From: Rosa chinensis
Lineage: Eukaryota; Streptophyta; Magnoliopsida; Rosales; Rosaceae
Length of the DNA: 64,000 nt
NCBI RefSeq assembly: GCF_002994745.2
Contig: NC_037092.1
Coordinates: 82,318,824-82,382,823 of the forward strand
Direction: 5' to 3'
A program made the position numbers and the translations under genes. The notes beneath the pieces are model-generated. The model saw nothing but the letters and a program-made list of their open reading frames with translations, did not search any database and was not told the DNA's origin. Shown piece after piece: positions 1-64,000 of the stretch; position 1 is the first letter of the stretch, and every line of letters starts with the position of its first letter.

Positions 1-99
1 ATTAGTGATATCAATCAATCTGTCCGGCACCCCCGCTAGTTCTCCGAGTTGTTGGTCATACCAATCGAATCTTTGTTGGTTTGTCATTTTGCCTGTCAT
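1..99 (-). CDS. Partial gag-like N-terminus of an LTR retrotransposon
   Basis: An uninterrupted 33-codon frame starts with ATG at 99-97 on the minus strand and runs off the left edge. It begins MTGKMTNQQRFDW and is rich in Q, D and N. It lies about 25 bases after a primer binding site and LTR on the same strand, which is where gag begins in LTR retrotransposons. Too little is present to assign a family. The methionine-tRNA primer type is common in both copia and chromovirus gypsy elements. Confidence 0.5.
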   Translation of the reverse strand, partial: MTGKMTNQQRFDWYDQQLGELAGVPDRLIDITN

Positions 100-123
100 C
101 TTAGTGAGCTTTCTTGAGCCGAG

Positions 124-140
124 TTGGCTCTGATACCAAC
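124..140 (-). promoter_or_regulatory. Primer binding site, initiator-methionine tRNA type
   Basis: Read on the minus strand this is TTGGTATCAGAGCC, the usual plant LTR-retrotransposon site complementary to the 3' end of initiator tRNA-Met. It directly abuts the LTR at 141, which fixes the element's strand as minus and places its body to the left of the window. Confidence 0.85.
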
Positions 141-668
141 TGTCACAGGCCAACTTTGCAATGCGCAAAGAGGACCGCGCGGCACTTGCAAGTAAGCAAG
201 TCAGCCAAGTGAGTACCTTGCAAGGAACAATGAAAACCACACGATATTAAAAAGGTGCTAGTGGCAAGCAAGAACACAATTATATAAATGTTTGGCAACC
301 ACGAAGAACAAATAAGAAATCGAAAGGAAAGATCAAGGAGCAATCTCACGAGACACAGATGATTGAATAATTCCTCTTTTATTGATGGTAAGACAGTAAG
401 GGAGGCAAAAGTACATGTGCTTACCTATACTAGTTCCGTAGTCCAAACTATGCCAACTAGGAACCCCTCCCTAAAGAGCATATCGGACTTACATGAACTT
501 GGCAGGAGGAAACATGAAAAAGGCTGAGGAGACTAAATGCCTAAATAAAATAAATTACATAATTTATAAATTACCAAAACAACCCTAGCACGCAAGCAAA
601 CCAACCAAAGGCTTGACTAATGACCCTGGACAAGGTTGCTTGCGGCATTACAAGTGCGGCCCCTAACA
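141..668 (-). mobile_element. 5' LTR of a minus-strand LTR retrotransposon
   Basis: The 528-bp block starts TGTTAGGGG and ends GTGACA on the minus strand (TG...CA) and is followed by the tRNA-Met primer site. A TATA-like TTTATATA lies around 281-290 in the minus orientation. The second LTR is outside the window, so the boundaries rest on the TG/CA ends and the primer site only. Confidence 0.7.
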
Positions 669-769
669 CATAGCTTTTCTAAGTTGAATAAAAATGCAAG
701 GGTCCCACTATATAAGAGGCAAGGGTGAAAAGAAATAACGGTGTGTAAAAAATTTATACAATAGTTTTT

Positions 770-952
770 TTAGTTGGGTTCGTTCTTGGCGGAGTACTCG
801 ACGAGCTTGTCAATCTGTTTGTGGAGCTCCGGGTAGGACCTTGAACCAGCCACTGGAGGAGGAGGGCCGGCGTGGAAAGGTGGGGGGACGAGGGGAGGGG
901 GGAGGTGCTGAGTGAAGGCTGGCGGAGGGGGTAAGAGGTGAGGGTGAGGCAA
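770..952 (-). pseudogene. Possible fragment of a SURP/SWAP-domain RNA-processing gene
   Basis: This minus-strand frame has a proline-rich stretch followed by the peptide [17 protein letters not shown]. That resembles the start of the SURP (SWAP) module of plant splicing-related proteins, which usually continues GPEFE. Here the match breaks off after KNEPN with a stop, so only a fragment remains. There is no intron, promoter or continuation. It may be a captured or duplicated exon piece. The assignment is from memory of the motif and is tentative. Confidence 0.3.
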
Positions 953-1628
953 GATCTTGTCACCTCTTTAAACATAAAGGATCATGATTGTGATGCACCA
1001 CACCAGTGAGGAGGTCGAAGAAATTAACCATGTGTCTGGGCTTGTGGGATTCTAGGTATACAGTTCCTCAGATTCATATTATCTTTTTTCAACGAGTTCT
1101 TATAAAAAGTTGAAGAACGGTCCAACACTAACAATGGTTAGCTCAGTCCAAAATTTGGCTGTGTGGGTTCAATCTAGCTCAACCTCATTTGTGTGTTTCT
1201 TATTTTAATTATTTCTTTCTATAGTCTTTTTTTTTCTTTCCACATCACTAAAAAAATGAATTACTAATTATTAAAAAAAAAATTACTAAAACAAAAACTG
1301 CATTCCTTACAAAAGCTCGACCTCCTCATTTTCGGAGTAAATAAATATTTATTCCTATAATTGGTTTATTCCTATAATTGGTTTTTTTCTTTAACAACCT
1401 ACTTTGTCTTTTAAATTAAACACTAATTGTGTTACTTAGAAGATTGAATAAAAGAAGTGGCTAATAAATTTGGCATATATATTTTCCCTCTCACTTATGA
1501 GAATTACATTATTTTGGACTTCTAGTCCAAAATGCATCTAATTTGTTTATATTTTGACTTCGATTCCCTTAGTTTACCCAAGTTATCTTCATAATATTAG
1601 ATTTCTCAAAAAGCAACCCCATCGAGAC

Positions 1629-2573
1629 ATATGAAATTGGAAATTGATAAAATTTGAGATTGCTCATGTATTTGTAGCATATTAATAGGTATTGTGCAAA
1701 AAAATTAACCCGATCCTCCGTCATTTCAACATCGAACAAAACGGTCAACTCTTTATACCCCTATACCCCTAAGGGGAGCAGAACCATGAGAAGATAAAAT
1801 TTCTGAAATTTTTACATTGGTTGATGTAGCTCATATCTACGAGAGTGTGAGAGCTGACAGCTCGAAAAAAGAAGTTGTGAATGAGTAGTTATGTGCACAT
1901 TATTTTTATGTGTATTAAGGGTCTAACTGTTTAAAGTTGACCACATAGATCGAGACCAAATTGACTACGAAAATAGTTGAAATTTTGACTATAGCCATTT
2001 CTTCATGTCATGATAACATCCAATGGTTCAATTTGATAAATTATATTTCCTCTACCTTGTTGGTTATGGAAGGTATATTTTTCCATATAACTAATAAACA
2101 AGTTAGACTACATTAGTAAACATATAAGAATTTTGTGCGATCCATATAATCGAAATTGGAAATTGATAAACTTGAGATTACTCATGTATTTATAGCGTAT
2201 TAATATGTACTGTGTAAAAAAATTATTCCGATCTGCCGTCATTTCGACATTGAACAAAACAGTCAACCCTTTATACGCTTATAGTTCCCTAAGGGGAGCA
2301 GAACCATGTGGAGATAAAATTCCTGAAATTTTTACATTAGTTGATGTAGCTCATATCCACAAGAGTGTGAGAGCTAACAGCTTGAAAAAATAAGTTGTGA
2401 ATGTGTAGTTATGTGCATATTAGTTTTATGTGTATTAAGGGTTTACGGTTGACCACGTAGATCGAGACCAAATAATGACGAAAATAGTTAAAATTTTGAC
2501 CATAACCATTTATTCCTGTCATAATAACATTTAACGGTCAAATTTGATAAATTCTATTTCCTCCACCTTGTTG
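1629..2573. repeat. Direct duplication of a ~430-bp AT-rich block
   Basis: The block at about 1,629-2,064 recurs at about 2,150-2,573, about 86 bases further on. Landmarks shared in the same order include GGAAATTGATAAA, CTAAGGGGAGCAGAACCATG, TTTTTACATT, GATGTAGCTCATAT, CATAGATCGAGACCAAAT and ACCTTGTTG. The copies differ by scattered substitutions and small indels. No coding potential is apparent; the short frame at 2,205-2,393 lies inside one copy and is not conserved in the other. Confidence 0.85.
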
Positions 2574-2756
2574 ATAAATTCAAAAGAGGAAGAAGAGAGA
2601 AGGAGCAATCTTTGAGGGCTATGGAATTAGAAATCGGTCTTTGCTTGGACGATAGAAGCGGTTAGAGAGTCTATAGTGTTTTAGAGAGAGAGAGAGAAAG
2701 TGAGAGGTTTGAAAATTCGAAAGCTGTTGGAGACAAATTTTATATCAGACTAACTT

Positions 2757-4013
2757 TTGCTGAGAAAGGAGAGAGAGAGATGGGAACAGAACGCCAGAAT
2801 CCCGTGGAATATCTTGTCGTTACCTGGCTTTTACTTGTGCATATACCTATTGCACATTGTAGCCCATTTTGCCCTTCGTGCCCTAAGTGTAATGACACTG
2901 GGGAGCGAGGCTTGTAAAAATGAAAATCAAAAAATATTGAGCCCAAAACCGATCCAAATCACAATGAAACTCGATGGGTTTTGATTTGTCCAAATTGAAC
3001 CGAGTCAATTTAAACAGAACTTGTCCATAACGTATCGTTTTTGGTTATATGTCATGATCGCTTGTACATACATGACCATAATTAGTACTCATACTAGACC
3101 ATATCACTTTGTCAGGTTGGTCTTTAACGGTGTGACCCCCGGGAGCACAGTAAGCCAACCTTTGTAGACAAACCACTTCCAGGCCGATACATACCTCAAC
3201 GCGCCGCCCAAAGTCATCTTTGTAGAAATGACCAAAATCCATCAGACTGAAGCATATTAGTCCCACATTGAAAACAAGAGTAAGGCAACTCACTATTCCA
3301 CCTATAAAAGGTCTACTTCTCTCTATTCATTCATTACGCATTTAATAGCTATCTACCGCTACATTTGTCAACATAAATACATCGTCTAACTTTAGCATCG
3401 GAGGAGCGAAGACCGCCAACCGCGGTCTCCCCTTTTGACGCCGTTGCATTTGTTTTGACAGTTAGCGGGACTTCGCAAACTCACAACATATTGGAAGATT
3501 GGACCCTTGTCCACAGTATCGGAAGCCGACTCCTTGTGGAGGTATTCTGAGCATTAACATCGCCCAAAATTTGATTATATATCTAGAAACTCAGAAAAAG
3601 AGTTGGGAGTAGAATTCTGTGAAAATATCTTGTTATCATGCAGATACATGTTATACATGGTTGGCTATTTTACCCCACACATTCAAAGTACAATGGCTCG
3701 AAGCAACTAGTGGCACAATAGATAGACTTACTAAATTGAGAATCGAAAAAACAATCGAGCACAAAACCAAATCAAATAAAAAAAATAACCAAACCGAAGC
3801 TCAAAACATTGAACTAAACTCTAAAAGGACATTTTGGGATATATGACACAATCGCCCTAAAGAAATTTCCTTTCCATTTTATACCAGCAAAGTTCAGAAA
3901 GAGAAATGGGAGGAGAATTCGATAGAATAACTCTCCCTTTAATTTAATTTTATTGTGCATATATACCAATTGTACTTTGTAGACCATTTTGCCCCTCGTA
4001 TACAAAGTGCCGT
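2757..4013. repeat. Intergenic DNA with three diverged copies of a ~130-bp motif
   Basis: Similar segments occur at about 2,760-2,890, 3,595-3,720 and 3,893-4,013. Each runs from AGAAAG-rich sequence through GTGCATATACCAATTG-like and TAGACCATTTTGCCCCTCGT-like sequence. The third copy leads directly into the minisatellite at 4,014. A probable solo LTR separates the first copy from the other two. No gene is seen here. Confidence 0.5.
3050..3559 (+). mobile_element. Probable solo LTR of a gypsy-type element
   Basis: The block begins TGTCATGATCG and ends GCATTAACA, with a TATA box (CTATAAAAGG, 3,302-3,311) followed by a CT-rich leader, then GC-richer sequence (GACCGCCAACCGCGG). This is the layout of a plant LTR promoter and R/U5 region. 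I find neither a second copy nor a clear target duplication (flanks TTATA and TCGCC), so the ends are approximate. Confidence 0.45.
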
Positions 4014-4686
4014 GGTTTGAAGTAACAAGTGATGGGAGCTTTCTGCATTGTACAAGTGGCAACGTCCAAAAGAGAAAGAGACGGCTTTAGTTGGTTTGAA
4101 ATAACAAGTGATGGGAGCTTTCTGCATTGTACAAGTGGTACCGTCCAAAAGAGAAAGAGACGGCTTTAGTTGGTTTGAAGTAACAAGTGATGGGAGCTTT
4201 CTGCAGTGTACAAGTGGTACCGTCCAAAAGAGAAAGAGACGGCTTTAGTTGGTTTGAAGTAACAAGTGATGGGAGCTTTCTGCATTGTACAAGTGGTACC
4301 GTCCAAAAGAGAAAGAGACGGCTTTAGTTGGTTTGAAGTAACAAGTGATGGGAGCTTTCTGCATTGTACAAGTGGTACCGTCCAAAAGAGAAAGAGACGG
4401 CTTTAGTTGGTTTGAAGTAACAAGTGATGGGAGTTTTCTGCATTGTACAAGTGGCAGACAGCTTTAGTTGGTTTGAAGTAACAAGTGATGGGAGTTTTCT
4501 GCATTGTACAAGTGGCAGACAGCTTTAGTTGGTTTGAAGTAACAAGTGATGGGAGCTTTCTGCATTGTACAAGTGGCACTGTCCAAAAGAGAGAGATGGC
4601 TTTAGTTGGTTTGAAGTAACAAGTGATGGGAGCTTTCTGCATTGTACAAGTGGCACCATCCAAAAGAGAAAGAGACGGCTTTAGTT
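4014..4686. repeat. 79-bp minisatellite, about nine copies with 61-bp variants
   Basis: Units start GGTTTGAAGTAACAAGTGATGGG at 4,014, 4,093, 4,172, 4,251, 4,330, 4,409, 4,470, 4,531 and 4,608. Five are 79 bp. The two starting at 4,409 and 4,470 are 61 bp, lacking the CCGTCCAAAAGAGAAAGAG segment. The unit at 4,531 is 77 bp. Open frames on both strands here are by-products of the periodicity, not genes. Confidence 0.95.
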
Positions 4687-4725
4687 GGCTTGTGAAAATG
4701 GATTGGATAGGCTTTTTGCCTTTTA

Positions 4726-6441
4726 GAGCAAGTTCATCCTTTGGGTCACCAGGGCACCAGGGCAGGAAACTATTCACTGCCACTAGATCTTTGCTACCAC
4801 CCGTTGGGTCAAGGTGACCAGTCAGTTACTGTTTATCGAATATTTTATTAATTTTTTTGGAAAATGAGAAATGTATGATGTAAATAAACAGTATTGATAA
4901 ACAATTTGAAAATGCAACCAAAGAAAATTTTATTGGGAGACAAATTATATGTCCACCGACACTCTTTTTTTTTTTTTTTTTTTTAACTCCACCGACACTT
5001 TTATTACATGCACACCACCAAGTTTTTTGAAAAGTGTGAAAAAATTTAAAACTCCACCGACACTTTTATCACATGCACACCACCGACAATTTTTTTGAAA
5101 TGAGTGAGTGATAACCCACCGACACTTTTATGTTTGAAAAATTTCAATAAATAGACATGATGTTTTCACTACATACACACACCATCTGAGCTTAACAAAC
5201 CTTCACCCTTTTCATATCTCTAGCATTACATATTTCCTAAATTTTCCTTGTTTCAATGAACAATTTGTGGGATCAAATTCGACGGTCTCAGGACATGAGA
5301 ATTAGGAACGGATTGTTGTGTGTGCATCCATTCAGTTCCTCCCCTGGAGGTTCCTCCAGCCGAAGAGGAATGGTTTGGAATGTCATCAAATTGTTGAAAC
5401 CCCTTAACAATCTCGTATCATTCTAAACTAATGAAATCACCTTTTTTTTGTTTTCCTTTCGATTTGGTCATCGCAACTCTCCGCAAAAGAATCATAAAAA
5501 TTAATATTCGTATTACACTACAAATTCATACCTCATCAATCATATTCACAACACTCTTGTACCAACTTTTCGCTTGCCTTAACACACAATGCCAAGCATA
5601 AAGTTCGACTTTCAAGGTTTTCCACCTCCCTTGAAAAGCTTGCAATAATTGGACATATCCATCCCAATGTTCGGCATAGTGTTGGCGTACCTCTATCCAT
5701 AGATCATCTTTTCTTCGTTCCATACCCTTTGACGAATCTTGGCTAACAGCCCTCCAGGACTTGCATGATTGAATGTCTTTATTAGTCTGTCAACGTGTCC
5801 CGTCAATACTTGGATCTGATACTGGTTGGACAATCGTATTGCCTCGTACACTCATATTGGAATAAAAAAATTGTAGAGTATGAAAGCTATGAGGAGAAGG
5901 AACAAAAAATTTTGAGGAAGAAAGATGATTTTTTTGGTGTGAGAAGTAAAATAGGAGGTAAGGTATTTATAGAAAATTTTGGTTATATTTTTTTTTGTTA
6001 CCGTTGTAATCTAACGGTATTTTTTTTTAACCTCTGCAGATGTTGATTTATAGCCGTCAGATCCATTTCATTATCATAAGCAACAGTCCAGATTTGTGGA
6101 CCGTTGCATTCAAATCTGCAAAGTAGCCAAACGGCTACACGCCACGTAGCCGCACAGCTCCACTAAATGCCAAAATAACGGCTGCAACGCGCCTAGTGCC
6201 TTTGTCGCTACTAGAAGACAAGAGAGTGGCCTTCACGTATTGCGTCAGGCACGTCTCCCCGAGCTTTTTCTTTTTGGGCCAGCCTGGCATCCTGGGTCAC
6301 GGGCTCAGTCACCCTCCTACCTGGGCCTCCCACTATGGTCTTGCCCCAACACCGGTGGAAGGATGAACAGTTGAAAAATGGTGACCCAGCTGCTGCTTTT
6401 GACGTGATGCCCGGGCATAAGAATGCCCGGTGAACTTGCTC
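4726..6441 (-). mobile_element. PIF/Harbinger-like element, non-autonomous
   Basis: The ends are inverted: GAGCAAGTTCATCC at 4,726 and its near-complement GGTGAACTTGCTC ending at 6,441. Each end is flanked by TTA, the 3-bp target duplication typical of PIF/Harbinger elements. Inside is a remnant of the Myb/SANT-like accessory ORF on the minus strand (5,526-5,723) but no recognisable transposase. Repeated CACCGACACTTTTAT motifs and a long T-run occur at about 4,950-5,140. The 1,716-bp length suggests an internally deleted derivative. Confidence 0.75.
5526..5723 (-). pseudogene. Remnant of Harbinger Myb/SANT-like ORF1
   Basis: The 65-residue peptide contains KDDLWIEVRQHYAEHWD and QAFQGRWKTLKVELYAWH, the tryptophan-spaced pattern of the Myb/SANT-like accessory protein of plant PIF/Harbinger elements. 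In that family the protein works with the transposase in binding the element's ends. Only part of the domain is present. A related upstream piece continues to about 5,830 in the same orientation but is interrupted. Non-functional here. Confidence 0.5.
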
Positions 6442-6444
6442 TTA

Positions 6445-7911
6445 GTTGTTTTCTTTCCAGTTCATCTGCTAAAATGTCACACCAATAGTAGTGCTTAATT
6501 TTCCTTTTATTTATCTTCTCATATGATGTGGATGTAGGGTTTTGGATAATATCATATTTGGGGTTGACCTGAAAATTGACTAGCATCTGAATGGGCATAT
6601 TCAAGGTTTTATTCATCTAAATAATTCTAGATTTCCCCATTAATAATAGTTTGGAATTTACCCAAATTGTTCTTTTCCTTCTTAATTGTATATATCTTAC
6701 TTATAACCAAATTAAAATCAGACATTAAAAAGAATAATCATATTGCTCCAGACAGATGTAAATCAAAAAACCCCAGAAACAAATAGTTCAGACATGAAAT
6801 AAATTCCAAGAGAAAAATTCCAACATATCCAAAATATTAGTTGGGCTGTTGGGACAACTACTAAAGGTAACCGAAAGAAGAACAATTTTAATTGGGCCAA
6901 CAACCACGGCCATCATGAACCCATTACTATATGAGGGATAGAGTTGTACTTATAAGCAAGATGATGTTAGCAATCCCCAGCACACCAAGCAAGGAAGAAG
7001 GGAAAAATCATCGATAAATAGTCTCATGACTTTTTAAATATTTACTAAAAACAAACACAGGCCCAACACACACAGAGGCCCTTAATTATTCCAAACATAG
7101 AAGGGAAATAGATCAGCCCAACCCTTATTCATGCAGGCACACCCAGTTTGGCACGTAAATATGGGGCTAAAATCTTAGAGTTCATCACGATCTTTGTTAT
7201 AACTCCTACATTGGAAAAATATAATCAAGGCTAGTGTGACTATCAACACTAGGGATAGTGTGACTGTGAACGCCCAGTCCACGGTTTTTACAAGGCAAGT
7301 AAGGTTGCAGAGAAGGCCAATTGGGAAGGATCTTCTTGACGCCACCGATGATGTGGGTTTATAAGGATTTGGGTCACTCCATCTATTGTCAATTGATTTT
7401 GGATGTAAACTCCAAATTACTTTATCACGGTCATCACCATTAACACAAGGGCTAGTGTGACTGTGAACATCAAGTCCACAGTTTTTGCAAGGCAAGTAGG
7501 GTTGTAGAGACTAGAGAGGGCCAATTGGGAAGGATCTTCTTGACGCCACCGATGATGTCACTATGCCAATAACCTCATCAGAAGACAGAGAGCAGATGAC
7601 AGACAGGTTGGTTTCTGTAGTCTGATATATTTTAACAACAGACAGTGTAAAAACTGTCGTCTGGATATAGCAACATACCATGGTAAGTTAGCTTTGAGAA
7701 TTAGGTTTGTCTTCACACAACAGTTATCTGTCGTCTAATCAAAGGAGGAGATAAATTTGATTTCAGTGTTGTATCTTTTTTTTTTTTTTTGTTCAGACGA
7801 CATTTATCAGTCGTCTTGTCAAAAGAGATAAATTTTTTTTGTCATAGCTATTTGTTTTTTTTGGCACAACATGAAGGGATATATGCCAAATTTTAAAGCC
7901 ATTTCTCTCTT
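6445..7911. other. Intergenic DNA with a ~100-bp duplication and a CACTA-like subterminal fragment
   Basis: Sequence around 7,245-7,362 (AGTGTGACTGTGAAC through ATCTTCTTGACGCCACCGATGATGT) recurs at about 7,450-7,560; the open frame at 7,175-7,495 spans this duplication and is not convincing. At 7,575-7,830 short inverted motifs built on CTGTCGTCTG/CAGACGACA recur three or more times, like the subterminal repeats of CACTA elements. No gene is supported. The nest of LTR elements begins at 7,912. Confidence 0.5.
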
Positions 7912-10068
7912 TGTTAGCCAAATAGCCACCCTCAAGTATAAGAGGTACAAGTAATAGTATAGGGATTTAAGAAAGGTTGTCGAACCCACGAGGATTGGAT
8001 TCCTTTCACTAGCTAGGTTGTTAACCTAAGGAGAGCTAGAATATGCAAATGTACAATCACAAACCTAAATTCACAAGGAAATCTAGGCTCATGGTGAGTA
8101 TGTGCATTGTGGTGATAGTGAAATTGTTTTTGGTTTTTTTGAAGATAGTTTTGAATTGAAAACAACTAGATGCTCAAATGTAAACTAAATTACTCTAAAC
8201 TAAAATAGTGAAATAATGGATGAAGTTAGGGGTTGGATTGTCTACCACTAACCTCCCTTGCAAGTATTGAAGTTCAAATACAAGTGATGCTATTCTAATT
8301 TCCCAATTACCCTCTTTGCATCCGGATAAGACTACAAAGGCTTAAACTCCTTTAATGGTATCAATTCCAACCGGATAAGTCTAGAATTAACTACCTAAGA
8401 ACAAATCCTATTACCAGTTAAGTCTCAATTCTTGTTCCTAGATGCATAAAGTTTTGAGTTTAGATAAACATGCAAGCAAACCAATTCTAGATCTAGGTGA
8501 TTTTAACTCACAACCTTCACATGCACATAGAGGATGCTATCATGCTATCAATGCTCAAGGTTAACTACTCCCTAAACATTTTTTCGTGAGATGACAAATA
8601 CAATACATTCAAAGTAGTTAAGTTTAAATGAATGCATTCACTTCTTGAATTAGCATATGAAGATGAAAATCACAAATAACATCAAATGCAAATAAAAATA
8701 TCAATTCATACAAGTTTGGCTAGGGCTTTCAACCCTAGCCCCAACAAAGTACTACTCACTCATAATTACATATACTAACTTCAAAATCAAATTAAACACC
8801 AAAATATAATCTAGAGTAAAAGGGATAGAGTTGGCCTAGTGGTGTGTCGGATGGTCCCCAAGCTCACGTCTTGGTGGTGATGGTGGTGGTGGTGATTCCC
8901 TATTCTTCTTGCTCTTGAAACATTGATGATAAAAGATAGTGAAGCTTGTATTATGTATTGTGTGAATAAGTGGACTAGATGGAGAAAATGATGATAGAAA
9001 AGAGAGTGGAGAAATGATGTAGTAGTGATGGTGTTAATGGAGGTAGAGGATAAGAAATGGTGGTGGTGATGGAGGAGATAGAGTAGTATGGATAGTATGA
9101 GTTTGGATTTTGGGAGGTGGAGATGGAGGTTTTGTGAAGGAGATGAAGAGAGAAAGAAGATGTAATGGATAAAGGAATTGGTTCTTGAGAGTGAGAGGAG
9201 AAAGTGTTTATATAGGGAAGAAAAAGAAGAGTGAAATGATGAATAAAAACAAAGCATGAAGGGGGAGTATGAGAATGGTTTGTAAAATATGTAAAAGATG
9301 GAGTAATGATGAAATGAAAGCAAAACATGAAGGTACAGAAACATGGAAGTGATGATGATAAATTAAAGAGAATGGAGTAAAAAAATATATCCAAGAAAAA
9401 AGAGAAAAACATTTAGCTTTCTTCATGTGGGTAGGAAACATGAACATGTGGTGTTGAGCTGTTTTTTAGGTCAGTTTCTGCCCCTTTATTCCTTCAATTA
9501 TTTCTTCACCAATACTTCATATTGGGCCTCCAATTTCTTCATATCAAATGTTCCTCTATGAGTGTAGATCATCCTGTTCAAATTTCAGAACTTAAATCCA
9601 TGTGGTTGGGCCGGAAATGCTGCTGGACTCATTACAGGTCCAGTTTTCCTGTTTGTTTCTGCAGAGAATTGGACTGATTGTTTGAAGGCCTTCCACTTCT
9701 ATCTGGCTCTTGTACTCTTCATAAGAAATGATCCATGGGATATCTAGAATGAAAATGGAAAGTTTCAACTCATTTGGATTTCATTTGGTCAAACGGCTAC
9801 CCCTCCTTTCTTGTCTAGCTCACTTTCTCCTAGCCGGAGTAAGAAAATGTTCTAAAGTTGACTTTTTAGTGCATTTCCATTCTTCTCCATCATTTCCTAG
9901 CATGATAAGGAAAATATAATAAATATATATAAATGAACACAAAGGTTAAGCAAAAGTACAAGATTAGGGAAATAATGAAATTTGATTAGTCAACATTAAA
10001 TTTGGACTTTAGAACAAGTAATTTCCATGTTTTAAGGGACAAATATGTATATGAATTATGATCCAACA
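7912..10068 (-). repeat. Intact LTR of the Athila-like element (3' LTR on its own strand)
   Basis: This 2,157-bp LTR matches the split copy at 15,154-16,311, 37,367-37,535 and 62,742-63,571 with scattered differences. A minus-strand TATA box (CTATATAAACAC, about 9,207-9,218) precedes a pyrimidine-rich leader. The long minus-strand frames at 8,811-9,447 are low-complexity H/S/F/L-rich sequence from GA-rich repeats and are not genes. Confidence 0.95.
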
Positions 10069-11640
10069 AATACCTCCAAACTTGAACTTTGCTTGTCCTC
10101 AAGCAAACTAACCCAAATCCGACACTACAACAACTACCTAATCATTCCAATAATTACCTCAAAGAACACAATATAGATAGGGCATGAAAATCAAGTTAGG
10201 TTTTAAACTTCATGGATCATGGATCAAATGCTTGCGTTTTGAAATTTGTAGTATGTCTCTAATTTGTCATTTCAACGTACCAAAATTGAGAATGTATGTC
10301 AAACCATGTTAACCATAAACTCACCAGATATTCACTCTATTTTTCACACAAGTGTTTATGGGTTAACTAATCTACACTCAAAACAATCTCATGCAATTCT
10401 GCCATATGCTTGCTCTTCAATCTTATCTCCACTTATCAACAAAATCACATCTTGGATGAAAAAAAGGCTTTTTATTGGATGTAATGAGGCTCAAGGTGAG
10501 GGATTAAAGAAATGAAATGGAATGGAATAACAATTTTCAAAAAAAACTTAATAAGCAACAATCCTTTTGAGATTAAGAACTTAAGAACTAAAAATGCTCA
10601 AAATTTCCACTTTCTCACCACTCTCCCAAACTTAAACAAAAACTAATTATTGAATTGAAATGACATTCTTTTGAGATTTTTTTTTCTTTCTTTTCAAAAT
10701 TTTTTTTGATACTACCTTTTTTTTTTTTTTTTTATTAATATAAAGTAAAATTACAAAACAAAGAATACCCCCACACTTATTCTTTTCCGAGTACCCCCAA
10801 ACTTGTTTCTTTTCATAACATAAACAATCTCATATTGCTCATTAAGAAAACTGAAAGGGTAAGGCAAGTGTTTAAGTTAAAGGGACATACATTTGTAGTG
10901 TGAAGAATTGAAAGACTAATTACACAAAGGCTCGAAATGGCAATCTAAGGATATTCAATTTTTTTAGGATATACTCATTTGGCCATGGTGGATTCCTAGT
11001 AACCTAAATCATTTTCAAGATGTAAAATTGAGACAAATAGTTTCGAAAGATATGAAGCAAGTTCTAAAGATGCAAAGCAAATGAGATGTTCACTCATGAA
11101 GCAATAAGTGCTTAGAACTATGCATGCACTTCAATTAAGCTCAAGTACTCACAACATGGCATGTAATAGCTCCCACAAGTCTCACTATGCTTCTCTAACT
11201 CAATATATTGATATGACAAATATGGATAAAAATAAAATCAAACACTTGATCCATAATGATTTATTTTGAAAAATAAAGCTCATTAGACCCAAACATTATT
11301 TCTAGCCCACATTTATATTAAGCTCAAGTTCATCATTGGTGTTGGAAGGAACCTAAAAGAAACACAAAAAGTGCTAGAAAAGAAAAGTCTATTTTTTTTA
11401 ACTTCAAATAAAAAACAACAACACGTACATTTTTTGTTTAACATAAAAATATTCTGAAAATAATGGTGTAAACCCACCCCACACTTAGAATCTACATTGT
11501 CCTCAATGTAGGCAAAAAATTATGGTATATAGACCGTAAATATGGGGGGCTACGAAAATAAGAGAAGGGTAAAATAAAAAACAAAGAAAGACACAAGTAC
11601 AATTCAACTTAAGCAAGTGAAGGGATAGAAATGTCAAACT
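10069..11640 (-). other. Non-coding internal region of the Athila-like element
   Basis: AT-rich sequence without credible coding. Next to the LTR the minus strand reads a G-rich AAGTTTGGAGGTATT tract, a plausible polypurine tract for plus-strand priming. At about 11,470-11,515 is the motif CCCCACACTTAGAATCTACATTGTCCTCAATGTAGGC. A related copy recurs at 13,404, so this part of the interior was duplicated or amplified around the captured gene. Confidence 0.6.
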
Positions 11641-11713
11641 CTCGTTGATGGCTCCTACACAGCTTCGGTTGAAATGGGTTGCCTCCCATGCAGTGCTTAA
11701 TATTTATAGTCTT

Positions 11714-12428
11714 TCAGCCTGGACTCTTCTCCTTGTTCACATGTCTTGGGGTGCGTCCTTCATCATGGGCGGATGTAGACGTCTTTGGGCTTCTCTTGTG
11801 GGCTTGGTGCCATCTTCTAATAGGATCCGGTGGACACACGTGGTTGGGCTTCTCTTGTGGGCTTGCACCATCTTCTAACAGGATCCGGTGGACACACGTG
11901 GTTGGGCTTCTCTTGTGGGCTTGGCACCATCTTCTAACAGGATCCGGTGGATACACGTGGTTGGGCTGATCCCCTTGATATATGCTAGAGTCCAACCAAT
12001 GGCAGTCTTGTGCTTCTTCAACAGGTCCACCAACTTCCTTTCTTGCTCTACCTCCACAACGTCTTCTTCTTCATTATGGGCCACTTGGGCCTTCTTGTGG
12101 GCTCTGGGAGGGTCCAATAGCACACGTTCACTCCTAGTGATGATGGCTTGGGTTTGCTCTTCCCTGTTTCAGTAATCCGGCCCATGAAAGGGTTGTACCT
12201 CGGGCCTCCATCCACAACTACAGTTGAAGGCATTGATTCGAGACATGCCATGACTTTTCTTTTCCGTGACTTACGACAGCTTTCGGCTATTGTGTGTCTG
12301 TCACAGCTCCTTGAAATTCGTTTGGTTCCCCCACGCGCTCCCCACGCGCCAATAATCCTTGCTTTTCCGTGTTTTAGGGCAACTTTTAATCTAACGCGTT
12401 CTTTGACTCTCCGAGACTGTCCATCCAA
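11714..12428 (-). pseudogene. Remnant of Athila-type pol (segment just before reverse transcriptase)
   Basis: Minus-strand frames carry LVDLLKKHKTAIGWTLAYIK and GISPTTCIHRILLEDGAKP. This matches the conserved segment upstream of the reverse transcriptase palm in Athila-lineage elements (typically IKGISP..CMH.ILLE). It is broken by stops and frameshifts. After HRILLEDGA the sequence degenerates into tandem copies of the same peptide, encoded by the 59-bp repeat at 11,765-11,964. The catalytic reverse transcriptase core is missing. The frame at 12,048-12,428 upstream is of uncertain origin. Confidence 0.6.
11765..11964. repeat. ~59-bp tandem repeat inside the pol remnant
   Basis: About four units contain GGATCCGGTGGACACACGTGG, then TTGGGCTTCTCTTGTGGGCTTG, then CACCATCTTCTAA. 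GGATCCGG occurs at 11,823, 11,881 and 11,940, and a diverged copy starts near 11,765. On the minus strand each unit re-encodes a peptide like HRILLEDGA, so a piece of pol coding sequence was amplified in tandem. Confidence 0.85.
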
Positions 12429-12638
12429 GGGTGGAGATTTGCATGCCCTATTCTTATCATTAGGTGCATTATGGGGATGGGAACATTCATGCCAAAAACC
12501 TTCCTCTGATTTCAGATCCTCAACAATACCCTTCCTTTTTTTACGAACACCTCTCTGTCAACTTCAGTTCTCCTTTCTCAGATCTTCAGTCCTTCTCTCT
12601 CAGATCTTCAAGTGTCTCATTCTCTCAACCCATCACCA
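12319..12638 (+). promoter_or_regulatory. Upstream/leader block of the first WUS-like gene, shared with the second copy
   Basis: Several stretches match the DNA upstream of the second WUS-like gene (read on its own strand): GCGCCAATAATCCTTGCTTTTCCG (12,346 on), CCATCCAAGGGTGGAGATTTGCATGCC (12,421 on) and the leader CATTCTCTCAACCCATCACCA directly before the ATG. The first two also match the block at 30,937-31,200. Conservation upstream of the coding region suggests that gene and upstream sequence travelled together. No TATA box is certain here; the equivalent position reads GCATTATGGGG. Confidence 0.6.
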
Positions 12639-13247
12639 ATGGAACCACAAACCCAGTAACCAACCGAGGATGGAGGAAGCAACAAAACAGCCGGGAGTAG
12701 TGCTAACATGCTTTGCAGGCGGAGCAGTACCAGGTGGACTCCCACTCCAAATCAGATAAGAATCCTCAATGAGCTTTTCTACAGCAAGGGAGTTAGGTCC
12801 CCAACCGTAGAGCAGGTTCAGTGGATTTGTTTCCAGTTGAAACGGAACGGAAAGATTGAGGGCAAGAATGTCTTTTATTGGTTCCAGAACCACAAGGTTC
12901 AGGATAAACAGAAGAAGAAGAACACTTCGGATGTTCATGTGCCCATGCAAAGATCAGGGCTTATTGGTAATGGTACCAATTGGAAACCTAAGGATAACTA
13001 TATTAACTTTGGATCTTCTGCGTCTTCTTCTGCTTCTTCAGCTGGTGTTGGTGGATCCATTAAGGAGATTGAAACCCTTCCACTGTTTCCCATGCACGGT
13101 GAGGACATCTTTGGCAACATGAAGACTACTTCCGAGGGAGGAAGCGGCTATGGCTACTACTCTGGTGGCTCAGGCGGCTACAACGGTGGCTCTAGCATTT
13201 CTCTTGAGCTCAGCCTCAACTCCTCCGGATCTGTTGACTTGGCTTAG
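12639..13247 (+). pseudogene. WUS-like: WUSCHEL-like homeobox gene carried antisense in the Athila-like element (copy 1)
   Basis: The ATG at 12,639 is in frame with everything downstream but meets TAA at codon 7; the next in-frame ATG, at 12,708, opens 179 residues to a stop at 13,245-13,247. The homeodomain has [20 protein letters not shown], then RSPTVEQ, then [16 protein letters not shown]. Helix 3 then reads KVQDKQKKK where WUS normally has KARERQKK. After it come HVPMQR, a WUS box ([11 protein letters not shown], 13,074 on) and an EAR-like SLELSLN (13,200-13,220). WUS is a nuclear transcription factor of the shoot stem-cell niche; its WUS box and EAR motif recruit co-repressors. At about 203 codons it is shorter than typical WUS, lacking a central segment that copy 2 keeps. 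No introns are visible. It lies antisense to its host element. Confidence 0.85.
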
Positions 13248-15129
13248 TATAGTGTATTTCTATTTTATTTTATTTTTTTTGAAGTTTTTTTTTTTCAATA
13301 AGACTTAATGAATGTAGTTTTTTTTTTTGAAATTTTTGTTGTTGTTGAATTTTTCAATATATAGGACTCAAAATGAAAGAAGAAAAAAAATATAAATTTC
13401 TTACCCCACACTTAAATATTGCATTGTCCTCAATGTAATCAATTAAAAGCATGCACTGAAACACGTAAGCATAGAGGAAGGCATTTACGAAAACAAATCC
13501 TAAAATAAAAACAAAAGAGAAAAATTGAAAATAAAAAGAAATAGGGAAACAGAACCATACCAAGGACAAAAGTATAAATCCCTTCCCCCACACTTAAATA
13601 TTGCATTGTCCTCAATGTAATCAATCATAAGCATGCAATGAAACAAGTAAGCATGGATAGAAGGCATTTATGAAAATAAATTATAAAATAAAACAAAAGA
13701 GAAAAATTGAAAAATAAAAAAGAAATAGGGAAATGGAAAGCAAATCTGATTATATTCTGAATTGGGTTGCCTCCCAAATAGCGCTTGGTTTTAACGTCTT
13801 CTCAGCTTAGACGTGGTTTCCTCAGAAGAATGTAAGATTCTCTTCCCTTACTCGTTAAATGTGTATGGCTTGAATTGGAAAAGAGAAGGTCTTCTGTATT
13901 TAGGTTGTGAAGGATTCTGCATACGAGCAAGTCTTTCTTCAATCTTTCATGCACTAGGGATTTTTAGAAGGCTCGGTCATTTATGAAAATCCTGAACAAC
14001 ATTAAAAATTAAATAAGTTAGTAACTATACAATAAAAGAAACACAAATTAATATTTTATACAATAAAACGTCAATTTTTTTATTTTTTTATTTATTTATT
14101 TTACAAGTAAGAAATGTGAAACAAAACAAAACACAAGAATTTACAAGTATAAAGTATTCACAAGCATTTCTTTTTCCTTTTACAATTTAATTTATTTTCA
14201 AAACTTAGGTACGACAACAGGGAGTCTCGATGTGCAATGGGATTGAAACAGCTACCCTTTTTCAAGACTATGTTTTATCCAATATACCTTGGTGTATCAC
14301 AACATTTTTTTTTCTTCTTTTATTATAAAAATTATTGAAATCGAATCTAATTCCAAACGGTAAATCAAGTGAATGTGCGGCCCAAGTATAGTCGTCTAGA
14401 CACAAACTCCCTTTCAAATCTTTGGGGCAACCTTACTGAAATGGCCAGGTAGGGGAGGGCGACCACAAGTGGTAGAATCCATTTTGGCATGAGCTACTCC
14501 TACATAGTGGTTTAGGCCCATTTGCAAGCACTTCTGGATCCAAAAAAACCAGTCATGAACATTGTCCCCTTCCTTGACACCATTCCACATAGGCTATACT
14601 TACTAAGATGAAAAAAGTCATAAGTGTAAAGATAGTTCAACAAGTGTTAAGAAAGACCGCCCTCAACCTTAAGGGACCTGAACTAGGTACCAATAAGGGG
14701 TTTAGGCCTATATTAACAAAATAGACTTCACCTATTCCTCTCAATTTACAACTTACAATTAACACACTAACACACATTTTTTTTTTTTTACAAATTTCTA
14801 CCAACTTCTAATCCAAAAGAAATAATCTAACTATCAAATATTTAATTTTTCAACTAGAAAGTGAAATTGTAATAAGTAATAAGCAAATAGCAAATAGGCA
14901 AGATTAATTCTTTTTTATTTTTTTTCAACATGCTCAGAATTTATCCTTTTCTTACCACAATTTACTAATTTACTTACCCAAAGTACTTACCACAATTTCA
15001 AAAATAAGGTAACTACCACAAAAACTAACAAAACAAAGAAAATAAGAACACAAGTTGAAACACAAAACAAAAGTAAAATTTCTAGCTTCCCCAAAGGCAA
15101 ACTGAGCTAGGAATAAGATTTTACACCAA
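13248..15129 (-). other. Non-coding internal region of the Athila-like element with a 182-bp tandem duplication
   Basis: A unit beginning TATAAATTTCTTACCCCACACTTAAATATTGC at 13,391 recurs at 13,573, each continuing through CAATGTAATCAAT, AAGCATGCA and AAAAGAGAAAAATTGAAAA. At 13,761 the motif GGGTTGCCTCCCAAATAGCGCTTG parallels GGGTTGCCTCCCATGCAGTGCTTA at 11,678, so the two flanks of the WUS-like insert resemble one another. The rest is AT-rich and contains no supported gene. Confidence 0.6.
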
Positions 15130-15147
15130 TCCCCGACAACGGTGCCA
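15130..15147 (-). promoter_or_regulatory. Primer binding site, Asp-tRNA type (decayed)
   Basis: On the minus strand this reads TGGCACCGTTGTCGGGGA, differing at two positions from the common plant site TGGCGCCGTTGCCGGGGA. Both changes are G-to-A or C-to-T at CpG sites, as expected of methylated DNA. It lies six bases from the LTR at 15,154 and proves the minus-strand orientation. Confidence 0.85.
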
Positions 15148-15153
15148 AAAACT

Positions 15154-16311
15154 TGTTAGCCAAATAGCCACCCTCAAGTATAAGGGGTACAAGTAATAGT
15201 ATAGGGATTTAAGAAAGGTTGTCGAACCCACGAGGATTGGATTCCTTTCACTAGCTAGGTTGTTAACCTAAGGAGAGCTATAATATGCAAATGTACAATC
15301 ACAAACCTAAATTCACAAGGAAATCTAGGCTCATGGTGAGTATGAGCATTGTGGTGATAGTGAAATTGTTTTTGGTTTTTGAAGATAGTTTTGAATTGAA
15401 AACAACTAGATGCTCAAATATAAACTAAATTACTCTAAACTAAAATAGTGAAATAATGGATGAAGTTAGGAGTTGGATTGTCTACCACTAACCTCCCTTG
15501 CAAGTATTGAAGTTCAAATACAAGTGATGCTATTCTAATTTCCCAATTACCCTCTTTGCATCCGGATAAGACTACAAAGGCTTAAACTCCTTTAATGGTA
15601 TCAATTCCAACCGGATAAGTCTAGAATTAACTACCTAAGAACAAATCCTATTACCGGTTAAGTCTCAATTCATTGTTCCTAGATGCAAAAAGTTTTGAGT
15701 TTAGATAATCATGCAAGCAAACAAATCCTAGATCTAGGTGATTTTAACTCACAACCTTCACATGCACATAGAGGATGCTATCATGCTATCAATGCTCATG
15801 GTTAACTACTCCCTAAACATTTTTTCATGAGATGACAAACACAACACATTCAAAGTAGTTAAGTTTGAATGAATGCATTCACTTCTTGAATTAGCATATG
15901 AAGATGAAAATCACAAATAACATCAAATGCAAATAAAAAAATCAATTCATACAAGTTTGGCTAGGGCTTTCAACCCTAGCCCCAACAAAGTACTACTCAC
16001 TCATAATTACATATACTAACTTCAAAATCAAATTAAACACCAAAATATAATCTAGAGTAAAAGGGATAGAGTTGGCCTAGTGGTGTGTCGGATGGTCCCC
16101 AAGCTCACGTCTTGGTGGTGATGGTGGTGGTGGTGATTCCCTCTCCTTCTTGCTCTTGAAACATTGATGATAAAAGATAGTGAAGCTTGTATTATGTATT
16201 GTGTGAATAAGTGGACTAGATGGAGAAAATGATGATAGAAAAGAGAGTGGAGAAATGATGTAGTAGTGATGGTGTTAATGGAGATAGAGGATAAGAAATG
16301 GTGGTGGTGAT
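15154..16311 (-). repeat. Right LTR of the Athila-like element, piece 1 of 3
   Basis: This matches 7,912 to about 9,070 of the intact LTR. It stops at GTGGTGAT (16,304-16,311), where the hAT element was inserted. Confidence 0.95.
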
Positions 16312-16803
16312 TAGGGCTGGGCGTCTGGACCCGAGAACCCGACCCGAACCGATCAAAAAAGCCCTATTCGGTTTGGTTTTATGTTGGAAAATACCGGTTC
16401 GGTGCAAAGCCCGACCCGAATTACAATTTATTGGGTCGGTGTTGGGCTTGATATTTTTTGGGACCAAAAGACCGATACGAACCGAATCATCCTTCTGCTT
16501 TGCTTTTTCTTCATTCCCCTTCTACCTCTACTCTCTCTTCTGCTATCCTAGGTTGGATCACCTGCAAAAACTCCTTAAACTTAGGATTAGCAATCTCATC
16601 CTCATCCTCACTCCTCTTCTCTCCCATGCCGCCCCGACTTTTCCTGATGGCCTCCTGAGCTTGAGATTGAAGTAGATCGAAGTAGAGAGGAGTAGATCAA
16701 AGTAGATTGATGTAGAATGAATTGGAAGAAAGAGGAGAGTATTTGCAGTTGATGAAAGATGAGGAAGAGGAAAGGAGAAGAACTGCATAATGGGAATTGC
16801 TGC

Positions 16804-17979
16804 TGTTTGCACCCAAAATGAGCATTTTGGCATGATAAGGCACGTCTTGGAGAAATTAAGCCAATGTCAGTGGCTCAAGCTATATATTGTCGACAAGTTC
16901 GAAATATATTATTTAGAGGCTAAATAAAGCCTACTATGGAAGCATGGAAATGAAAAGTCAACTTTAGCACATTTTCCTACTTCGGCTAGGAGAAACCGAG
17001 CTAAACAAAGAAGGAGAGGCGGCAGACTAACCAAACGAAATCCAAATGAGCTAAAACTTTCCAGATTACATCTAGAAAGCCCAAGGATCATTTCTTATGA
17101 AGAGTGCCAGAGCTATTTTTGAGTGGAAGGCCTTCAAACAATCAGTCTAATTTTTTGCAGAAGCAAAACTGGATAACTAGACCTGTAAGAGGTCCAGCAG
17201 CTTTTCTGGCCCGACCACTATACCAAAAGCTCTGAATTTTTACCAGGATGATCTACACTCATAGTGGAACATTTGTTATAAAGAAGTCACGGTCAAAATC
17301 TGAATTCTTGATAGAGATATAATTGAAGGAATAAAGGAGCTGAAAGTGCTTCCTTATCTCCAAAATTCATCATTCCTTATCTCCAATTATGCTTCCTTAT
17401 CTCCTTATCTCCGAAATTCATCATTCTTTATCTCCAATTATGCTTCCTTATCTCCAAAATTCATCATTTCTTATCTCCAATTAATGCTCCACTATCATTT
17501 GTTTAATGCCAACTACTTTGGCATGGTAGCCTATAAATAGAGGTTACAATGAAACACTTAGACACACAATTCACAACAACAATCTCTAAGATTATCCAAG
17601 CCTCTCTAGAGCAACCCTCTCCTTCTCTTATCGGTAGTCATACTCCAGTCCTAGTCTCCTCAAGAGCCGACTGTTAGTGCTACCAAACCTTCCAGCCAAG
17701 CTAAAGTCACGCTTTAGCAAGTTCTCCTCACTTCCTAATAGTTCTCGCTCTGCTCGATCTACAACAACGAGTATCGATTGTGATTTTGAAGAAGCTCAGC
17801 AAAAGTCCTCGCCACGAGGCACAAAGAATCCCACGATGAGGTTGGTGCTCTCCTCGTCCACAATCGCTTGAAAGAAGTCAGGTCAAGGGACACCCCCGAT
17901 GACCGCACCCGAACGGTGCTGGCACGCCCGTGCAAGAAAAGAGACTGTTGACCAGCTCAAGGAAAACTGGAGCCAAACA
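16804..17979 (+). repeat. 5' LTR of gypsy element 2
   Basis: Starts TGTTTGCACCC and ends GAGCCAAACA. A TATA box, CTATAAATAG, lies at 17,531-17,540, so transcription should start near 17,565. The TCCTTATCTCC/AAATTCATCATT motif recurs several times at 17,350-17,480. Confidence 0.95.
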
Positions 17980-17981
17980 TT

Positions 17982-18000
17982 TTGGCACGCCTAGTGGGAC
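17982..18000 (+). promoter_or_regulatory. Candidate primer binding site of gypsy element 2
   Basis: TTGGCACGCCTAGTGGGAC lies two bases after the 5' LTR, where the minus-strand DNA primer tRNA pairs. I recognise this form as common in Tat-type elements but do not assign the tRNA. Confidence 0.6.
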
Positions 18001-18036
18001 TTACTGCGAGCTATAAATCACACCACTATTAAGAAG

Positions 18037-20220
18037 TTGAGCTACTTTCAATTCAGACTTCGAGAAGCCATTGGGAAGTCAAGCGCAAACCCTTATCAAA
18101 AGGTTTACGTTAACTGCCCGAAACATAAGACCTCCAGTTATAGAGCGCACTCGCGTGCAGACTGTCGTGGTCTTTCTGAAGAACAAGTAATCCAAAGATT
18201 TTCTCCCCAACCTCCATCGACAGAGATGTCAACTGAACGAGGAGGAAATCGACATCCTACTACTGAAGGCGAGAAAGTTCCCGCCACCCAGCCTAATCAG
18301 GCTGGCGATACGACTAGCATCACCCAGGCAGCCGCGAGCGCAATTACAACTATTAACTTTGTGCCTATTCTCGTTCCAAAAAATGCAACCATAGAAGAGC
18401 GGCTTAATGTCCTTCAACAGAATTCTGCCACATACCATGAGAAGATGGAAAAGGCCCTTGCGGAGGACCGTCGACGGCTTAATGAGTTCACGATCTCAGT
18501 CAAGAAGCATGAGCTAGCGGCACAACAAACACAAGGGCAATTGGATGGCATGAACCAAAAAATGTAGAAGAACCATGAAGAGCTATTGGTCGCAAGCAAA
18601 CACATTGCTTCAGAAGTCGCGACGATTCGCAAAGAAGGATCTAACGTCGCGACCCAGGTGGCCATGTAGAAGGCTGACCTTGATCAGGCTAGAGAGGTTC
18701 TACATAAAACACTGGGAGATCCTAGCACCATTCTAGGCTCTCTAGGTCAGTCCCCCATATTTGGCAAGTACATAGCACCAAATGCTCGAGAAAAAGCAAG
18801 CGGCGGCAGTACAGCCACATCCGCTACTGCCATATCAGTAAAAGGTAAAGAGACTACTCTGGCAACGGGTGGGAAGAACAACGCTGCGTCATCAGTCACG
18901 CAAGGGACCAGGACTTTGAAAATCAATGAATGGGCCATTGTTGATCATAGCCTGTTTCCCCAATATGACAGCGACGGAGTTGAATACGTGCACCACAATC
19001 CACCTCCAGCAAGCCATTATGGTATCGACTGGGTTGAAAGTCCAGTGAGGGTCACAACAGTCACAAAGGGTCAGCCAGCAGTGGGTTTTACATCGCAGAT
19101 ATCAACCCAACACAAAATGACCCATGGAGGCAACATATCTTTGGTTAATCAGGCTTCACAGGCGCCACCGCTGATCTGGCCAGTTGATGATACAGTGGTT
19201 CACCCACCTCCTCCTGATCCAAGATATATAAGGAGAGAGGAGGTAGAAGCAATGATCAGGGCCGCGAACCAAAGGGCTAACCTAGAGGAGGCCTACCACG
19301 GGCCCTTCCCACAACATATTACACAGACACCTTATCCTAGGGAATATAAGAACATTACGTTCTCTACTTTCTCGGGAGAGGAAGTCGAAAATGTCGCCGC
19401 CCATTTGGTTAGGTTTCGAGTACAGTGTGGTCAGTACCAAAACGACGACAATCTGAAGTGTAACATCTTCGCTACTTCTTTATCGGGGTCTGCCTTCACC
19501 TGGTTCACTAAGCTGCAACCGGGATCAGTTGCGAGTTAGCCCGCGATGGAAAAGCTGTTCAAGGAAACCTTCGGGACTATCAAGCTGGAAGTAGATCTGG
19601 CTTCACTCACTCATATGGCTCAACAGCCAACTGAATCCTCTGTCATGTACCTTCAGCGCTTTCAGATCCAGAAAGGAAAGTTGAACGTGATTCTGCCGGA
19701 AAAAGAACTGGTGAAGTTGGCAATCAAAGGCTTAGAGCCCCGCCAACGCAAAAAACAGCATGGAAGCATGTTCAATTCCATGGGGGAACTGATTACAGAA
19801 GTAGGAAGTTTTGAGCACTTGCTCAGGGAAATGGACGCTATGAAAAACGCCTCAAAGGGGACATACATCCCAGGGAAACGCCGATTAGTGGCTGCACTTA
19901 GCCATCAATCCAGTTCCTTTGATCCTTACTACAAGAGTGAGGAATCTAGTACAACAGAGACTGATGAGTCTGAAGAAGACGAGATAACTGCCCTGGAACT
20001 CACTGGGAAAAAGGCTTCAACGCTAAAGCAACTGAAGCTGTGCAAAGAGCCGGTCAAGCTCAAGTCGGTGGTTTTCACCAAACCAGAGTTCGCAAGTTAT
20101 ACTTATGACGTGAACAAAACGCATGAAATCTTGGATGAAATGATCACCGCGAAGATGGTGAAAACCGACATTGGCCCATTTCCCAAACCAGAGCAGCTAA
20201 GGGGGGAAGAAATACTGTAA
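18037..20220 (+). pseudogene. gag of gypsy element 2 (broken)
   Basis: Frames at 18,037-18,567, 18,916-19,539 and 19,546-20,220 are in the same phase and separated by stop codons, so they form one original gag. The N-terminal part is coiled-coil-like (heptad-rich, about 18,400-18,560). The retrotransposon gag core lies at about 19,330-19,860 (FSTFSGEE, AFTWFTKLQPGSV, then LFKETFG and YLQRFQIQKG). A zinc-knuckle-like YCKLHNMWNHNTTDC spans 20,209-20,256 in another frame, so a frameshift near 20,205 precedes it. Gag would form the particle that packages element RNA. It cannot be translated as one protein here. Confidence 0.85.
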
Positions 20221-20230
20221 ACTCCATAAC

Positions 20231-22181
20231 ATGTGGAATCATAATACAACCGATTGTGTTAAGCTGAAGGATCAGATCCAAATCTGGTTAAATAACGGTA
20301 GTTTTCAAGTAGAGGCGCCGACAACAGCAGTAGCGTTGGTAGACCTAGATCCCTTCCCAGATACAGGCATCAACATGGTGGACGTGGCATGGGGTGAAAA
20401 AGATCAGCAGAATCAAAGTCCAGACCACGCTGCTAAGGATTCGAAAAGGGTTGGAGACAAAGTCGTGAAGCAGGAATCCAAGACTCGTTTACCCATTGTC
20501 CTATGCTTGCGGTGCAAGGAAGAATGTGACACTCAAGCCCTGCATGAGGAAACATCCCAGACTGTCAGCTTTGGATCTCTGCCGCCAATACGGTTAGTAT
20601 CATCCTCTAGAAACTTCCAACCATGCAGCCCAAGAGTATACAGTGGTTCAGAAACTCCTTTTCCAAGGGACTCAAACTTATTCAAAAAGTTGAAGACCGC
20701 GAGGGAAGAAGGGCAAGCAGATAAGCGGCAAGGGGATTTAACCAGACCTTACATTCCGCCAGTGTCGACGTCCTCGATCAAAGAAGGGAGATGGTATACA
20801 CAGAAGAAGGGCAAGGAGGTGGAGATGAGCTCTTTAAGGTAGAGAAAACTCCAACAGAGGTTTGGAGAAGCAAAGCGAACCTTGGAAGCACTAGATCAAG
20901 GACTGATCAAACCATCGCAATTACTGAAACCTCCAGAAGAGTATCAGAGACAATTGGAGGCATTGGCCTCCAAGAGATTCGTTTCCCTGCAAGTTCAGAA
21001 ACAGCAGCACAAAGTATGGCACAAAGAGCAAAAGCTACGTGCCCCCAAGAGCAGCGCTCAGGAGAAGTCCCTAGTTCCCGCGAGGCAAGAACCGCCGCCA
21101 GCTCGTAAAGTCAATGTTTGGATGAGAGTATCTCGCGAAGGAAGAAATAGCGAGCCTTCCATCTTTGACAGGCTGGGGGGCAAAGACAATCGGTCCGCAA
21201 TTGTGCAGAAAGTTCAAAGCTTGGTAGTCGCTCTCCCAGAGGAAGTAACAAATTTTAGAATCACTGAACCAGGTTCCCATGGTACAGGAGCACGAACAAG
21301 CCAAGGCGGTGATCCCCGCAGAAGAATCATTGGTTGCTTTCATGGTTAAACGATTCAACGCCGATATCCCAGTAGATGAACCCAAGCTCAATCTTGATGA
21401 TGACATAGACGAAACAGAAATGGTGGATACCTCTTGCAATATGGTTTATGTGCTCCCTGCTAAGTATGCCTTACCAGTCGCTGCACAGGAATGCGTAGAA
21501 GCTGACGCGATTGGAGAACAGCAGTTGCAAATCACTTCAGCCGCAACAATGCAGATAAAAGAAGTAGTGTTCCTTGAGACTGAAGATGCTAACAGTAAGG
21601 GTTTCTTCATGAGCTTCATAAGACCCACACCCGCCATGGTGCAACACATGCGACCTTTGTATATCACAGTAGAAATTAATGGGACTAAGCTCAGCAAGAT
21701 AATGGTTGATACCGGCGCGGCTGTGAATGTCATTACTACCAGAACCATGCATCTACTAGGGATCAAGAAAGAGAATATCCAATCCACGTCCCTTACGCTA
21801 AAGAACTTCGCGGGGACTGTGACCAAAACATTGGGTTTGATTTTCCTACGAGTCAAGGTGGGTCCAGCAGAAGGGGTTTACGCTTTCTTTGTTACAGATT
21901 GCTATGCGGCATATAGCAAAATTTTGGGCCGCGACTGGATCCACAGGAGTTATTGTGTCTCATCCACCCTTCATCAGCAGTTGATCATATGGGACAGAGT
22001 CGCAGACAAGGCGGAAATTGTTAAAGCAGACCCGCGACCTTTTTCGGTGTCTACCAACTGCTTGGACGCAAGGTATTACCTAGAACCAATCTCTCCTTTA
22101 CAAGTCGTTGGTATTGATGATAAAGGCTGCCCCATAGGGGTGACGACCTCTGAATTGGCACAATGGGGGCTCACGGTCTAA
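20231..22181 (+). pseudogene. gag-pol linker and aspartic protease of gypsy element 2
   Basis: Frames at 20,231-20,842, 20,882-21,349 and 21,279-22,181 overlap in different phases, showing frameshifts. The protease motif IMVDTGAAVNVIT lies at about 21,700-21,740, with the catalytic DTG intact, followed by FLRVKVG and ILGRDWIH. This is the retroviral-type aspartic protease that would cleave the polyprotein. The region before it is a Lys/Glu-rich linker. The domain looks complete, but its upstream frame is broken. Confidence 0.85.
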
Positions 22182-22233
22182 AAAACGACCTCGAAAGGCC
22201 TGGATATGCGGTGCCATCTCTAAGTGTTAATTA

Positions 22234-23973
22234 ATGAATCACGAACTCATGGAGGAAGAGGTAGAGGCCTTCCATTCCTTGTATGAGAGGCTATCCTCAT
22301 ACTTGGTGGAAAAAGAGGCCTATGATCAAGTCGCGACCTTAGAAATTGTTAATGAAGAGTTCACGGACAAAGAAGGGGAGGAAGAAGAGATTCAGCTTGC
22401 TCCAGCGCAATTGGATGACACACCTCCGAAGGTTAGGGACCCTACTAAAAAGGTCAATCTGGGAACAACTGATGAGCCTATAGAAGTGGCTATCAACACT
22501 TACTTAGAGCCTAGCGAGAAACAAAGGCTCGTCGAATTACTGCTGGAATTCAAGGACTGCTTTGCGGAAAAATATGAGGACATGCCAGGCCTATCACCAG
22601 ACTTGGTATGCCACCAACTACCAACGCTGCCTAATAAGAGGCCTTTGAAGCAAGAGCAGCGAAGAATGAGCTCGGAGACCCAAGTTCTGGTTAAAGAGGA
22701 AGTCGAAAAGATGCACAAGTCGGGCATTATTAGGGTAGCCAAGTACAATCAGTGGTTGTCCAATATAGTGCCTGTTCGCAAGAAGAATGGCAAGATGAGG
22801 ATCTGTGTGGATTACAGAGACCTTAATTTGTCTACACCTAAAGACGTCTACCCCATGCCTGTTGCAGACATGTTGGTAGACGCGGTTGCAGGGCACGAAC
22901 TGTTGTCTTTCATGGACAGCACAACGAGATATCACCAGATTCCGGTCGCGGAAGAAGATAGACACAAGACCGCATTCCGCTGCCCTGGGTTCACGAGAGT
23001 TTTTGAATATGTGGCCATGCCTTTTGGACTGATGAATGCCGGAGCAACATATCAGAGAGCCATGAACCTGATCTTCCATGACATACTTGGGAAGATCTTA
23101 GAGGTTTACATTGATGACGTCGTCGTGAAGTCTAAGAAGAGTGGAGATCACTTCACAGATCTCAGAAAAGTTTTCGAGCGCATGCGGCTACACAAGCTCA
23201 AGATGAATCCCGCCAAGTACGTTTTTGGAGTTTAGGCAGGCGATTTCCTGGGATTCATTGTCCATCAAAGAGGCATTGAAGTCCCTAAGGATAAGGCAAA
23301 CGCGGTCATCAACGCATCTCCCCCACGAACGAAGAAAGAATTACAACAACTATTGGGTAAGATCAACTTTTTGCGACGATTCATTTCTAACTCTGAGGGC
23401 AAAATCCAGTCGTTTTCCCCACTGCTGAAGTTGCAAGGACAGAACGAGTTTGTGTGGGAACCTAAACATCAAGAGGCTTTCGACAAAATCAAGGCCTATC
23501 TTGAGAGCCCGCCAGTGCTTGTTCCTCCCAGAGCTGGATTTCCATTAAAGTTGTATGTTTCAGCAGGACATGTTATCTTTTACCTCAGTAGGACACTCAC
23601 AGATTGCGAAACAAGGTACACTCCAATGGAAAAGCTGTGTCTTACATTATACTTCTCAGCATGCAAGTTGCGGCATTACATGTTGTCCTTTACTACTTGC
23701 ATCATTGCTCAAACCGATCTAGTCAAGTATATGCTATCGCGACCTATCCTGAGAGGCAGTATTGGCAAGTGGGTGCTCGCCTTATCAGAATTCTCACTAC
23801 AGTATGTCCCACAAAAAGCAGTAAAGGGGCAAGCTATCCCGGACTTTCTGGCACATCACCCTATGCTGGATGTCCCCGTGGTTAGAGATTTAGAGGTCGC
23901 TGCCACAAATTTAGATCGCCCAGACTTGGTGTGCTTACCAGAGTACGCCACGCTGTATCAAACCACAATCTGA
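22234..23973 (+). pseudogene. Reverse transcriptase and first RNase H of gypsy element 2
   Basis: The conserved order is visible: MRICVDYRDLN, then YPMPVADMLVD, then FGLMNAGATYQRAMN, then EVYIDDVVVKS (catalytic YIDD, about 23,105-23,118). A TAG at 23,233-23,235 interrupts the frame, which resumes as GDFLGFIVHQRGIEV and the connection to the RNase H domain (FVWEPKHQEAFDKIK...). The RNase H part appears shortened around PLKLYVSAGH, so its first catalytic positions may be lost. The module would copy element RNA into DNA. Confidence 0.9.
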
Positions 23974-24600
23974 CTCCAGCCCTGGGTGTTATATTTTGAC
24001 GGGTCATGAACGGATACGCTAGCAGGAGCAGGAATTGCACTGGAGAATCCGGCTGGAGATCACTTTTCGTACTCATTCCAGTTGGAGTTTCAATGTACCA
24101 ACAACCAGGCAGAATATGAGGCCTTAATCATAGGCCTAGAAATACTGTTGGAAATGGGAATCAGAGATGTACAAATATTTGGCGATTCTCTCTTGGTTTT
24201 CAATCAGTTGTGCAATGAGTTCAGATGCAATAGCTTCACGTTGGTCCCTTATTGGAACAAAACATTAGAACTGTTAGACCAATTTGATAACGTACATCTT
24301 GAGTACATTCCTCGCGAGCGAAATTTTGCAGCAAACGAGTTGGCCCAGTTGGCAACAGGGGTAACATTGAGATATGACGTGCGGGAGAGAATCCTTAAAG
24401 TCGAGCGTCGCAATCTTCCTTCATGGATGGCGAGAAGAGATCCTCCAGACGATACCTCAATCGCTACCCTGGAATCCATTGACGTGGATTGGCGTATCCC
24501 TTTGATCAATTATCTCAAGCATCCTGATCAGACCACGGATAGAAGGATACGCTATCTTGCCCTTAACTACTTCCTCAGAGGTGATGAACTTCGCAGATGA
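23974..24600 (+). pseudogene. Second (archaeal-type) RNase H of gypsy element 2
   Basis: After a stop at 23,971-23,973 the translation reads VLYFDGS, a TGA, then the domain: AGAGIALENP, NNQAEYEALIIGLEI and VQIFGDSLLVFNQL, ending YIPRERNFAANELAQLA. This is the acquired 'archaeal-type' RNase H between the reverse transcriptase module and integrase, diagnostic of the Tat lineage. The D-E-D residues (FDGS, AEYEAL, GDS) are present, but the TGA lies just after the first. It ends in TGA at 24,598-24,600. Confidence 0.85.
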
Positions 24601-25752
24601 GGAGTAGATAGCGTGGATTTCAGATGTGTTTATGGCCGCGAAGCGAAACAACTCATGCACTAAGTTCATTCTGGCATTTGTGGCGCTCACCAAGCAGGTC
24701 CAAAGATGCAATGGTTGCTCAGACGACATGGATATTTTTGGCCCAGTATCTTGAAGGATTGTATCGCGTTCGCTAAAGGTTGTTTGGACTGCCAAGCTTA
24801 TGGGCCTGTCCAGCATGTTCCTAATATTCCAATGCAGCCCATTATACAGCCTTGGCCTGCAAGAGGATAGGCGCTAGATTTAATTGGGATGATTCACCCA
24901 CATTCATCACTTCAACACAAGTTCATCATCATCGCGACTGATTTCTTTACAAAGTGGGTTGAAGCATTATCTTTGAAGGAAGCATCTGGCGGCATGTTGC
25001 GACTATTCCTATTCAGAAACATCATCTGCAGATTGGGGATCCCAGAAGTTTTTGTTTCGGACTGGGGGGCAGCTTTCATGGGTGGTGAAGTTGATAAACT
25101 GGCAAGAGAATGGGGAATACAGTTCATCCATTCCAGTCCATATTATGCTCAGTCTAATGGTCAAGCGGAGGCCAGCAACAAGATCATTATCAATTTGCTG
25201 AAGAAACTGTTGGAAGTTAATCCACGACAGTGGCATGAGACACTTTATGAAACTCTTTGGGCCTACCGCACCTCTAAGCGGAATCCCACCGCAACAACAC
25301 CTTATGCTTTGATGTTTGGCCATGATGCAGTCCTGCCGTTGGAAGTCAACATCCAATCATTACGAGTTCAAGAGCAACATCATCTCATTGGAGAAGAGTA
25401 CGTTCAGGCTATGTGGCAGGAACATGAAGACCTTAGCGAAAAGCGCTTGGAGGCTTTAGATAATTTGGTCATGGAAAAGCAACGAGTCGCTCACGCCTAT
25501 GAAAAGTGGACGCGGGGAACGAGTTACAGCGAAGGAGAGTTGGTTTGGAAAGCAGTTCTCCCGCTTGGCGAAAAATTAGATGGTCGCGGCAAATGGACTC
25601 CAAGATGGGAAGGCCCGTACATCATCTATAAAATCTTAGAGAAAGGAGCTTTTCATCTCAAGGACCTGGATGGAGATGTCCATCATAACCCTATCAATGG
25701 GAGATACTTGAAGAAATACTTTCCCAATGTCTGGGACTCGGAGGAGTCGTAG
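24601..25752 (+). pseudogene. Integrase of gypsy element 2
   Basis: The zinc-binding HHCC region is readable at about 24,660-24,800 (HSGICGAHQAG, RRHGYFWP, GCLDC) but has stop codons. The catalytic core shows the triad: D in ALDLIG (about 24,877), D in VSDWGAAF (about 25,060) and E in NGQAEASNK (about 25,167). It continues to LWAYRTSKR and a C-terminal WEGPYIIYKIL segment, ending at 25,750-25,752. The 287-codon frame from 24,889 is open. Integrase would insert the cDNA, and GCTGC is the duplication it left. No chromodomain is seen, in keeping with a Tat element. Confidence 0.9.
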
Positions 25753-26422
25753 ACAGTTTATTCGTATAAGACATGGGGGACAATTCTAGTGTTCCTACAC
25801 TCGCAAAGCCCATTCATGAAGGCCTGTTTTTGAGGCCCATAATCATTTCTTCGCTATGCCTAGCAACACTAGGGGGGCAACACTAATACTAAGCCCATTT
25901 AGCCTAACAACAACAAGCAAAAAAAAAAAAATTGCGTTAACTTTGTTTTAGGTTTTATATTCATATTTCAGTTTTTGGTTTATCTTTGTTCTTTATTTCG
26001 TTGGTTGTTTCTTTATTATTAGAGTCAAATTGAATTTTGGGTAAATATCTTCTTCATCGTAGGGCGCATCTAATGGGATGTGAGGTCTAGTTTGGATATG
26101 AGAAGTGCTGACAAAAGGTCTCGTCCCCTGTCAATCAAGTGAGCTGAGCTCCGCCAAAATCGTTCCTCTCTTCACCTGGTCATGTTCCAAAGGAGTTACC
26201 ACAAGGAGAAGAGAAATATCCCTAAGTCCAAAACGTTTTTTCTTGTATGTTGCGTCACTTTATGTGTTGTTCTTGTTTTTATTTTGAGTCTTAGGATGCC
26301 CTTTCAACTGTCTATGATGAGTTTATATCTCCAAAATTATGGTTAAAAAAAAAAAAGTCATAAATACAACTCTTAGGGGGCAATTCTAAGTGTTCCTACA
26401 CTCGCGAAGCTACTAAACCGAG
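25753..26422 (+). other. Post-pol non-coding region of gypsy element 2 with polypurine-like tracts
   Basis: No gene is seen. Short G-rich tracts resembling the true polypurine tract at the 3' LTR occur at about 25,773 (GGGGGACAATTC), 25,871 (GGGGGGCAACAC) and 26,376 (TAGGGGGCAATTC). The first and third are followed by the same GTGTTCCTACACTCGC, so about 40 bp is duplicated. Confidence 0.5.
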
Positions 26423-29285
26423 TCAGCGGCTTCGGAAACTTTTTCTAGCTTTGCCCTCGTAGGAAAGGCTGAGCTCAAGGGAAGTGTGAGAGCCACCACC
26501 GTGACCGCCACCTCCTAATAGGAGCATTTTAATGCGACGTTTTAACTGTTATTTCCCTATATTTTCTGCGTTATTTCCTTAATAAAACTCTGTTTAGGAA
26601 AGTTTCCATTCTTTGATTGGGAAAGTTCCTAATTGTAGAAAGTTTCCGTTTTGTAGTTTCTATTTTTCATTTTTAGAAAGTTTCCCATTTTAGTTTAGGA
26701 AAGTTTCCATTTCTTATTTTAGAAAGCTTCTATTTTCAGGTCTTTGGAATAAACAAGCTAAATTGAGTTCATAAATAGGAAGAGAAGCTTCATGAAGATG
26801 ACATGGCAAGAAGGTGACAACTTGGGAATTAAAGATGATTGATTGAGGATTTCAAGGAGAGATTTTCTTGGGAGACTTTTATGGAAAGAAATATTGTTGG
26901 AGGAATAATTTGGTGTGATTGCCAACGTGAAAATCAGAAATAATCAAGGAGATGATGCCAAGAGAGAAACAAGGAAATGACGTGGAAAATCAGAAAATAT
27001 AATGGGTGGAGGAAATCAAAGGGAGAGTTTTGAGGGAAAGGATATTTTGTTGGAGAGTAATTATGTTGTCAACGTGAAAAGGGAAGAGATGATCTTGGAA
27101 ATAAATCATGGGAGCATTTTAAAGAAAGATAAAGTTTCAAAACAAGGCTAGGTTCATTCCCTACTTTCTCTAAATTCATTTTGGCTGAAATTGGTGAAGT
27201 AAATCAGCATTTATTCATGATATTTTGGTAACTTCTCTCTCCTAAGATATTCTTGGCCGAAATTCATGAAGAAAATCAGAATAATTTCAAGGAAATTCGG
27301 CAATTAAATATTAGGGAGGTATTTTAGAGAATTTTGATTGGTGGGAACACATCACAAGGCTTACTTGGCATTCTATGATTGGTTGGACCACATCACAAGC
27401 TTACTTGGCGAATTATCATTGGTTGAAGCTATGTGTAAAATTCTGATTGCTTTGTGAACCCTAGCCGTGCTCCTATATATACCCACCTCTTTGACGTTGA
27501 GAAGAGTTCCACACACCTTAGAAAAATTCAGAAAAATTATATTGTAGCCGTGAGCTTTTCTCTTCCTCTCTCCATCCTCTAGTCATCTCCATGGGTTCAA
27601 GCAAGGCCAAAGGAAGAAGAAGAAGCCGTGAGCACCACCATCCATCCCCATCCTTGAAGCTTGCTTTCGAGTTTCAAGAGACCATAACGTTAATCATCCA
27701 TCTTCATCTTCCATCCACGGTGTAATTCGACCTCTCCTTTGTAGACCTTGTTTTGAATTCGTTGGTTATGTACTAGTTGACATTTATGTTTGAACAAAAT
27801 TTTCAATTTTGAAATTTTATATGATCGAATGAAATTTTCAGATTCTATTATTGTAATTTGAGAGTTGCTTATGTGAGTTTGTTTAATTAAATTTGCTTTA
27901 TAGATATCTTTTGTATTTTAATCTTATGTGGTTCAAAACACTTAGGGTTTTGATATGAATGGTGCTAGATTTAAGAACATGAAATCAACTTTTTGTTTTG
28001 TGTAACTTGAATCGAAGTAGTAAAGGTTTTGGAAAAAAACCGAATTTAATTAAAGAGGATTGCAATTAGGTGGACTTTTTCATATTAAGTTGCACACTTG
28101 AGTTGATAGCCTTTCTATGTGTTTCATGCGTTAAACATGTCATGATTAACTAGCTTTCTAGGGCTTGATTACATGTTTGATAGGATTAATCTTTGTGCTT
28201 TCACTTCGGTTAATTAGCATTGAAAAGTAAAAAATGGGAAATTATTTGCTTTCAAATATTTCACATGATCAACTCCTTTCTCATGACTTAGATGAACAAT
28301 ATTAGGATTTAATCGAATTTGATCATAGTTTCGGTTTTGATCTTTGTTCTCTCATTCCATTCGTGTAATTATGTTTTTAGTTTTCTTTGTTTTCTTTACG
28401 TAGTTTATTTCCGAAAACCAAAACCTAAATCCCCCTTTAATTTCGTAATTATGTATATACTTTATTTGATTTTTGTAAATAATATACTTTGTGTCTTTAT
28501 TAATTATTTAATTGTCCTATATTGACATGTGTACCCTCAATCCCCGGATTAGATCGATCCCTACTTGCTTATGCTAATAATGATATTTAGAGGGTTAAAT
28601 TATGCGCTTGTTCTTAGCGTATCACCTCCATTGGAAGTAGTCTTCATGTTGCCACAGATGTCCTCACAATGCGCGGGAAACAGTGAGAGGGTTTCAATCT
28701 CCTGGTGATCTTCTCCTCTTTGTTCCATGAAAGTTTGTTCTGCATTCATGTCAAAGAAAGTAGTACTAGTTTCCCCTCAAGCTGAGATTGAACAATCCTA
28801 GCACTCTTCTCCATGTTCATGGATCCATAACCGCCATATTTCCCCATCTGCCCGTTAAAAGCAATCATCACACCAGCGGAAGAAGCAGAAGCAGGTGCAG
28901 AAGATCCAAAGTTAATATACTGATCCTCATGTTTCCAATTGGTAACATTGTCATCACCAACAAGCCCTGATCTTTGCATGGGCACATGAACATCCGAAGT
29001 GGACTTCTTCTTCTGCTTCTCCCGAGCCCTTTGGTTCAAGAACCAAAAATAGACGTTCTTGAACTCGATCTTGCCATACCATTTTAGCTGGAGACAGATC
29101 CTCTGAATCTGCTCTATAGTTGGGGACCTATCTCCCTTGTTGTAGAAAAGCTCCTTGAGGATTCTTATATGATCTGTAGTGGGAATCCACCTAGTACGGC
29201 TCTTCCTGCGAAGCATGTTAGCACTACTCCTGGCTGCTTTGTTACTTCCTCCATCCTCGGTTGGATGCCGGTTTTGTGGTTCCAT
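26423..29285 (-). pseudogene. WUS-like: WUSCHEL-like homeobox gene carried antisense in gypsy element 2 (copy 2), split by a solo LTR
   Basis: The first part (29,285-28,625) starts MEPQNRHPTEDGG and holds the homeodomain: RWIPTTDHIRILKELFYNKG, RSPTIEQIQ, GKIEFKNVYFWFLNQRA. Helix 3 has WFLNQ instead of the usual WFQNH. HVPMQR is kept. A frameshift near 28,770-28,785 creates an early stop at 28,746. In the other frame the sequence continues through TFFDMNAEQTF to a weakened WUS box (TLSLFPAHCED). The gene is interrupted at 28,624 by a 2.1-kb solo LTR. Beyond it, 26,515-26,423 encodes a Gly-rich stretch and an EAR-like SLELSL, ending at TGA. It keeps a central segment missing from copy 1. It lies antisense between pol and the PMD gene. 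Function is lost; the family call is firm. Confidence 0.85.
26516..28624 (+). mobile_element. Solo LTR inside the second WUS-like gene
   Basis: This 2,109-bp block starts TAATAGGAGCATTTTAATGCG (probably TG originally) and ends CTTAGCGTATCA. It is flanked by the duplication CCTCC at 26,511-26,515 and 28,625-28,629. WUS coding sequence resumes on both sides, so the insertion is defined to the base. A TATA box (CTATATATAC, about 27,473-27,482) and a pyrimidine-rich leader follow. The 45-codon frame at 27,591-27,728 lies in the leader and matches nothing I know. No internal region or second LTR is present, consistent with recombination between LTRs. Confidence 0.85.
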
Positions 29286-29436
29286 TGGTGATGGATTGAG
29301 AGAATGCGAGAATTGAAGAGAGATGATGATGAGTAATTAAGAAAGATTGCTGTTAGAAATATTCGAGTTGATGAAATGATTTTGGGATTGGAAATTTGGG
29401 TTTATAATGTGGAGGAAGATATAGGCATGCAAATAT
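29286..29436 (-). promoter_or_regulatory. Leader and TATA region of the second WUS-like gene
   Basis: On the minus strand this reads ATTTGCATGCCTATATC, then CCTCCACATTATAAACCC (possible TATA box, about 29,397-29,405), then a C/T-rich leader ending CATTCTCTCAATCCATCACCA before ATG. The last part is nearly identical to the leader of copy 1. The promoter assignment is inferred from composition and conservation. Confidence 0.5.
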
Positions 29437-29699
29437 CCACCCTTGGATGAAGCTCAATTTCAAAACTGATGTCAGTAAATCGAGATTAGTGATTCCAAAT
29501 CTCGGGAAAAAAGGGACTAGCAGCATGTGAGGAGCAATTTTTGAGGAGTTAGCTATTATTAGAGGATTAATAGCATGTGAGGAGACCGAACGGTTTTCGA
29601 GGAGGTAACTGTTCCATTCACGAGATTATTTTTTCACGACCGTTGTTTTTCAACGAGTGATTAGTGCCTTAAATCTCGGAAAAGAAGGAATTATTGGCG
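29437..29699 (-). repeat. Upstream repeat block A, behind the second WUS-like gene
   Basis: About 263 bp from CCACCCTTGGATG to AATTATTGGCG, highly similar to block B at 30,937-31,200. It contains internal repeats of GCATGTGAGGAG and GGTTTTCGAGGAGG, and CTCG-ending motifs such as CAAATCTCGGGAAAA. On the minus strand it is immediately upstream of the WUS-like leader. Part of it is recognisable upstream of WUS-like copy 1. Confidence 0.85.
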
Positions 29700-30936
29700 C
29701 TAAGAGTCTTGAGTTGGGAGCCAGCAAGTGGATCCAAAAGATACATATTTTCTCAAAACGCTCGCCGCAAGACTCTTTTTGACGCGGAGCATATTTTAAA
29801 AGTTCATGTTATTTTCAATATACAACTATGGGGGCCTATATTTGGGACCTTGCGAGACACAATTATTGGCTTCTCACGGATATTTGGATATCAGGATAAG
29901 AAAATATTATTGTATTCATAAAGTGGCTTTGCGGCCAAAAGCAGTACATTCATTACAAAGCCAAAAGTGGCTAGAATACAAAACAGGAATATTCGGATAT
30001 CTTCTGAATCTTTTCTCAAGTGGAAGAAGCTATGGAATCCAACGTCGGGTTGAGCCGCGTCATTATCTCAAGGAGGGGCAGACTTCAGGGAAGAAAAAAG
30101 AGCAGTAACGGAGCCCCCGCGCCCCCTTTACATGGAAGCAGCAGAGGAATACAACATGTGTTTGGCCAACACCATTATCCATAAGAAGGGGAGACTCCAG
30201 TGAAAGAAAATGGAGCCTCCAAGCCCCTAAATTGGAAGCAGCTATGGAATCCAACGCCGGGTTGAGACGTGCCATTATCTCAAGGAGGGTCAGAGAGTGA
30301 AGGAACCGAATATCAGCTTGAGTCTCTGCACCCCCTTTAGCCTTGGTAACCACTATTAGTTGGACGTGAAGTATAGGAACAACCATTCTGTTGCTTGAAC
30401 CCATTCCTTCAAAGAGTCCATCCCTTCTCATCCTTCCAAGATTCTATCAAGAAGAGAAAGGGGGAGAAGGAGGTGAGAACCAAAGCCCCTTCCATCTGGA
30501 GGGCACAACAAGGGCCGGGTCTAGAAGGAAGGAAACAGAGGAGGAAAGACGAACCTCAGAGTGGCTATCCTCCCTTTCTCCGTTTCGCTCCGCGTGTGGG
30601 ATTCTAACAAAAATGATCTCGCATGATCGTGGATCCCACACTCGGAGCCCCTTCGCGTTTCTAAACCAATCTGAAGCCTGGCATTGTTGTTACAGGATTC
30701 CAGAAAGGCGAAACACGGGGTTGCCTAAGATTACGCAACAAGGCCTAACCTAGGCTTAAGATTACGCCATAAAGCCTAAAATTTAGAGGCTAAAGATCAT
30801 TTCATGAGGGGAAGATTTGTGAAGAAGGAGAAAGAGAAGCAAGGACTGAAAGGCCATTTCTTGAATGTTTCAGAAAATTTGTTGTGAGTATTCCTTGTCC
30901 AAAATACAACTATTTAAAGGGACTTCAGGAAAATCC
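29700..30936. other. Spacer between the two upstream blocks, no clear gene
   Basis: Moderately GC-rich, with a partial internal duplication (GAAGCTATGGAATCCAACGTCGGGTTGAG at about 30,025 and GCAGCTATGGAATCCAACGCCGGGTTGAG at about 30,239). On the minus strand, downstream of block B, are a TATA-like TTTAAATAG (about 30,911-30,919) and a short frame, so this could once have been the first part of a third antisense transcript. I recognise no domain in any frame, including those at 30,063-30,431 and 30,391-30,753. Confidence 0.35.
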
Positions 30937-31200
30937 CCACCCTTGGATGGATGGTTAAAGAGTCAAACTGATGTCAGTAAATCAAGATTAGTGATTCCAA
31001 ATCTCGAGAAAACAGGGACTAGTAGCATGTGAGGAGCGGTTTTTGAGGAGTTAGCTATTATTAGAGCATTAATGGCATGTGAGGAGACCGAACGGTTTTC
31101 GAGGAGGTAACTATTCTATTCACGAGATTATTTTTTCACGACCGTTGTTTTTCAGCGAGTGATTAATGCCTTAAATCTCGGAAAAGAAGGGATTATTGGC
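30937..31200 (-). repeat. Upstream repeat block B
   Basis: A direct repeat of block A in the same orientation, 1.5 kb away, with few differences (CAAATCTCGAGAAAA for CAAATCTCGGGAAAA). Its start, TTTGACTCT...CCATCCAAGGGTGGGGATTT on the minus strand, is closer to the region before WUS-like copy 1 (TTTGACTCTCC...CCATCCAAGGGTGGAGATTT, 12,391 on) than block A is. A further partial copy of GCATGTGAGGAGACCGAACGG follows at 31,199. Confidence 0.85.
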
Positions 31201-31261
31201 ATGTGAGGAGACCGAACGGTTTTTGAGGGGGCCTACAGAGATTGGCCCGCAAAGCTCAATT

Positions 31262-34200
31262 TCAAACAAAGTTCTCCACGCGGAGTTTTGCCGCAATGGC
31301 ACCAGCTTTGGCCTGAGTGGCCTGTTCTCTGACACGAGCCAGGTTGCAGCCCATTTCTTCAGAAGCAGCCAAAGGTTCATCAAGTTGGGCTTCTTCTGCA
31401 GCAATTGCATTCTCAATAAAGGCTAAACTGGCATGGAGGTCCTCGATCCGAAGTTTGAAGTCGGACCTTTGGATTTGTAGTTCCCCCAGGCAGATGGCTC
31501 GCTCGTTTAAAATACCGCGGGAGATGTCCATTTCTAGAGAGACACTATTCAAAGCCTCTTGAGCATCGTAAGCCTGGGCATTCATGGCCGATTGATGTCG
31601 GCGGGCCCTACCAAGTTCTTTCAGCAGAGAATTGATATCACTAAATTGCCACAAAGTCAAAGCCTTCTCCTGGCGAAGATACCTTAGAGCTTCCAAGACT
31701 CGTGGGAGGATGTCAGTCTCCAATACCCGAGGACCCAGATGTTTGTGAAGCACCATCTTAGCCTCATCCACAGTAGAAGGAGGAGTTACCTCCAACACCC
31801 TCATCAATCTCTCGAATCTGGTAGGAGGATGAGGCGGCGGAGGTGCCAGAGGATCACGAACCACCAATGCAAAAGGGTGGACAGCTTCCTCAGTTTCTTC
31901 ATCTTCAATAGGTTGGTCTATCCCTTCAGCCACAGGAGAATTTGGAAACTCAACTCGCGGCTCACCATGGGTAAGTGGAGCAGATTCAAGCATAGAGCTT
32001 TCGGCTCCGACGGTTGTCTCATTTATTCGCGAGACTTGGGGGCCACCACTACCGTCAGTATCATTTTCCATCTCTGGGGCCACTGTCCCGCCGATAGGAG
32101 CCTCAGCGTTTGCAGCCACCTCCTCGGTACAAACAGAATCCTGGTCAGATTCAGAAATGTCAGAGAGCGGGGTTGGATCAAAAAGGGAAATGGAAAGCAT
32201 TGGCCAACAGTGGCTTACCTCTCGAGCTGTCGGGTCAATATCTAGTACGTGGTCTCCAAGAGGAAGAGGCCTCACCTCATTCACCTCTTGGACCTCTAGT
32301 GTCGCGAGAATCTCTGTCATCATCAGTTCCTCATAAGCGGTAGAAGCCTTAGAGTGGCTTTCCACGCTTTCATGCTCCGAGGAGTCGTCATTGGAGATCG
32401 TTATTAGAATGGTAGGACCTTGCAGATGCTCTGTAGATGTGGGAGATGGAAGAGGCGCCACGGGGTTAGTTGATGCTTGAACTAGCGGGAGAGTTGGCTC
32501 TTCTGCAACGGCTGAGGATCTAGCCTCACTCAGGCGAGAGGGATCAGTGGTCCTCTGACGGACCTATCGAAAGATATATAATGAAGATCATGCCCAGATT
32601 CTAAAATTTAAATAGAATAAGACGGGGCCGGAGTTTACCAATCGCATTCCCAGAGATTCGTCATCTTCAAAACTCTCTTTGACGGATTGAGATCGATCGC
32701 GTTTGTAAGCAAAGACAGCAGTGACCTATACGAGAAAAGAATCACAATTCAAAAAGGGGGAAAGCACCAAATATGCAAGTTTGGGATCGTTCTTAACCAA
32801 ATTACCTCAGCGGGATCTTCATCATGAGAAGACTTTCCTTCAGGAGTCTCCTCTGCTATTGCCTTTTGTTTCCCGGCCTGAACAGAGGCTGCCTTGCTCC
32901 TGGTAGTTTGCTGCAAAACACACTTAGGAATAAGAGCGGGAAAATCATTTCATGAGGAAAAGGAATGGTGAAGAAAGACAAAAACTTACTGTTGCCTAGG
33001 CTCATGGATTTGTATCCCTGGACGCAATGAGCGAGAAGGTAGAATACGTCGCGGGGGTTGTGCTGCAGGGTTGGAGAAGCGCTCAAGAATCTTGCGGTCC
33101 TCCGGACCAGGACTACTCATGCCACGAAAGATCAGGACGAAGAGTTCGTTATGTGGCAGGTACCAATAGTTCACGGACACTTCTTTCCACCAATCAGCAT
33201 AATCATCGTCGACATCGTTGAGGGGGTACAACATTCTGACCCAAGGGGGAATCACTATCAAAGTAAACTGACTCTGAAAGGGGACAGACCCAGGTGGGGC
33301 TAATCTCCGCCAAGAGGTGTAGTAATTGGCAGAATCAACCAGAGGCCAGGGTACCAACTGGGCCAACCCAAATTGGCGAGCGAAGTGGTTAGGGGCATAG
33401 AGCTCATAACTTACGTGGTCGGTGGCAAGACGAATATCCAAGAAAGAGATGGCATGACGAAAGGCCAGGAGGGCTCTTTCGCTATGATCCCGTCCACTGG
33501 GCAGAAAGCCATCGTCAAGGGGAGGAGGGAAAAGCCTAGAAAGGACTATTTTTGAGTCCGGCATCTCTCCCGGCAATTACAAGTAAATAAAACACTCGGA
33601 GTAGGGAGGAGCTCGATACCTTACGTTACGGCAAAGCCAGGTCCCTAGAAGGGAATCGACTGGAGGTTCCTTTGGAATATCATCGCAACGGAAGAGAGGG
33701 AAATAAATCTGCAACCAAAAGGCAAGAATCCAGAAAGGGCCACTAATGTCGGTATCGAAGGGGCGCATTACGGCCCTATAAAGGGAACGATATAACGCAC
33801 CCAATACAGGCTGCCCAAGGCCAACACAAGTACCATTGTAAAGAGCAGTGGCCAGAGAATTCCAAGGCCCAGTAGGTTTGTTGGAAGAAATGCAAAAGAT
33901 AAATTTGCAAAGCCAGAATTCCAGGAATGCGATACCTCCTGTATGGTCACGCTGGGTGTAGTAATAGTCGCGCCAGATTGGGTATGATCTGCTGTGATGC
34001 CCCCGACTAGCCATATCCATTCTCAAAGAAAATTGAATGCCATCAAACTGACCATGCACATAGGGGTCAAAGTCAATGGGCAACCCTGTGATGGTAAGAA
34101 CATCCAGCAGAGTTATGCTAATCTGCCCGAACTGAAAATTGAATGTATTGCTGGAGGTGTTCCAAAAGCAAAGAGTGGCGGCTAGCGGTGTAGGGCTAGT

Positions 34201-34620
34201 ATTATGGGGAAGACAGAAGCATAGATCGATGGTTTGGGTGATACCCACCGCATCCCATCTGGCCAAATCTCTGGCTCGGACCTCCTGATACCAAACCTTT
34301 TCCTCGGGAGCGATGGTAGGCCAGAAGCCCACTTTCCTCCTTGGTCCCCAACTGCTAAAATCACCAGGCACCTGCCGAAGAGCCGCTATGGGACGGCGGA
34401 TAGGAAGCCCGTAATAGGCCATAGCATCATCTGGCAAACGATCGCGAGGTGTGGGACCCAGACACGCTTGACTATCACCGACACCAAAGCCCATCAGTCG
34501 ACTTCTCTCCTCTCCGGTCTGACTTCTACATCGAACACTCATGTTAGTCCGCCAGGTGAATGCGGCTTTCTAAGTGATTTCATCTGCTTGATCGATAACG
34601 AATGGTTTCTTGGATGCCAT
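31262..34620 (-). pseudogene. Spliced plant-mobile-domain (PMD) gene carried antisense in gypsy element 2
   Basis: The apparent ATG at 34,620-34,618 (MASKKPF) is followed in frame by a TAG, then a long frame from 34,542 with PMD features (PF10536, aminotransferase-like): RWDAVGITQTIDLCF, FNFQFGQISITLLDVLTITG LPIDFDP, then FWLQIYFPLF. A TAA at 33,579-33,577 interrupts; the same frame continues to about 32,990. Three introns follow: 32,989 to about 32,911 (donor GTAAGT), 32,806-32,726 (GTAATT...TATAG) and 32,638-32,564 (GTAAAC...GATAG). The last two are phase 0. The last exon, 32,563-31,262, is acidic then coiled-coil-like. Total about 1,000 codons with two stops. PMD proteins occur both in host genes and in plant transposons; their role in transposons is unclear. 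Confidence 0.8.
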
Positions 34621-34640
34621 TTCTAGGTCGCAAGGAACAC

Positions 34641-34918
34641 TTCTCTATTACACATTGATTTATAGCTCAGATATTTTTGGAGATTAATTTATTAGCTGGG
34701 CCAGTGAGTGGCCCTAGTTGATAATTAATGAGTCATTATTCCATCTTGAGAATTGCATCTAAGGCGACAGTGAAGATACTTCTCCATTACACCTTGATTT
34801 ATAGCTCAGATATTTTTGGAGATTAATTTATTAGCTGGGCCAGTGAGTGGCCCTAGTTGATAATTAATGAGTCATTATTCCATCTTGAGAATCGCATCTA
34901 AGGCGACAGTGAAGATAT
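34641..34918. repeat. 139-bp tandem duplication just upstream of the PMD gene
   Basis: The unit from CTTCTCTATTACACATTGATTTATAGCTCAG through GGCGACAGTGAAGATA occurs twice (34,641-34,779 and 34,780-34,918), nearly identical. It lies directly before the PMD start on that gene's strand, so it covers its likely promoter or leader. Confidence 0.9.
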
Positions 34919-35599
34919 TCCACCTTTTCCAACCACTGCAGGGCCAACATATTAGCCTGATGTTTTTTAAATAAAACATGATTAAAACTGATGCGGTTTT
35001 AGATGCTAAAGTTGCAGCAAAAATGGTGGTTTCACTTGGTCACACGTCATGATGTCGATAGCCATGATCCAATCATCCTCTTCGGCATAAGACTCGCGAA
35101 GGATTAAATGACAGCAAACAGTTTGCTATTTTGCATCTTATTTTGCCAACTACTATAGGCCTTGATCAAGCCAGGAAAGCGGCTCCAACCCCTACATTGG
35201 AGAAAATCAACAGAGAGCCAACGAACAAGGCAGATACTTGTTGCTATACACATGGCGAAGCAACCACCAAGGAAGAGATGGATCCTTATTCGCGATCAAA
35301 AGCAGTCTCCTTCGCATGGGGGGCACGCTAAAGTTCTGATCTCCTACAACCTGTCCAAGTTTCATCAATTCACTGCATACCAGACATCAGATCCATGGGG
35401 GGGGGGGCAATAAAGTTGGCAAAGAAAGCGTCAGTTCATAACAAAGGCAATTCAGATTATGGCATTCAAGCTTTATGGCCTATTTAGAGGCCTATATGGA
35501 AACAGTCAAGCCAATACAAATGGCTTGGAAGCAACAACATTATAAGAGTAGTGCTGATTCAAGATCTCTTCAGTCAAAATGAAGACCTTTGACTTCGAG
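34919..35599. other. Non-coding region before the 3' LTR of gypsy element 2
   Basis: No gene is recognised. The frames at 35,131-35,413 have no known domain. A run of 13 G's in GATCCATGGGGGGGGGGGCAATAAAG (about 35,396-35,408) resembles an extra polypurine tract. Confidence 0.4.
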
Positions 35600-35612
35600 G
35601 TCTGGGGGGCAA
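35600..35612 (+). promoter_or_regulatory. Polypurine tract of gypsy element 2
   Basis: GTCTGGGGGGCAA directly abuts the 3' LTR (TGTTTGG at 35,613), the expected position of the plus-strand DNA primer. Confidence 0.8.
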
Positions 35613-36787
35613 TGTTTGGACCCAAAATGAGCATTTTGGCCTGATAAGGCACGTCTTGGAGAAATTAAGCCAATGTCAGTGGCTCAAGCTATATATTTTC
35701 GACAAGTTTGAAATATATTATTTAGAGGCTAAATAAAGCCTACTATGGAAGCATGGAAATGAAAAGTCAACTTTAGCACATTTTCCTACTTTGGCTAGGA
35801 GAAACCGAGCTAAACAAGGAAGGAGGGGCGGCAGACTAACCAAATGAAATCCAAATGAGCTAAAAAATTCCAGATTAAATCTAGAAAGCCCAAGGATCAT
35901 TTCTTAAGAAGAGTGCCAGAGCTATTTTTGAGTGGAAGGCCTTCAAACAATCAGTCCAATTTTTTGCAGAAGCAAAACTGGACAACTAGATCTGTAAGAG
36001 GTCCAGCAGCTTTTCCGGCCCAACCACTATACCAAAAGCTCTGAATTTTTACCAGGATGATCTACACTCATAGTGGAACATTTGTTATGAAGAAGTCACG
36101 GTCAAAATCTGAATTCTTGATAGAGATATAATTGAAGGAATAAAGGAGCCGAAAGTGCTTCCTTATCTCCAAAATTCATCATTCCTTATCTCCAATTATG
36201 CTTCCTTATCTCCATATCTCCGAAATTCATCATTCTTTATCTCCAATTATGCTTCCTTATCTTTAAAATTCATCATTTCTTATCTCCAATTAATGCTCCA
36301 CTATCATTTGTTTAATGCCAACTACTTTGGCATGGTAGCCTATAAATAGAGGTTACAATGAAACACTTAGACACACAATTCACAACAACAATCTCTAAGA
36401 TTATCCAAGCCTCTCTAGAGAAACCCTCTCCTTCTCTTATCGGTAGTCATACTCCAGTCCTAGTCTCCTCAAGAGCCGACTGTTAGTGCTACCAAACCTT
36501 CCAGCCAAGCTAAAGTCAGCTTTAGCAAGTTCTCCTCACTTCCTAGTAGTTCTTGCTCTACTCGATCTACAACATCGAGTATCGATTGTGATTTTGAAGA
36601 AGCTCAGCAAAAGTCCTCGCCACGAGGCATAAAGAACCCCACGACGAGGTTGGTGCTCTCCTCGTCCACAATCGCTTGAAAGAAGTTAGGTCAAGGGACA
36701 CCCCCGACGACCGCACCCAAACGGTACTGGCACACCCTCTCAAGAAAAGAGACTGTTGACCAGCTCAAGGAAAACTAGAGCCAAACA
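35613..36787 (+). repeat. 3' LTR of gypsy element 2
   Basis: A 1,175-bp copy of 16,804-17,979, starting TGTTTGGACCC and ending GAGCCAAACA, followed by the duplicated GCTGC. TATA box at 36,340-36,349. Confidence 0.95.
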
Positions 36788-37366
36788 GCTGCAGCTACCA
36801 AGGAGAAGAAAAGAATGGAGTCAAGGACCGGGTGGAAGGGAGGAAAAGAAAAGAAAACATATCTCCACTTTCTTTGTCTCCACCACCAAGAAAAGCTGCC
36901 TCCCAAGCATTAAAGAAATGAAAAGTTGCTGCAGTTACCAAGGAGAAGAAAAGAAAGGATCGGGTGGAAGGGAGGAGAAGAAAAGAAGAAAAGAAAAGAA
37001 AAGTTATCTCCACTTTCTTTGTCTTCTTGCTGCCTAGGATGAATAAATATAAACTTTGCACACAGAGTGTTGAGAGTATCTTGTGCTTCAATGGTTGGGG
37101 AGTAAGGCTTTTGTATTGGAGGTCGGAGGTTCAAACCTCGCATCTTACCGATTTTGTGTATATTTTGCATATTATTGGACTTGCAGGCAAAGTTGGGAAT
37201 TTGGGCCCGAAAAGCCCGAGGACCGAACCAACCCGTTCAGGGTCGGTTTCTATCGGTTTTCATTTTCGAAAAAACCTGAACCGGCCAGAACAGATTATTT
37301 CAGGCTCGGTCTCGGTTTTACCAAAATTCGGGCCCGGCCCGACCCGAGCCTAGGCCTAGTGGTGAT

Positions 37367-37535
37367 GAAGGAGATAGAGTAGTATGGATAGTATGAGTTT
37401 GGATTTTGGGAGGTGGAGATGGACGTTTTGTGAAGGAGATGAAGAGAGAAAGAAGAAGTAATAGATGAAGGAATTGGTTCTTGAGAGTGAGAGGAGAAAG
37501 TGTTTATATAGGGAAGAAAAAAAAGAGTGAAATGA
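37367..37535 (-). repeat. Right LTR of the Athila-like element, piece 2 of 3
   Basis: Continues the LTR after the hAT element and stops at GAGTGAAATGA, where the LINE was inserted. It includes the minus-strand TATA region. Confidence 0.95.
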
Positions 37536-37947
37536 ACCGTCTTCTCTTCCAATGGAGAACCTAATCTCCTAAACCTCATAGCACCAACCAGTACTCACCA
37601 AGTGGGAGGCTAAGTGGGATCAAGATGCTTTTCTCTTTCTGTTCGTTTCGTGGGGTAGAGCCTTACAGTATCCTATGATGAGCATACTGTCTCTGCGCAT
37701 TGGTTGCCTCCTCCGTCTGGGGGAACAACCTACAAAAGAGACAGTCCCTTTACCCCTGGCAAAATGAGCATTACAGAGAAGATATCAACTGTACCTGGTG
37801 TTACTGCTGTGATGTGATAGTCAGGTCCTAATTTTAATTCAATACTATCTGGTTAGCTGCCATTATTTTTCCACCTACCGTGTGGTTTTATACTTTATCC
37901 ACCTGTGGTATCTGTAGAGCTTGTCTCTTCCATTTTACGAGTCAATA

Positions 37948-38920
37948 TGGCTTTGTCACTAGCACCCCTCAGAACATTCCTTATGAGGATGAGGGTATTA
38001 TTGAAGCTATGTCAATATGCTTCGAAGACACTGCTGATTTCCTGGATCTTGAGGCTGGTATTAATCTCCTGGGAATTCTTATTGCAGAGGAGGAACCTGG
38101 CCTAGGTAGTGTCAAGGCAACACTGATGGGGATGTGGAAATCGTTAGGCCAAATCCGAATCATTCAGGTCAAGAAGAACACATATTCATTAACGGTTGGT
38201 TCAGAGAAGTTGGCTAGTAAACTGATCAATGAGAGTCCTTGGAACGTTAAGGGTTACTGCCTATCTGTGAGGCACTGGCCTCACTTCCATTCCATTGATG
38301 ATATGGACACCAATCGCCCAACGTACTGGATACAGGCCCACGGCATCCCCTTGGACCAAATGACAAAGAACAATGGCAGAAAACTTGGTGAGCTGCTCGG
38401 CTCAACACTGGAAGTTGAAGACCCAAAAGTTGTAGGTATTAAAGGTTACCTCCAGATGCGAGTCGACTTTGATACAAGGCGTCCCCTTGCCACCTTTGTT
38501 CAACTACCCCGTCTGACCTATAGAGTCACCAGAATCCGACTTCAGTATGAAGGTCTCAGGGTGTTCTGTTATCATTGTGGGAGATTAGAACATTCTAATA
38601 CCTCCCTCAAATACCAGGTAAACCCTCTATATTGATCAAACTTGGAGTGGTTTACGATAATTCTCTTATTGAAGAACCTCCACAAAATCCAATGATTACT
38701 CAGTCCCATTTTCCCTTAGAATTCCTCTACGCGCCGACCTTCGGGATCTTTCGCTGGAGAGTAGGTGACCCAGTTGCTGTTCAAAATTTAAATGATAGTA
38801 GAAAGGGACAAGTCACTGCTGACAGGTCTGGGGAGGCACGTTCTACAAACATTGATGGTGGCAGTACCTCACAGACTAGCAAACAAAAGCGTGATGACAT
38901 ACTGACCACTGTGGTAATAC
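37948..38920 (+). pseudogene. LINE ORF1, N-terminal part (RNA-binding protein)
   Basis: The likely start is ATG at 37,948 (MALSLAP); a one-base shift then leads into QNIPYEDEGIIEAMSICFED, the typical beginning of plant L1 ORF1 with a DUF4283-like domain (SPWNVKGYCLSVRHW). A CCHC-type knuckle (CYHCGRLEHSNTSLKYQ) follows at about 38,567-38,615, but its second cysteine position is changed (TSLK where TQCP is usual). A second frameshift lies near 38,600-38,635. The frame continues to the gypsy element 3 insertion at 38,920. The protein would bind LINE RNA. Confidence 0.8.
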
Positions 38921-39429
38921 TGTTAATGCTCAAAGTCCGGCGGGAGCCAATCTTTCGTTTAACGCGGGTCCTGTGGGTGGACCGCTACTCTGAGGATTTG
39001 ATGGCCTCCGCTAGCTGTCACATGAGAGACAGGGCGTCAGAGGGAGACCGCGTTGGGCGGTCTTCACTTCTCCGATGCCTAAGTCAGTCAACACGTATAG
39101 GCAGCATAACAATAAATGAGTAGTGAATGCGTCATTAATGAGGAGAGAGGAGAGAAACTTTTATAGGTGAGGAGAAGGTTGATCTTCTTCTTGTTTTCGA
39201 TGTGGGACTGATGTGCTTTGATTCCCAGCGTCTGGAGCTTCTGATGCTATCTTGGCGCGGTGAGTGACGGCGCGTCAGCAGTGATCTGGGGGCAATCCAG
39301 GGCTCGGATGGTAGCCCGCCTGGCTGTGCCTTCGCAGGTCACTCCTTTGGTGAGAGTTGGTACCTCTGGCGGTACAATGAGCGTGGCTCATTACAGCTAA
39401 TTATGCTTGTTCTGGCACATGTAGGTACA
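38921..39429 (-). repeat. 3' LTR of gypsy element 3
   Basis: Plus-strand ends TGTTAATGC and GTAGGTACA, matching 56,692-57,200. A minus-strand TATA box (CTATAAAAG) lies at about 39,153-39,161. Confidence 0.95.
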
Positions 39430-39442
39430 AGTCCCCCAAGTC
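39430..39442 (-). promoter_or_regulatory. Polypurine tract of gypsy element 3
   Basis: On the minus strand ACTTGGGGGACT lies directly before the LTR start TGTACC. Confidence 0.75.
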
Positions 39443-40020
39443 CCCAGTCAAGGTGGGCAATCTTGGTTGGGGAGTTGATCGGCGGTGTGAAGCGTTACTT
39501 CCGCTAGACTTGCAAAAGCATAATTAGCGTCAGTACGTTGTCAACCATGGATTTACTGAGCGAACGCTTTATACCCTTTCGGGTGGGCCCCTGCTAGGCC
39601 CACCAGGGAGTCCCCCACTCCCTAGCTAAGACGGACCTCCGGATGGTCGGCAACTTGTTTGTTGAGGGGGAGCTGCACGGAGCAGAGGGTGTTGGGTAGC
39701 GAGCCCAATCTTAGTACCCAAGTGACGGGGGTCAACGTACCTGATCAGGGCCGTCGTAGACTTTTGACAAGTCCCCGTGTCCCGTAGGGATGATCTGACC
39801 GTAACGCCTCGTGGCGGTCGTTGTCAGAGTGAGGTGTAGCCTCGGGATTCGCCGTTGGCGGATACCCCCCTCCGGTTGTAGCAGGAAACAGCGTCGCGTA
39901 GACGTGCTTGGCGGTATTTTATTGAGCGGTGTTGCCCTCAGCAAAGTACGGGGTTTGCAAGATGGAGAGGGAGCTCTGCCGATAGTGTTGCGTGTAGCAG
40001 AGGATGTCTCTCTTGCAAGT
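39443..40020 (-). other. 3' untranslated region of gypsy element 3
   Basis: GC-rich, with no gene seen on either strand. Frames at 39,732-40,023 are short and unrecognised. Confidence 0.4.
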
Positions 40021-40376
40021 TGATGAGTGGAAGTTCTGCTAGAGGGGATTCGCTCAGCGGAGACTTCGACACTTGGAAGGTGATAAGTGAGAAGTTCCGC
40101 TAGCGGGGTTTCACTCAGCGGGGACTACGACACTTGGAAGGTGATAAGTGAGAAGTTCCGCCAGCGGGGTTTCGCTCAGCGGGGACTTCGACACTTGGAT
40201 GGTGACAAGTGGGAGTTCCGCCAGCTGGGTTTCGCTCAGCGGGGACTTCGACACTTGGAAGGTGATAAGTGAGAAGTTCCGCTAGCGCGGTTTCGCTCAG
40301 CGGGGACTTCGACACTTGGAAGGTGAAAAGTGAGAAGTTCCGCTAGCGGGGTTTCGCCCAGCGGATACTTCCGACG
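40021..40376. repeat. 60-61-bp tandem repeat, six copies
   Basis: Units begin TGATAAGTGAGAAGTTCCGC or close variants at 40,021, 40,081, 40,142, 40,203, 40,263 and 40,324. Each holds AGCGGGGTTTCGCTCAGCGGGGACTTCGACACTTGG, with the inverted pair CGCTAGCGG/CGCTCAGCGG. It lies between the antisense gene and the 3' LTR. Tandem repeats in this position are known in Tat-lineage elements. Confidence 0.95.
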
Positions 40377-41165
40377 AATGGCGCTTTCTTCCTAAGTGGT
40401 GACTTCCATTAGACGCTTCGTTTGATGGAGGTCGACACGTGGCTAACCCATAGAGGGTTAGCGTGTTGAGGCGTACCTCCTCCGCCTAGCCGTCTCCTTG
40501 CCATTAATGCTAAGTAATGATGGGTTTTGTAACCGAGGCGATGCCTCTGTTAATCCAGAGAGTAAGTGGAATCGTGGGACACGGTACGGCTGGTATTTGA
40601 TGTCGTTTTTCAGTGGACGGCCTAGAACTGTTTGACGTTGACATAAAAGGGGGGGGGAAGTTAGCGAGATTTGACACTTTGCTAAAGCTTCAAACTCTAC
40701 TCTTCATCTTCAAGCTCTGCTCACCTGAGATTCGAGAAGAAATCTGCGGCGATTTCGTGGAGTTACCATACCCGGAGGGACGACGACCTCCTGCCTCGAG
40801 GATAAGCGCTCACTATCTCACCGGAGACTCCATCATTAAGGTTGATACTCTGAACCTTATCCCTGTTTCATTGGATGTCTGGCATGGCCAGTTTCTGGGT
40901 TTTGGGTTTTCTTTTTATATGCTCTTCCTTGACGTGTTGTAAGGGTGTTAAAGTGAGTTTGGGGATGGGTTATGGTGTTTGACAGAGTTGGAGCTTTTAG
41001 GGATTTGCTAGATGGTCGCATCTGGGTTGAGTGTGTTTGTTCTTGTTTTGGCATTTTCTGGGTGACTGTTCTTGATGTTCTTGGGTACTAACTGATATAG
41101 GGATAGGTTAGATCTTGGGTGAGCTGACTGATTTGGGTTTTAGGGTTTGGGATAGCCGACGTCAT
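40377..41165 (+). promoter_or_regulatory. Likely promoter, leader and first intron of the antisense gene in gypsy element 3
   Basis: A TATA-like GACATAAAAGG (about 40,639) is followed by a C/T-rich leader. The region from about 40,880 to 41,165 is T-rich and ends in an acceptor-like TTTGAAGCAG, consistent with an intron before the first recognisable coding exon. The frame at 40,613-40,942 has no known domain. Confidence 0.4.
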
Positions 41166-42069
41166 AGAGATTTGAAGCAGTGACGATTCCGGATCCGAAG
41201 TGTCATTCAGTGTGGCGGATAGAAATTTTATTGACTCGTTGCGTTCGTCTGCCCGTGCAGGAACCTCATTGCCAGAACCGCTAGAGGTTGAGCCGCTACA
41301 AACCATACCATGGGACGTAGTTATGGGTCATGCCTCGCGTCCAGAGAGTTCTAGGGCGGGGGAGGCTGCCGCTGCCCACAATATGCGTGAAGAGCGGTTA
41401 GAAAGCAATAGTGTAGCCAGTGGTTCTGCTGAAGGGGGAGATGTAGCGGGAGAGGATGCTGAGTCGGCCTGGGTGCTCCAGGACGGCACCCTCGTTGATG
41501 AGGCGGGAGGTAGGATGACTGCTGTTGCCGTCAACCGGCTGAAGCGGATGTTCCGGTTGCCCGGAGTGGTGAAGCTGCGTCTGCCGACGGTGGAGGAGAA
41601 GGCCTCGATCCTGCCAGCGGGCTTTGCCGCCGTGCACGAGGTGATATTCCGCCAGGGAGTGACCTTCCCGCTAGTGCCAAACCTTCAAATTTTGGTGTGC
41701 GGGTTTGGCGTTGCTTTTGGGCAGATCTACCCCAACATGTGGAGGTTGATGCTAGCGCTGAACTCGCTATGGCGGTTGTCGGGTTGCGAGGGACCGACTG
41801 TGGTGGAGGTGCTGCATTTCTACGAACTGGTGTATGTGAAGCGCCAAGGTTGCAGAGGGCAGGTAAACCTGAGTTGCCGCCAGGGAGCGCCAAAGCTGAT
41901 TGAGAACCTGAGAGATTCCATGTCCTATTGGCGGGGACCTTCTTTGTTACCACGACAGGGTGGGAATACCAAGCGGAGTCCAACGAGGGGGAACCGACGT
42001 TTAGGATTAAGTCGGAGTTTCAGCCTATCCGAGGTTGTCTGTCGGTCTCCGCTGAACATGACTGGAGGG

Positions 42070-42100
<31 letters not shown>

Positions 42101-43329
42101 GCCTTGTATTCTGTACTGATAATTACATTTTTTGTGCAACGGGGTTGCGGTATAACCTGACTCGCGAAGAAGAGTGCCGCGTGGCGCGTATCAGAGGTTG
42201 CTGGCGGAATCGCAACTTGCTCGATTTTCGTCTCCTTACTGGCTGGGACTTGTTGGTCGATCAACAACTGACTCGTGTCGTTGGTAAGCACTCTCCGCCA
42301 TACCGCACCTTTGATGAGATTGTCTCATGCTGACCGGTTTGTTGTTTTTTTTTTTTGTAGAAACTCTGTCGGGAAACAAAGCGAGCCGTGACGCCTTTGT
42401 AAAAGCCAGGGACCGCGCTGAGATCGACAACTTCTTGGAGACCATGTACTCTTTCGGGCTGGAGGCTCAGAAGACGGTGGTGAACCCAGAAACGCTGGCG
42501 CTAAGCCCGTCTGAAGCTCCCGTGGTGCTATCCATGCCGCACCACTCCCATCTTGGCGGTGACGGGCTGCCTGCCGTTCAGGCGGCGACTAGTGCGGTAA
42601 GCGAGGCTGTGCCGCAGAAAGAGAGAGCACCTGCCACCCGGCGCGGGGTGCACAAGAAAACAATGCACCCAGTTGAGGACATCACCGTTGCGGGGTTGGA
42701 GCCGCCGACGAGGGGCTCGAGGCCTGCCCCCGCTGGAAGCACGCGGGTGCTTCAGTGAAGACGCCGTCAGAATGACTCCGGCGGGGAAGAGGAGGATGCC
42801 GTGGAGATCACTGGGGCCCGCCAACAGAAGAAGGCACGACAGGCTCCACCCGAGGTTCCTGCGGATGTGGCGAAAGAGGCGGCCACGAGCGACCTACACT
42901 CATTTGCCGCTTACGCCGAGTTCCTAAATGATGGTGAGGGGGATTTTCTGTATCATATATGCGAGCGGCTGGGGTTCGGCGGCTTGGAGGGGATTGTACG
43001 GTCGACCACCGTTGACCAAACGCCCTTTAGCACGACATTTGGGCACATCTCTGTTGGGCTGCACGAGATATTTCTGGCGGCGTCGAAGCAGCCCCGGGTT
43101 GAGCGGGAGCTCAGGGAGGAGGTGGCGGGCCTGCAGAGGGACTTGGGGGAGGCCCAGGACAGGTTGGCTGATGTGGAGCGACGCCTGACAAAGGCCGACT
43201 GTGATGCAGCAGATGCCCGTGGCAAGTTGGCCGTCACCATTGAGCGGGACCTGGAACGAAACGAACAATTCTCCAAGTTGGAGCAAGACACTACAAGAGA
43301 AAATAGCAAAAGCGAGGAATTTCATTGTG

Positions 43330-44480
43330 ACAACCCAAAAATCGTCGCAAAAACTTGTCAAATACGAGGAAATTTAAGTTGTCGCACATGATCTCATATG
43401 CGACAACCAATTTGTTGCATAAAGTAGGTATTTGTGACAAATTGACAGTTGTTGCCCATTTCACATTATGCGACACCCAATTCCTCGCAAAATATCAATT
43501 AGGCGACAATTTCTACCAACTGTCGGTTAATGTTTATGTGACAACTTTAACTTCCTCACAAAAGATTAATTATGCGACGATTTTTGCGGATTGTCGTTTA
43601 ATCTTTCTGTGACAATTAGATTTTTGTCGCTGAAGACTGATTCAGTGACCACTTCTGTGAGTTGTCGGTAAATGATTATGTGACAACCTTACCTTCCTCG
43701 CTGAAAATCAATTTGGCGACAACTTTAATAGGTTGTCGCTTAATGTTTATGTGACAATTTGAATTTCCTTACTGAAAACTAATTAGGCGACGACTTCTAC
43801 TAGTTGTCGGTTAATGTTTATGTGACAACTTTAATTTTCTCGCAAAAGACATATAAGGTGACGACTTTTACAAGTTGTCGCTTGATGATTATGTGACAAC
43901 TTGAACTTCCTCGCTGAAAATCAATTAGGCGACAACTTTTATGAGTTGTCGGTTAATGTTAATGTGACAACTTTAATTTTCTTGCAAAAGACCAATTAGG
44001 CGACGACTTCTATAGGTTGTCGCTTGATGATTATGTGACAACTTGAACTTCCTCACTAAAAACCAATTAGGCGACGACTTCTACAAGTTGTCGCTTAATT
44101 TTTATGTGACAACTTTAATTTTCTCACAAAATGCCAATTAGGCTACGACCTCTACGGGTTGTTGCTTTATTCCTCGCATACAACTTATATGAATTGTCGT
44201 TTAATGTTTATGTGACAAATTGAAATTCCTCACATACAACTTATATGAATTGTCGTTTAATGTTTATGCGACAACTTTAAATTTCTCGCAAAAGACCAAT
44301 TAAATGACATCTTCTACTGATTGTCTCTTTATGCTTATGTGACAAGTGAAAATTTCTCACAGAATACCAAATTAGACAACAAGTTCTATGTGTTGTCGCT
44401 TATTGCGTATGCGACTACTTGAACTTTCTTGCATATTTGTTATACAACTCAAGCTTTCTCGTATAAAAACAATTAGGTGC
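43330..44480. repeat. Left subterminal repeat array of the CACTA element
   Basis: About 15 copies with a period near 71 bp. Each contains a palindrome like GCGACAACTTCTACAAGTTGTCGC, followed by TTAATGTTTATGTGACAACTT and CCTCGC(A/T)AAA. TTGTCG cores occur at regular spacing, for example at about 43,660, 43,733, 43,804, 43,875, 43,946, 44,015 and 44,086. In CACTA elements subterminal repeats are transposase binding sites. Confidence 0.9.
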
Positions 44481-45374
44481 TACTTATATGTGTTTTCGCT
44501 TAATTGAGAATACTAAGATTAACCATCTGTTTATTTGAATCATTGATAACTAAAAATCTAAAATTTTATTTAGTTTATGCATAATGATCCCTTTGAGACT
44601 AGCACATTAGTTTCAAGATGACTCTTTTGTCTTTTTGCGTTGGGATATCTTTGGTCTTCAATCTTGTTGACTCATTCTAGTCACCTATTGAGTTCAATCT
44701 AAGAGACCTCTTATCCTAGGTTCAATCTATGAGACCTTTTGAATCGTCTCCGTTCAGGTGCCTCTTGATCGAGTTCTTATTCATTATCCTCATAGCTATT
44801 GAACCTCTTGAATCGTCTCTACTAAGGGATCCTTTTCTTTTTTTTTTGCCATTTTAAGGGATAGCTTATGGGATCCACTAATTTAACATAAGTGAATATG
44901 AAAGGTTAAGGTTGGACATATTCGGTACATCTACTGATTTAATCTAGTTCGTCACCTTAACAATTATCAATTTGGTTAAAAGTGTGCAGAAATAATCTAC
45001 TCATAGAAACCTAAATAATCAATTTGCTGATACGTGATCGAAATATGAGTCCCACAAATGATTTCTTAAAATGACAAAAAAAAAAAATGAATATATTAAT
45101 AAAAGAACCATATATATATATATGGAAAATTCTACAATGTGTTAACGTATAACATGCATACAATTGCCTTAAAAGTGGTAAAATGAGTCCTCAAACTAGT
45201 AATATTAGTCCTCAAAGTGATAAAATAAGTCTTTAAAGTGGTAAATTTTCTTAGTTATCACATGAGTCCTCAAAATAGTAATATTAGTCCTTAAAGTGGT
45301 AACATGAGTCCTTAAAGTGGTAAATTTTCTTAGTTTACCATATGAGTCCATTCATCATCCACCTCTTCCCCATA
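44481..45374. other. AT-rich interior of the CACTA element with short repeats
   Basis: No gene is seen. At 45,170-45,350 a motif alternating GTCCTCAAAGTGGTAA and TTTTCTTAGTT recurs about eight times. Confidence 0.5.
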
Positions 45375-46078
45375 AATATGTTCGGAACAAAGCACGACCA
45401 GAAGGTTCTATTGCTGAGGCTCATATATCGTATGAATCATTAAAATAAATTTTTAATGTATCTTGAAAATGTCGAGACAGCCTTTAATCGACCGGAACGA
45501 AACCAGTTAGGGAGTGAACCCAATGCAGAAGTTTCTGTTTTCACTCAGAGAGTACGTCCAACTGGAAAAGGGGTAATGGTTGAGCGATCACATGAAGAAT
45601 TGAAACAAGCAAATTGGTTTATCTTGAATAATTGCAACGAGATTGAAGACTTTAGAAGATATGTGATTGATAATCTACTTTATTTATTTGGAATATCATG
45701 AAATAAATAAAATACTAACAATCAATTGTGTTTTGTAGTGAGCACATGGAACTCCTGAAAAAAAAATAGTACAGAAACATAGATCACAGACATATGGAAA
45801 AGTTTCAACAATGGTTTCTAAGTCGTGCTAAGACATTATATGATAAAAGATTGATTTCATTTGACCCAAAAAGATAAAGTTTGACTATCATTTGACCTCG
45901 ATGAACATCAGCAACTGATGGTACGTACGGATGTCAATGGTACAATTTCTGAAATGATAATCATCAACACCACAAATAAAGAAAGAAACGCAGCAGATGA
46001 TGGAGATTTTATTGACAATTCTACGGATGATGATTTTATGTTGGGTGAAGAAGAATTACTAGGTGATTATAGTGACTA
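45375..46078 (+). pseudogene. Remnant of CACTA transposase C-terminal region (DUF4218-like)
   Basis: The frame from about 45,375 reads KYVRNKARPEGSIAEAHISYES. At 45,456 follow YLENVETAFNRPERNQ and, after a Gly-rich linker, ELKQANWFILNNCNEIEDF. These match the DUF4218 and following segment of plant En/Spm transposases. The normally continuous piece is missing residues at about 45,445-45,455. An acidic tail (ending LGEEELLGDYSD) follows to 46,078. The catalytic domain that would normally lie upstream is absent. Confidence 0.75.
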
Positions 46079-46257
46079 GATTTATGAACCGAGTTATTTC
46101 AATTTTTTTGAAGCTTTCCATAATTTTTTTTTTTTTTAAGAATGCGGCTTTCCAAGTATTGGGTGATATTATTTGGTATTTTTCTCAATAATTTTGTTGT
46201 TTTTCTTTTTCGTCTTTAAATAAAATTGTCTTTGAGAAAGAAATAAATTTGTCTCCA

Positions 46258-46261
<4 letters not shown>

Positions 46262-46293
<32 letters not shown>
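46262..46293. repeat. (TA)n microsatellite
   Basis: An uninterrupted AT alternation of about 30 bases inside the CACTA element. Confidence 0.95.
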
Positions 46294-46296
<3 letters not shown>

Positions 46297-48021
46297 CTTC
46301 TTAGTTAAAGTTATTTCAACGTATTGATTTTGACTTCATGTATACATATAGAAATTAATTATTCCATAATTATGAATTTATCAAACTAATGATAGTTATC
46401 TATGCGATAATTATGATTATGATTCTATTTATTTATTTTTTTCTTAAAATAGTTAGGTTTCATTCTTATCAGTCAAAACAACTTTGATAACATGAGTTTT
46501 TTCCATCTCTTGCCGTTCTTCTCTCTGCTCACAGACGCCATCCTTTCTGTTTTTCTATCAACCAAGCGGGAAAATTAGGTGGGATTTTGAGAGAGAAGGC
46601 GGGATTTTGAGAGAAAAGAGAGGAGTCCTAATTAGGACTCTTCCTAACCCAAACAAGATGGATGACAATATAAAAGGGAATCGGCTCTGTTCATCACAAG
46701 ATCAACTTCTACTCTCTCTATTCAATATTCATTTCAAAGGGTCTGTTGCAAATTGCCTAGGTTTATATCTTTTTATTTTTTCTTTTAAGGTGTTTTCTTC
46801 ATTTGACTTTTAGTTTTTTTCTTTTATCGAATTGCAGATTACAGGTGTTCTTCGTTCGATTTTCCGGTGTTCAATTTTCCAGGTATGTTTCTAGGTTATT
46901 GGTTGAATTTTTCTGTGTTTCGCTGCAATTGGTTGAATTTGTACTGGGTTATCTGTAGAGATTTTGCAATTACCTATTTCAGATAGTTGGATTGGTAATA
47001 TCTGCTCAAAGGTATATCTCCACGCTCCTCACTATTAACATGGTTCACAACTTCCAAACAATCTCGATTCAATTTTTGGTCTTTTATGAATTTTTTGTTC
47101 AAAATTTTGGTGGTTCTCATTTTCTGTTGTGTACCAGGGTAAAGTATCCCTATTTTTCAAGTTTCATTTTCCTTGTTATGAGTGTTCTGTCCCATTCCTT
47201 TCTTTTCTTTTTTGTGTTGCTGTTACTAGTTTGCAGTATGCCACAATATATTGTATGTGCTTTTGAAGACAGCAATGTTTCTTTTAACTTATAATTTTTT
47301 TTTTTCGCTTTCTGATCTGAAATTTATTTACATCTTATTGGGGGGCGGTTGGGGGAGCTTCCCTTTAGCATAATGCTGGTAGTACTAAAAGATTTAGTAA
47401 CATTACACTTGCTTGAATTACTTGGGGAAGGAACTGATGTTGTTTTGTGTTGCTCATGTGAATGGACTACGGCATGTGGGATCATTTAGTCTTCTTTTGT
47501 ATTAATTGGTATGTCAGATTCATAGAAGATATGAATCGAAGATTTCTAACATATGACTTGGGACACTAGTGCACACTTACCGTTTGTTTTTAACCCGATT
47601 GAGATACTGAACTTGTTTCTTGATTTGATTCGTTGATTAAGAGTCGCCGAATTGGCGAAACCTTTTTCTTATTCTTTTTGTGATAAAAGAACTGCAGATC
47701 ATTGTACTCTTCTATATGAAGAATTATCTAGATTCCTTTTAGTATGTACATAGATAGAGTACAGTATGAAGCTTTAAGGAAAACAGACTAAAGTACAATG
47801 TGTTTAAAAGAGGAATTGGTCATTTGATCTTACTAAACTTGTGGGCAGTATTGGTCAATTATTATGTTATTTTGCTGGGCGGTATAATTAATTTTTTTTT
47901 TGGGTCCATACATTTGTCTAAACTTTGAATAAGTTGTATTTTTTTTTTTTGAACAAAAGATAGTTGTACTTCTACTAAACTTTGAATAAGTAGTTTGACT
48001 CTTTCTTGTTATGTAATGCAG
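46294..48021 (+). other. Leader-like, intron-rich stretch of the CACTA element
   Basis: T-rich sequence with several splice-like signals. The frames at 46,607-46,813 and 46,992-47,294 carry no recognisable domain. It ends in TTATGTAATGCAG, a good acceptor before the coding exon at 48,022. Confidence 0.4.
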
Positions 48022-48620
48022 ATGATATTTCAAGCTCTACAAATCAAGGCTTCCTCTACCCCTGCTGAATTGAAGAGAAAGCGTGGAATAAAGACTGGAA
48101 AGGGTATGATTCAGATGATTGCTAGGAATAGCAACAAGAAGATGGAGATAATATTTGACCGGATGTATTGGGTCCTTATTACTGAATACATGTACAGTAA
48201 GTTCACTACCTCTATAGGGATTCAGGTTCGAAGTCGAGCTCCAGTATGTTACTATGGGTGGAATAAGATTCCAGTAGATATTAAGAAGACATTGAGAGAA
48301 GGATTAACAGTAAGTTATTTAATCAAATTGGTTTAATGTATAGTTAATATATTGTGTCCCTAACACTTTTGGATTATTTGAATCTTGATTAGGTACATTT
48401 TGATGTGGAAATAGAACATCCAAAAATTGTGAATTTTGTGAATAACTAGATGCGCTTGGCGTATACTCAATTCAAGTGGAAGTTGCATGATCACTACCGA
48501 AAATGTGAAACACCTGCTGAGGGATTAGCCATGCTTCCTCCACGGGATCTATGGCGTGAGAGATCGACAGAGGAGTGGCATTGGCTATGTGATAAACTCT
48601 ATACTAATCCAAAATATATT
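48022..48620 (+). pseudogene. Remnant of a second CACTA protein (Transposase_24-like)
   Basis: The exon from 48,022 encodes RGIKTGKGMIQMIARNSNKK and then PVCYYGWNKIPVDIKKTLREGL. The intron 48,310-48,392 (GTAAGT...GATTAG) joins to VHFDVEIEHPKIVNFVNN. A TAG at 48,447-48,449 interrupts before MRLAYTQFKWKLHDHY, PPRDLW and EEWHWLCDKLYTNPKY. A donor (GTATGT) follows near 48,619. This resembles the plant Transposase_24 domain that accompanies En/Spm-type transposases. No intact product is expected. Confidence 0.6.
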
Positions 48621-49160
48621 GTATGTGTTCTCTATACCTACATTTTATGCTTGGATTAAAAATCTTAGAGTATATATTTTTGACTTCACATTATTTATAA
48701 AGGTAAAATGCAACAAGAATTCAGCTAGCCGAAGAAACAAAGGAGTATGAATCGTGGCGGAGCTGTGTCTTTCATTTAACATGCCTTGGAGGAGTTGTGC
48801 TAGACTTCTTGGAGGACGATTTGGGATTTATAAAGTCATTTTCAGTCATTTTTGGTTTAGGTTAGCTAGTTTTTTCTTTTTATTAGTTATTATTATTTTT
48901 GGGTAGAATTTTTGTAAGCTTTATTAGATTAATGAAAAATCTTGGATTATTATTAATATTTTTTTAATATTCAAATTATTTTGAAATTTTTAAATAAATA
49001 ATTATTAAATGAGACAAAAAATCCAGCCTCATGTAAAGTTATTTGCAACAAACAATGATTCTTTTGCATATATTGCAAATCATTATATGAGACCTCACCT
49101 ATTATTTTTATTAACAAATATTTAATCTTGCATTTTATATTTTCGACAACTACTATGCTG
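48621..49160. other. AT-rich CACTA interior, downstream of the last coding remnant
   Basis: A short remnant (KRSMNRGGAVSFI-like frame around 48,730-48,790) may be the last exon. Otherwise nothing is recognised. Confidence 0.35.
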
Positions 49161-49975
49161 ATTTGACATATCTTTATAAAGATATTGGCGACAATCCAGA
49201 ATCGTCGTAAAAATGCTTAATTTCTCGCTGAATTAAAAATGCGACGACTTTAGATTGTCTCAACCAGTTGTCGCCTAATGTGTTTTACTGATTGTCAAAA
49301 GCGACGAAATTACACAGTTGTCGTTTTTTCAATATGCCACGCAATTAGTTTCTCGACGAAATTATATGAGACAAACAAGAAGCCTCGCATATAATTTTCT
49401 ACAACAAATACATATGTGTCACATATTAATATATGCAACAAAAATGAAACCTCGCAGTTATTTTTTGCAACAAAAAAAAGTCTCGCATATAAATTTTTGA
49501 TAAAACATATAAACCTCGCAGACGGAATATGCAACGTAAACGAGGTTTCGTATATTATAAATTGTAGCAAACATAAAGTCTCGCTTATAGCATTCTGTAA
49601 CGCACTCACTTGTCTCTCAAGATGTCATATGCGAGGAACGAATTGCATCGCTTATTGAAAATGCAACAAACATCCAATCCCCGCATATGGAATATGCGAC
49701 GTAAACGAAGCCTCGTATATTAAAAATAGTAACAAATATAAAGTCTCGCATATAGTTTTTTATAACACACTTGTGAGTCTCACAATTTGTGATATGCGAG
49801 GAACTAATTGCGTTGCATATTGAAAAAGTGACAATTGTGTAATTTCGTCGATTTTGACATTCAGTAAAACACATAAGGCGACAACTGGTTGCGACAACCC
49901 AAAGTTGTTGCATTTTTAATTCAGCGAGAAATTTAGACTTTTTACGACAACTTTGGGTTGTCGCCGATGACATTT
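49161..49975. repeat. Right subterminal repeat array of the CACTA element
   Basis: Two kinds of unit occur. One holds GCGACAACT/AGTTGTCGC near the end (49,190-49,330 and 49,850-49,975). The other has CTCGCATAT...ATATGCAACAAA in a roughly 60-bp period at 49,330-49,800. The arms 49,190-49,330 and 49,820-49,960 are also inverted relative to one another (TCGTCGCATTTTTGAC-like against its complement). Confidence 0.85.
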
Positions 49976-50570
49976 TCTCTTGTAGTGAGATATGTCCCTG
50001 CTGCAAGATTGGGTGGCCGCCAAAGATAAAAAGGTTGAGATCCTTCAGCGGGAGTCTGCCGCTAGGCTGGCCGAGGTTAAACGGCTGGAGGGTGAAGTCG
50101 CTCGCCTGAGGACTGAGGGGAGCAGCGCTGCGGCCGCCACTATGGAGTCATACAAGCAGTCGGCGGAATATAAGAAGGCGCTGACAGAAGCGGCGAAGGC
50201 CGGTGCCCTAGCCAATGTGGAAATGCTGCAGCCGAACGGCGCCATTGATTGGGCGAAGGCGTCCATGCCGGTCGTGCCGCCAGCTAAGGATGCTCCGTCA
50301 GCAAAGGGTGTTGCCCCCTCTCAGGTTGATGGTGCCCGCTCGGGTAGTGGGGAAAGTGGCGCTTGTCCGGCGGATGACTCCCAGCGGACTCCTACCCAGT
50401 CGGAGGTGTCCCGTGCTGGGTTTTTGGCGGGCCATACCAGGGCGGATGGTACAATAGAGACCCCAAGTCCTACTGCCCGCAGATCTGACCAGACAAGCCG
50501 CCAACAACCGCCGTCGGACGCTGAAGGTGGAGATGCCGAAGGAAACCGAGCCAACCTCGCCAACCCTTGA

Positions 50571-50994
50571 AAGATGGAAGTGAAATTATTTTTGTAGCCG
50601 CTGAGGCGTAATTATCTGATGTAATGAACTTTTTTTTTTGTTTTTGGGTGGGGAGTCCCAGCCCTAAGTATATGAAATTTCTGAATTTGGTTTTTTTTCT
50701 ATGACATCTTGTACCGCTAGAGTTTTGACAATTTTGCTTTTGCCAATGAATGAAACATTAAAGGAATTAAAATTGGTCCAAGTGCACAATGTAGCGGACG
50801 TGGTCCGCTGACTGGCATTGCCAGTTGCCCCTAGTGCTAGACTTAGTAACAATGGTTTGAATAATTCCTCGTTTCATTGATAGCTGCCTGAACAGCGTTT
50901 ACAAAAGCGGGGTCGTACCCGTTGGGTAGCTTCCCTTAGCTAAATATTGAACAAAAATTTAGCTAAGTCTAGATGCTCTTGGGTAGCGGCATGA
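50571..50994. other. Convergent gap between antisense gene and pol in gypsy element 3
   Basis: The plus-strand antisense gene ends at 50,570 and the minus-strand pol ends at 50,995, so the two are convergent, 424 bp apart. The gap is T-rich on the plus strand after the stop, as in a 3' untranslated region. No gene is seen. Confidence 0.5.
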
Positions 50995-52452
50995 CTATTT
51001 GTAGTAATACCGAAGGTGTTCGGTATTCCAAGGGTGGGTCGTTGTGACGCCATCCTTGTCCACTAAGTAGAAGGTGCCTGGGCTAACGACTTCTACAATT
51101 TTGTATGGACCTTCCCAAGTAGGGCGGAGTTTAGTTGGCGGTGGTATGACTTTCTTCATTACCCAGTCCCCCAGTTGAAGGTTGCGGGCTTTGACCCTGG
51201 CGTTGTAGAAACGCGAGACCTGCTGCATGTTTTACAGGTTGTGCAGATGGGCTTTATGTCATTTTTCCTCTAGGAGATCCCTGTCAAGGTTGACTCCGTC
51301 GTTGTTGGTCTCTGGGCAGAAGCCTTCGACCCTAGCGGTTGGTTGAGTTACCTCGATAGGCAGGACGGCCTCAGTTCCGAACATCATACAAAAGGGGGTT
51401 TCACCAGTGGCAGAAGTTGGGTTCGTTCTGATGGCCCATAGAACTTCCGGGAGTTTCTCCGCCCACAAATCCTTGGCCCTGTCGAGTTTCTTTTGTAACA
51501 GCTTCTTGATTATCTTGTTTGCCGCTTCAACCTGGCCGTTGGTTTGCGGGTGAGCAACGGATGCGAAACGCATCTTGGTACCCAGGTTGGCGGTGAAAGA
51601 GATGAGTTCCTTATTATTGAACTGTGTGCCGTTGTCTGTGATGATTGTATGCGGGACCCCGTAGCGACAGTAGATGTTCTTCCAGAGGAAGTGAATTACT
51701 TTGGCGGTAGTTATTGCCGTCAGGGGCTCCGCTTCTATCCATTTGCTGTTGTAGTCGATAGCAACAATGATGTATTTGAACTGGCCCTCCACGGTTTGGA
51801 ATTTTCCCATCAAGTCCAGGCCCCACGTGGAGTGAATCCATGGACCGATGATGACCGACAGTGGTTCAGCCGGGGCATGTGGAAGATCAGCATATTGTTG
51901 GCATTTGTGACAAGATTTCGATATCTGCCGGACGTCGTCACCGAGTGTAGGCCAGAAGTAGCCCTGTCGCATTGTGCGATTGGCTAAGGATCTGGCGCCT
52001 GAGTGGTTTCCACATTCTCCGCCGTGTATCGTTGCCAGCACGACCCTTCCTTCCTCTAGGGTTAGACAGCGGAGGTTGGGGTGAGTGAATCCCTGGCGGT
52101 AAAGTTTGCAGTTTTGGATGTTGTAGCGGGTTGCTCTCCGCTTGAGTTGTTGCGCGTCGACTTTGTCCTCTGGCAATGTCCCGTTGCGTTTGTATTTGAT
52201 AATCTCGTCCATCCAGCTAGGATTGACCTCAATGTTGAAGATCTCCGCCAGGGTTTTTGTGATACTTGGCCTGTCGAGACACTCTACTCTTGTGTCCGCT
52301 GGACTTTGGTGTGGCTAGACGTTTGCCAGTCTTGCTAGTGAATCAGCCTGGGCGTTCTTTTCCCTTAGGATTTGTGTGATGGTGTGAAATTTAAATTTTT
52401 TAAGCAGTGTCCTGACGTACCCTAAGTATGCTGCCAACTGCTGGTCCTTGGC
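50995..52452 (-). pseudogene. Integrase of gypsy element 3
   Basis: The frame 52,212-51,259 contains the zinc-binding region (HGGECGNHSGARSLANRTMRQ, CHKCQQYADLPH) and the catalytic core with D in WGLDLMGKF, D in IITDNGTQF and E in NGQVEAANK, then VLWAIRTNPTSATGETPF. A stop at 51,259 separates it from the C-terminal piece 51,228-50,995 (ARNLQLGDWVMKK, TWEGPYKIVEV). Upstream, 52,452-52,213 is the tail of the RNase H plus linker and has a stop near 52,315. The triad is intact and no chromodomain is present. Confidence 0.9.
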
Positions 52453-53037
52453 CTAAAACCTGTCGTTGACCTGGTTAACGACTAACTTAGAGTCGCTGAA
52501 TATGTTGACACTGTCGGCCCCTGAATCGATGGCGAGGAGTAGGCCGGCAATGAGTGCTTCATACTCCGCCATATTGTTGGAAGCCTTGAAGTTGAATTTC
52601 AACGCGTACTCCGCATTCAGCCCCCTAGGACCTGTCAAGATGACCCCGGCGCCGCTGGTCTTGGCGCTAGCGGAGCCGTCCACATGCAAGTTCCAGTCTG
52701 ACTGCTGGGGAGCTGGCTTTTCAACGGTCATCATTTCCGTTGCGGGTGGTGCATCGGTTTTGGATTGACGCTCGGTGAGCTCAGCAATAAAGTCTGCCAC
52801 CGCCTGGCCCTTCATGGCGGTTCTCAGTTTGTAATTGATGTCAAACTCGCTGAGCTCAATGGCCCACTTGCTGAGGCGCCCCGAATGTTCAAGGTGCTGC
52901 ATTACTTGTCTCAGCGGTTGATTGGTTAGCACATGGATTGTGTGGGCTTGGAAGTACTGGCGGAGGCGTCTGGCGGCAACGATGAGTACGAGAGCAAGTT
53001 GCTCCAAGGGAGGATACCGTGTTTTCGCTCCTTTCAT
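52453..53037 (-). pseudogene. RNase H and archaeal-type RNase H of gypsy element 3
   Basis: The first part (RYPPLEQLALVLIVAARRLR, GRLSKWAIELSEFDI) is the end of the reverse transcriptase-linked RNase H. The second domain follows after a linker: WNLHVDGSASAKTSGAGVIL, then NNMAEYEALIAGL and VNIFSDSKLVVNQV. The D, E and D positions are present. This second RNase H identifies the Tat lineage. A stop at 52,455-52,453 interrupts before the end of the domain. Confidence 0.9.
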
Positions 53038-53040
53038 GCC

Positions 53041-54390
53041 TCAGCCGACATAGAACACTGGGAGCTTGTCCTGGTTCTCCCGCCAGACGATGGCGCAGCT
53101 TACTGCCAATTGCGATACCCCTAGGTATATGTATAGTGTTTCGCCTTGTACAGGAATGGAAAGGAGTGGAACTGCCGCCAGGTACTCCTTCAAGCCCTGG
53201 AACTCTGCCTGGCACTCTGGGTTCCAGTAGATGACTTTCTTGTGGGTTGTTTTAAGGATTTTGAAGAATGGGGCGCACCTGTCAGTCAGTCTGGAGATGA
53301 ATCGAGATAGGGCAGTTAGCTTGCCCTGGAGGCTTTGGACGTGCACCTTCCATTCTGGGTCCTTCAAGTCGAGGATGGCTTGCACCTTGTCAGGGTTAGC
53401 CTCGATGCCTCGTTCACTGACAATATAACCCAGAAATTTGCTGGCGGTCACGCCAAAGAAACATTTTTCTGGGTTGAGGCGCATACCGTAGGCCAAGAGG
53501 ATGGTTATTATGATTTTGAGGTTTGCCACATGTCCGCTGGCTTTTATACTCTTGACCAACATGTCGTCTACGTAGACCTCGATTATCTTGCCCAGATGTT
53601 CTGCGAACATGGCGTTCATCAGTCACTGATAAGTTGTTCCTGCGTTCTTCAGACCGAAAGGCATAACATTGTAACAATACAGGCCTTTGTCGGTGGTGAA
53701 GGTGGTGCATTCCTGGTCGTCGGGATGCATCCTGATCTAATTATAGCCAGAGAAAGCATCCATCATGCTGAGGAGCTCGTGTCCAGCAGTTGCATCAACC
53801 AGTTGATCAATGCGGGGTAGTGGGAAACTATCTTTTGGGCATGCCTTGTTAAGATTTTTGAAGTCGACACACATCCGCCACCTGCCGCTAGCCTTTTTGA
53901 CCATAACCAGGTTGGAAATCCACTGGGGATAGATGACTTGGCGGATGAACCCAATGCTCTGCAGCTTGGCAACTTCTTCTCCTATAGCACGGTATTTCTC
54001 TTCGTCAAAGGCTCTGCGCTTCTGCTTGATAGGGTAGGAGGATGGTTTGATACTCAACTTGTGCTTGATGATTTCAGTGGAGATACCTGGCATGTCGGTA
54101 TATGACCAGGCAATGACCGTAGCATTGTCACGTAGGAACTGAGTGAGTTCCGCCGCCAGCTCTGGGTCTAATTGAGCGCCTATGCAGACTGTCCGCTCAG
54201 GGTGCTCGTCAGAGATGCTGACAACCTTTAATGACGTTTCTGGGTTGACCGGCTCCTTCTTTACGTACTTCTTTTCGTCATCCCTGGGATCCTCAAAGAT
54301 ATTTGGTGGTGGACCCTGACTCCCTACCACAAGGATCTCATGGCAGTGGGATGATCGTGCTATAGTAGTTGAATAACATTCGCGTGCCAA
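53041..54390 (-). pseudogene. Reverse transcriptase of gypsy element 3
   Basis: The frame 54,390-53,737 contains VIAWSYTDMPGI, YPIKQKRRAFDEEKY, WRMCVDFKNLNKACPKDSFP and LLSMMDAFSGYN, then a stop. The next stretch (about 53,736-53,620) is in another frame. The frame 53,619-53,041 carries EVYVDDMLVKS (catalytic YVDD) and KFLGYIVSERGIEANPDK. All catalytic motifs are visible, but at least one frameshift and stops prevent translation. Confidence 0.9.
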
Positions 54391-55160
54391 CTGCTGACTT
54401 CCCCTGACACAACCTGTGCCATTGGGTGTATCCGGTGATGATGCACTTGAGTTTGCCGACCAATGATAGCGTTATATGAGCTGAAACAATCGACAATTAT
54501 GAACTCCGTATGTATCTCCGCCATACATGGACTAGTACTGATAACTAGCCGCATATAGTCAGAACCCAGCGGTTGCGTGACGTCACCAGAGAAGCTGAGC
54601 AGTGGTTCATGATCTTAGAGTAGTTTTTTGTTTCGCTTAAGGTTGTTGTAACAACCACTGAATATGACGTTGACAGCGGATCAGCTATCTACCAGGATCC
54701 TCCCGACTGACATTTTGCCGAGAATGGCGTCGATCAAGAATGGGTCATCATGGGGCAGATGTACTCCGCGTTCCTCCTCCTCTAAAAAGGTAATGGGCTC
54801 CCAACCAGACTTTGGGAGTTTTGCGGATCTTTCATAGCGGATGTTGCAGACTTCCTTTGGGTGATTAGCTTGTGCATAACGCTTTCTTGCCCTGTGAGAC
54901 ATGTTGGTGATTGGAGCACCTCCGTCGATGGTGTTGATGCGGCCTAAGGGCTCAATGTCAGCGATCACAGGTGGCGGTTGGCGCACCTTGAATTGCTCCA
55001 TCTTGCCATCACGGTACAAGGTCTCAATGGCCGTTTTGAGAGCATTGCAGCTGTTAGTATTGTGACCGCTGTCCTCGTGGTATACCACCTGCCGGTGTTT
55101 CTTGGTTTTCCCGCCTTTGGGTATCTTCCTGGGGGCGGCGGTGGGATCTGATCCTTGCAT
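54391..55160 (-). pseudogene. Zinc-knuckle and protease region of gypsy element 3
   Basis: The frame 55,160-54,681 has a knuckle-like YHEDSGHNTNSCNALK, then linker and the beginning of the protease, RILVDS, where a stop replaces the Gly usually following DS. Downstream pieces in the region to 54,391 include DVTQPLGSDYMRL, FIIVDCFSSYNAIIGR and similar protease/linker sequence. The N-terminal part overlaps the gag frame in another phase, marking a frameshift near 55,150. Confidence 0.8.
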
Positions 55161-56638
55161 TGATTGTATATTTCCTCATACGAGGCTGTGAGGACTGTAA
55201 ATACTGCGTACCGCTGAGAGGACTCCGTCTCTTTGTTGCGGTTGTCCCCATGGGATGGGCGGTTTCCCTTGTAGTGTTGGTCCTTCTGCCGCTTGTTCTG
55301 GTACTGGCCCTGTTGCCACTCCCTCTTTTTGTCAGTTGGCAGTGTGTTGGGGGTTTTGTTAGTGGTCCCCTGCTGACTGGAGGAGGGTTGTGTTGATTTT
55401 GCTGGCGTTGCTAGTGGCGGTGGGGTTTCTCCATATGTGATAAATTCTGCTTGGGCATGAATGACCGCCTCACTCATGAGGTGGTCGTACACCGCATTTG
55501 GATGATTGTAGTTGAGGTGATAGAGGAATGGCCCCTTGAGGAGTCCCTGCTTAAAAGTCGCCGAAGCCATTGTTTTATCAAGATCATGGCATCGAGATGC
55601 TGCCGCTCGCCACCTTGTGACAAATGCCTTTAGTGTTTCCTCCGTACCCTGCTTGACGTTGAACAGTTGGCTTGTATTGTGGTGTCCGGCGGACAGTAGG
55701 ATGAACCGAGAAAGGAAAGCGTGTGACAATGCCTGGAATTAGTCAATGGATCCCGGCGGGCATTCGAAGAACCAATTCATTGCCTCATTGTCCAGCGTTT
55801 CGCTGAACAGGTGGCATAGGGTGGCATCATCGAATCCTTTGTTGTTGGTGACCTTCTTGAAGGTGTCCATATGGACGAAGGGGTCAGTCTTACCGCTGTA
55901 ATGTGACATTTTTGGAGTCTTTGCGTACGCCGGTCTGATAGCCTGTAGGATTGCAGCAGTGAATGGTCCTGGCCTGGACGCGAAAAGTGGATTTGAAATT
56001 GGCGCCAGGGTGCTTGACTCCGCTCGGATTAACCTTTCCTCCAACTGCTGCATCCTTTCCAGTATTTGAGCGGTTGCATCGCCAGTGGGGCCTGGCCGAG
56101 CACTCCGCTGGACTGATCCCCGCCTGGGAGCGGGTGGGTTTCCCTAGGTTTTTGCCCTTGGTCTCGAGCGGTGGGGCGATGATTCTGGGGCACGGGGGCG
56201 GCCCCATTCCCAATAGCTCTGGTGGTTCCAGCGGGACCTGCATATGTACAACTGGTGTTGGTATCAATGCGCCGGTACTAGGTTGGCTGTGCCTGGTGCT
56301 CCGGGACTGTTCGCTCAGTACCGGGTTGGTGGTTGCCTCCAGCGTTCTTCTTAGTTCATCAAAACGTGATACCAATGTGGCCACCTGCTTTTGGGCCTCG
56401 GCCTTTTCTTTGCGCTCTTGTTCAGGTTCTCTGTTTGCCGTATGAAGGTCCGCCAGTGCCAGCTCATATAGAGAGGTGAGGTCTTGGCCTAGTGGGCGGC
56501 TGCTACTTGGGTTTGTCTCACCGCCAGGGTTTACCGGGCTGCTGAATAGTGCGCGGTTGAGGTTTACCACCGGGTAGGTTGGGGGATGGCTGACTGGTCT
56601 GCCTGCTCTTCAGCATTTCCCCCGCTACCGTTAGTCAT
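54965..56638 (-). pseudogene. gag of gypsy element 3
   Basis: The likely start is ATG at 56,638-56,636 (MTNGSGGNAEEQ); a one-base shift near 56,570 leads into MVNLNRALFSSPVNPGG and a coiled coil with HTANREPEQERKEKAEAQKQ. A second shift near 56,050 opens 56,053-55,739 (MSHYSGKTDPFVHMDTFKK), and after a stop the gag core continues at 55,729-54,965 (FNVKQGTEETLKAFVTRW). This is the retrotransposon gag domain, which would form the particle. Confidence 0.85.
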
Positions 56639-56673
56639 GGTGATTGTGGCGGGATGACCTTTTGTTCAAGGGT

Positions 56674-56691
56674 TCCCACAGATGGCGCCAA
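56674..56691 (-). promoter_or_regulatory. Primer binding site of gypsy element 3
   Basis: On the minus strand TTGGCGCCATCTGTGGGA directly follows the 5' LTR. I recognise it as a common plant gypsy form and leave the tRNA unassigned. Confidence 0.8.
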
Positions 56692-57200
56692 TATTAATGT
56701 TCGAAGTCCGGCGAGAGCCGATCTTTCGTTTAACGCGGGTCTGGTAGGTGGACCGCTACTCTGAGGATTTGATTGCCTCCGCTAGCTGTCACACGAGAGA
56801 CAGGGCGTCAGTGGGAGACCGCGTTGGGCGGTCTTCACTTCTCCGATGCCTAAGTCATTCAACACGTATAGGTAGCATAACAATAAATGAGTAGTGAATG
56901 CGTCATTAATGAGGAGAGAGGAGAGAACCTTTTATAGGTGAGGAGAAGGTTGATCTTCTTCTTGTTTTCGATGTGGGACTGATGTGCTTTGATTCCCAGC
57001 GTCTGGAGCTTCTGATGCTATCTTGGCGTGGCGCATGACGGCGCGTCAGCGGTGATCTGGGGGTGATGCAGGGCTCAGGTTGTAGCCCGCCTGGCTGTGC
57101 CTTCGCAGGTCACTCCTTTGGTGAGAGTTGGTACCTCTGGCGGTACAATGAGCATGGCTCATTATAGCTAATTATGCTTGTTCTGGCACATGTAGGTACA
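56692..57200 (-). repeat. 5' LTR of gypsy element 3
   Basis: A 509-bp copy of 38,921-39,429. The plus-strand start here is TATTAATG where the other copy has TGTTAATG. Minus-strand TATA box at about 56,932-56,943. Confidence 0.95.
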
Positions 57201-57205
57201 GATAC

Positions 57206-57858
57206 CAAAACCAAGGTATCAGAGAGGGGGACCTGATATGTTTGACCCAGAGGCTCATGGGGCAATGTATCGTAATGGGAGTGTAACTCGAGCTTTCAAT
57301 AGGCTGTGCTTGAATCATGGTTCATGGGCCGACCCAGAAGTGATCCCCTCTTGGGTTTTTAGTGAGAAGGAGTAGTTTTTAACTGCCAACCCTTTCTTCC
57401 CGGTTCCGGCCCAAGTAGACAATTTTGTCACCCAAACCCATCATGCCACCTCAGTGAGACTAGTGGAATTAGATCCACCTACTACCACTAGGCCTGCTAT
57501 CATTGAGTCAGTAAACAACAAACTTGAGCAGCCACAAATAGATAAGATAGTGAAGAAGACACATTAAGGCTCATCATGTACCTCGACTACTGTCAACAGT
57601 ACCCCAAAGAAAACAATGAGCATGCAGAAGCCGAGCCTTAGACTCTCACAAGGTGCAGGAAGAGGTAGGGGGAGAGGTAGAGGGAAAAAGGGTAGAAGCA
57701 AAGATGTTCCAGTTAGTGAACAACAAACCGAGCCAGTGGAGGAAGGGATGTTATTCCCTGTGGATAGTCATGGAATCCCCACAAGGACTGCAAGGGGAGA
57801 CAAAGTGGATAGCCCTGATATTGTGGCTAAAGGTACGGAGGATTTAACCCACCTCTAA
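57206..57858 (+). pseudogene. LINE ORF1, C-terminal part
   Basis: The frame resumes after gypsy element 3 with MFDPEAHGAMYRNGS (57,238 on) and NRLCLNHGSWADPEV. Stop codons occur near 57,375 and 57,565. The tail includes an RG-rich stretch (RGRGRGRGKKGRS, about 57,660-57,700), suited to RNA binding, and ends at TAA 57,856-57,858. ORF2 starts 38 bases downstream, the close spacing usual in L1 elements. Confidence 0.8.
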
Positions 57859-57896
57859 GGTTGTGGCGGCTGGCCCAGTACAGCTGCAAGGCCACA

Positions 57897-60800
57897 ATGA
57901 ATTGCCTGGCTTGGAACTGTCAAGGCTTGGGGAAACCTTTGACAGTACAATCACTCAAAGAGATTACCCACTCCCAAAAACCAGATTTTGTTTTTCTGTC
58001 GGAAACTCACAAATGCAACAACTATGTTAATAGCATTCGTGTTCAGTTAAGATATAGTCAAGAGTACACAGTAAATCCTATCAATTCTGCAGGAGGATTA
58101 TACCTTTGGTGGAAAGATGATTACAAGGTAGAGATCACGGACTTTTCGAAGTATTTCATTGACTCGACGATTACACTGCCGGATACTGGTTATGAGGTGA
58201 GAGTTACATGGATGTACGGGCCTCCTTACCAAACTGATAAGGAGGTATTCTGGAGAAATTGGGAAAATAAAGCAAGAGATGACGGAAGGCCTTGGCTATT
58301 CATTGGTGATCTCAACGAGATGATGTTTCACTATGAAAGGGAGGGCAGAACTCCCTGGGACCCGAATAGAAGAAGGTATCTGAATAATTTTTTATCCACT
58401 AATTCACTTATGGATATAGGGTTCAAAGGACAAAAAATTACTTGGGCCCGCAAAGAAAATGAGATGGTCATCCTCCAAGAGAGAATTGACAGATGCCTTG
58501 TGTGCAAGGAATGGCTTTTTTGTTGGCCTGACTCATGTCTTACACATCTTGCAAGACTTGGATCAGATCACAACCCTCTTCTCTTTACTTCTAGCCCTAA
58601 CATAAGTAGAAGGAAGGCCTGTTTCAAGTTTGAGGCCTACTGGGCTGATGAGGAATACTCCTTTTCAATAGTAAAGGATAGCTGGAACAGTAACTCCAAC
58701 ATCCCCAATATTCTCCAGTGGGAATTAAATCTCAATCATTGCAAGTCAAACCTCCAAGCCTGGAGCAGAAAGCGATTTCCTAAGTGCAATAAAGAGGAGA
58801 TCAAAGCTTGCTTGTATGAATTAGAGGAGCTCCAACTAGTAGCTCCTTATAGTAGCGATAAGCAGCAACCTGACATTGAGTCGAAATTGGGATGCCTTTG
58901 GCTTAGGGAGGAGAAGTATTGGCAGCAAAGGTCTAGAGTTAATTGGCTCAAAGCCGGGGACTCTAATTTTAGATTCTTTCACCTCTCTACTCTTCATAGA
59001 AGACAGAGGAACCGCATCCTAAAAATCCAAGATGAGGGGGGTAGGTGGATTTCAGGGGAGCGACAGATCAGGGCAGCTTTTGAATCACATTTCAAGGGTA
59101 TGTTTCAGAGCAATGGTCAAAGAGTATGGGGAAATGCTTTTTGCGGAGCTTCACCTATTGTTTCAAAGGATATGAACTATAAACTTCTTGCTCCTTTCAC
59201 TCTCGAGGAGGTCAAGGAAGCGGCTATGCAGCTTGGGGCACTAAAGGCCCAGGGACCGGATGGGTTCCCAGGTCTTTTCTACCATAAATACTGGAAGTTG
59301 GTGAATGAGGTGGTTTTTAACTCCTCTAAGGATTTTGGAGGGGGACAGGTCAGTTTGAATAGTCTGAACCAAACACATATTGTCCTAATTCCTAAAGTCC
59401 CCAACCCTGAGACAACCTCACAGTTCCGTCCGATTAGCCTGTGCAACAATTCATATAAGATTCTTGCTAAGGTATTGGCAAATCGCTTAAAAGCTGTACT
59501 CCCTTCCTTAATTTCCCCCAACCAAAACGCTTTTGTCCCAGAGAGGCTAATACAGGACAACATCATGCTAGCCCATGAGACCTTCCACTATCTCCGATTA
59601 AAAAGAGAGGGAGATTTCCATGAGTTTGGTTTAAAGCTGGATATGAACAAGGCCTATGACAGAGTGGATTGGGATTTTTTAGAAACAGCCCTCTGAAGAT
59701 TTGGTTTCTCACCACGGTGGGTGGATTTGATTATGAAGTGTGTCTCAACGGTCTCCTTCTCTGTAGTGTTGAATGGTAATCCGGGGTGTTTCTTTAGCCC
59801 TAGTTGTGGTTTGAGGCAGGGAGATCCACTCTCACCCTACCTTTTCCTTATAGTCAGTGAGGTATTATCTCTACAGCTCACATATGCTATCCAGGACTCT
59901 TCCTTGCGAGGTAACAAGTTGACACGGTCTTGCCCTACTCTATCTCACCTATTCTTTGCCGATGACTCTCTATTCTTCCTAAAGGCTACTCTTTTGAATT
60001 GTTGGCAATTGGTGAGAATCCTAGATGAATATAGCTAGGCATCGGGCCAAATGATCAATAATGAGAAGTCGAGCATTTTCTTCTCTCCAAACACTCCGGA
60101 TCAAATGAAAAGGCTCATGTGTACTCTATTGAATTTCGTGGAAGTTGATAATCTGGGAACCTACTTGGGGACGCCTACTATTTGGGGGAGATCCAAAAAA
60201 GAAGCACTTTTGTACAGCAACGAGCGTATAAGTAGAAAGCTTGAGGGTTGGAAAGAGAAAACCTTACGGCAGCTGGAAAGCAAGTCCAAATTAAATCTGT
60301 GGCCATGTCTATCCCTGCCTACCCGATGTCCTGTTTCAAGTTCCCAAAGAGTACATGCGAAAAAATCAATTCCACTATCAGTAACTTTTGGTGGGGAGAA
60401 TATGAGTTTGGTAGCAAGCTCCACTGGAGCAGTTGGAGCTCTCTCTGTAAACCGAAGGAAGCAAGAGGTCTTGGTTTCAGGGACATATATCATTTCAACC
60501 TAGCACTTCTAGCAAAACAATGCTGGCGTATCATTGAGCAACCTCAAACCTTATGGGTCCGTGTCCTTAAGGCCAGATACTTTCCAAATTGTGACTTTCT
60601 TCAAGCCGAGAAAGGCTATAGGGCCTCATGGGGATGGTCTAGTCTACTCCAAGCAAAAGACCATATTTTCAAAGGCTCAAGCTGGCAAGTCATCAATGGC
60701 TATAAGGTAAACATATGGAAGGATAGCTGGCTGCACCCTCCCGATATCCGTCCACTCCAAATAATCGGTTCCCCACAAGTTGATACTCCCACAATGGTTC

Positions 60801-62532
60801 ATGAACTCATTGATTGGAACTCCCATTCTTGGAACTTAGGGAGCATTTTACATCTACTCCAACCACTAGAAGTGGAAAAAATACAGAACATCCCAATTGG
60901 TGACAGGGAAGGAGAGGATATGCTTATTTGGCCATGGAATCGGAATGGGACCTACTCGGTAAAAACTGGATATCATTGGGTTCACTCCCAACTCACTGCA
61001 GCCACAATGGCCACCAAGTCAAGGTCATCTCACTTAGTATCTACAAAAGTTTGGAAGATTGTTTGGAATATGACTACTCTTCCTAAAATTAAGTCTTTCT
61101 TTTGGAGAGTTCTTAGTGGTACAGTTCCCACTAAGCAAAAGACCATATTTTCAAAGGCTCAAGCTGGCAAGTCATCAATGGCTATAAGGTAAACATATGG
61201 AAGGATAGCTGGCTGCACCCTCCCGATATCCGTCCACTCCAAATAATCGGTTCCCCACAAGTTGATACTCCCACAATGGTTCATGAACTCATTGATTGGA
61301 ACTCCCATTCTTGGAACTTAGGGAGCATTTTACATCTACTCCAACCACTAGAAGTGGAAAAAATACAGAACATCCCAATTGGTGACAGGGAAGGAGAGGA
61401 TATGCTTATTTGGCCATGGAATCGGAATGGGACCTACTCGGTAAAAACTGGATATCATTGGGTTCACTCCCAACTCACTGCAGCCACAATGGCCACCAAG
61501 TCAGGGTCATCTCACTTAGTATCTACTAAAGTTTGGAAGATTGTTTGGAATATGACTACTCTTCCTAAAATTAAGTCTTTCTTTTGGAGAGTTCTTAGTG
61601 GTGCAGTTCCCACATTCTTAAATCTTTTTAAAAGAAGACTAATAACATCCCCGCTATGCCCTATTTGCGGAGCCTTTGAGGAATCCGTTGAGCATTCTCT
61701 CCTGCTCTGTACATGGGTGAAGGAAGTGTGGTTTGGTTCACCTGTGGGCATCAAGATTGACAAACAAAGGATCACAAATTTTGACTCTTGGCTCTTGAAA
61801 ATACTGGAAACTATTTAGACAAAATCAGAAAAAAAGTGGCTACTTACCTTGGTTAGTTGTTTGTGCTGGGCAATCTGGAGAGCTCAGTGTGATCTAATAT
61901 ACCAACAAAAAAAGCCTTGCCCACTTCAAGTGATCAGGTTCTGCAGCAAGCTGGCTTTTGAGTACTGGGATAACACCATTGCTGCAAATAAACCGAACAT
62001 CGCTGACCCCCATGATCGTCCAACTTGGAACCCTCCCCCTCCAGGCTATGTGGCAGTCAACTGTGATGCGGCATGGTATAAGCCAGATATTGGTGGCCTG
62101 GGAGTAGTCATCAGAGATGAGAATGGTGTAGTGATTGGAGGATCCACAAACAGAACTAATTGTGGTTCCTTAGAAATTGCTGAAGCACAGGCGGTCTGCC
62201 TCGGAGCAGTGTTGGCCTCGGATTGTAACCTAAAAAGGGTAAGATTTCAATCAGATTCCCAGTTGGTGATATCGGAGCTCTTATCATCAAAGTCACACAG
62301 AAGCTGGAAAATCTTGCCCATCATTGAAGAAATTCGCAATAGAAGTAAGGTCTTTGAAGCTGTTACCTGGGAATGGATTCCCCGTGAAGCGAACATGGTT
62401 GCACACAATGCAACCTCGCTTGCCATATCGAGGGTGGATCTTAACAGATGGGCTGACAGGCCACCACCTTCTCTATCCCTTGTCCTGAGAAATGATGGTC
62501 TTTCGTGCCCACCGTTGGCGGGGGTTTTGTAA
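57897..62532 (+). pseudogene. LINE ORF2: endonuclease, reverse transcriptase, zinc finger, RNase H
   Basis: Starts MNCLAWNCQGLG, the signature start of plant L1 ORF2. The endonuclease (57,897 to about 58,610) shows FLSETH, FIGDLNEM and GSDHNPLL. The reverse transcriptase follows: AQGPDGFPGLFYHKYW, FRPISLCNNSYKI, LDMNKAYDRVDW; a TGA at 59,694-59,696; then LRQGDPLSPYLF and LFFADDSLFF (catalytic). Stops and a shift near 60,250 precede the C-terminal region, where a 482-bp tandem duplication breaks the frame. Then come a zf-RVT domain (CPICGAFEESVEHSLLLC) and an RNase H (61,849-62,532: NCDAAWY, EIAEAQAV, QSDSQLV). Many breaks; not functional. Confidence 0.9.
60651..61613. repeat. 482-bp tandem duplication in LINE ORF2
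   Basis: AAGCAAAAGACCATATTTTC at 60,651 recurs at 61,133, and the copies agree to CAGTTCCCAC with about three differences. 482 is not a multiple of 3, so the duplication shifts the frame. High identity makes it either recent or an assembly artefact. Confidence 0.95.
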
Positions 62533-62708
62533 TGAAAGTTGCTGCAGTTTTTTTCTTTAGCTTTTTCTGGGTATCTCTTTCTGTTTCTATCTCAGTTTGT
62601 GATTTAGATGAAAGAGACCCTTTCCGCTTTTCCAGGTTGTAGTTTTTGGGCCTCAGTTATTTGCTGGGCTCTTCGGATCTCTCCTTTAATGAATTTATCT
62701 TTAGTCCG

Positions 62709-62730
62709 AAAAAAAAAAAAAAAAAAAAAA
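62709..62730 (+). other. Poly(A) tail of the LINE
   Basis: An A-run of 22 bases ends the element, followed by the duplicated GAGTGAAATGA. Confidence 0.95.
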
Positions 62731-62741
62731 GAGTGAAATGA

Positions 62742-63571
62742 TGAATAAAAACAAAGCATGAAGGGGGAGTATGGGAGTGGTTTGTAAAATATGTAAAAGA
62801 TGGAGTAATGATGAAATGAAAGCAAAGCATGAAGGTGCAGAAATATGGAAGTGATGATGATATATTAAAGAGAATGGAGTAGAAAAATATATCCAAGGAA
62901 AAAGAGAAAAGCATTTAGCTTTCTTCATATGGGTAGGAAACATGAACATGTGGTGTTGAGCTGTTTTTTAGGTCAGTTTCTGCCCCTTTATTCCTTCAAT
63001 TATTTCTCCACCAATAATTCATATTGGGCCTCTGATTTCTTCATATCAAATGTTCCTCTATGAGTGTAGATCATCCTGGTCAAATTTCAGAGCTTCAATC
63101 CATGTGGTTTGGCCGGAAATACTGCTGGACTCATTACAGGTCCAGTTTTCCAGTTTTGCTTCTGCAGAGAATTGGACTGATTGTTTGAAGGCTTTCCACT
63201 TCTATCTGGCTCTTGCACTCTTCATAAGAAATTATCCATGGGATGTCTAGAATGAAACTGGAAAGTTTCAACTCATTCGGATTTCTCTTGGTCAAACGGG
63301 TACCCCTCCTTTCGTGTCTAGCTCACTTTCTCCTAGCCGGAGTAAGAAAATGTTCTAAGGTTGACTTTTTAGTGCATTTCCATTCTTCTCTATCATGTCT
63401 TAGCATGATAAGGAAAACATAATAAATATATATAAATAAACATAAAGGTTAAGCAAAAGTACAAGATTAGAGAAATAATGAAATTGGATTAATCAACATT
63501 AAATTTGGACTTTAGAACAAGTAATTTCCATGTTTTAAGGGACAAATATGTATAAGAATTATGATCCAACA
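62742..63571 (-). repeat. Right LTR of the Athila-like element, piece 3 of 3
   Basis: Continues the LTR after the LINE and ends CCAACA at 63,571. It matches about 9,239-10,068 of the intact LTR. The frames at 62,604-62,949 are low-complexity. Confidence 0.95.
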
Positions 63572-64000
63572 CTCTCCCCGACAAATTTAACCCTTTGAAA
63601 AATTTTCTCTTCCACATCTGAGAAACCCTATCTATCTCGCTCTCCCTTAGGCACAGATCGAAGAACCTAGCAGCCCCAACTCAACACAAATTTCTTGGCA
63701 GATCTCCCCCATTAAACTCTCCTCTAATCAAAACTGAAAACTCAATCTGCCCCATCTCTCTTCGGCAAACACAGAACCCATCTCAATCACTTTTTCAAAC
63801 CATACAGCCAAACCATCTCAATCCCTCTCACGAGTTCTTGTTGGTGTTGAGAAGATTTCAACGCTTTCAATCCGTATTGTTTCACTACTGTTGGGTAAGC
63901 CCTTCTATTCACTGTTAATCAATTTATTTAGAGTTTCTTTTGGATTGGGTTTTAGGGTTTTAATTGAAAATTTCTATTCAAATTTGATTTGTGTTTGCTG
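63572..64000 (+). other. Possible 5' untranslated exon and first intron of a host gene
   Basis: Beyond the LTR nest the sequence becomes C/T-rich without ATG-led coding (CTCTTCCACATCTGAGAAACCCTATC...), like a plant 5' untranslated exon. It ends at ACTACTGTTGG before a consensus donor GTAAGC (63,895), followed by T-rich intron-like sequence to the window edge. If right, the LTR nest sits just upstream of, or inside, the promoter of a gene that begins beyond 64,000. No coding sequence is seen. Confidence 0.4.

Follow-up and report, generated by a model that had tools for sequence, protein, structure and literature searches.

Two decaying WUSCHEL-like copies carried antisense by two related LTR retrotransposons in Rosa chinensis

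Analysis of a 64-kb window of Rosa chinensis DNA (the whole stretch of 64,000 nucleotides, to which all positions refer) revealed two WUSCHEL-like (WUS) copies, each residing in an LTR retrotransposon. The best explanation of this arrangement, in which we place moderate confidence, is a single capture of processed WUS followed by shared descent or exchange, with a passenger that is now decaying. Copy 1 lies on the plus strand of a minus-strand element (element 1) and copy 2 on the minus strand of a plus-strand element (element 2). The first-pass annotation of this DNA had described both copies as antisense to their host elements, and the strands were confirmed for both; its coordinates were also nearly exact, the ATG-to-stop extent of copy 1 being 12639-13247 and the ATG of copy 2 being at 29285. 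The following features were recognized in element 1.

7912..10068, minus strand: 3' LTR, a direct repeat with 15153-16311, 37359-37535 and 62720-63571; termini TGTTAGCC..GATCCAACA
15154..16311, minus strand: 5' LTR, first piece, 19 differences in 1157 sites; the remainder is at 37359-37535 and about 62720-63571
15130..15147, minus strand: likely primer-binding site, TGGCACCGTTGTCGGGGA, from sequence reading
11878..12168, minus strand: fragment resembling a reverse transcriptase start, KLVDLLKKHKTAIGWTLAYIKGIS
12639..13247, plus strand: WUS copy 1, with homeodomain, VPMQR, WUS box and EAR-like end; intronless; codon 7 is a stop

Element 1 is bounded by the target-site duplication (TSD) CTCTT/CTCTC, in which four of five positions match. 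Its 5' LTR lies in three pieces because later insertions split it. The interval 12319..29699, to which the arrangement had been assigned, does contain the WUS loci, but element 1 is much longer, as the nested inserts put the end of its 5' LTR at 63571. The first insertion into this LTR (16312-37358) is flanked by an 8-bp duplication, GTGGTGAT, and has the ends TAGGGCTGGGC.., which we take to be hAT-like; element 2 sits within it, flanked at either end by the TSD GCTGC. The second insertion (37536-62719) has a terminal A run and is flanked by duplicated AAGAGTGAAATGA (~13 bp), and is presumably LINE-like, judging by the poly(A) end and the flanking duplication. The nesting implies that element 1 arrived first, then the hAT-like element, and then element 2.

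The primer-binding site TGGCACCGTTGTCGGGGA is presumably Athila-like, and we take the fragment at 11878-12168 to resemble the start of an Athila-type reverse transcriptase. A Pfam search with the frame of this fragment returned no family above the cut-off (two weak, senseless matches), as did searches with two ORFs overlapping it in other frames; among the element 1 ORFs searched, which included three frames in the stretch near 11.7-12.6 kb, the homeodomain was the sole Pfam match above the cut-off. The element may belong to the Athila group, judging by the short fragment and the primer-binding site.

Element 2 has the following parts.

16804..17979, plus strand: 5' LTR, 39 differences in 1175 sites from the 3' LTR; TSD GCTGC/GCTGC
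35613..36787, plus strand: 3' LTR, direct repeat of the 5' LTR
17995..25752, plus strand: broken gag-pol with gag (weak), protease, reverse transcriptase, RNase H, second RNase H and integrase (weak), by Pfam
32986..34569, minus strand: two antisense plant mobile domain (PMD) ORFs, Pfam PF10536, E 3.4e-18 and 7.7e-4
28625..29285, minus strand: WUS copy 2, main part, with homeodomain, VPMQR, a frameshift and an altered WUS box
26516..28624 (about), minus strand: insert in WUS copy 2, solo-LTR-like, ~2.1 kb, flanked by CCTCC, from sequence reading
26413..26515, minus strand: C-terminal part of WUS copy 2 with SLELSL; stop codons TGA (26421-26423, same frame) and TAG (26413-26415, next frame)

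Element 2 is Tat-type. Its gag-pol is spread over several broken frames and has the Tat hallmark, a second RNase H (PF13456, E 6e-21, 24010-24597) after the native one (PF17917/PF17919, 23236-23970); the gag, the integrase and the second PMD match (7.7e-4) are below the Pfam curated cut-off. As in the Tat elements Retand, Grande and RIRE2, antisense ORFs are located between pol and the 3' LTR, and the dual RNase H and the antisense PMD ORFs agree with this affinity. Unlike these relatives, element 2 has no TRP28 (PF04195, the Retand hallmark) in its three longer antisense ORFs, two of which contain PMD and the third no family, and it carries the WUS-like copy as an extra antisense passenger. 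The antisense ORFs span 31262-34569; they include a PMD that extends over two ORFs and may be interrupted by an intron, and a 433-aa ORF with no Pfam family. According to a study of orchid elements, PMD is a domain linked with Gypsy elements of plants (PMC9289625).

Copy 1 runs from ATG to stop in one frame apart from the codon-7 stop, and the next in-frame ATG after that stop is at 12708. Its homeodomain matches Pfam PF00046 (E 3e-10), and a PDB search, made with copy 1 only, gave two matches, Protein WUSCHEL (E 1.5e-25, the best) and STENOFOLIA (STF; 1.1e-22). The homeodomain of copy 2 also matches PF00046 (E 2.8e-9), and its WUS identity follows from alignment to copy 1; chance similarity was rejected in view of the homeodomain matches in Pfam and PDB. 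The WUS box ETLPLFPMH and the EAR-like SLELSLN of copy 1 share one frame, and most of the central stretch kept by copy 2 is missing from copy 1. A scan of a viral contig collection found no relatives of copy 1. Two repeats flank copy 1 on the minus strand, GGGAGGCAACCCA present twice (11675, 13763) and ATTGAGGACAATG three times (11495, 13422, 13604); as sequence features, they would suggest an internal duplication within element 1.

Copy 2 extends from its ATG down to about 26413. Its WUS box, ETLSLFPAH, is in a different frame from its homeodomain, which implies a frameshift somewhere beyond residue ~138, where the copies cease to align. Copy 2 is not a single open gene, as shown by this frame change before the WUS box and by the CCTCC-flanked insert that splits off the C-terminus. 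Both copies had been credited with a homeodomain, HVPMQR motif, WUS box and EAR-like motif. This held for both homeodomains and for the motifs of copy 1, which share a frame, but it overlooked the early stop of copy 1 and the altered, out-of-frame WUS box of copy 2. A motif of ~36 bases occurs behind pol (25777-25812) and beside the 3' end of copy 2 (26377-26412), as GGGGGACAATTCTAGTGTTCC and GGGGGCAATTCTAAGTGTTCC, and this end of copy 2 may be a recombination point.

Neither copy has an intron between its start and stop codons, and their coding sequences are contiguous except for the insert in copy 2. The WUS genes of Medicago (PMC6305195) and loquat (PMC9669421) have three exons and two introns; therefore both copies are processed sequences and not the host gene. 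Since an antisense intron could not be spliced from the element's own RNA, the processing would have occurred before or at capture. The homeodomain, WUS box and EAR-like motif are common to the copies and to host WUS (Arabidopsis WUS, Medicago HEADLESS, loquat EjWUSa), whereas the copies differ from the latter not only in being intronless but also in the altered homeodomain, the stop or frameshift and, in copy 1, the mostly absent central region.

Elements 1 and 2 have homologous, colinear LTRs, positions 116-760 of LTR1 aligning with 68-695 of LTR2, at nearly equal distances from the LTR starts (656 aligned bp, 71%, E 3e-78; K2P 0.196 over 389 sites of the LTR core), which rules out wholly unrelated hosts. 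The two elements are indeed distinct, as first annotated, but the label of two different families does not do justice to these LTRs and to the upstream sequence common to both WUS copies. The latter comprises a module found at three sites.

12346..12450, plus strand: module at WUS copy 1, two anchors, 12346-12381 and 12421-12450
29426..29700, minus strand: module A, adjoining WUS copy 2, direct repeat of 30926-31200 with 22 differences in 272 sites
30926..31202, minus strand: module B, repeat of module A, without WUS

In a search of both strands of the window at a cut-off of 72%, each of the two anchors (36 and 30 bases) is present at three sites only, one beside copy 1 and the others in modules A and B. 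For the region upstream of copy 1, the best local scores were 272 and 323, with maxima of 201 and 234 in 200 dinucleotide shuffles (z 6.4 and 7.5), and the opposite-strand control scored 104 with a shuffle mean of 106 (z -0.1). A composition artefact was rejected, as the anchors are restricted to three sites and the control on the opposite strand does not rise above background. Alignment of the copies is poor from the anchors to the 5'UTR, poorer than in the LTR core, and a 773-bp BLAST match upstream of the copies bypasses anchor a; comparison of the 3' flanks was weak (z 3.3, the top shuffle exceeding the observed score). All three sites have a common module edge near GCCAATAAT. A present or former role as an antisense promoter is probable for the upstream module. 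In element 2 the 275-bp module is duplicated, module B being followed by its own TATA-like stretch and no WUS; sequence reading also places a TATA-like stretch upstream of copy 2.

The homeodomains of the copies have changes in common. The identical change from Arabidopsis WUS (AtWUS) is observed in both copies at 11 sites, and seven further sites are changed in both, differently; four sites of each class are among those where AtWUS and STF agree (46 of 66), which were taken as conserved. The residues common to both copies include C36, K40, K62 and K66 (homeodomain alignment numbering, as below).

The colinear LTR homology, the common module, the common intronless ATG-to-stop extent and the common homeodomain substitutions point to one origin, and not to the recurrent association that had been proposed. 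Two observations speak against a single capture: the common homeodomain changes could be ancestral in host WUS, and the poor alignment between the anchors and the 5'UTR would not be predicted by descent of the whole cassette. Two independent captures, in which WUS mRNA was taken up separately, each time antisense and downstream of a pre-existing module, would agree with the onset of strong identity near -34 from the ATG, as for mRNA copies, with the existence of module B without WUS, and with the introns of WUS genes, on account of which each copy must be processed. Nevertheless, we regard this alternative as rather unlikely, since orientation, module and ATG-to-stop extent are alike, the copies have homeodomain residues in common that differ from AtWUS and STF, and the WUS divergence overlaps that of the LTR core. 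The similar module edge at the three sites and the module duplication in element 2 would also fit a separate carrier of module plus WUS, either a third mobile element or a retrogene locus of host WUS, that entered both LTR elements by insertion or recombination; the common LTR segment would then need a separate explanation, and we consider such a carrier unlikely.

The order of divergence supports travel of the copies with their elements. WUS copies 1 and 2 differ by K2P 0.155 (410 sites), or 0.127 in the WUS-box stretch (a further 78 sites), overlapping the value for the LTR core. In contrast, the LTR pair of element 2 differs at 39 of 1175 sites (K2P 0.034) and that of element 1 at 67 of 2163 (three pieces, two of which overlap by 7 bases), the two pairs being equal within error. 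Divergence between the WUS copies thus exceeds that within the LTR pairs about fourfold, and the odds of a site difference are 4.9 times (element 1) and 4.6 times (element 2) higher in the WUS copies (Fisher p 4e-17 and 2e-13). At equal rates, this implies that the copies split before either element landed here, and since they diverged elsewhere, other WUS-bearing copies must exist or have existed. An origin of one copy from the other by local duplication, once the elements were in place, was rejected on the same grounds (K2P 0.155 versus about 0.03 for the LTR pairs). The proposal that the WUS copies are mobile is borne out by these divergences and by the LTRs and TSDs that bracket each copy.

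The divergence between the copies could not be told apart from the neutral expectation, the power being low. Changes confined to one copy fall on conserved homeodomain sites in 12 of 16 cases, compared with 46 of 66 sites overall (p 0.79), and in 16 of 23 when the seven differently changed sites are added; they include A59 to V and R60 to Q in copy 1, and Q55 to L and H57 to Q in copy 2. The omega between copies, calculated from 160 codons (three segments with 161 aligned codons, less the one containing the stop; C-terminus excluded), is 0.77, with low power (bootstrap interval 0.41-1.70; 24% of bootstraps at least 1), and neutral simulation gave a median of 0.76, with 52% of runs at or below the observed value. 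The simulation expects 2.3 stops between the copies and gave one or none in 33% of runs. Differences at codon positions 1, 2 and 3 number 26, 18 and 20, and the segment omegas are 0.69, 1.08 and 0.96; the homeodomain alone, with few sites, has an omega of 0.53, which leans to some constraint. These values fit a passenger, and there may have been weak past function or constraint.

A benefit of WUS to the element, suggested by the first-pass annotation, finds no support in this comparison of copy with copy, in which omega is close to the neutral median at low power, conserved sites are not spared and both copies carry lesions. A functional cargo, with an expressed antisense WUS protein helping the element to reach or expand meristem and germ-lineage cells, could draw on the single frame of the copy 1 motifs after the stop (homeodomain, VPMQR, WUS box, EAR), with a possible restart at ATG 12708, on the TATA-like stretch upstream of copy 2, and on an orchid Gypsy family described as retaining an active captured enzyme (PMC9289625). 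Given the neutral-looking divergence and the damage to both copies, we consider it very improbable. We give even less credence to antisense RNA driven from the module and processed into small RNAs with an effect on the element or on host WUS; for the antisense ORFs of plants, PMC7264820 considers antisense promoters and a possible control through dsRNA, but with a difference of ~14% between the copies it is less likely that both would target host WUS. It is also improbable, though somewhat less so, that the two copies are dead members of a multi-copy LTR lineage in which a WUS-like gene, in antisense, is driven by a promoter module of its own, with some copies intact and meristem-expressed; were this true, such copies might alter stem-cell fate or give the element access to the germ lineage.

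Under the preferred single capture, a processed, intron-free copy of host WUS would have been taken up once, in antisense orientation, by a Tat-related LTR element, at a site beside the upstream module, which was probably an antisense promoter, past or present. The cassette would then have reached two element lineages, either by descent or by recombination between elements sharing the LTR segment, the recipients being the Tat-type element 2 with its antisense PMD ORFs and element 1, which is short, non-autonomous and probably chimeric, with internal remnants of Athila-like character. Reverse transcription would have propagated the cassette as passenger DNA. The antisense orientation may have been tolerated because the genomic RNA thereby gained neither an intron nor a poly(A) signal on the sense strand, and the WUS protein, presumably doing no work for the elements, would be left to decay.

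Host gene capture by LTR elements is known. The orchid Ty3/Gypsy elements that captured a 2-ODD RNA demethylase are Tat-type, with an extra gene taken up and replicated (PMC9289625); their cargo is reported there as conserved and active in vitro, whereas the WUS cargo is neutral-looking and broken. Host gene sequence inside LTR elements is also described in PMC11963269 and PMC7264820 for maize Bs1 and other gene-transducing elements, from which the present case differs in the antisense orientation of WUS, the upstream module and the presence in two element lineages. The main text of these two papers on antisense ORFs contains no 'wuschel' or 'homeo-' words, nor does the orchid paper. Among the open-access titles and abstract starts listed, with subscription journals mostly outside this scope, there was no report of WUS cargo in a retrotransposon, and no stem-cell master regulator in two related lineages was seen among these listings. 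The copies suggest a route by which an antisense cassette passes between element lineages, and dispersed WUS copies would confuse WOX gene annotation.

The LTR ends of element 1 diverge unequally: compared with 7912-10068, 19 of 1157 sites differ at 15154-16311 and 42 of 829 at 62742-63571 (Fisher p 1.7e-5), which may reflect gene conversion or a mosaic LTR. The LINE-like insertion at 37536-62719 holds further repeats. A diverged tandem array of 71-base units occupies 43481-44433, and another, of 79-base units, is located at 3934-4692, where four of the seven listed register copies, counting the reference, are at least 97% alike.
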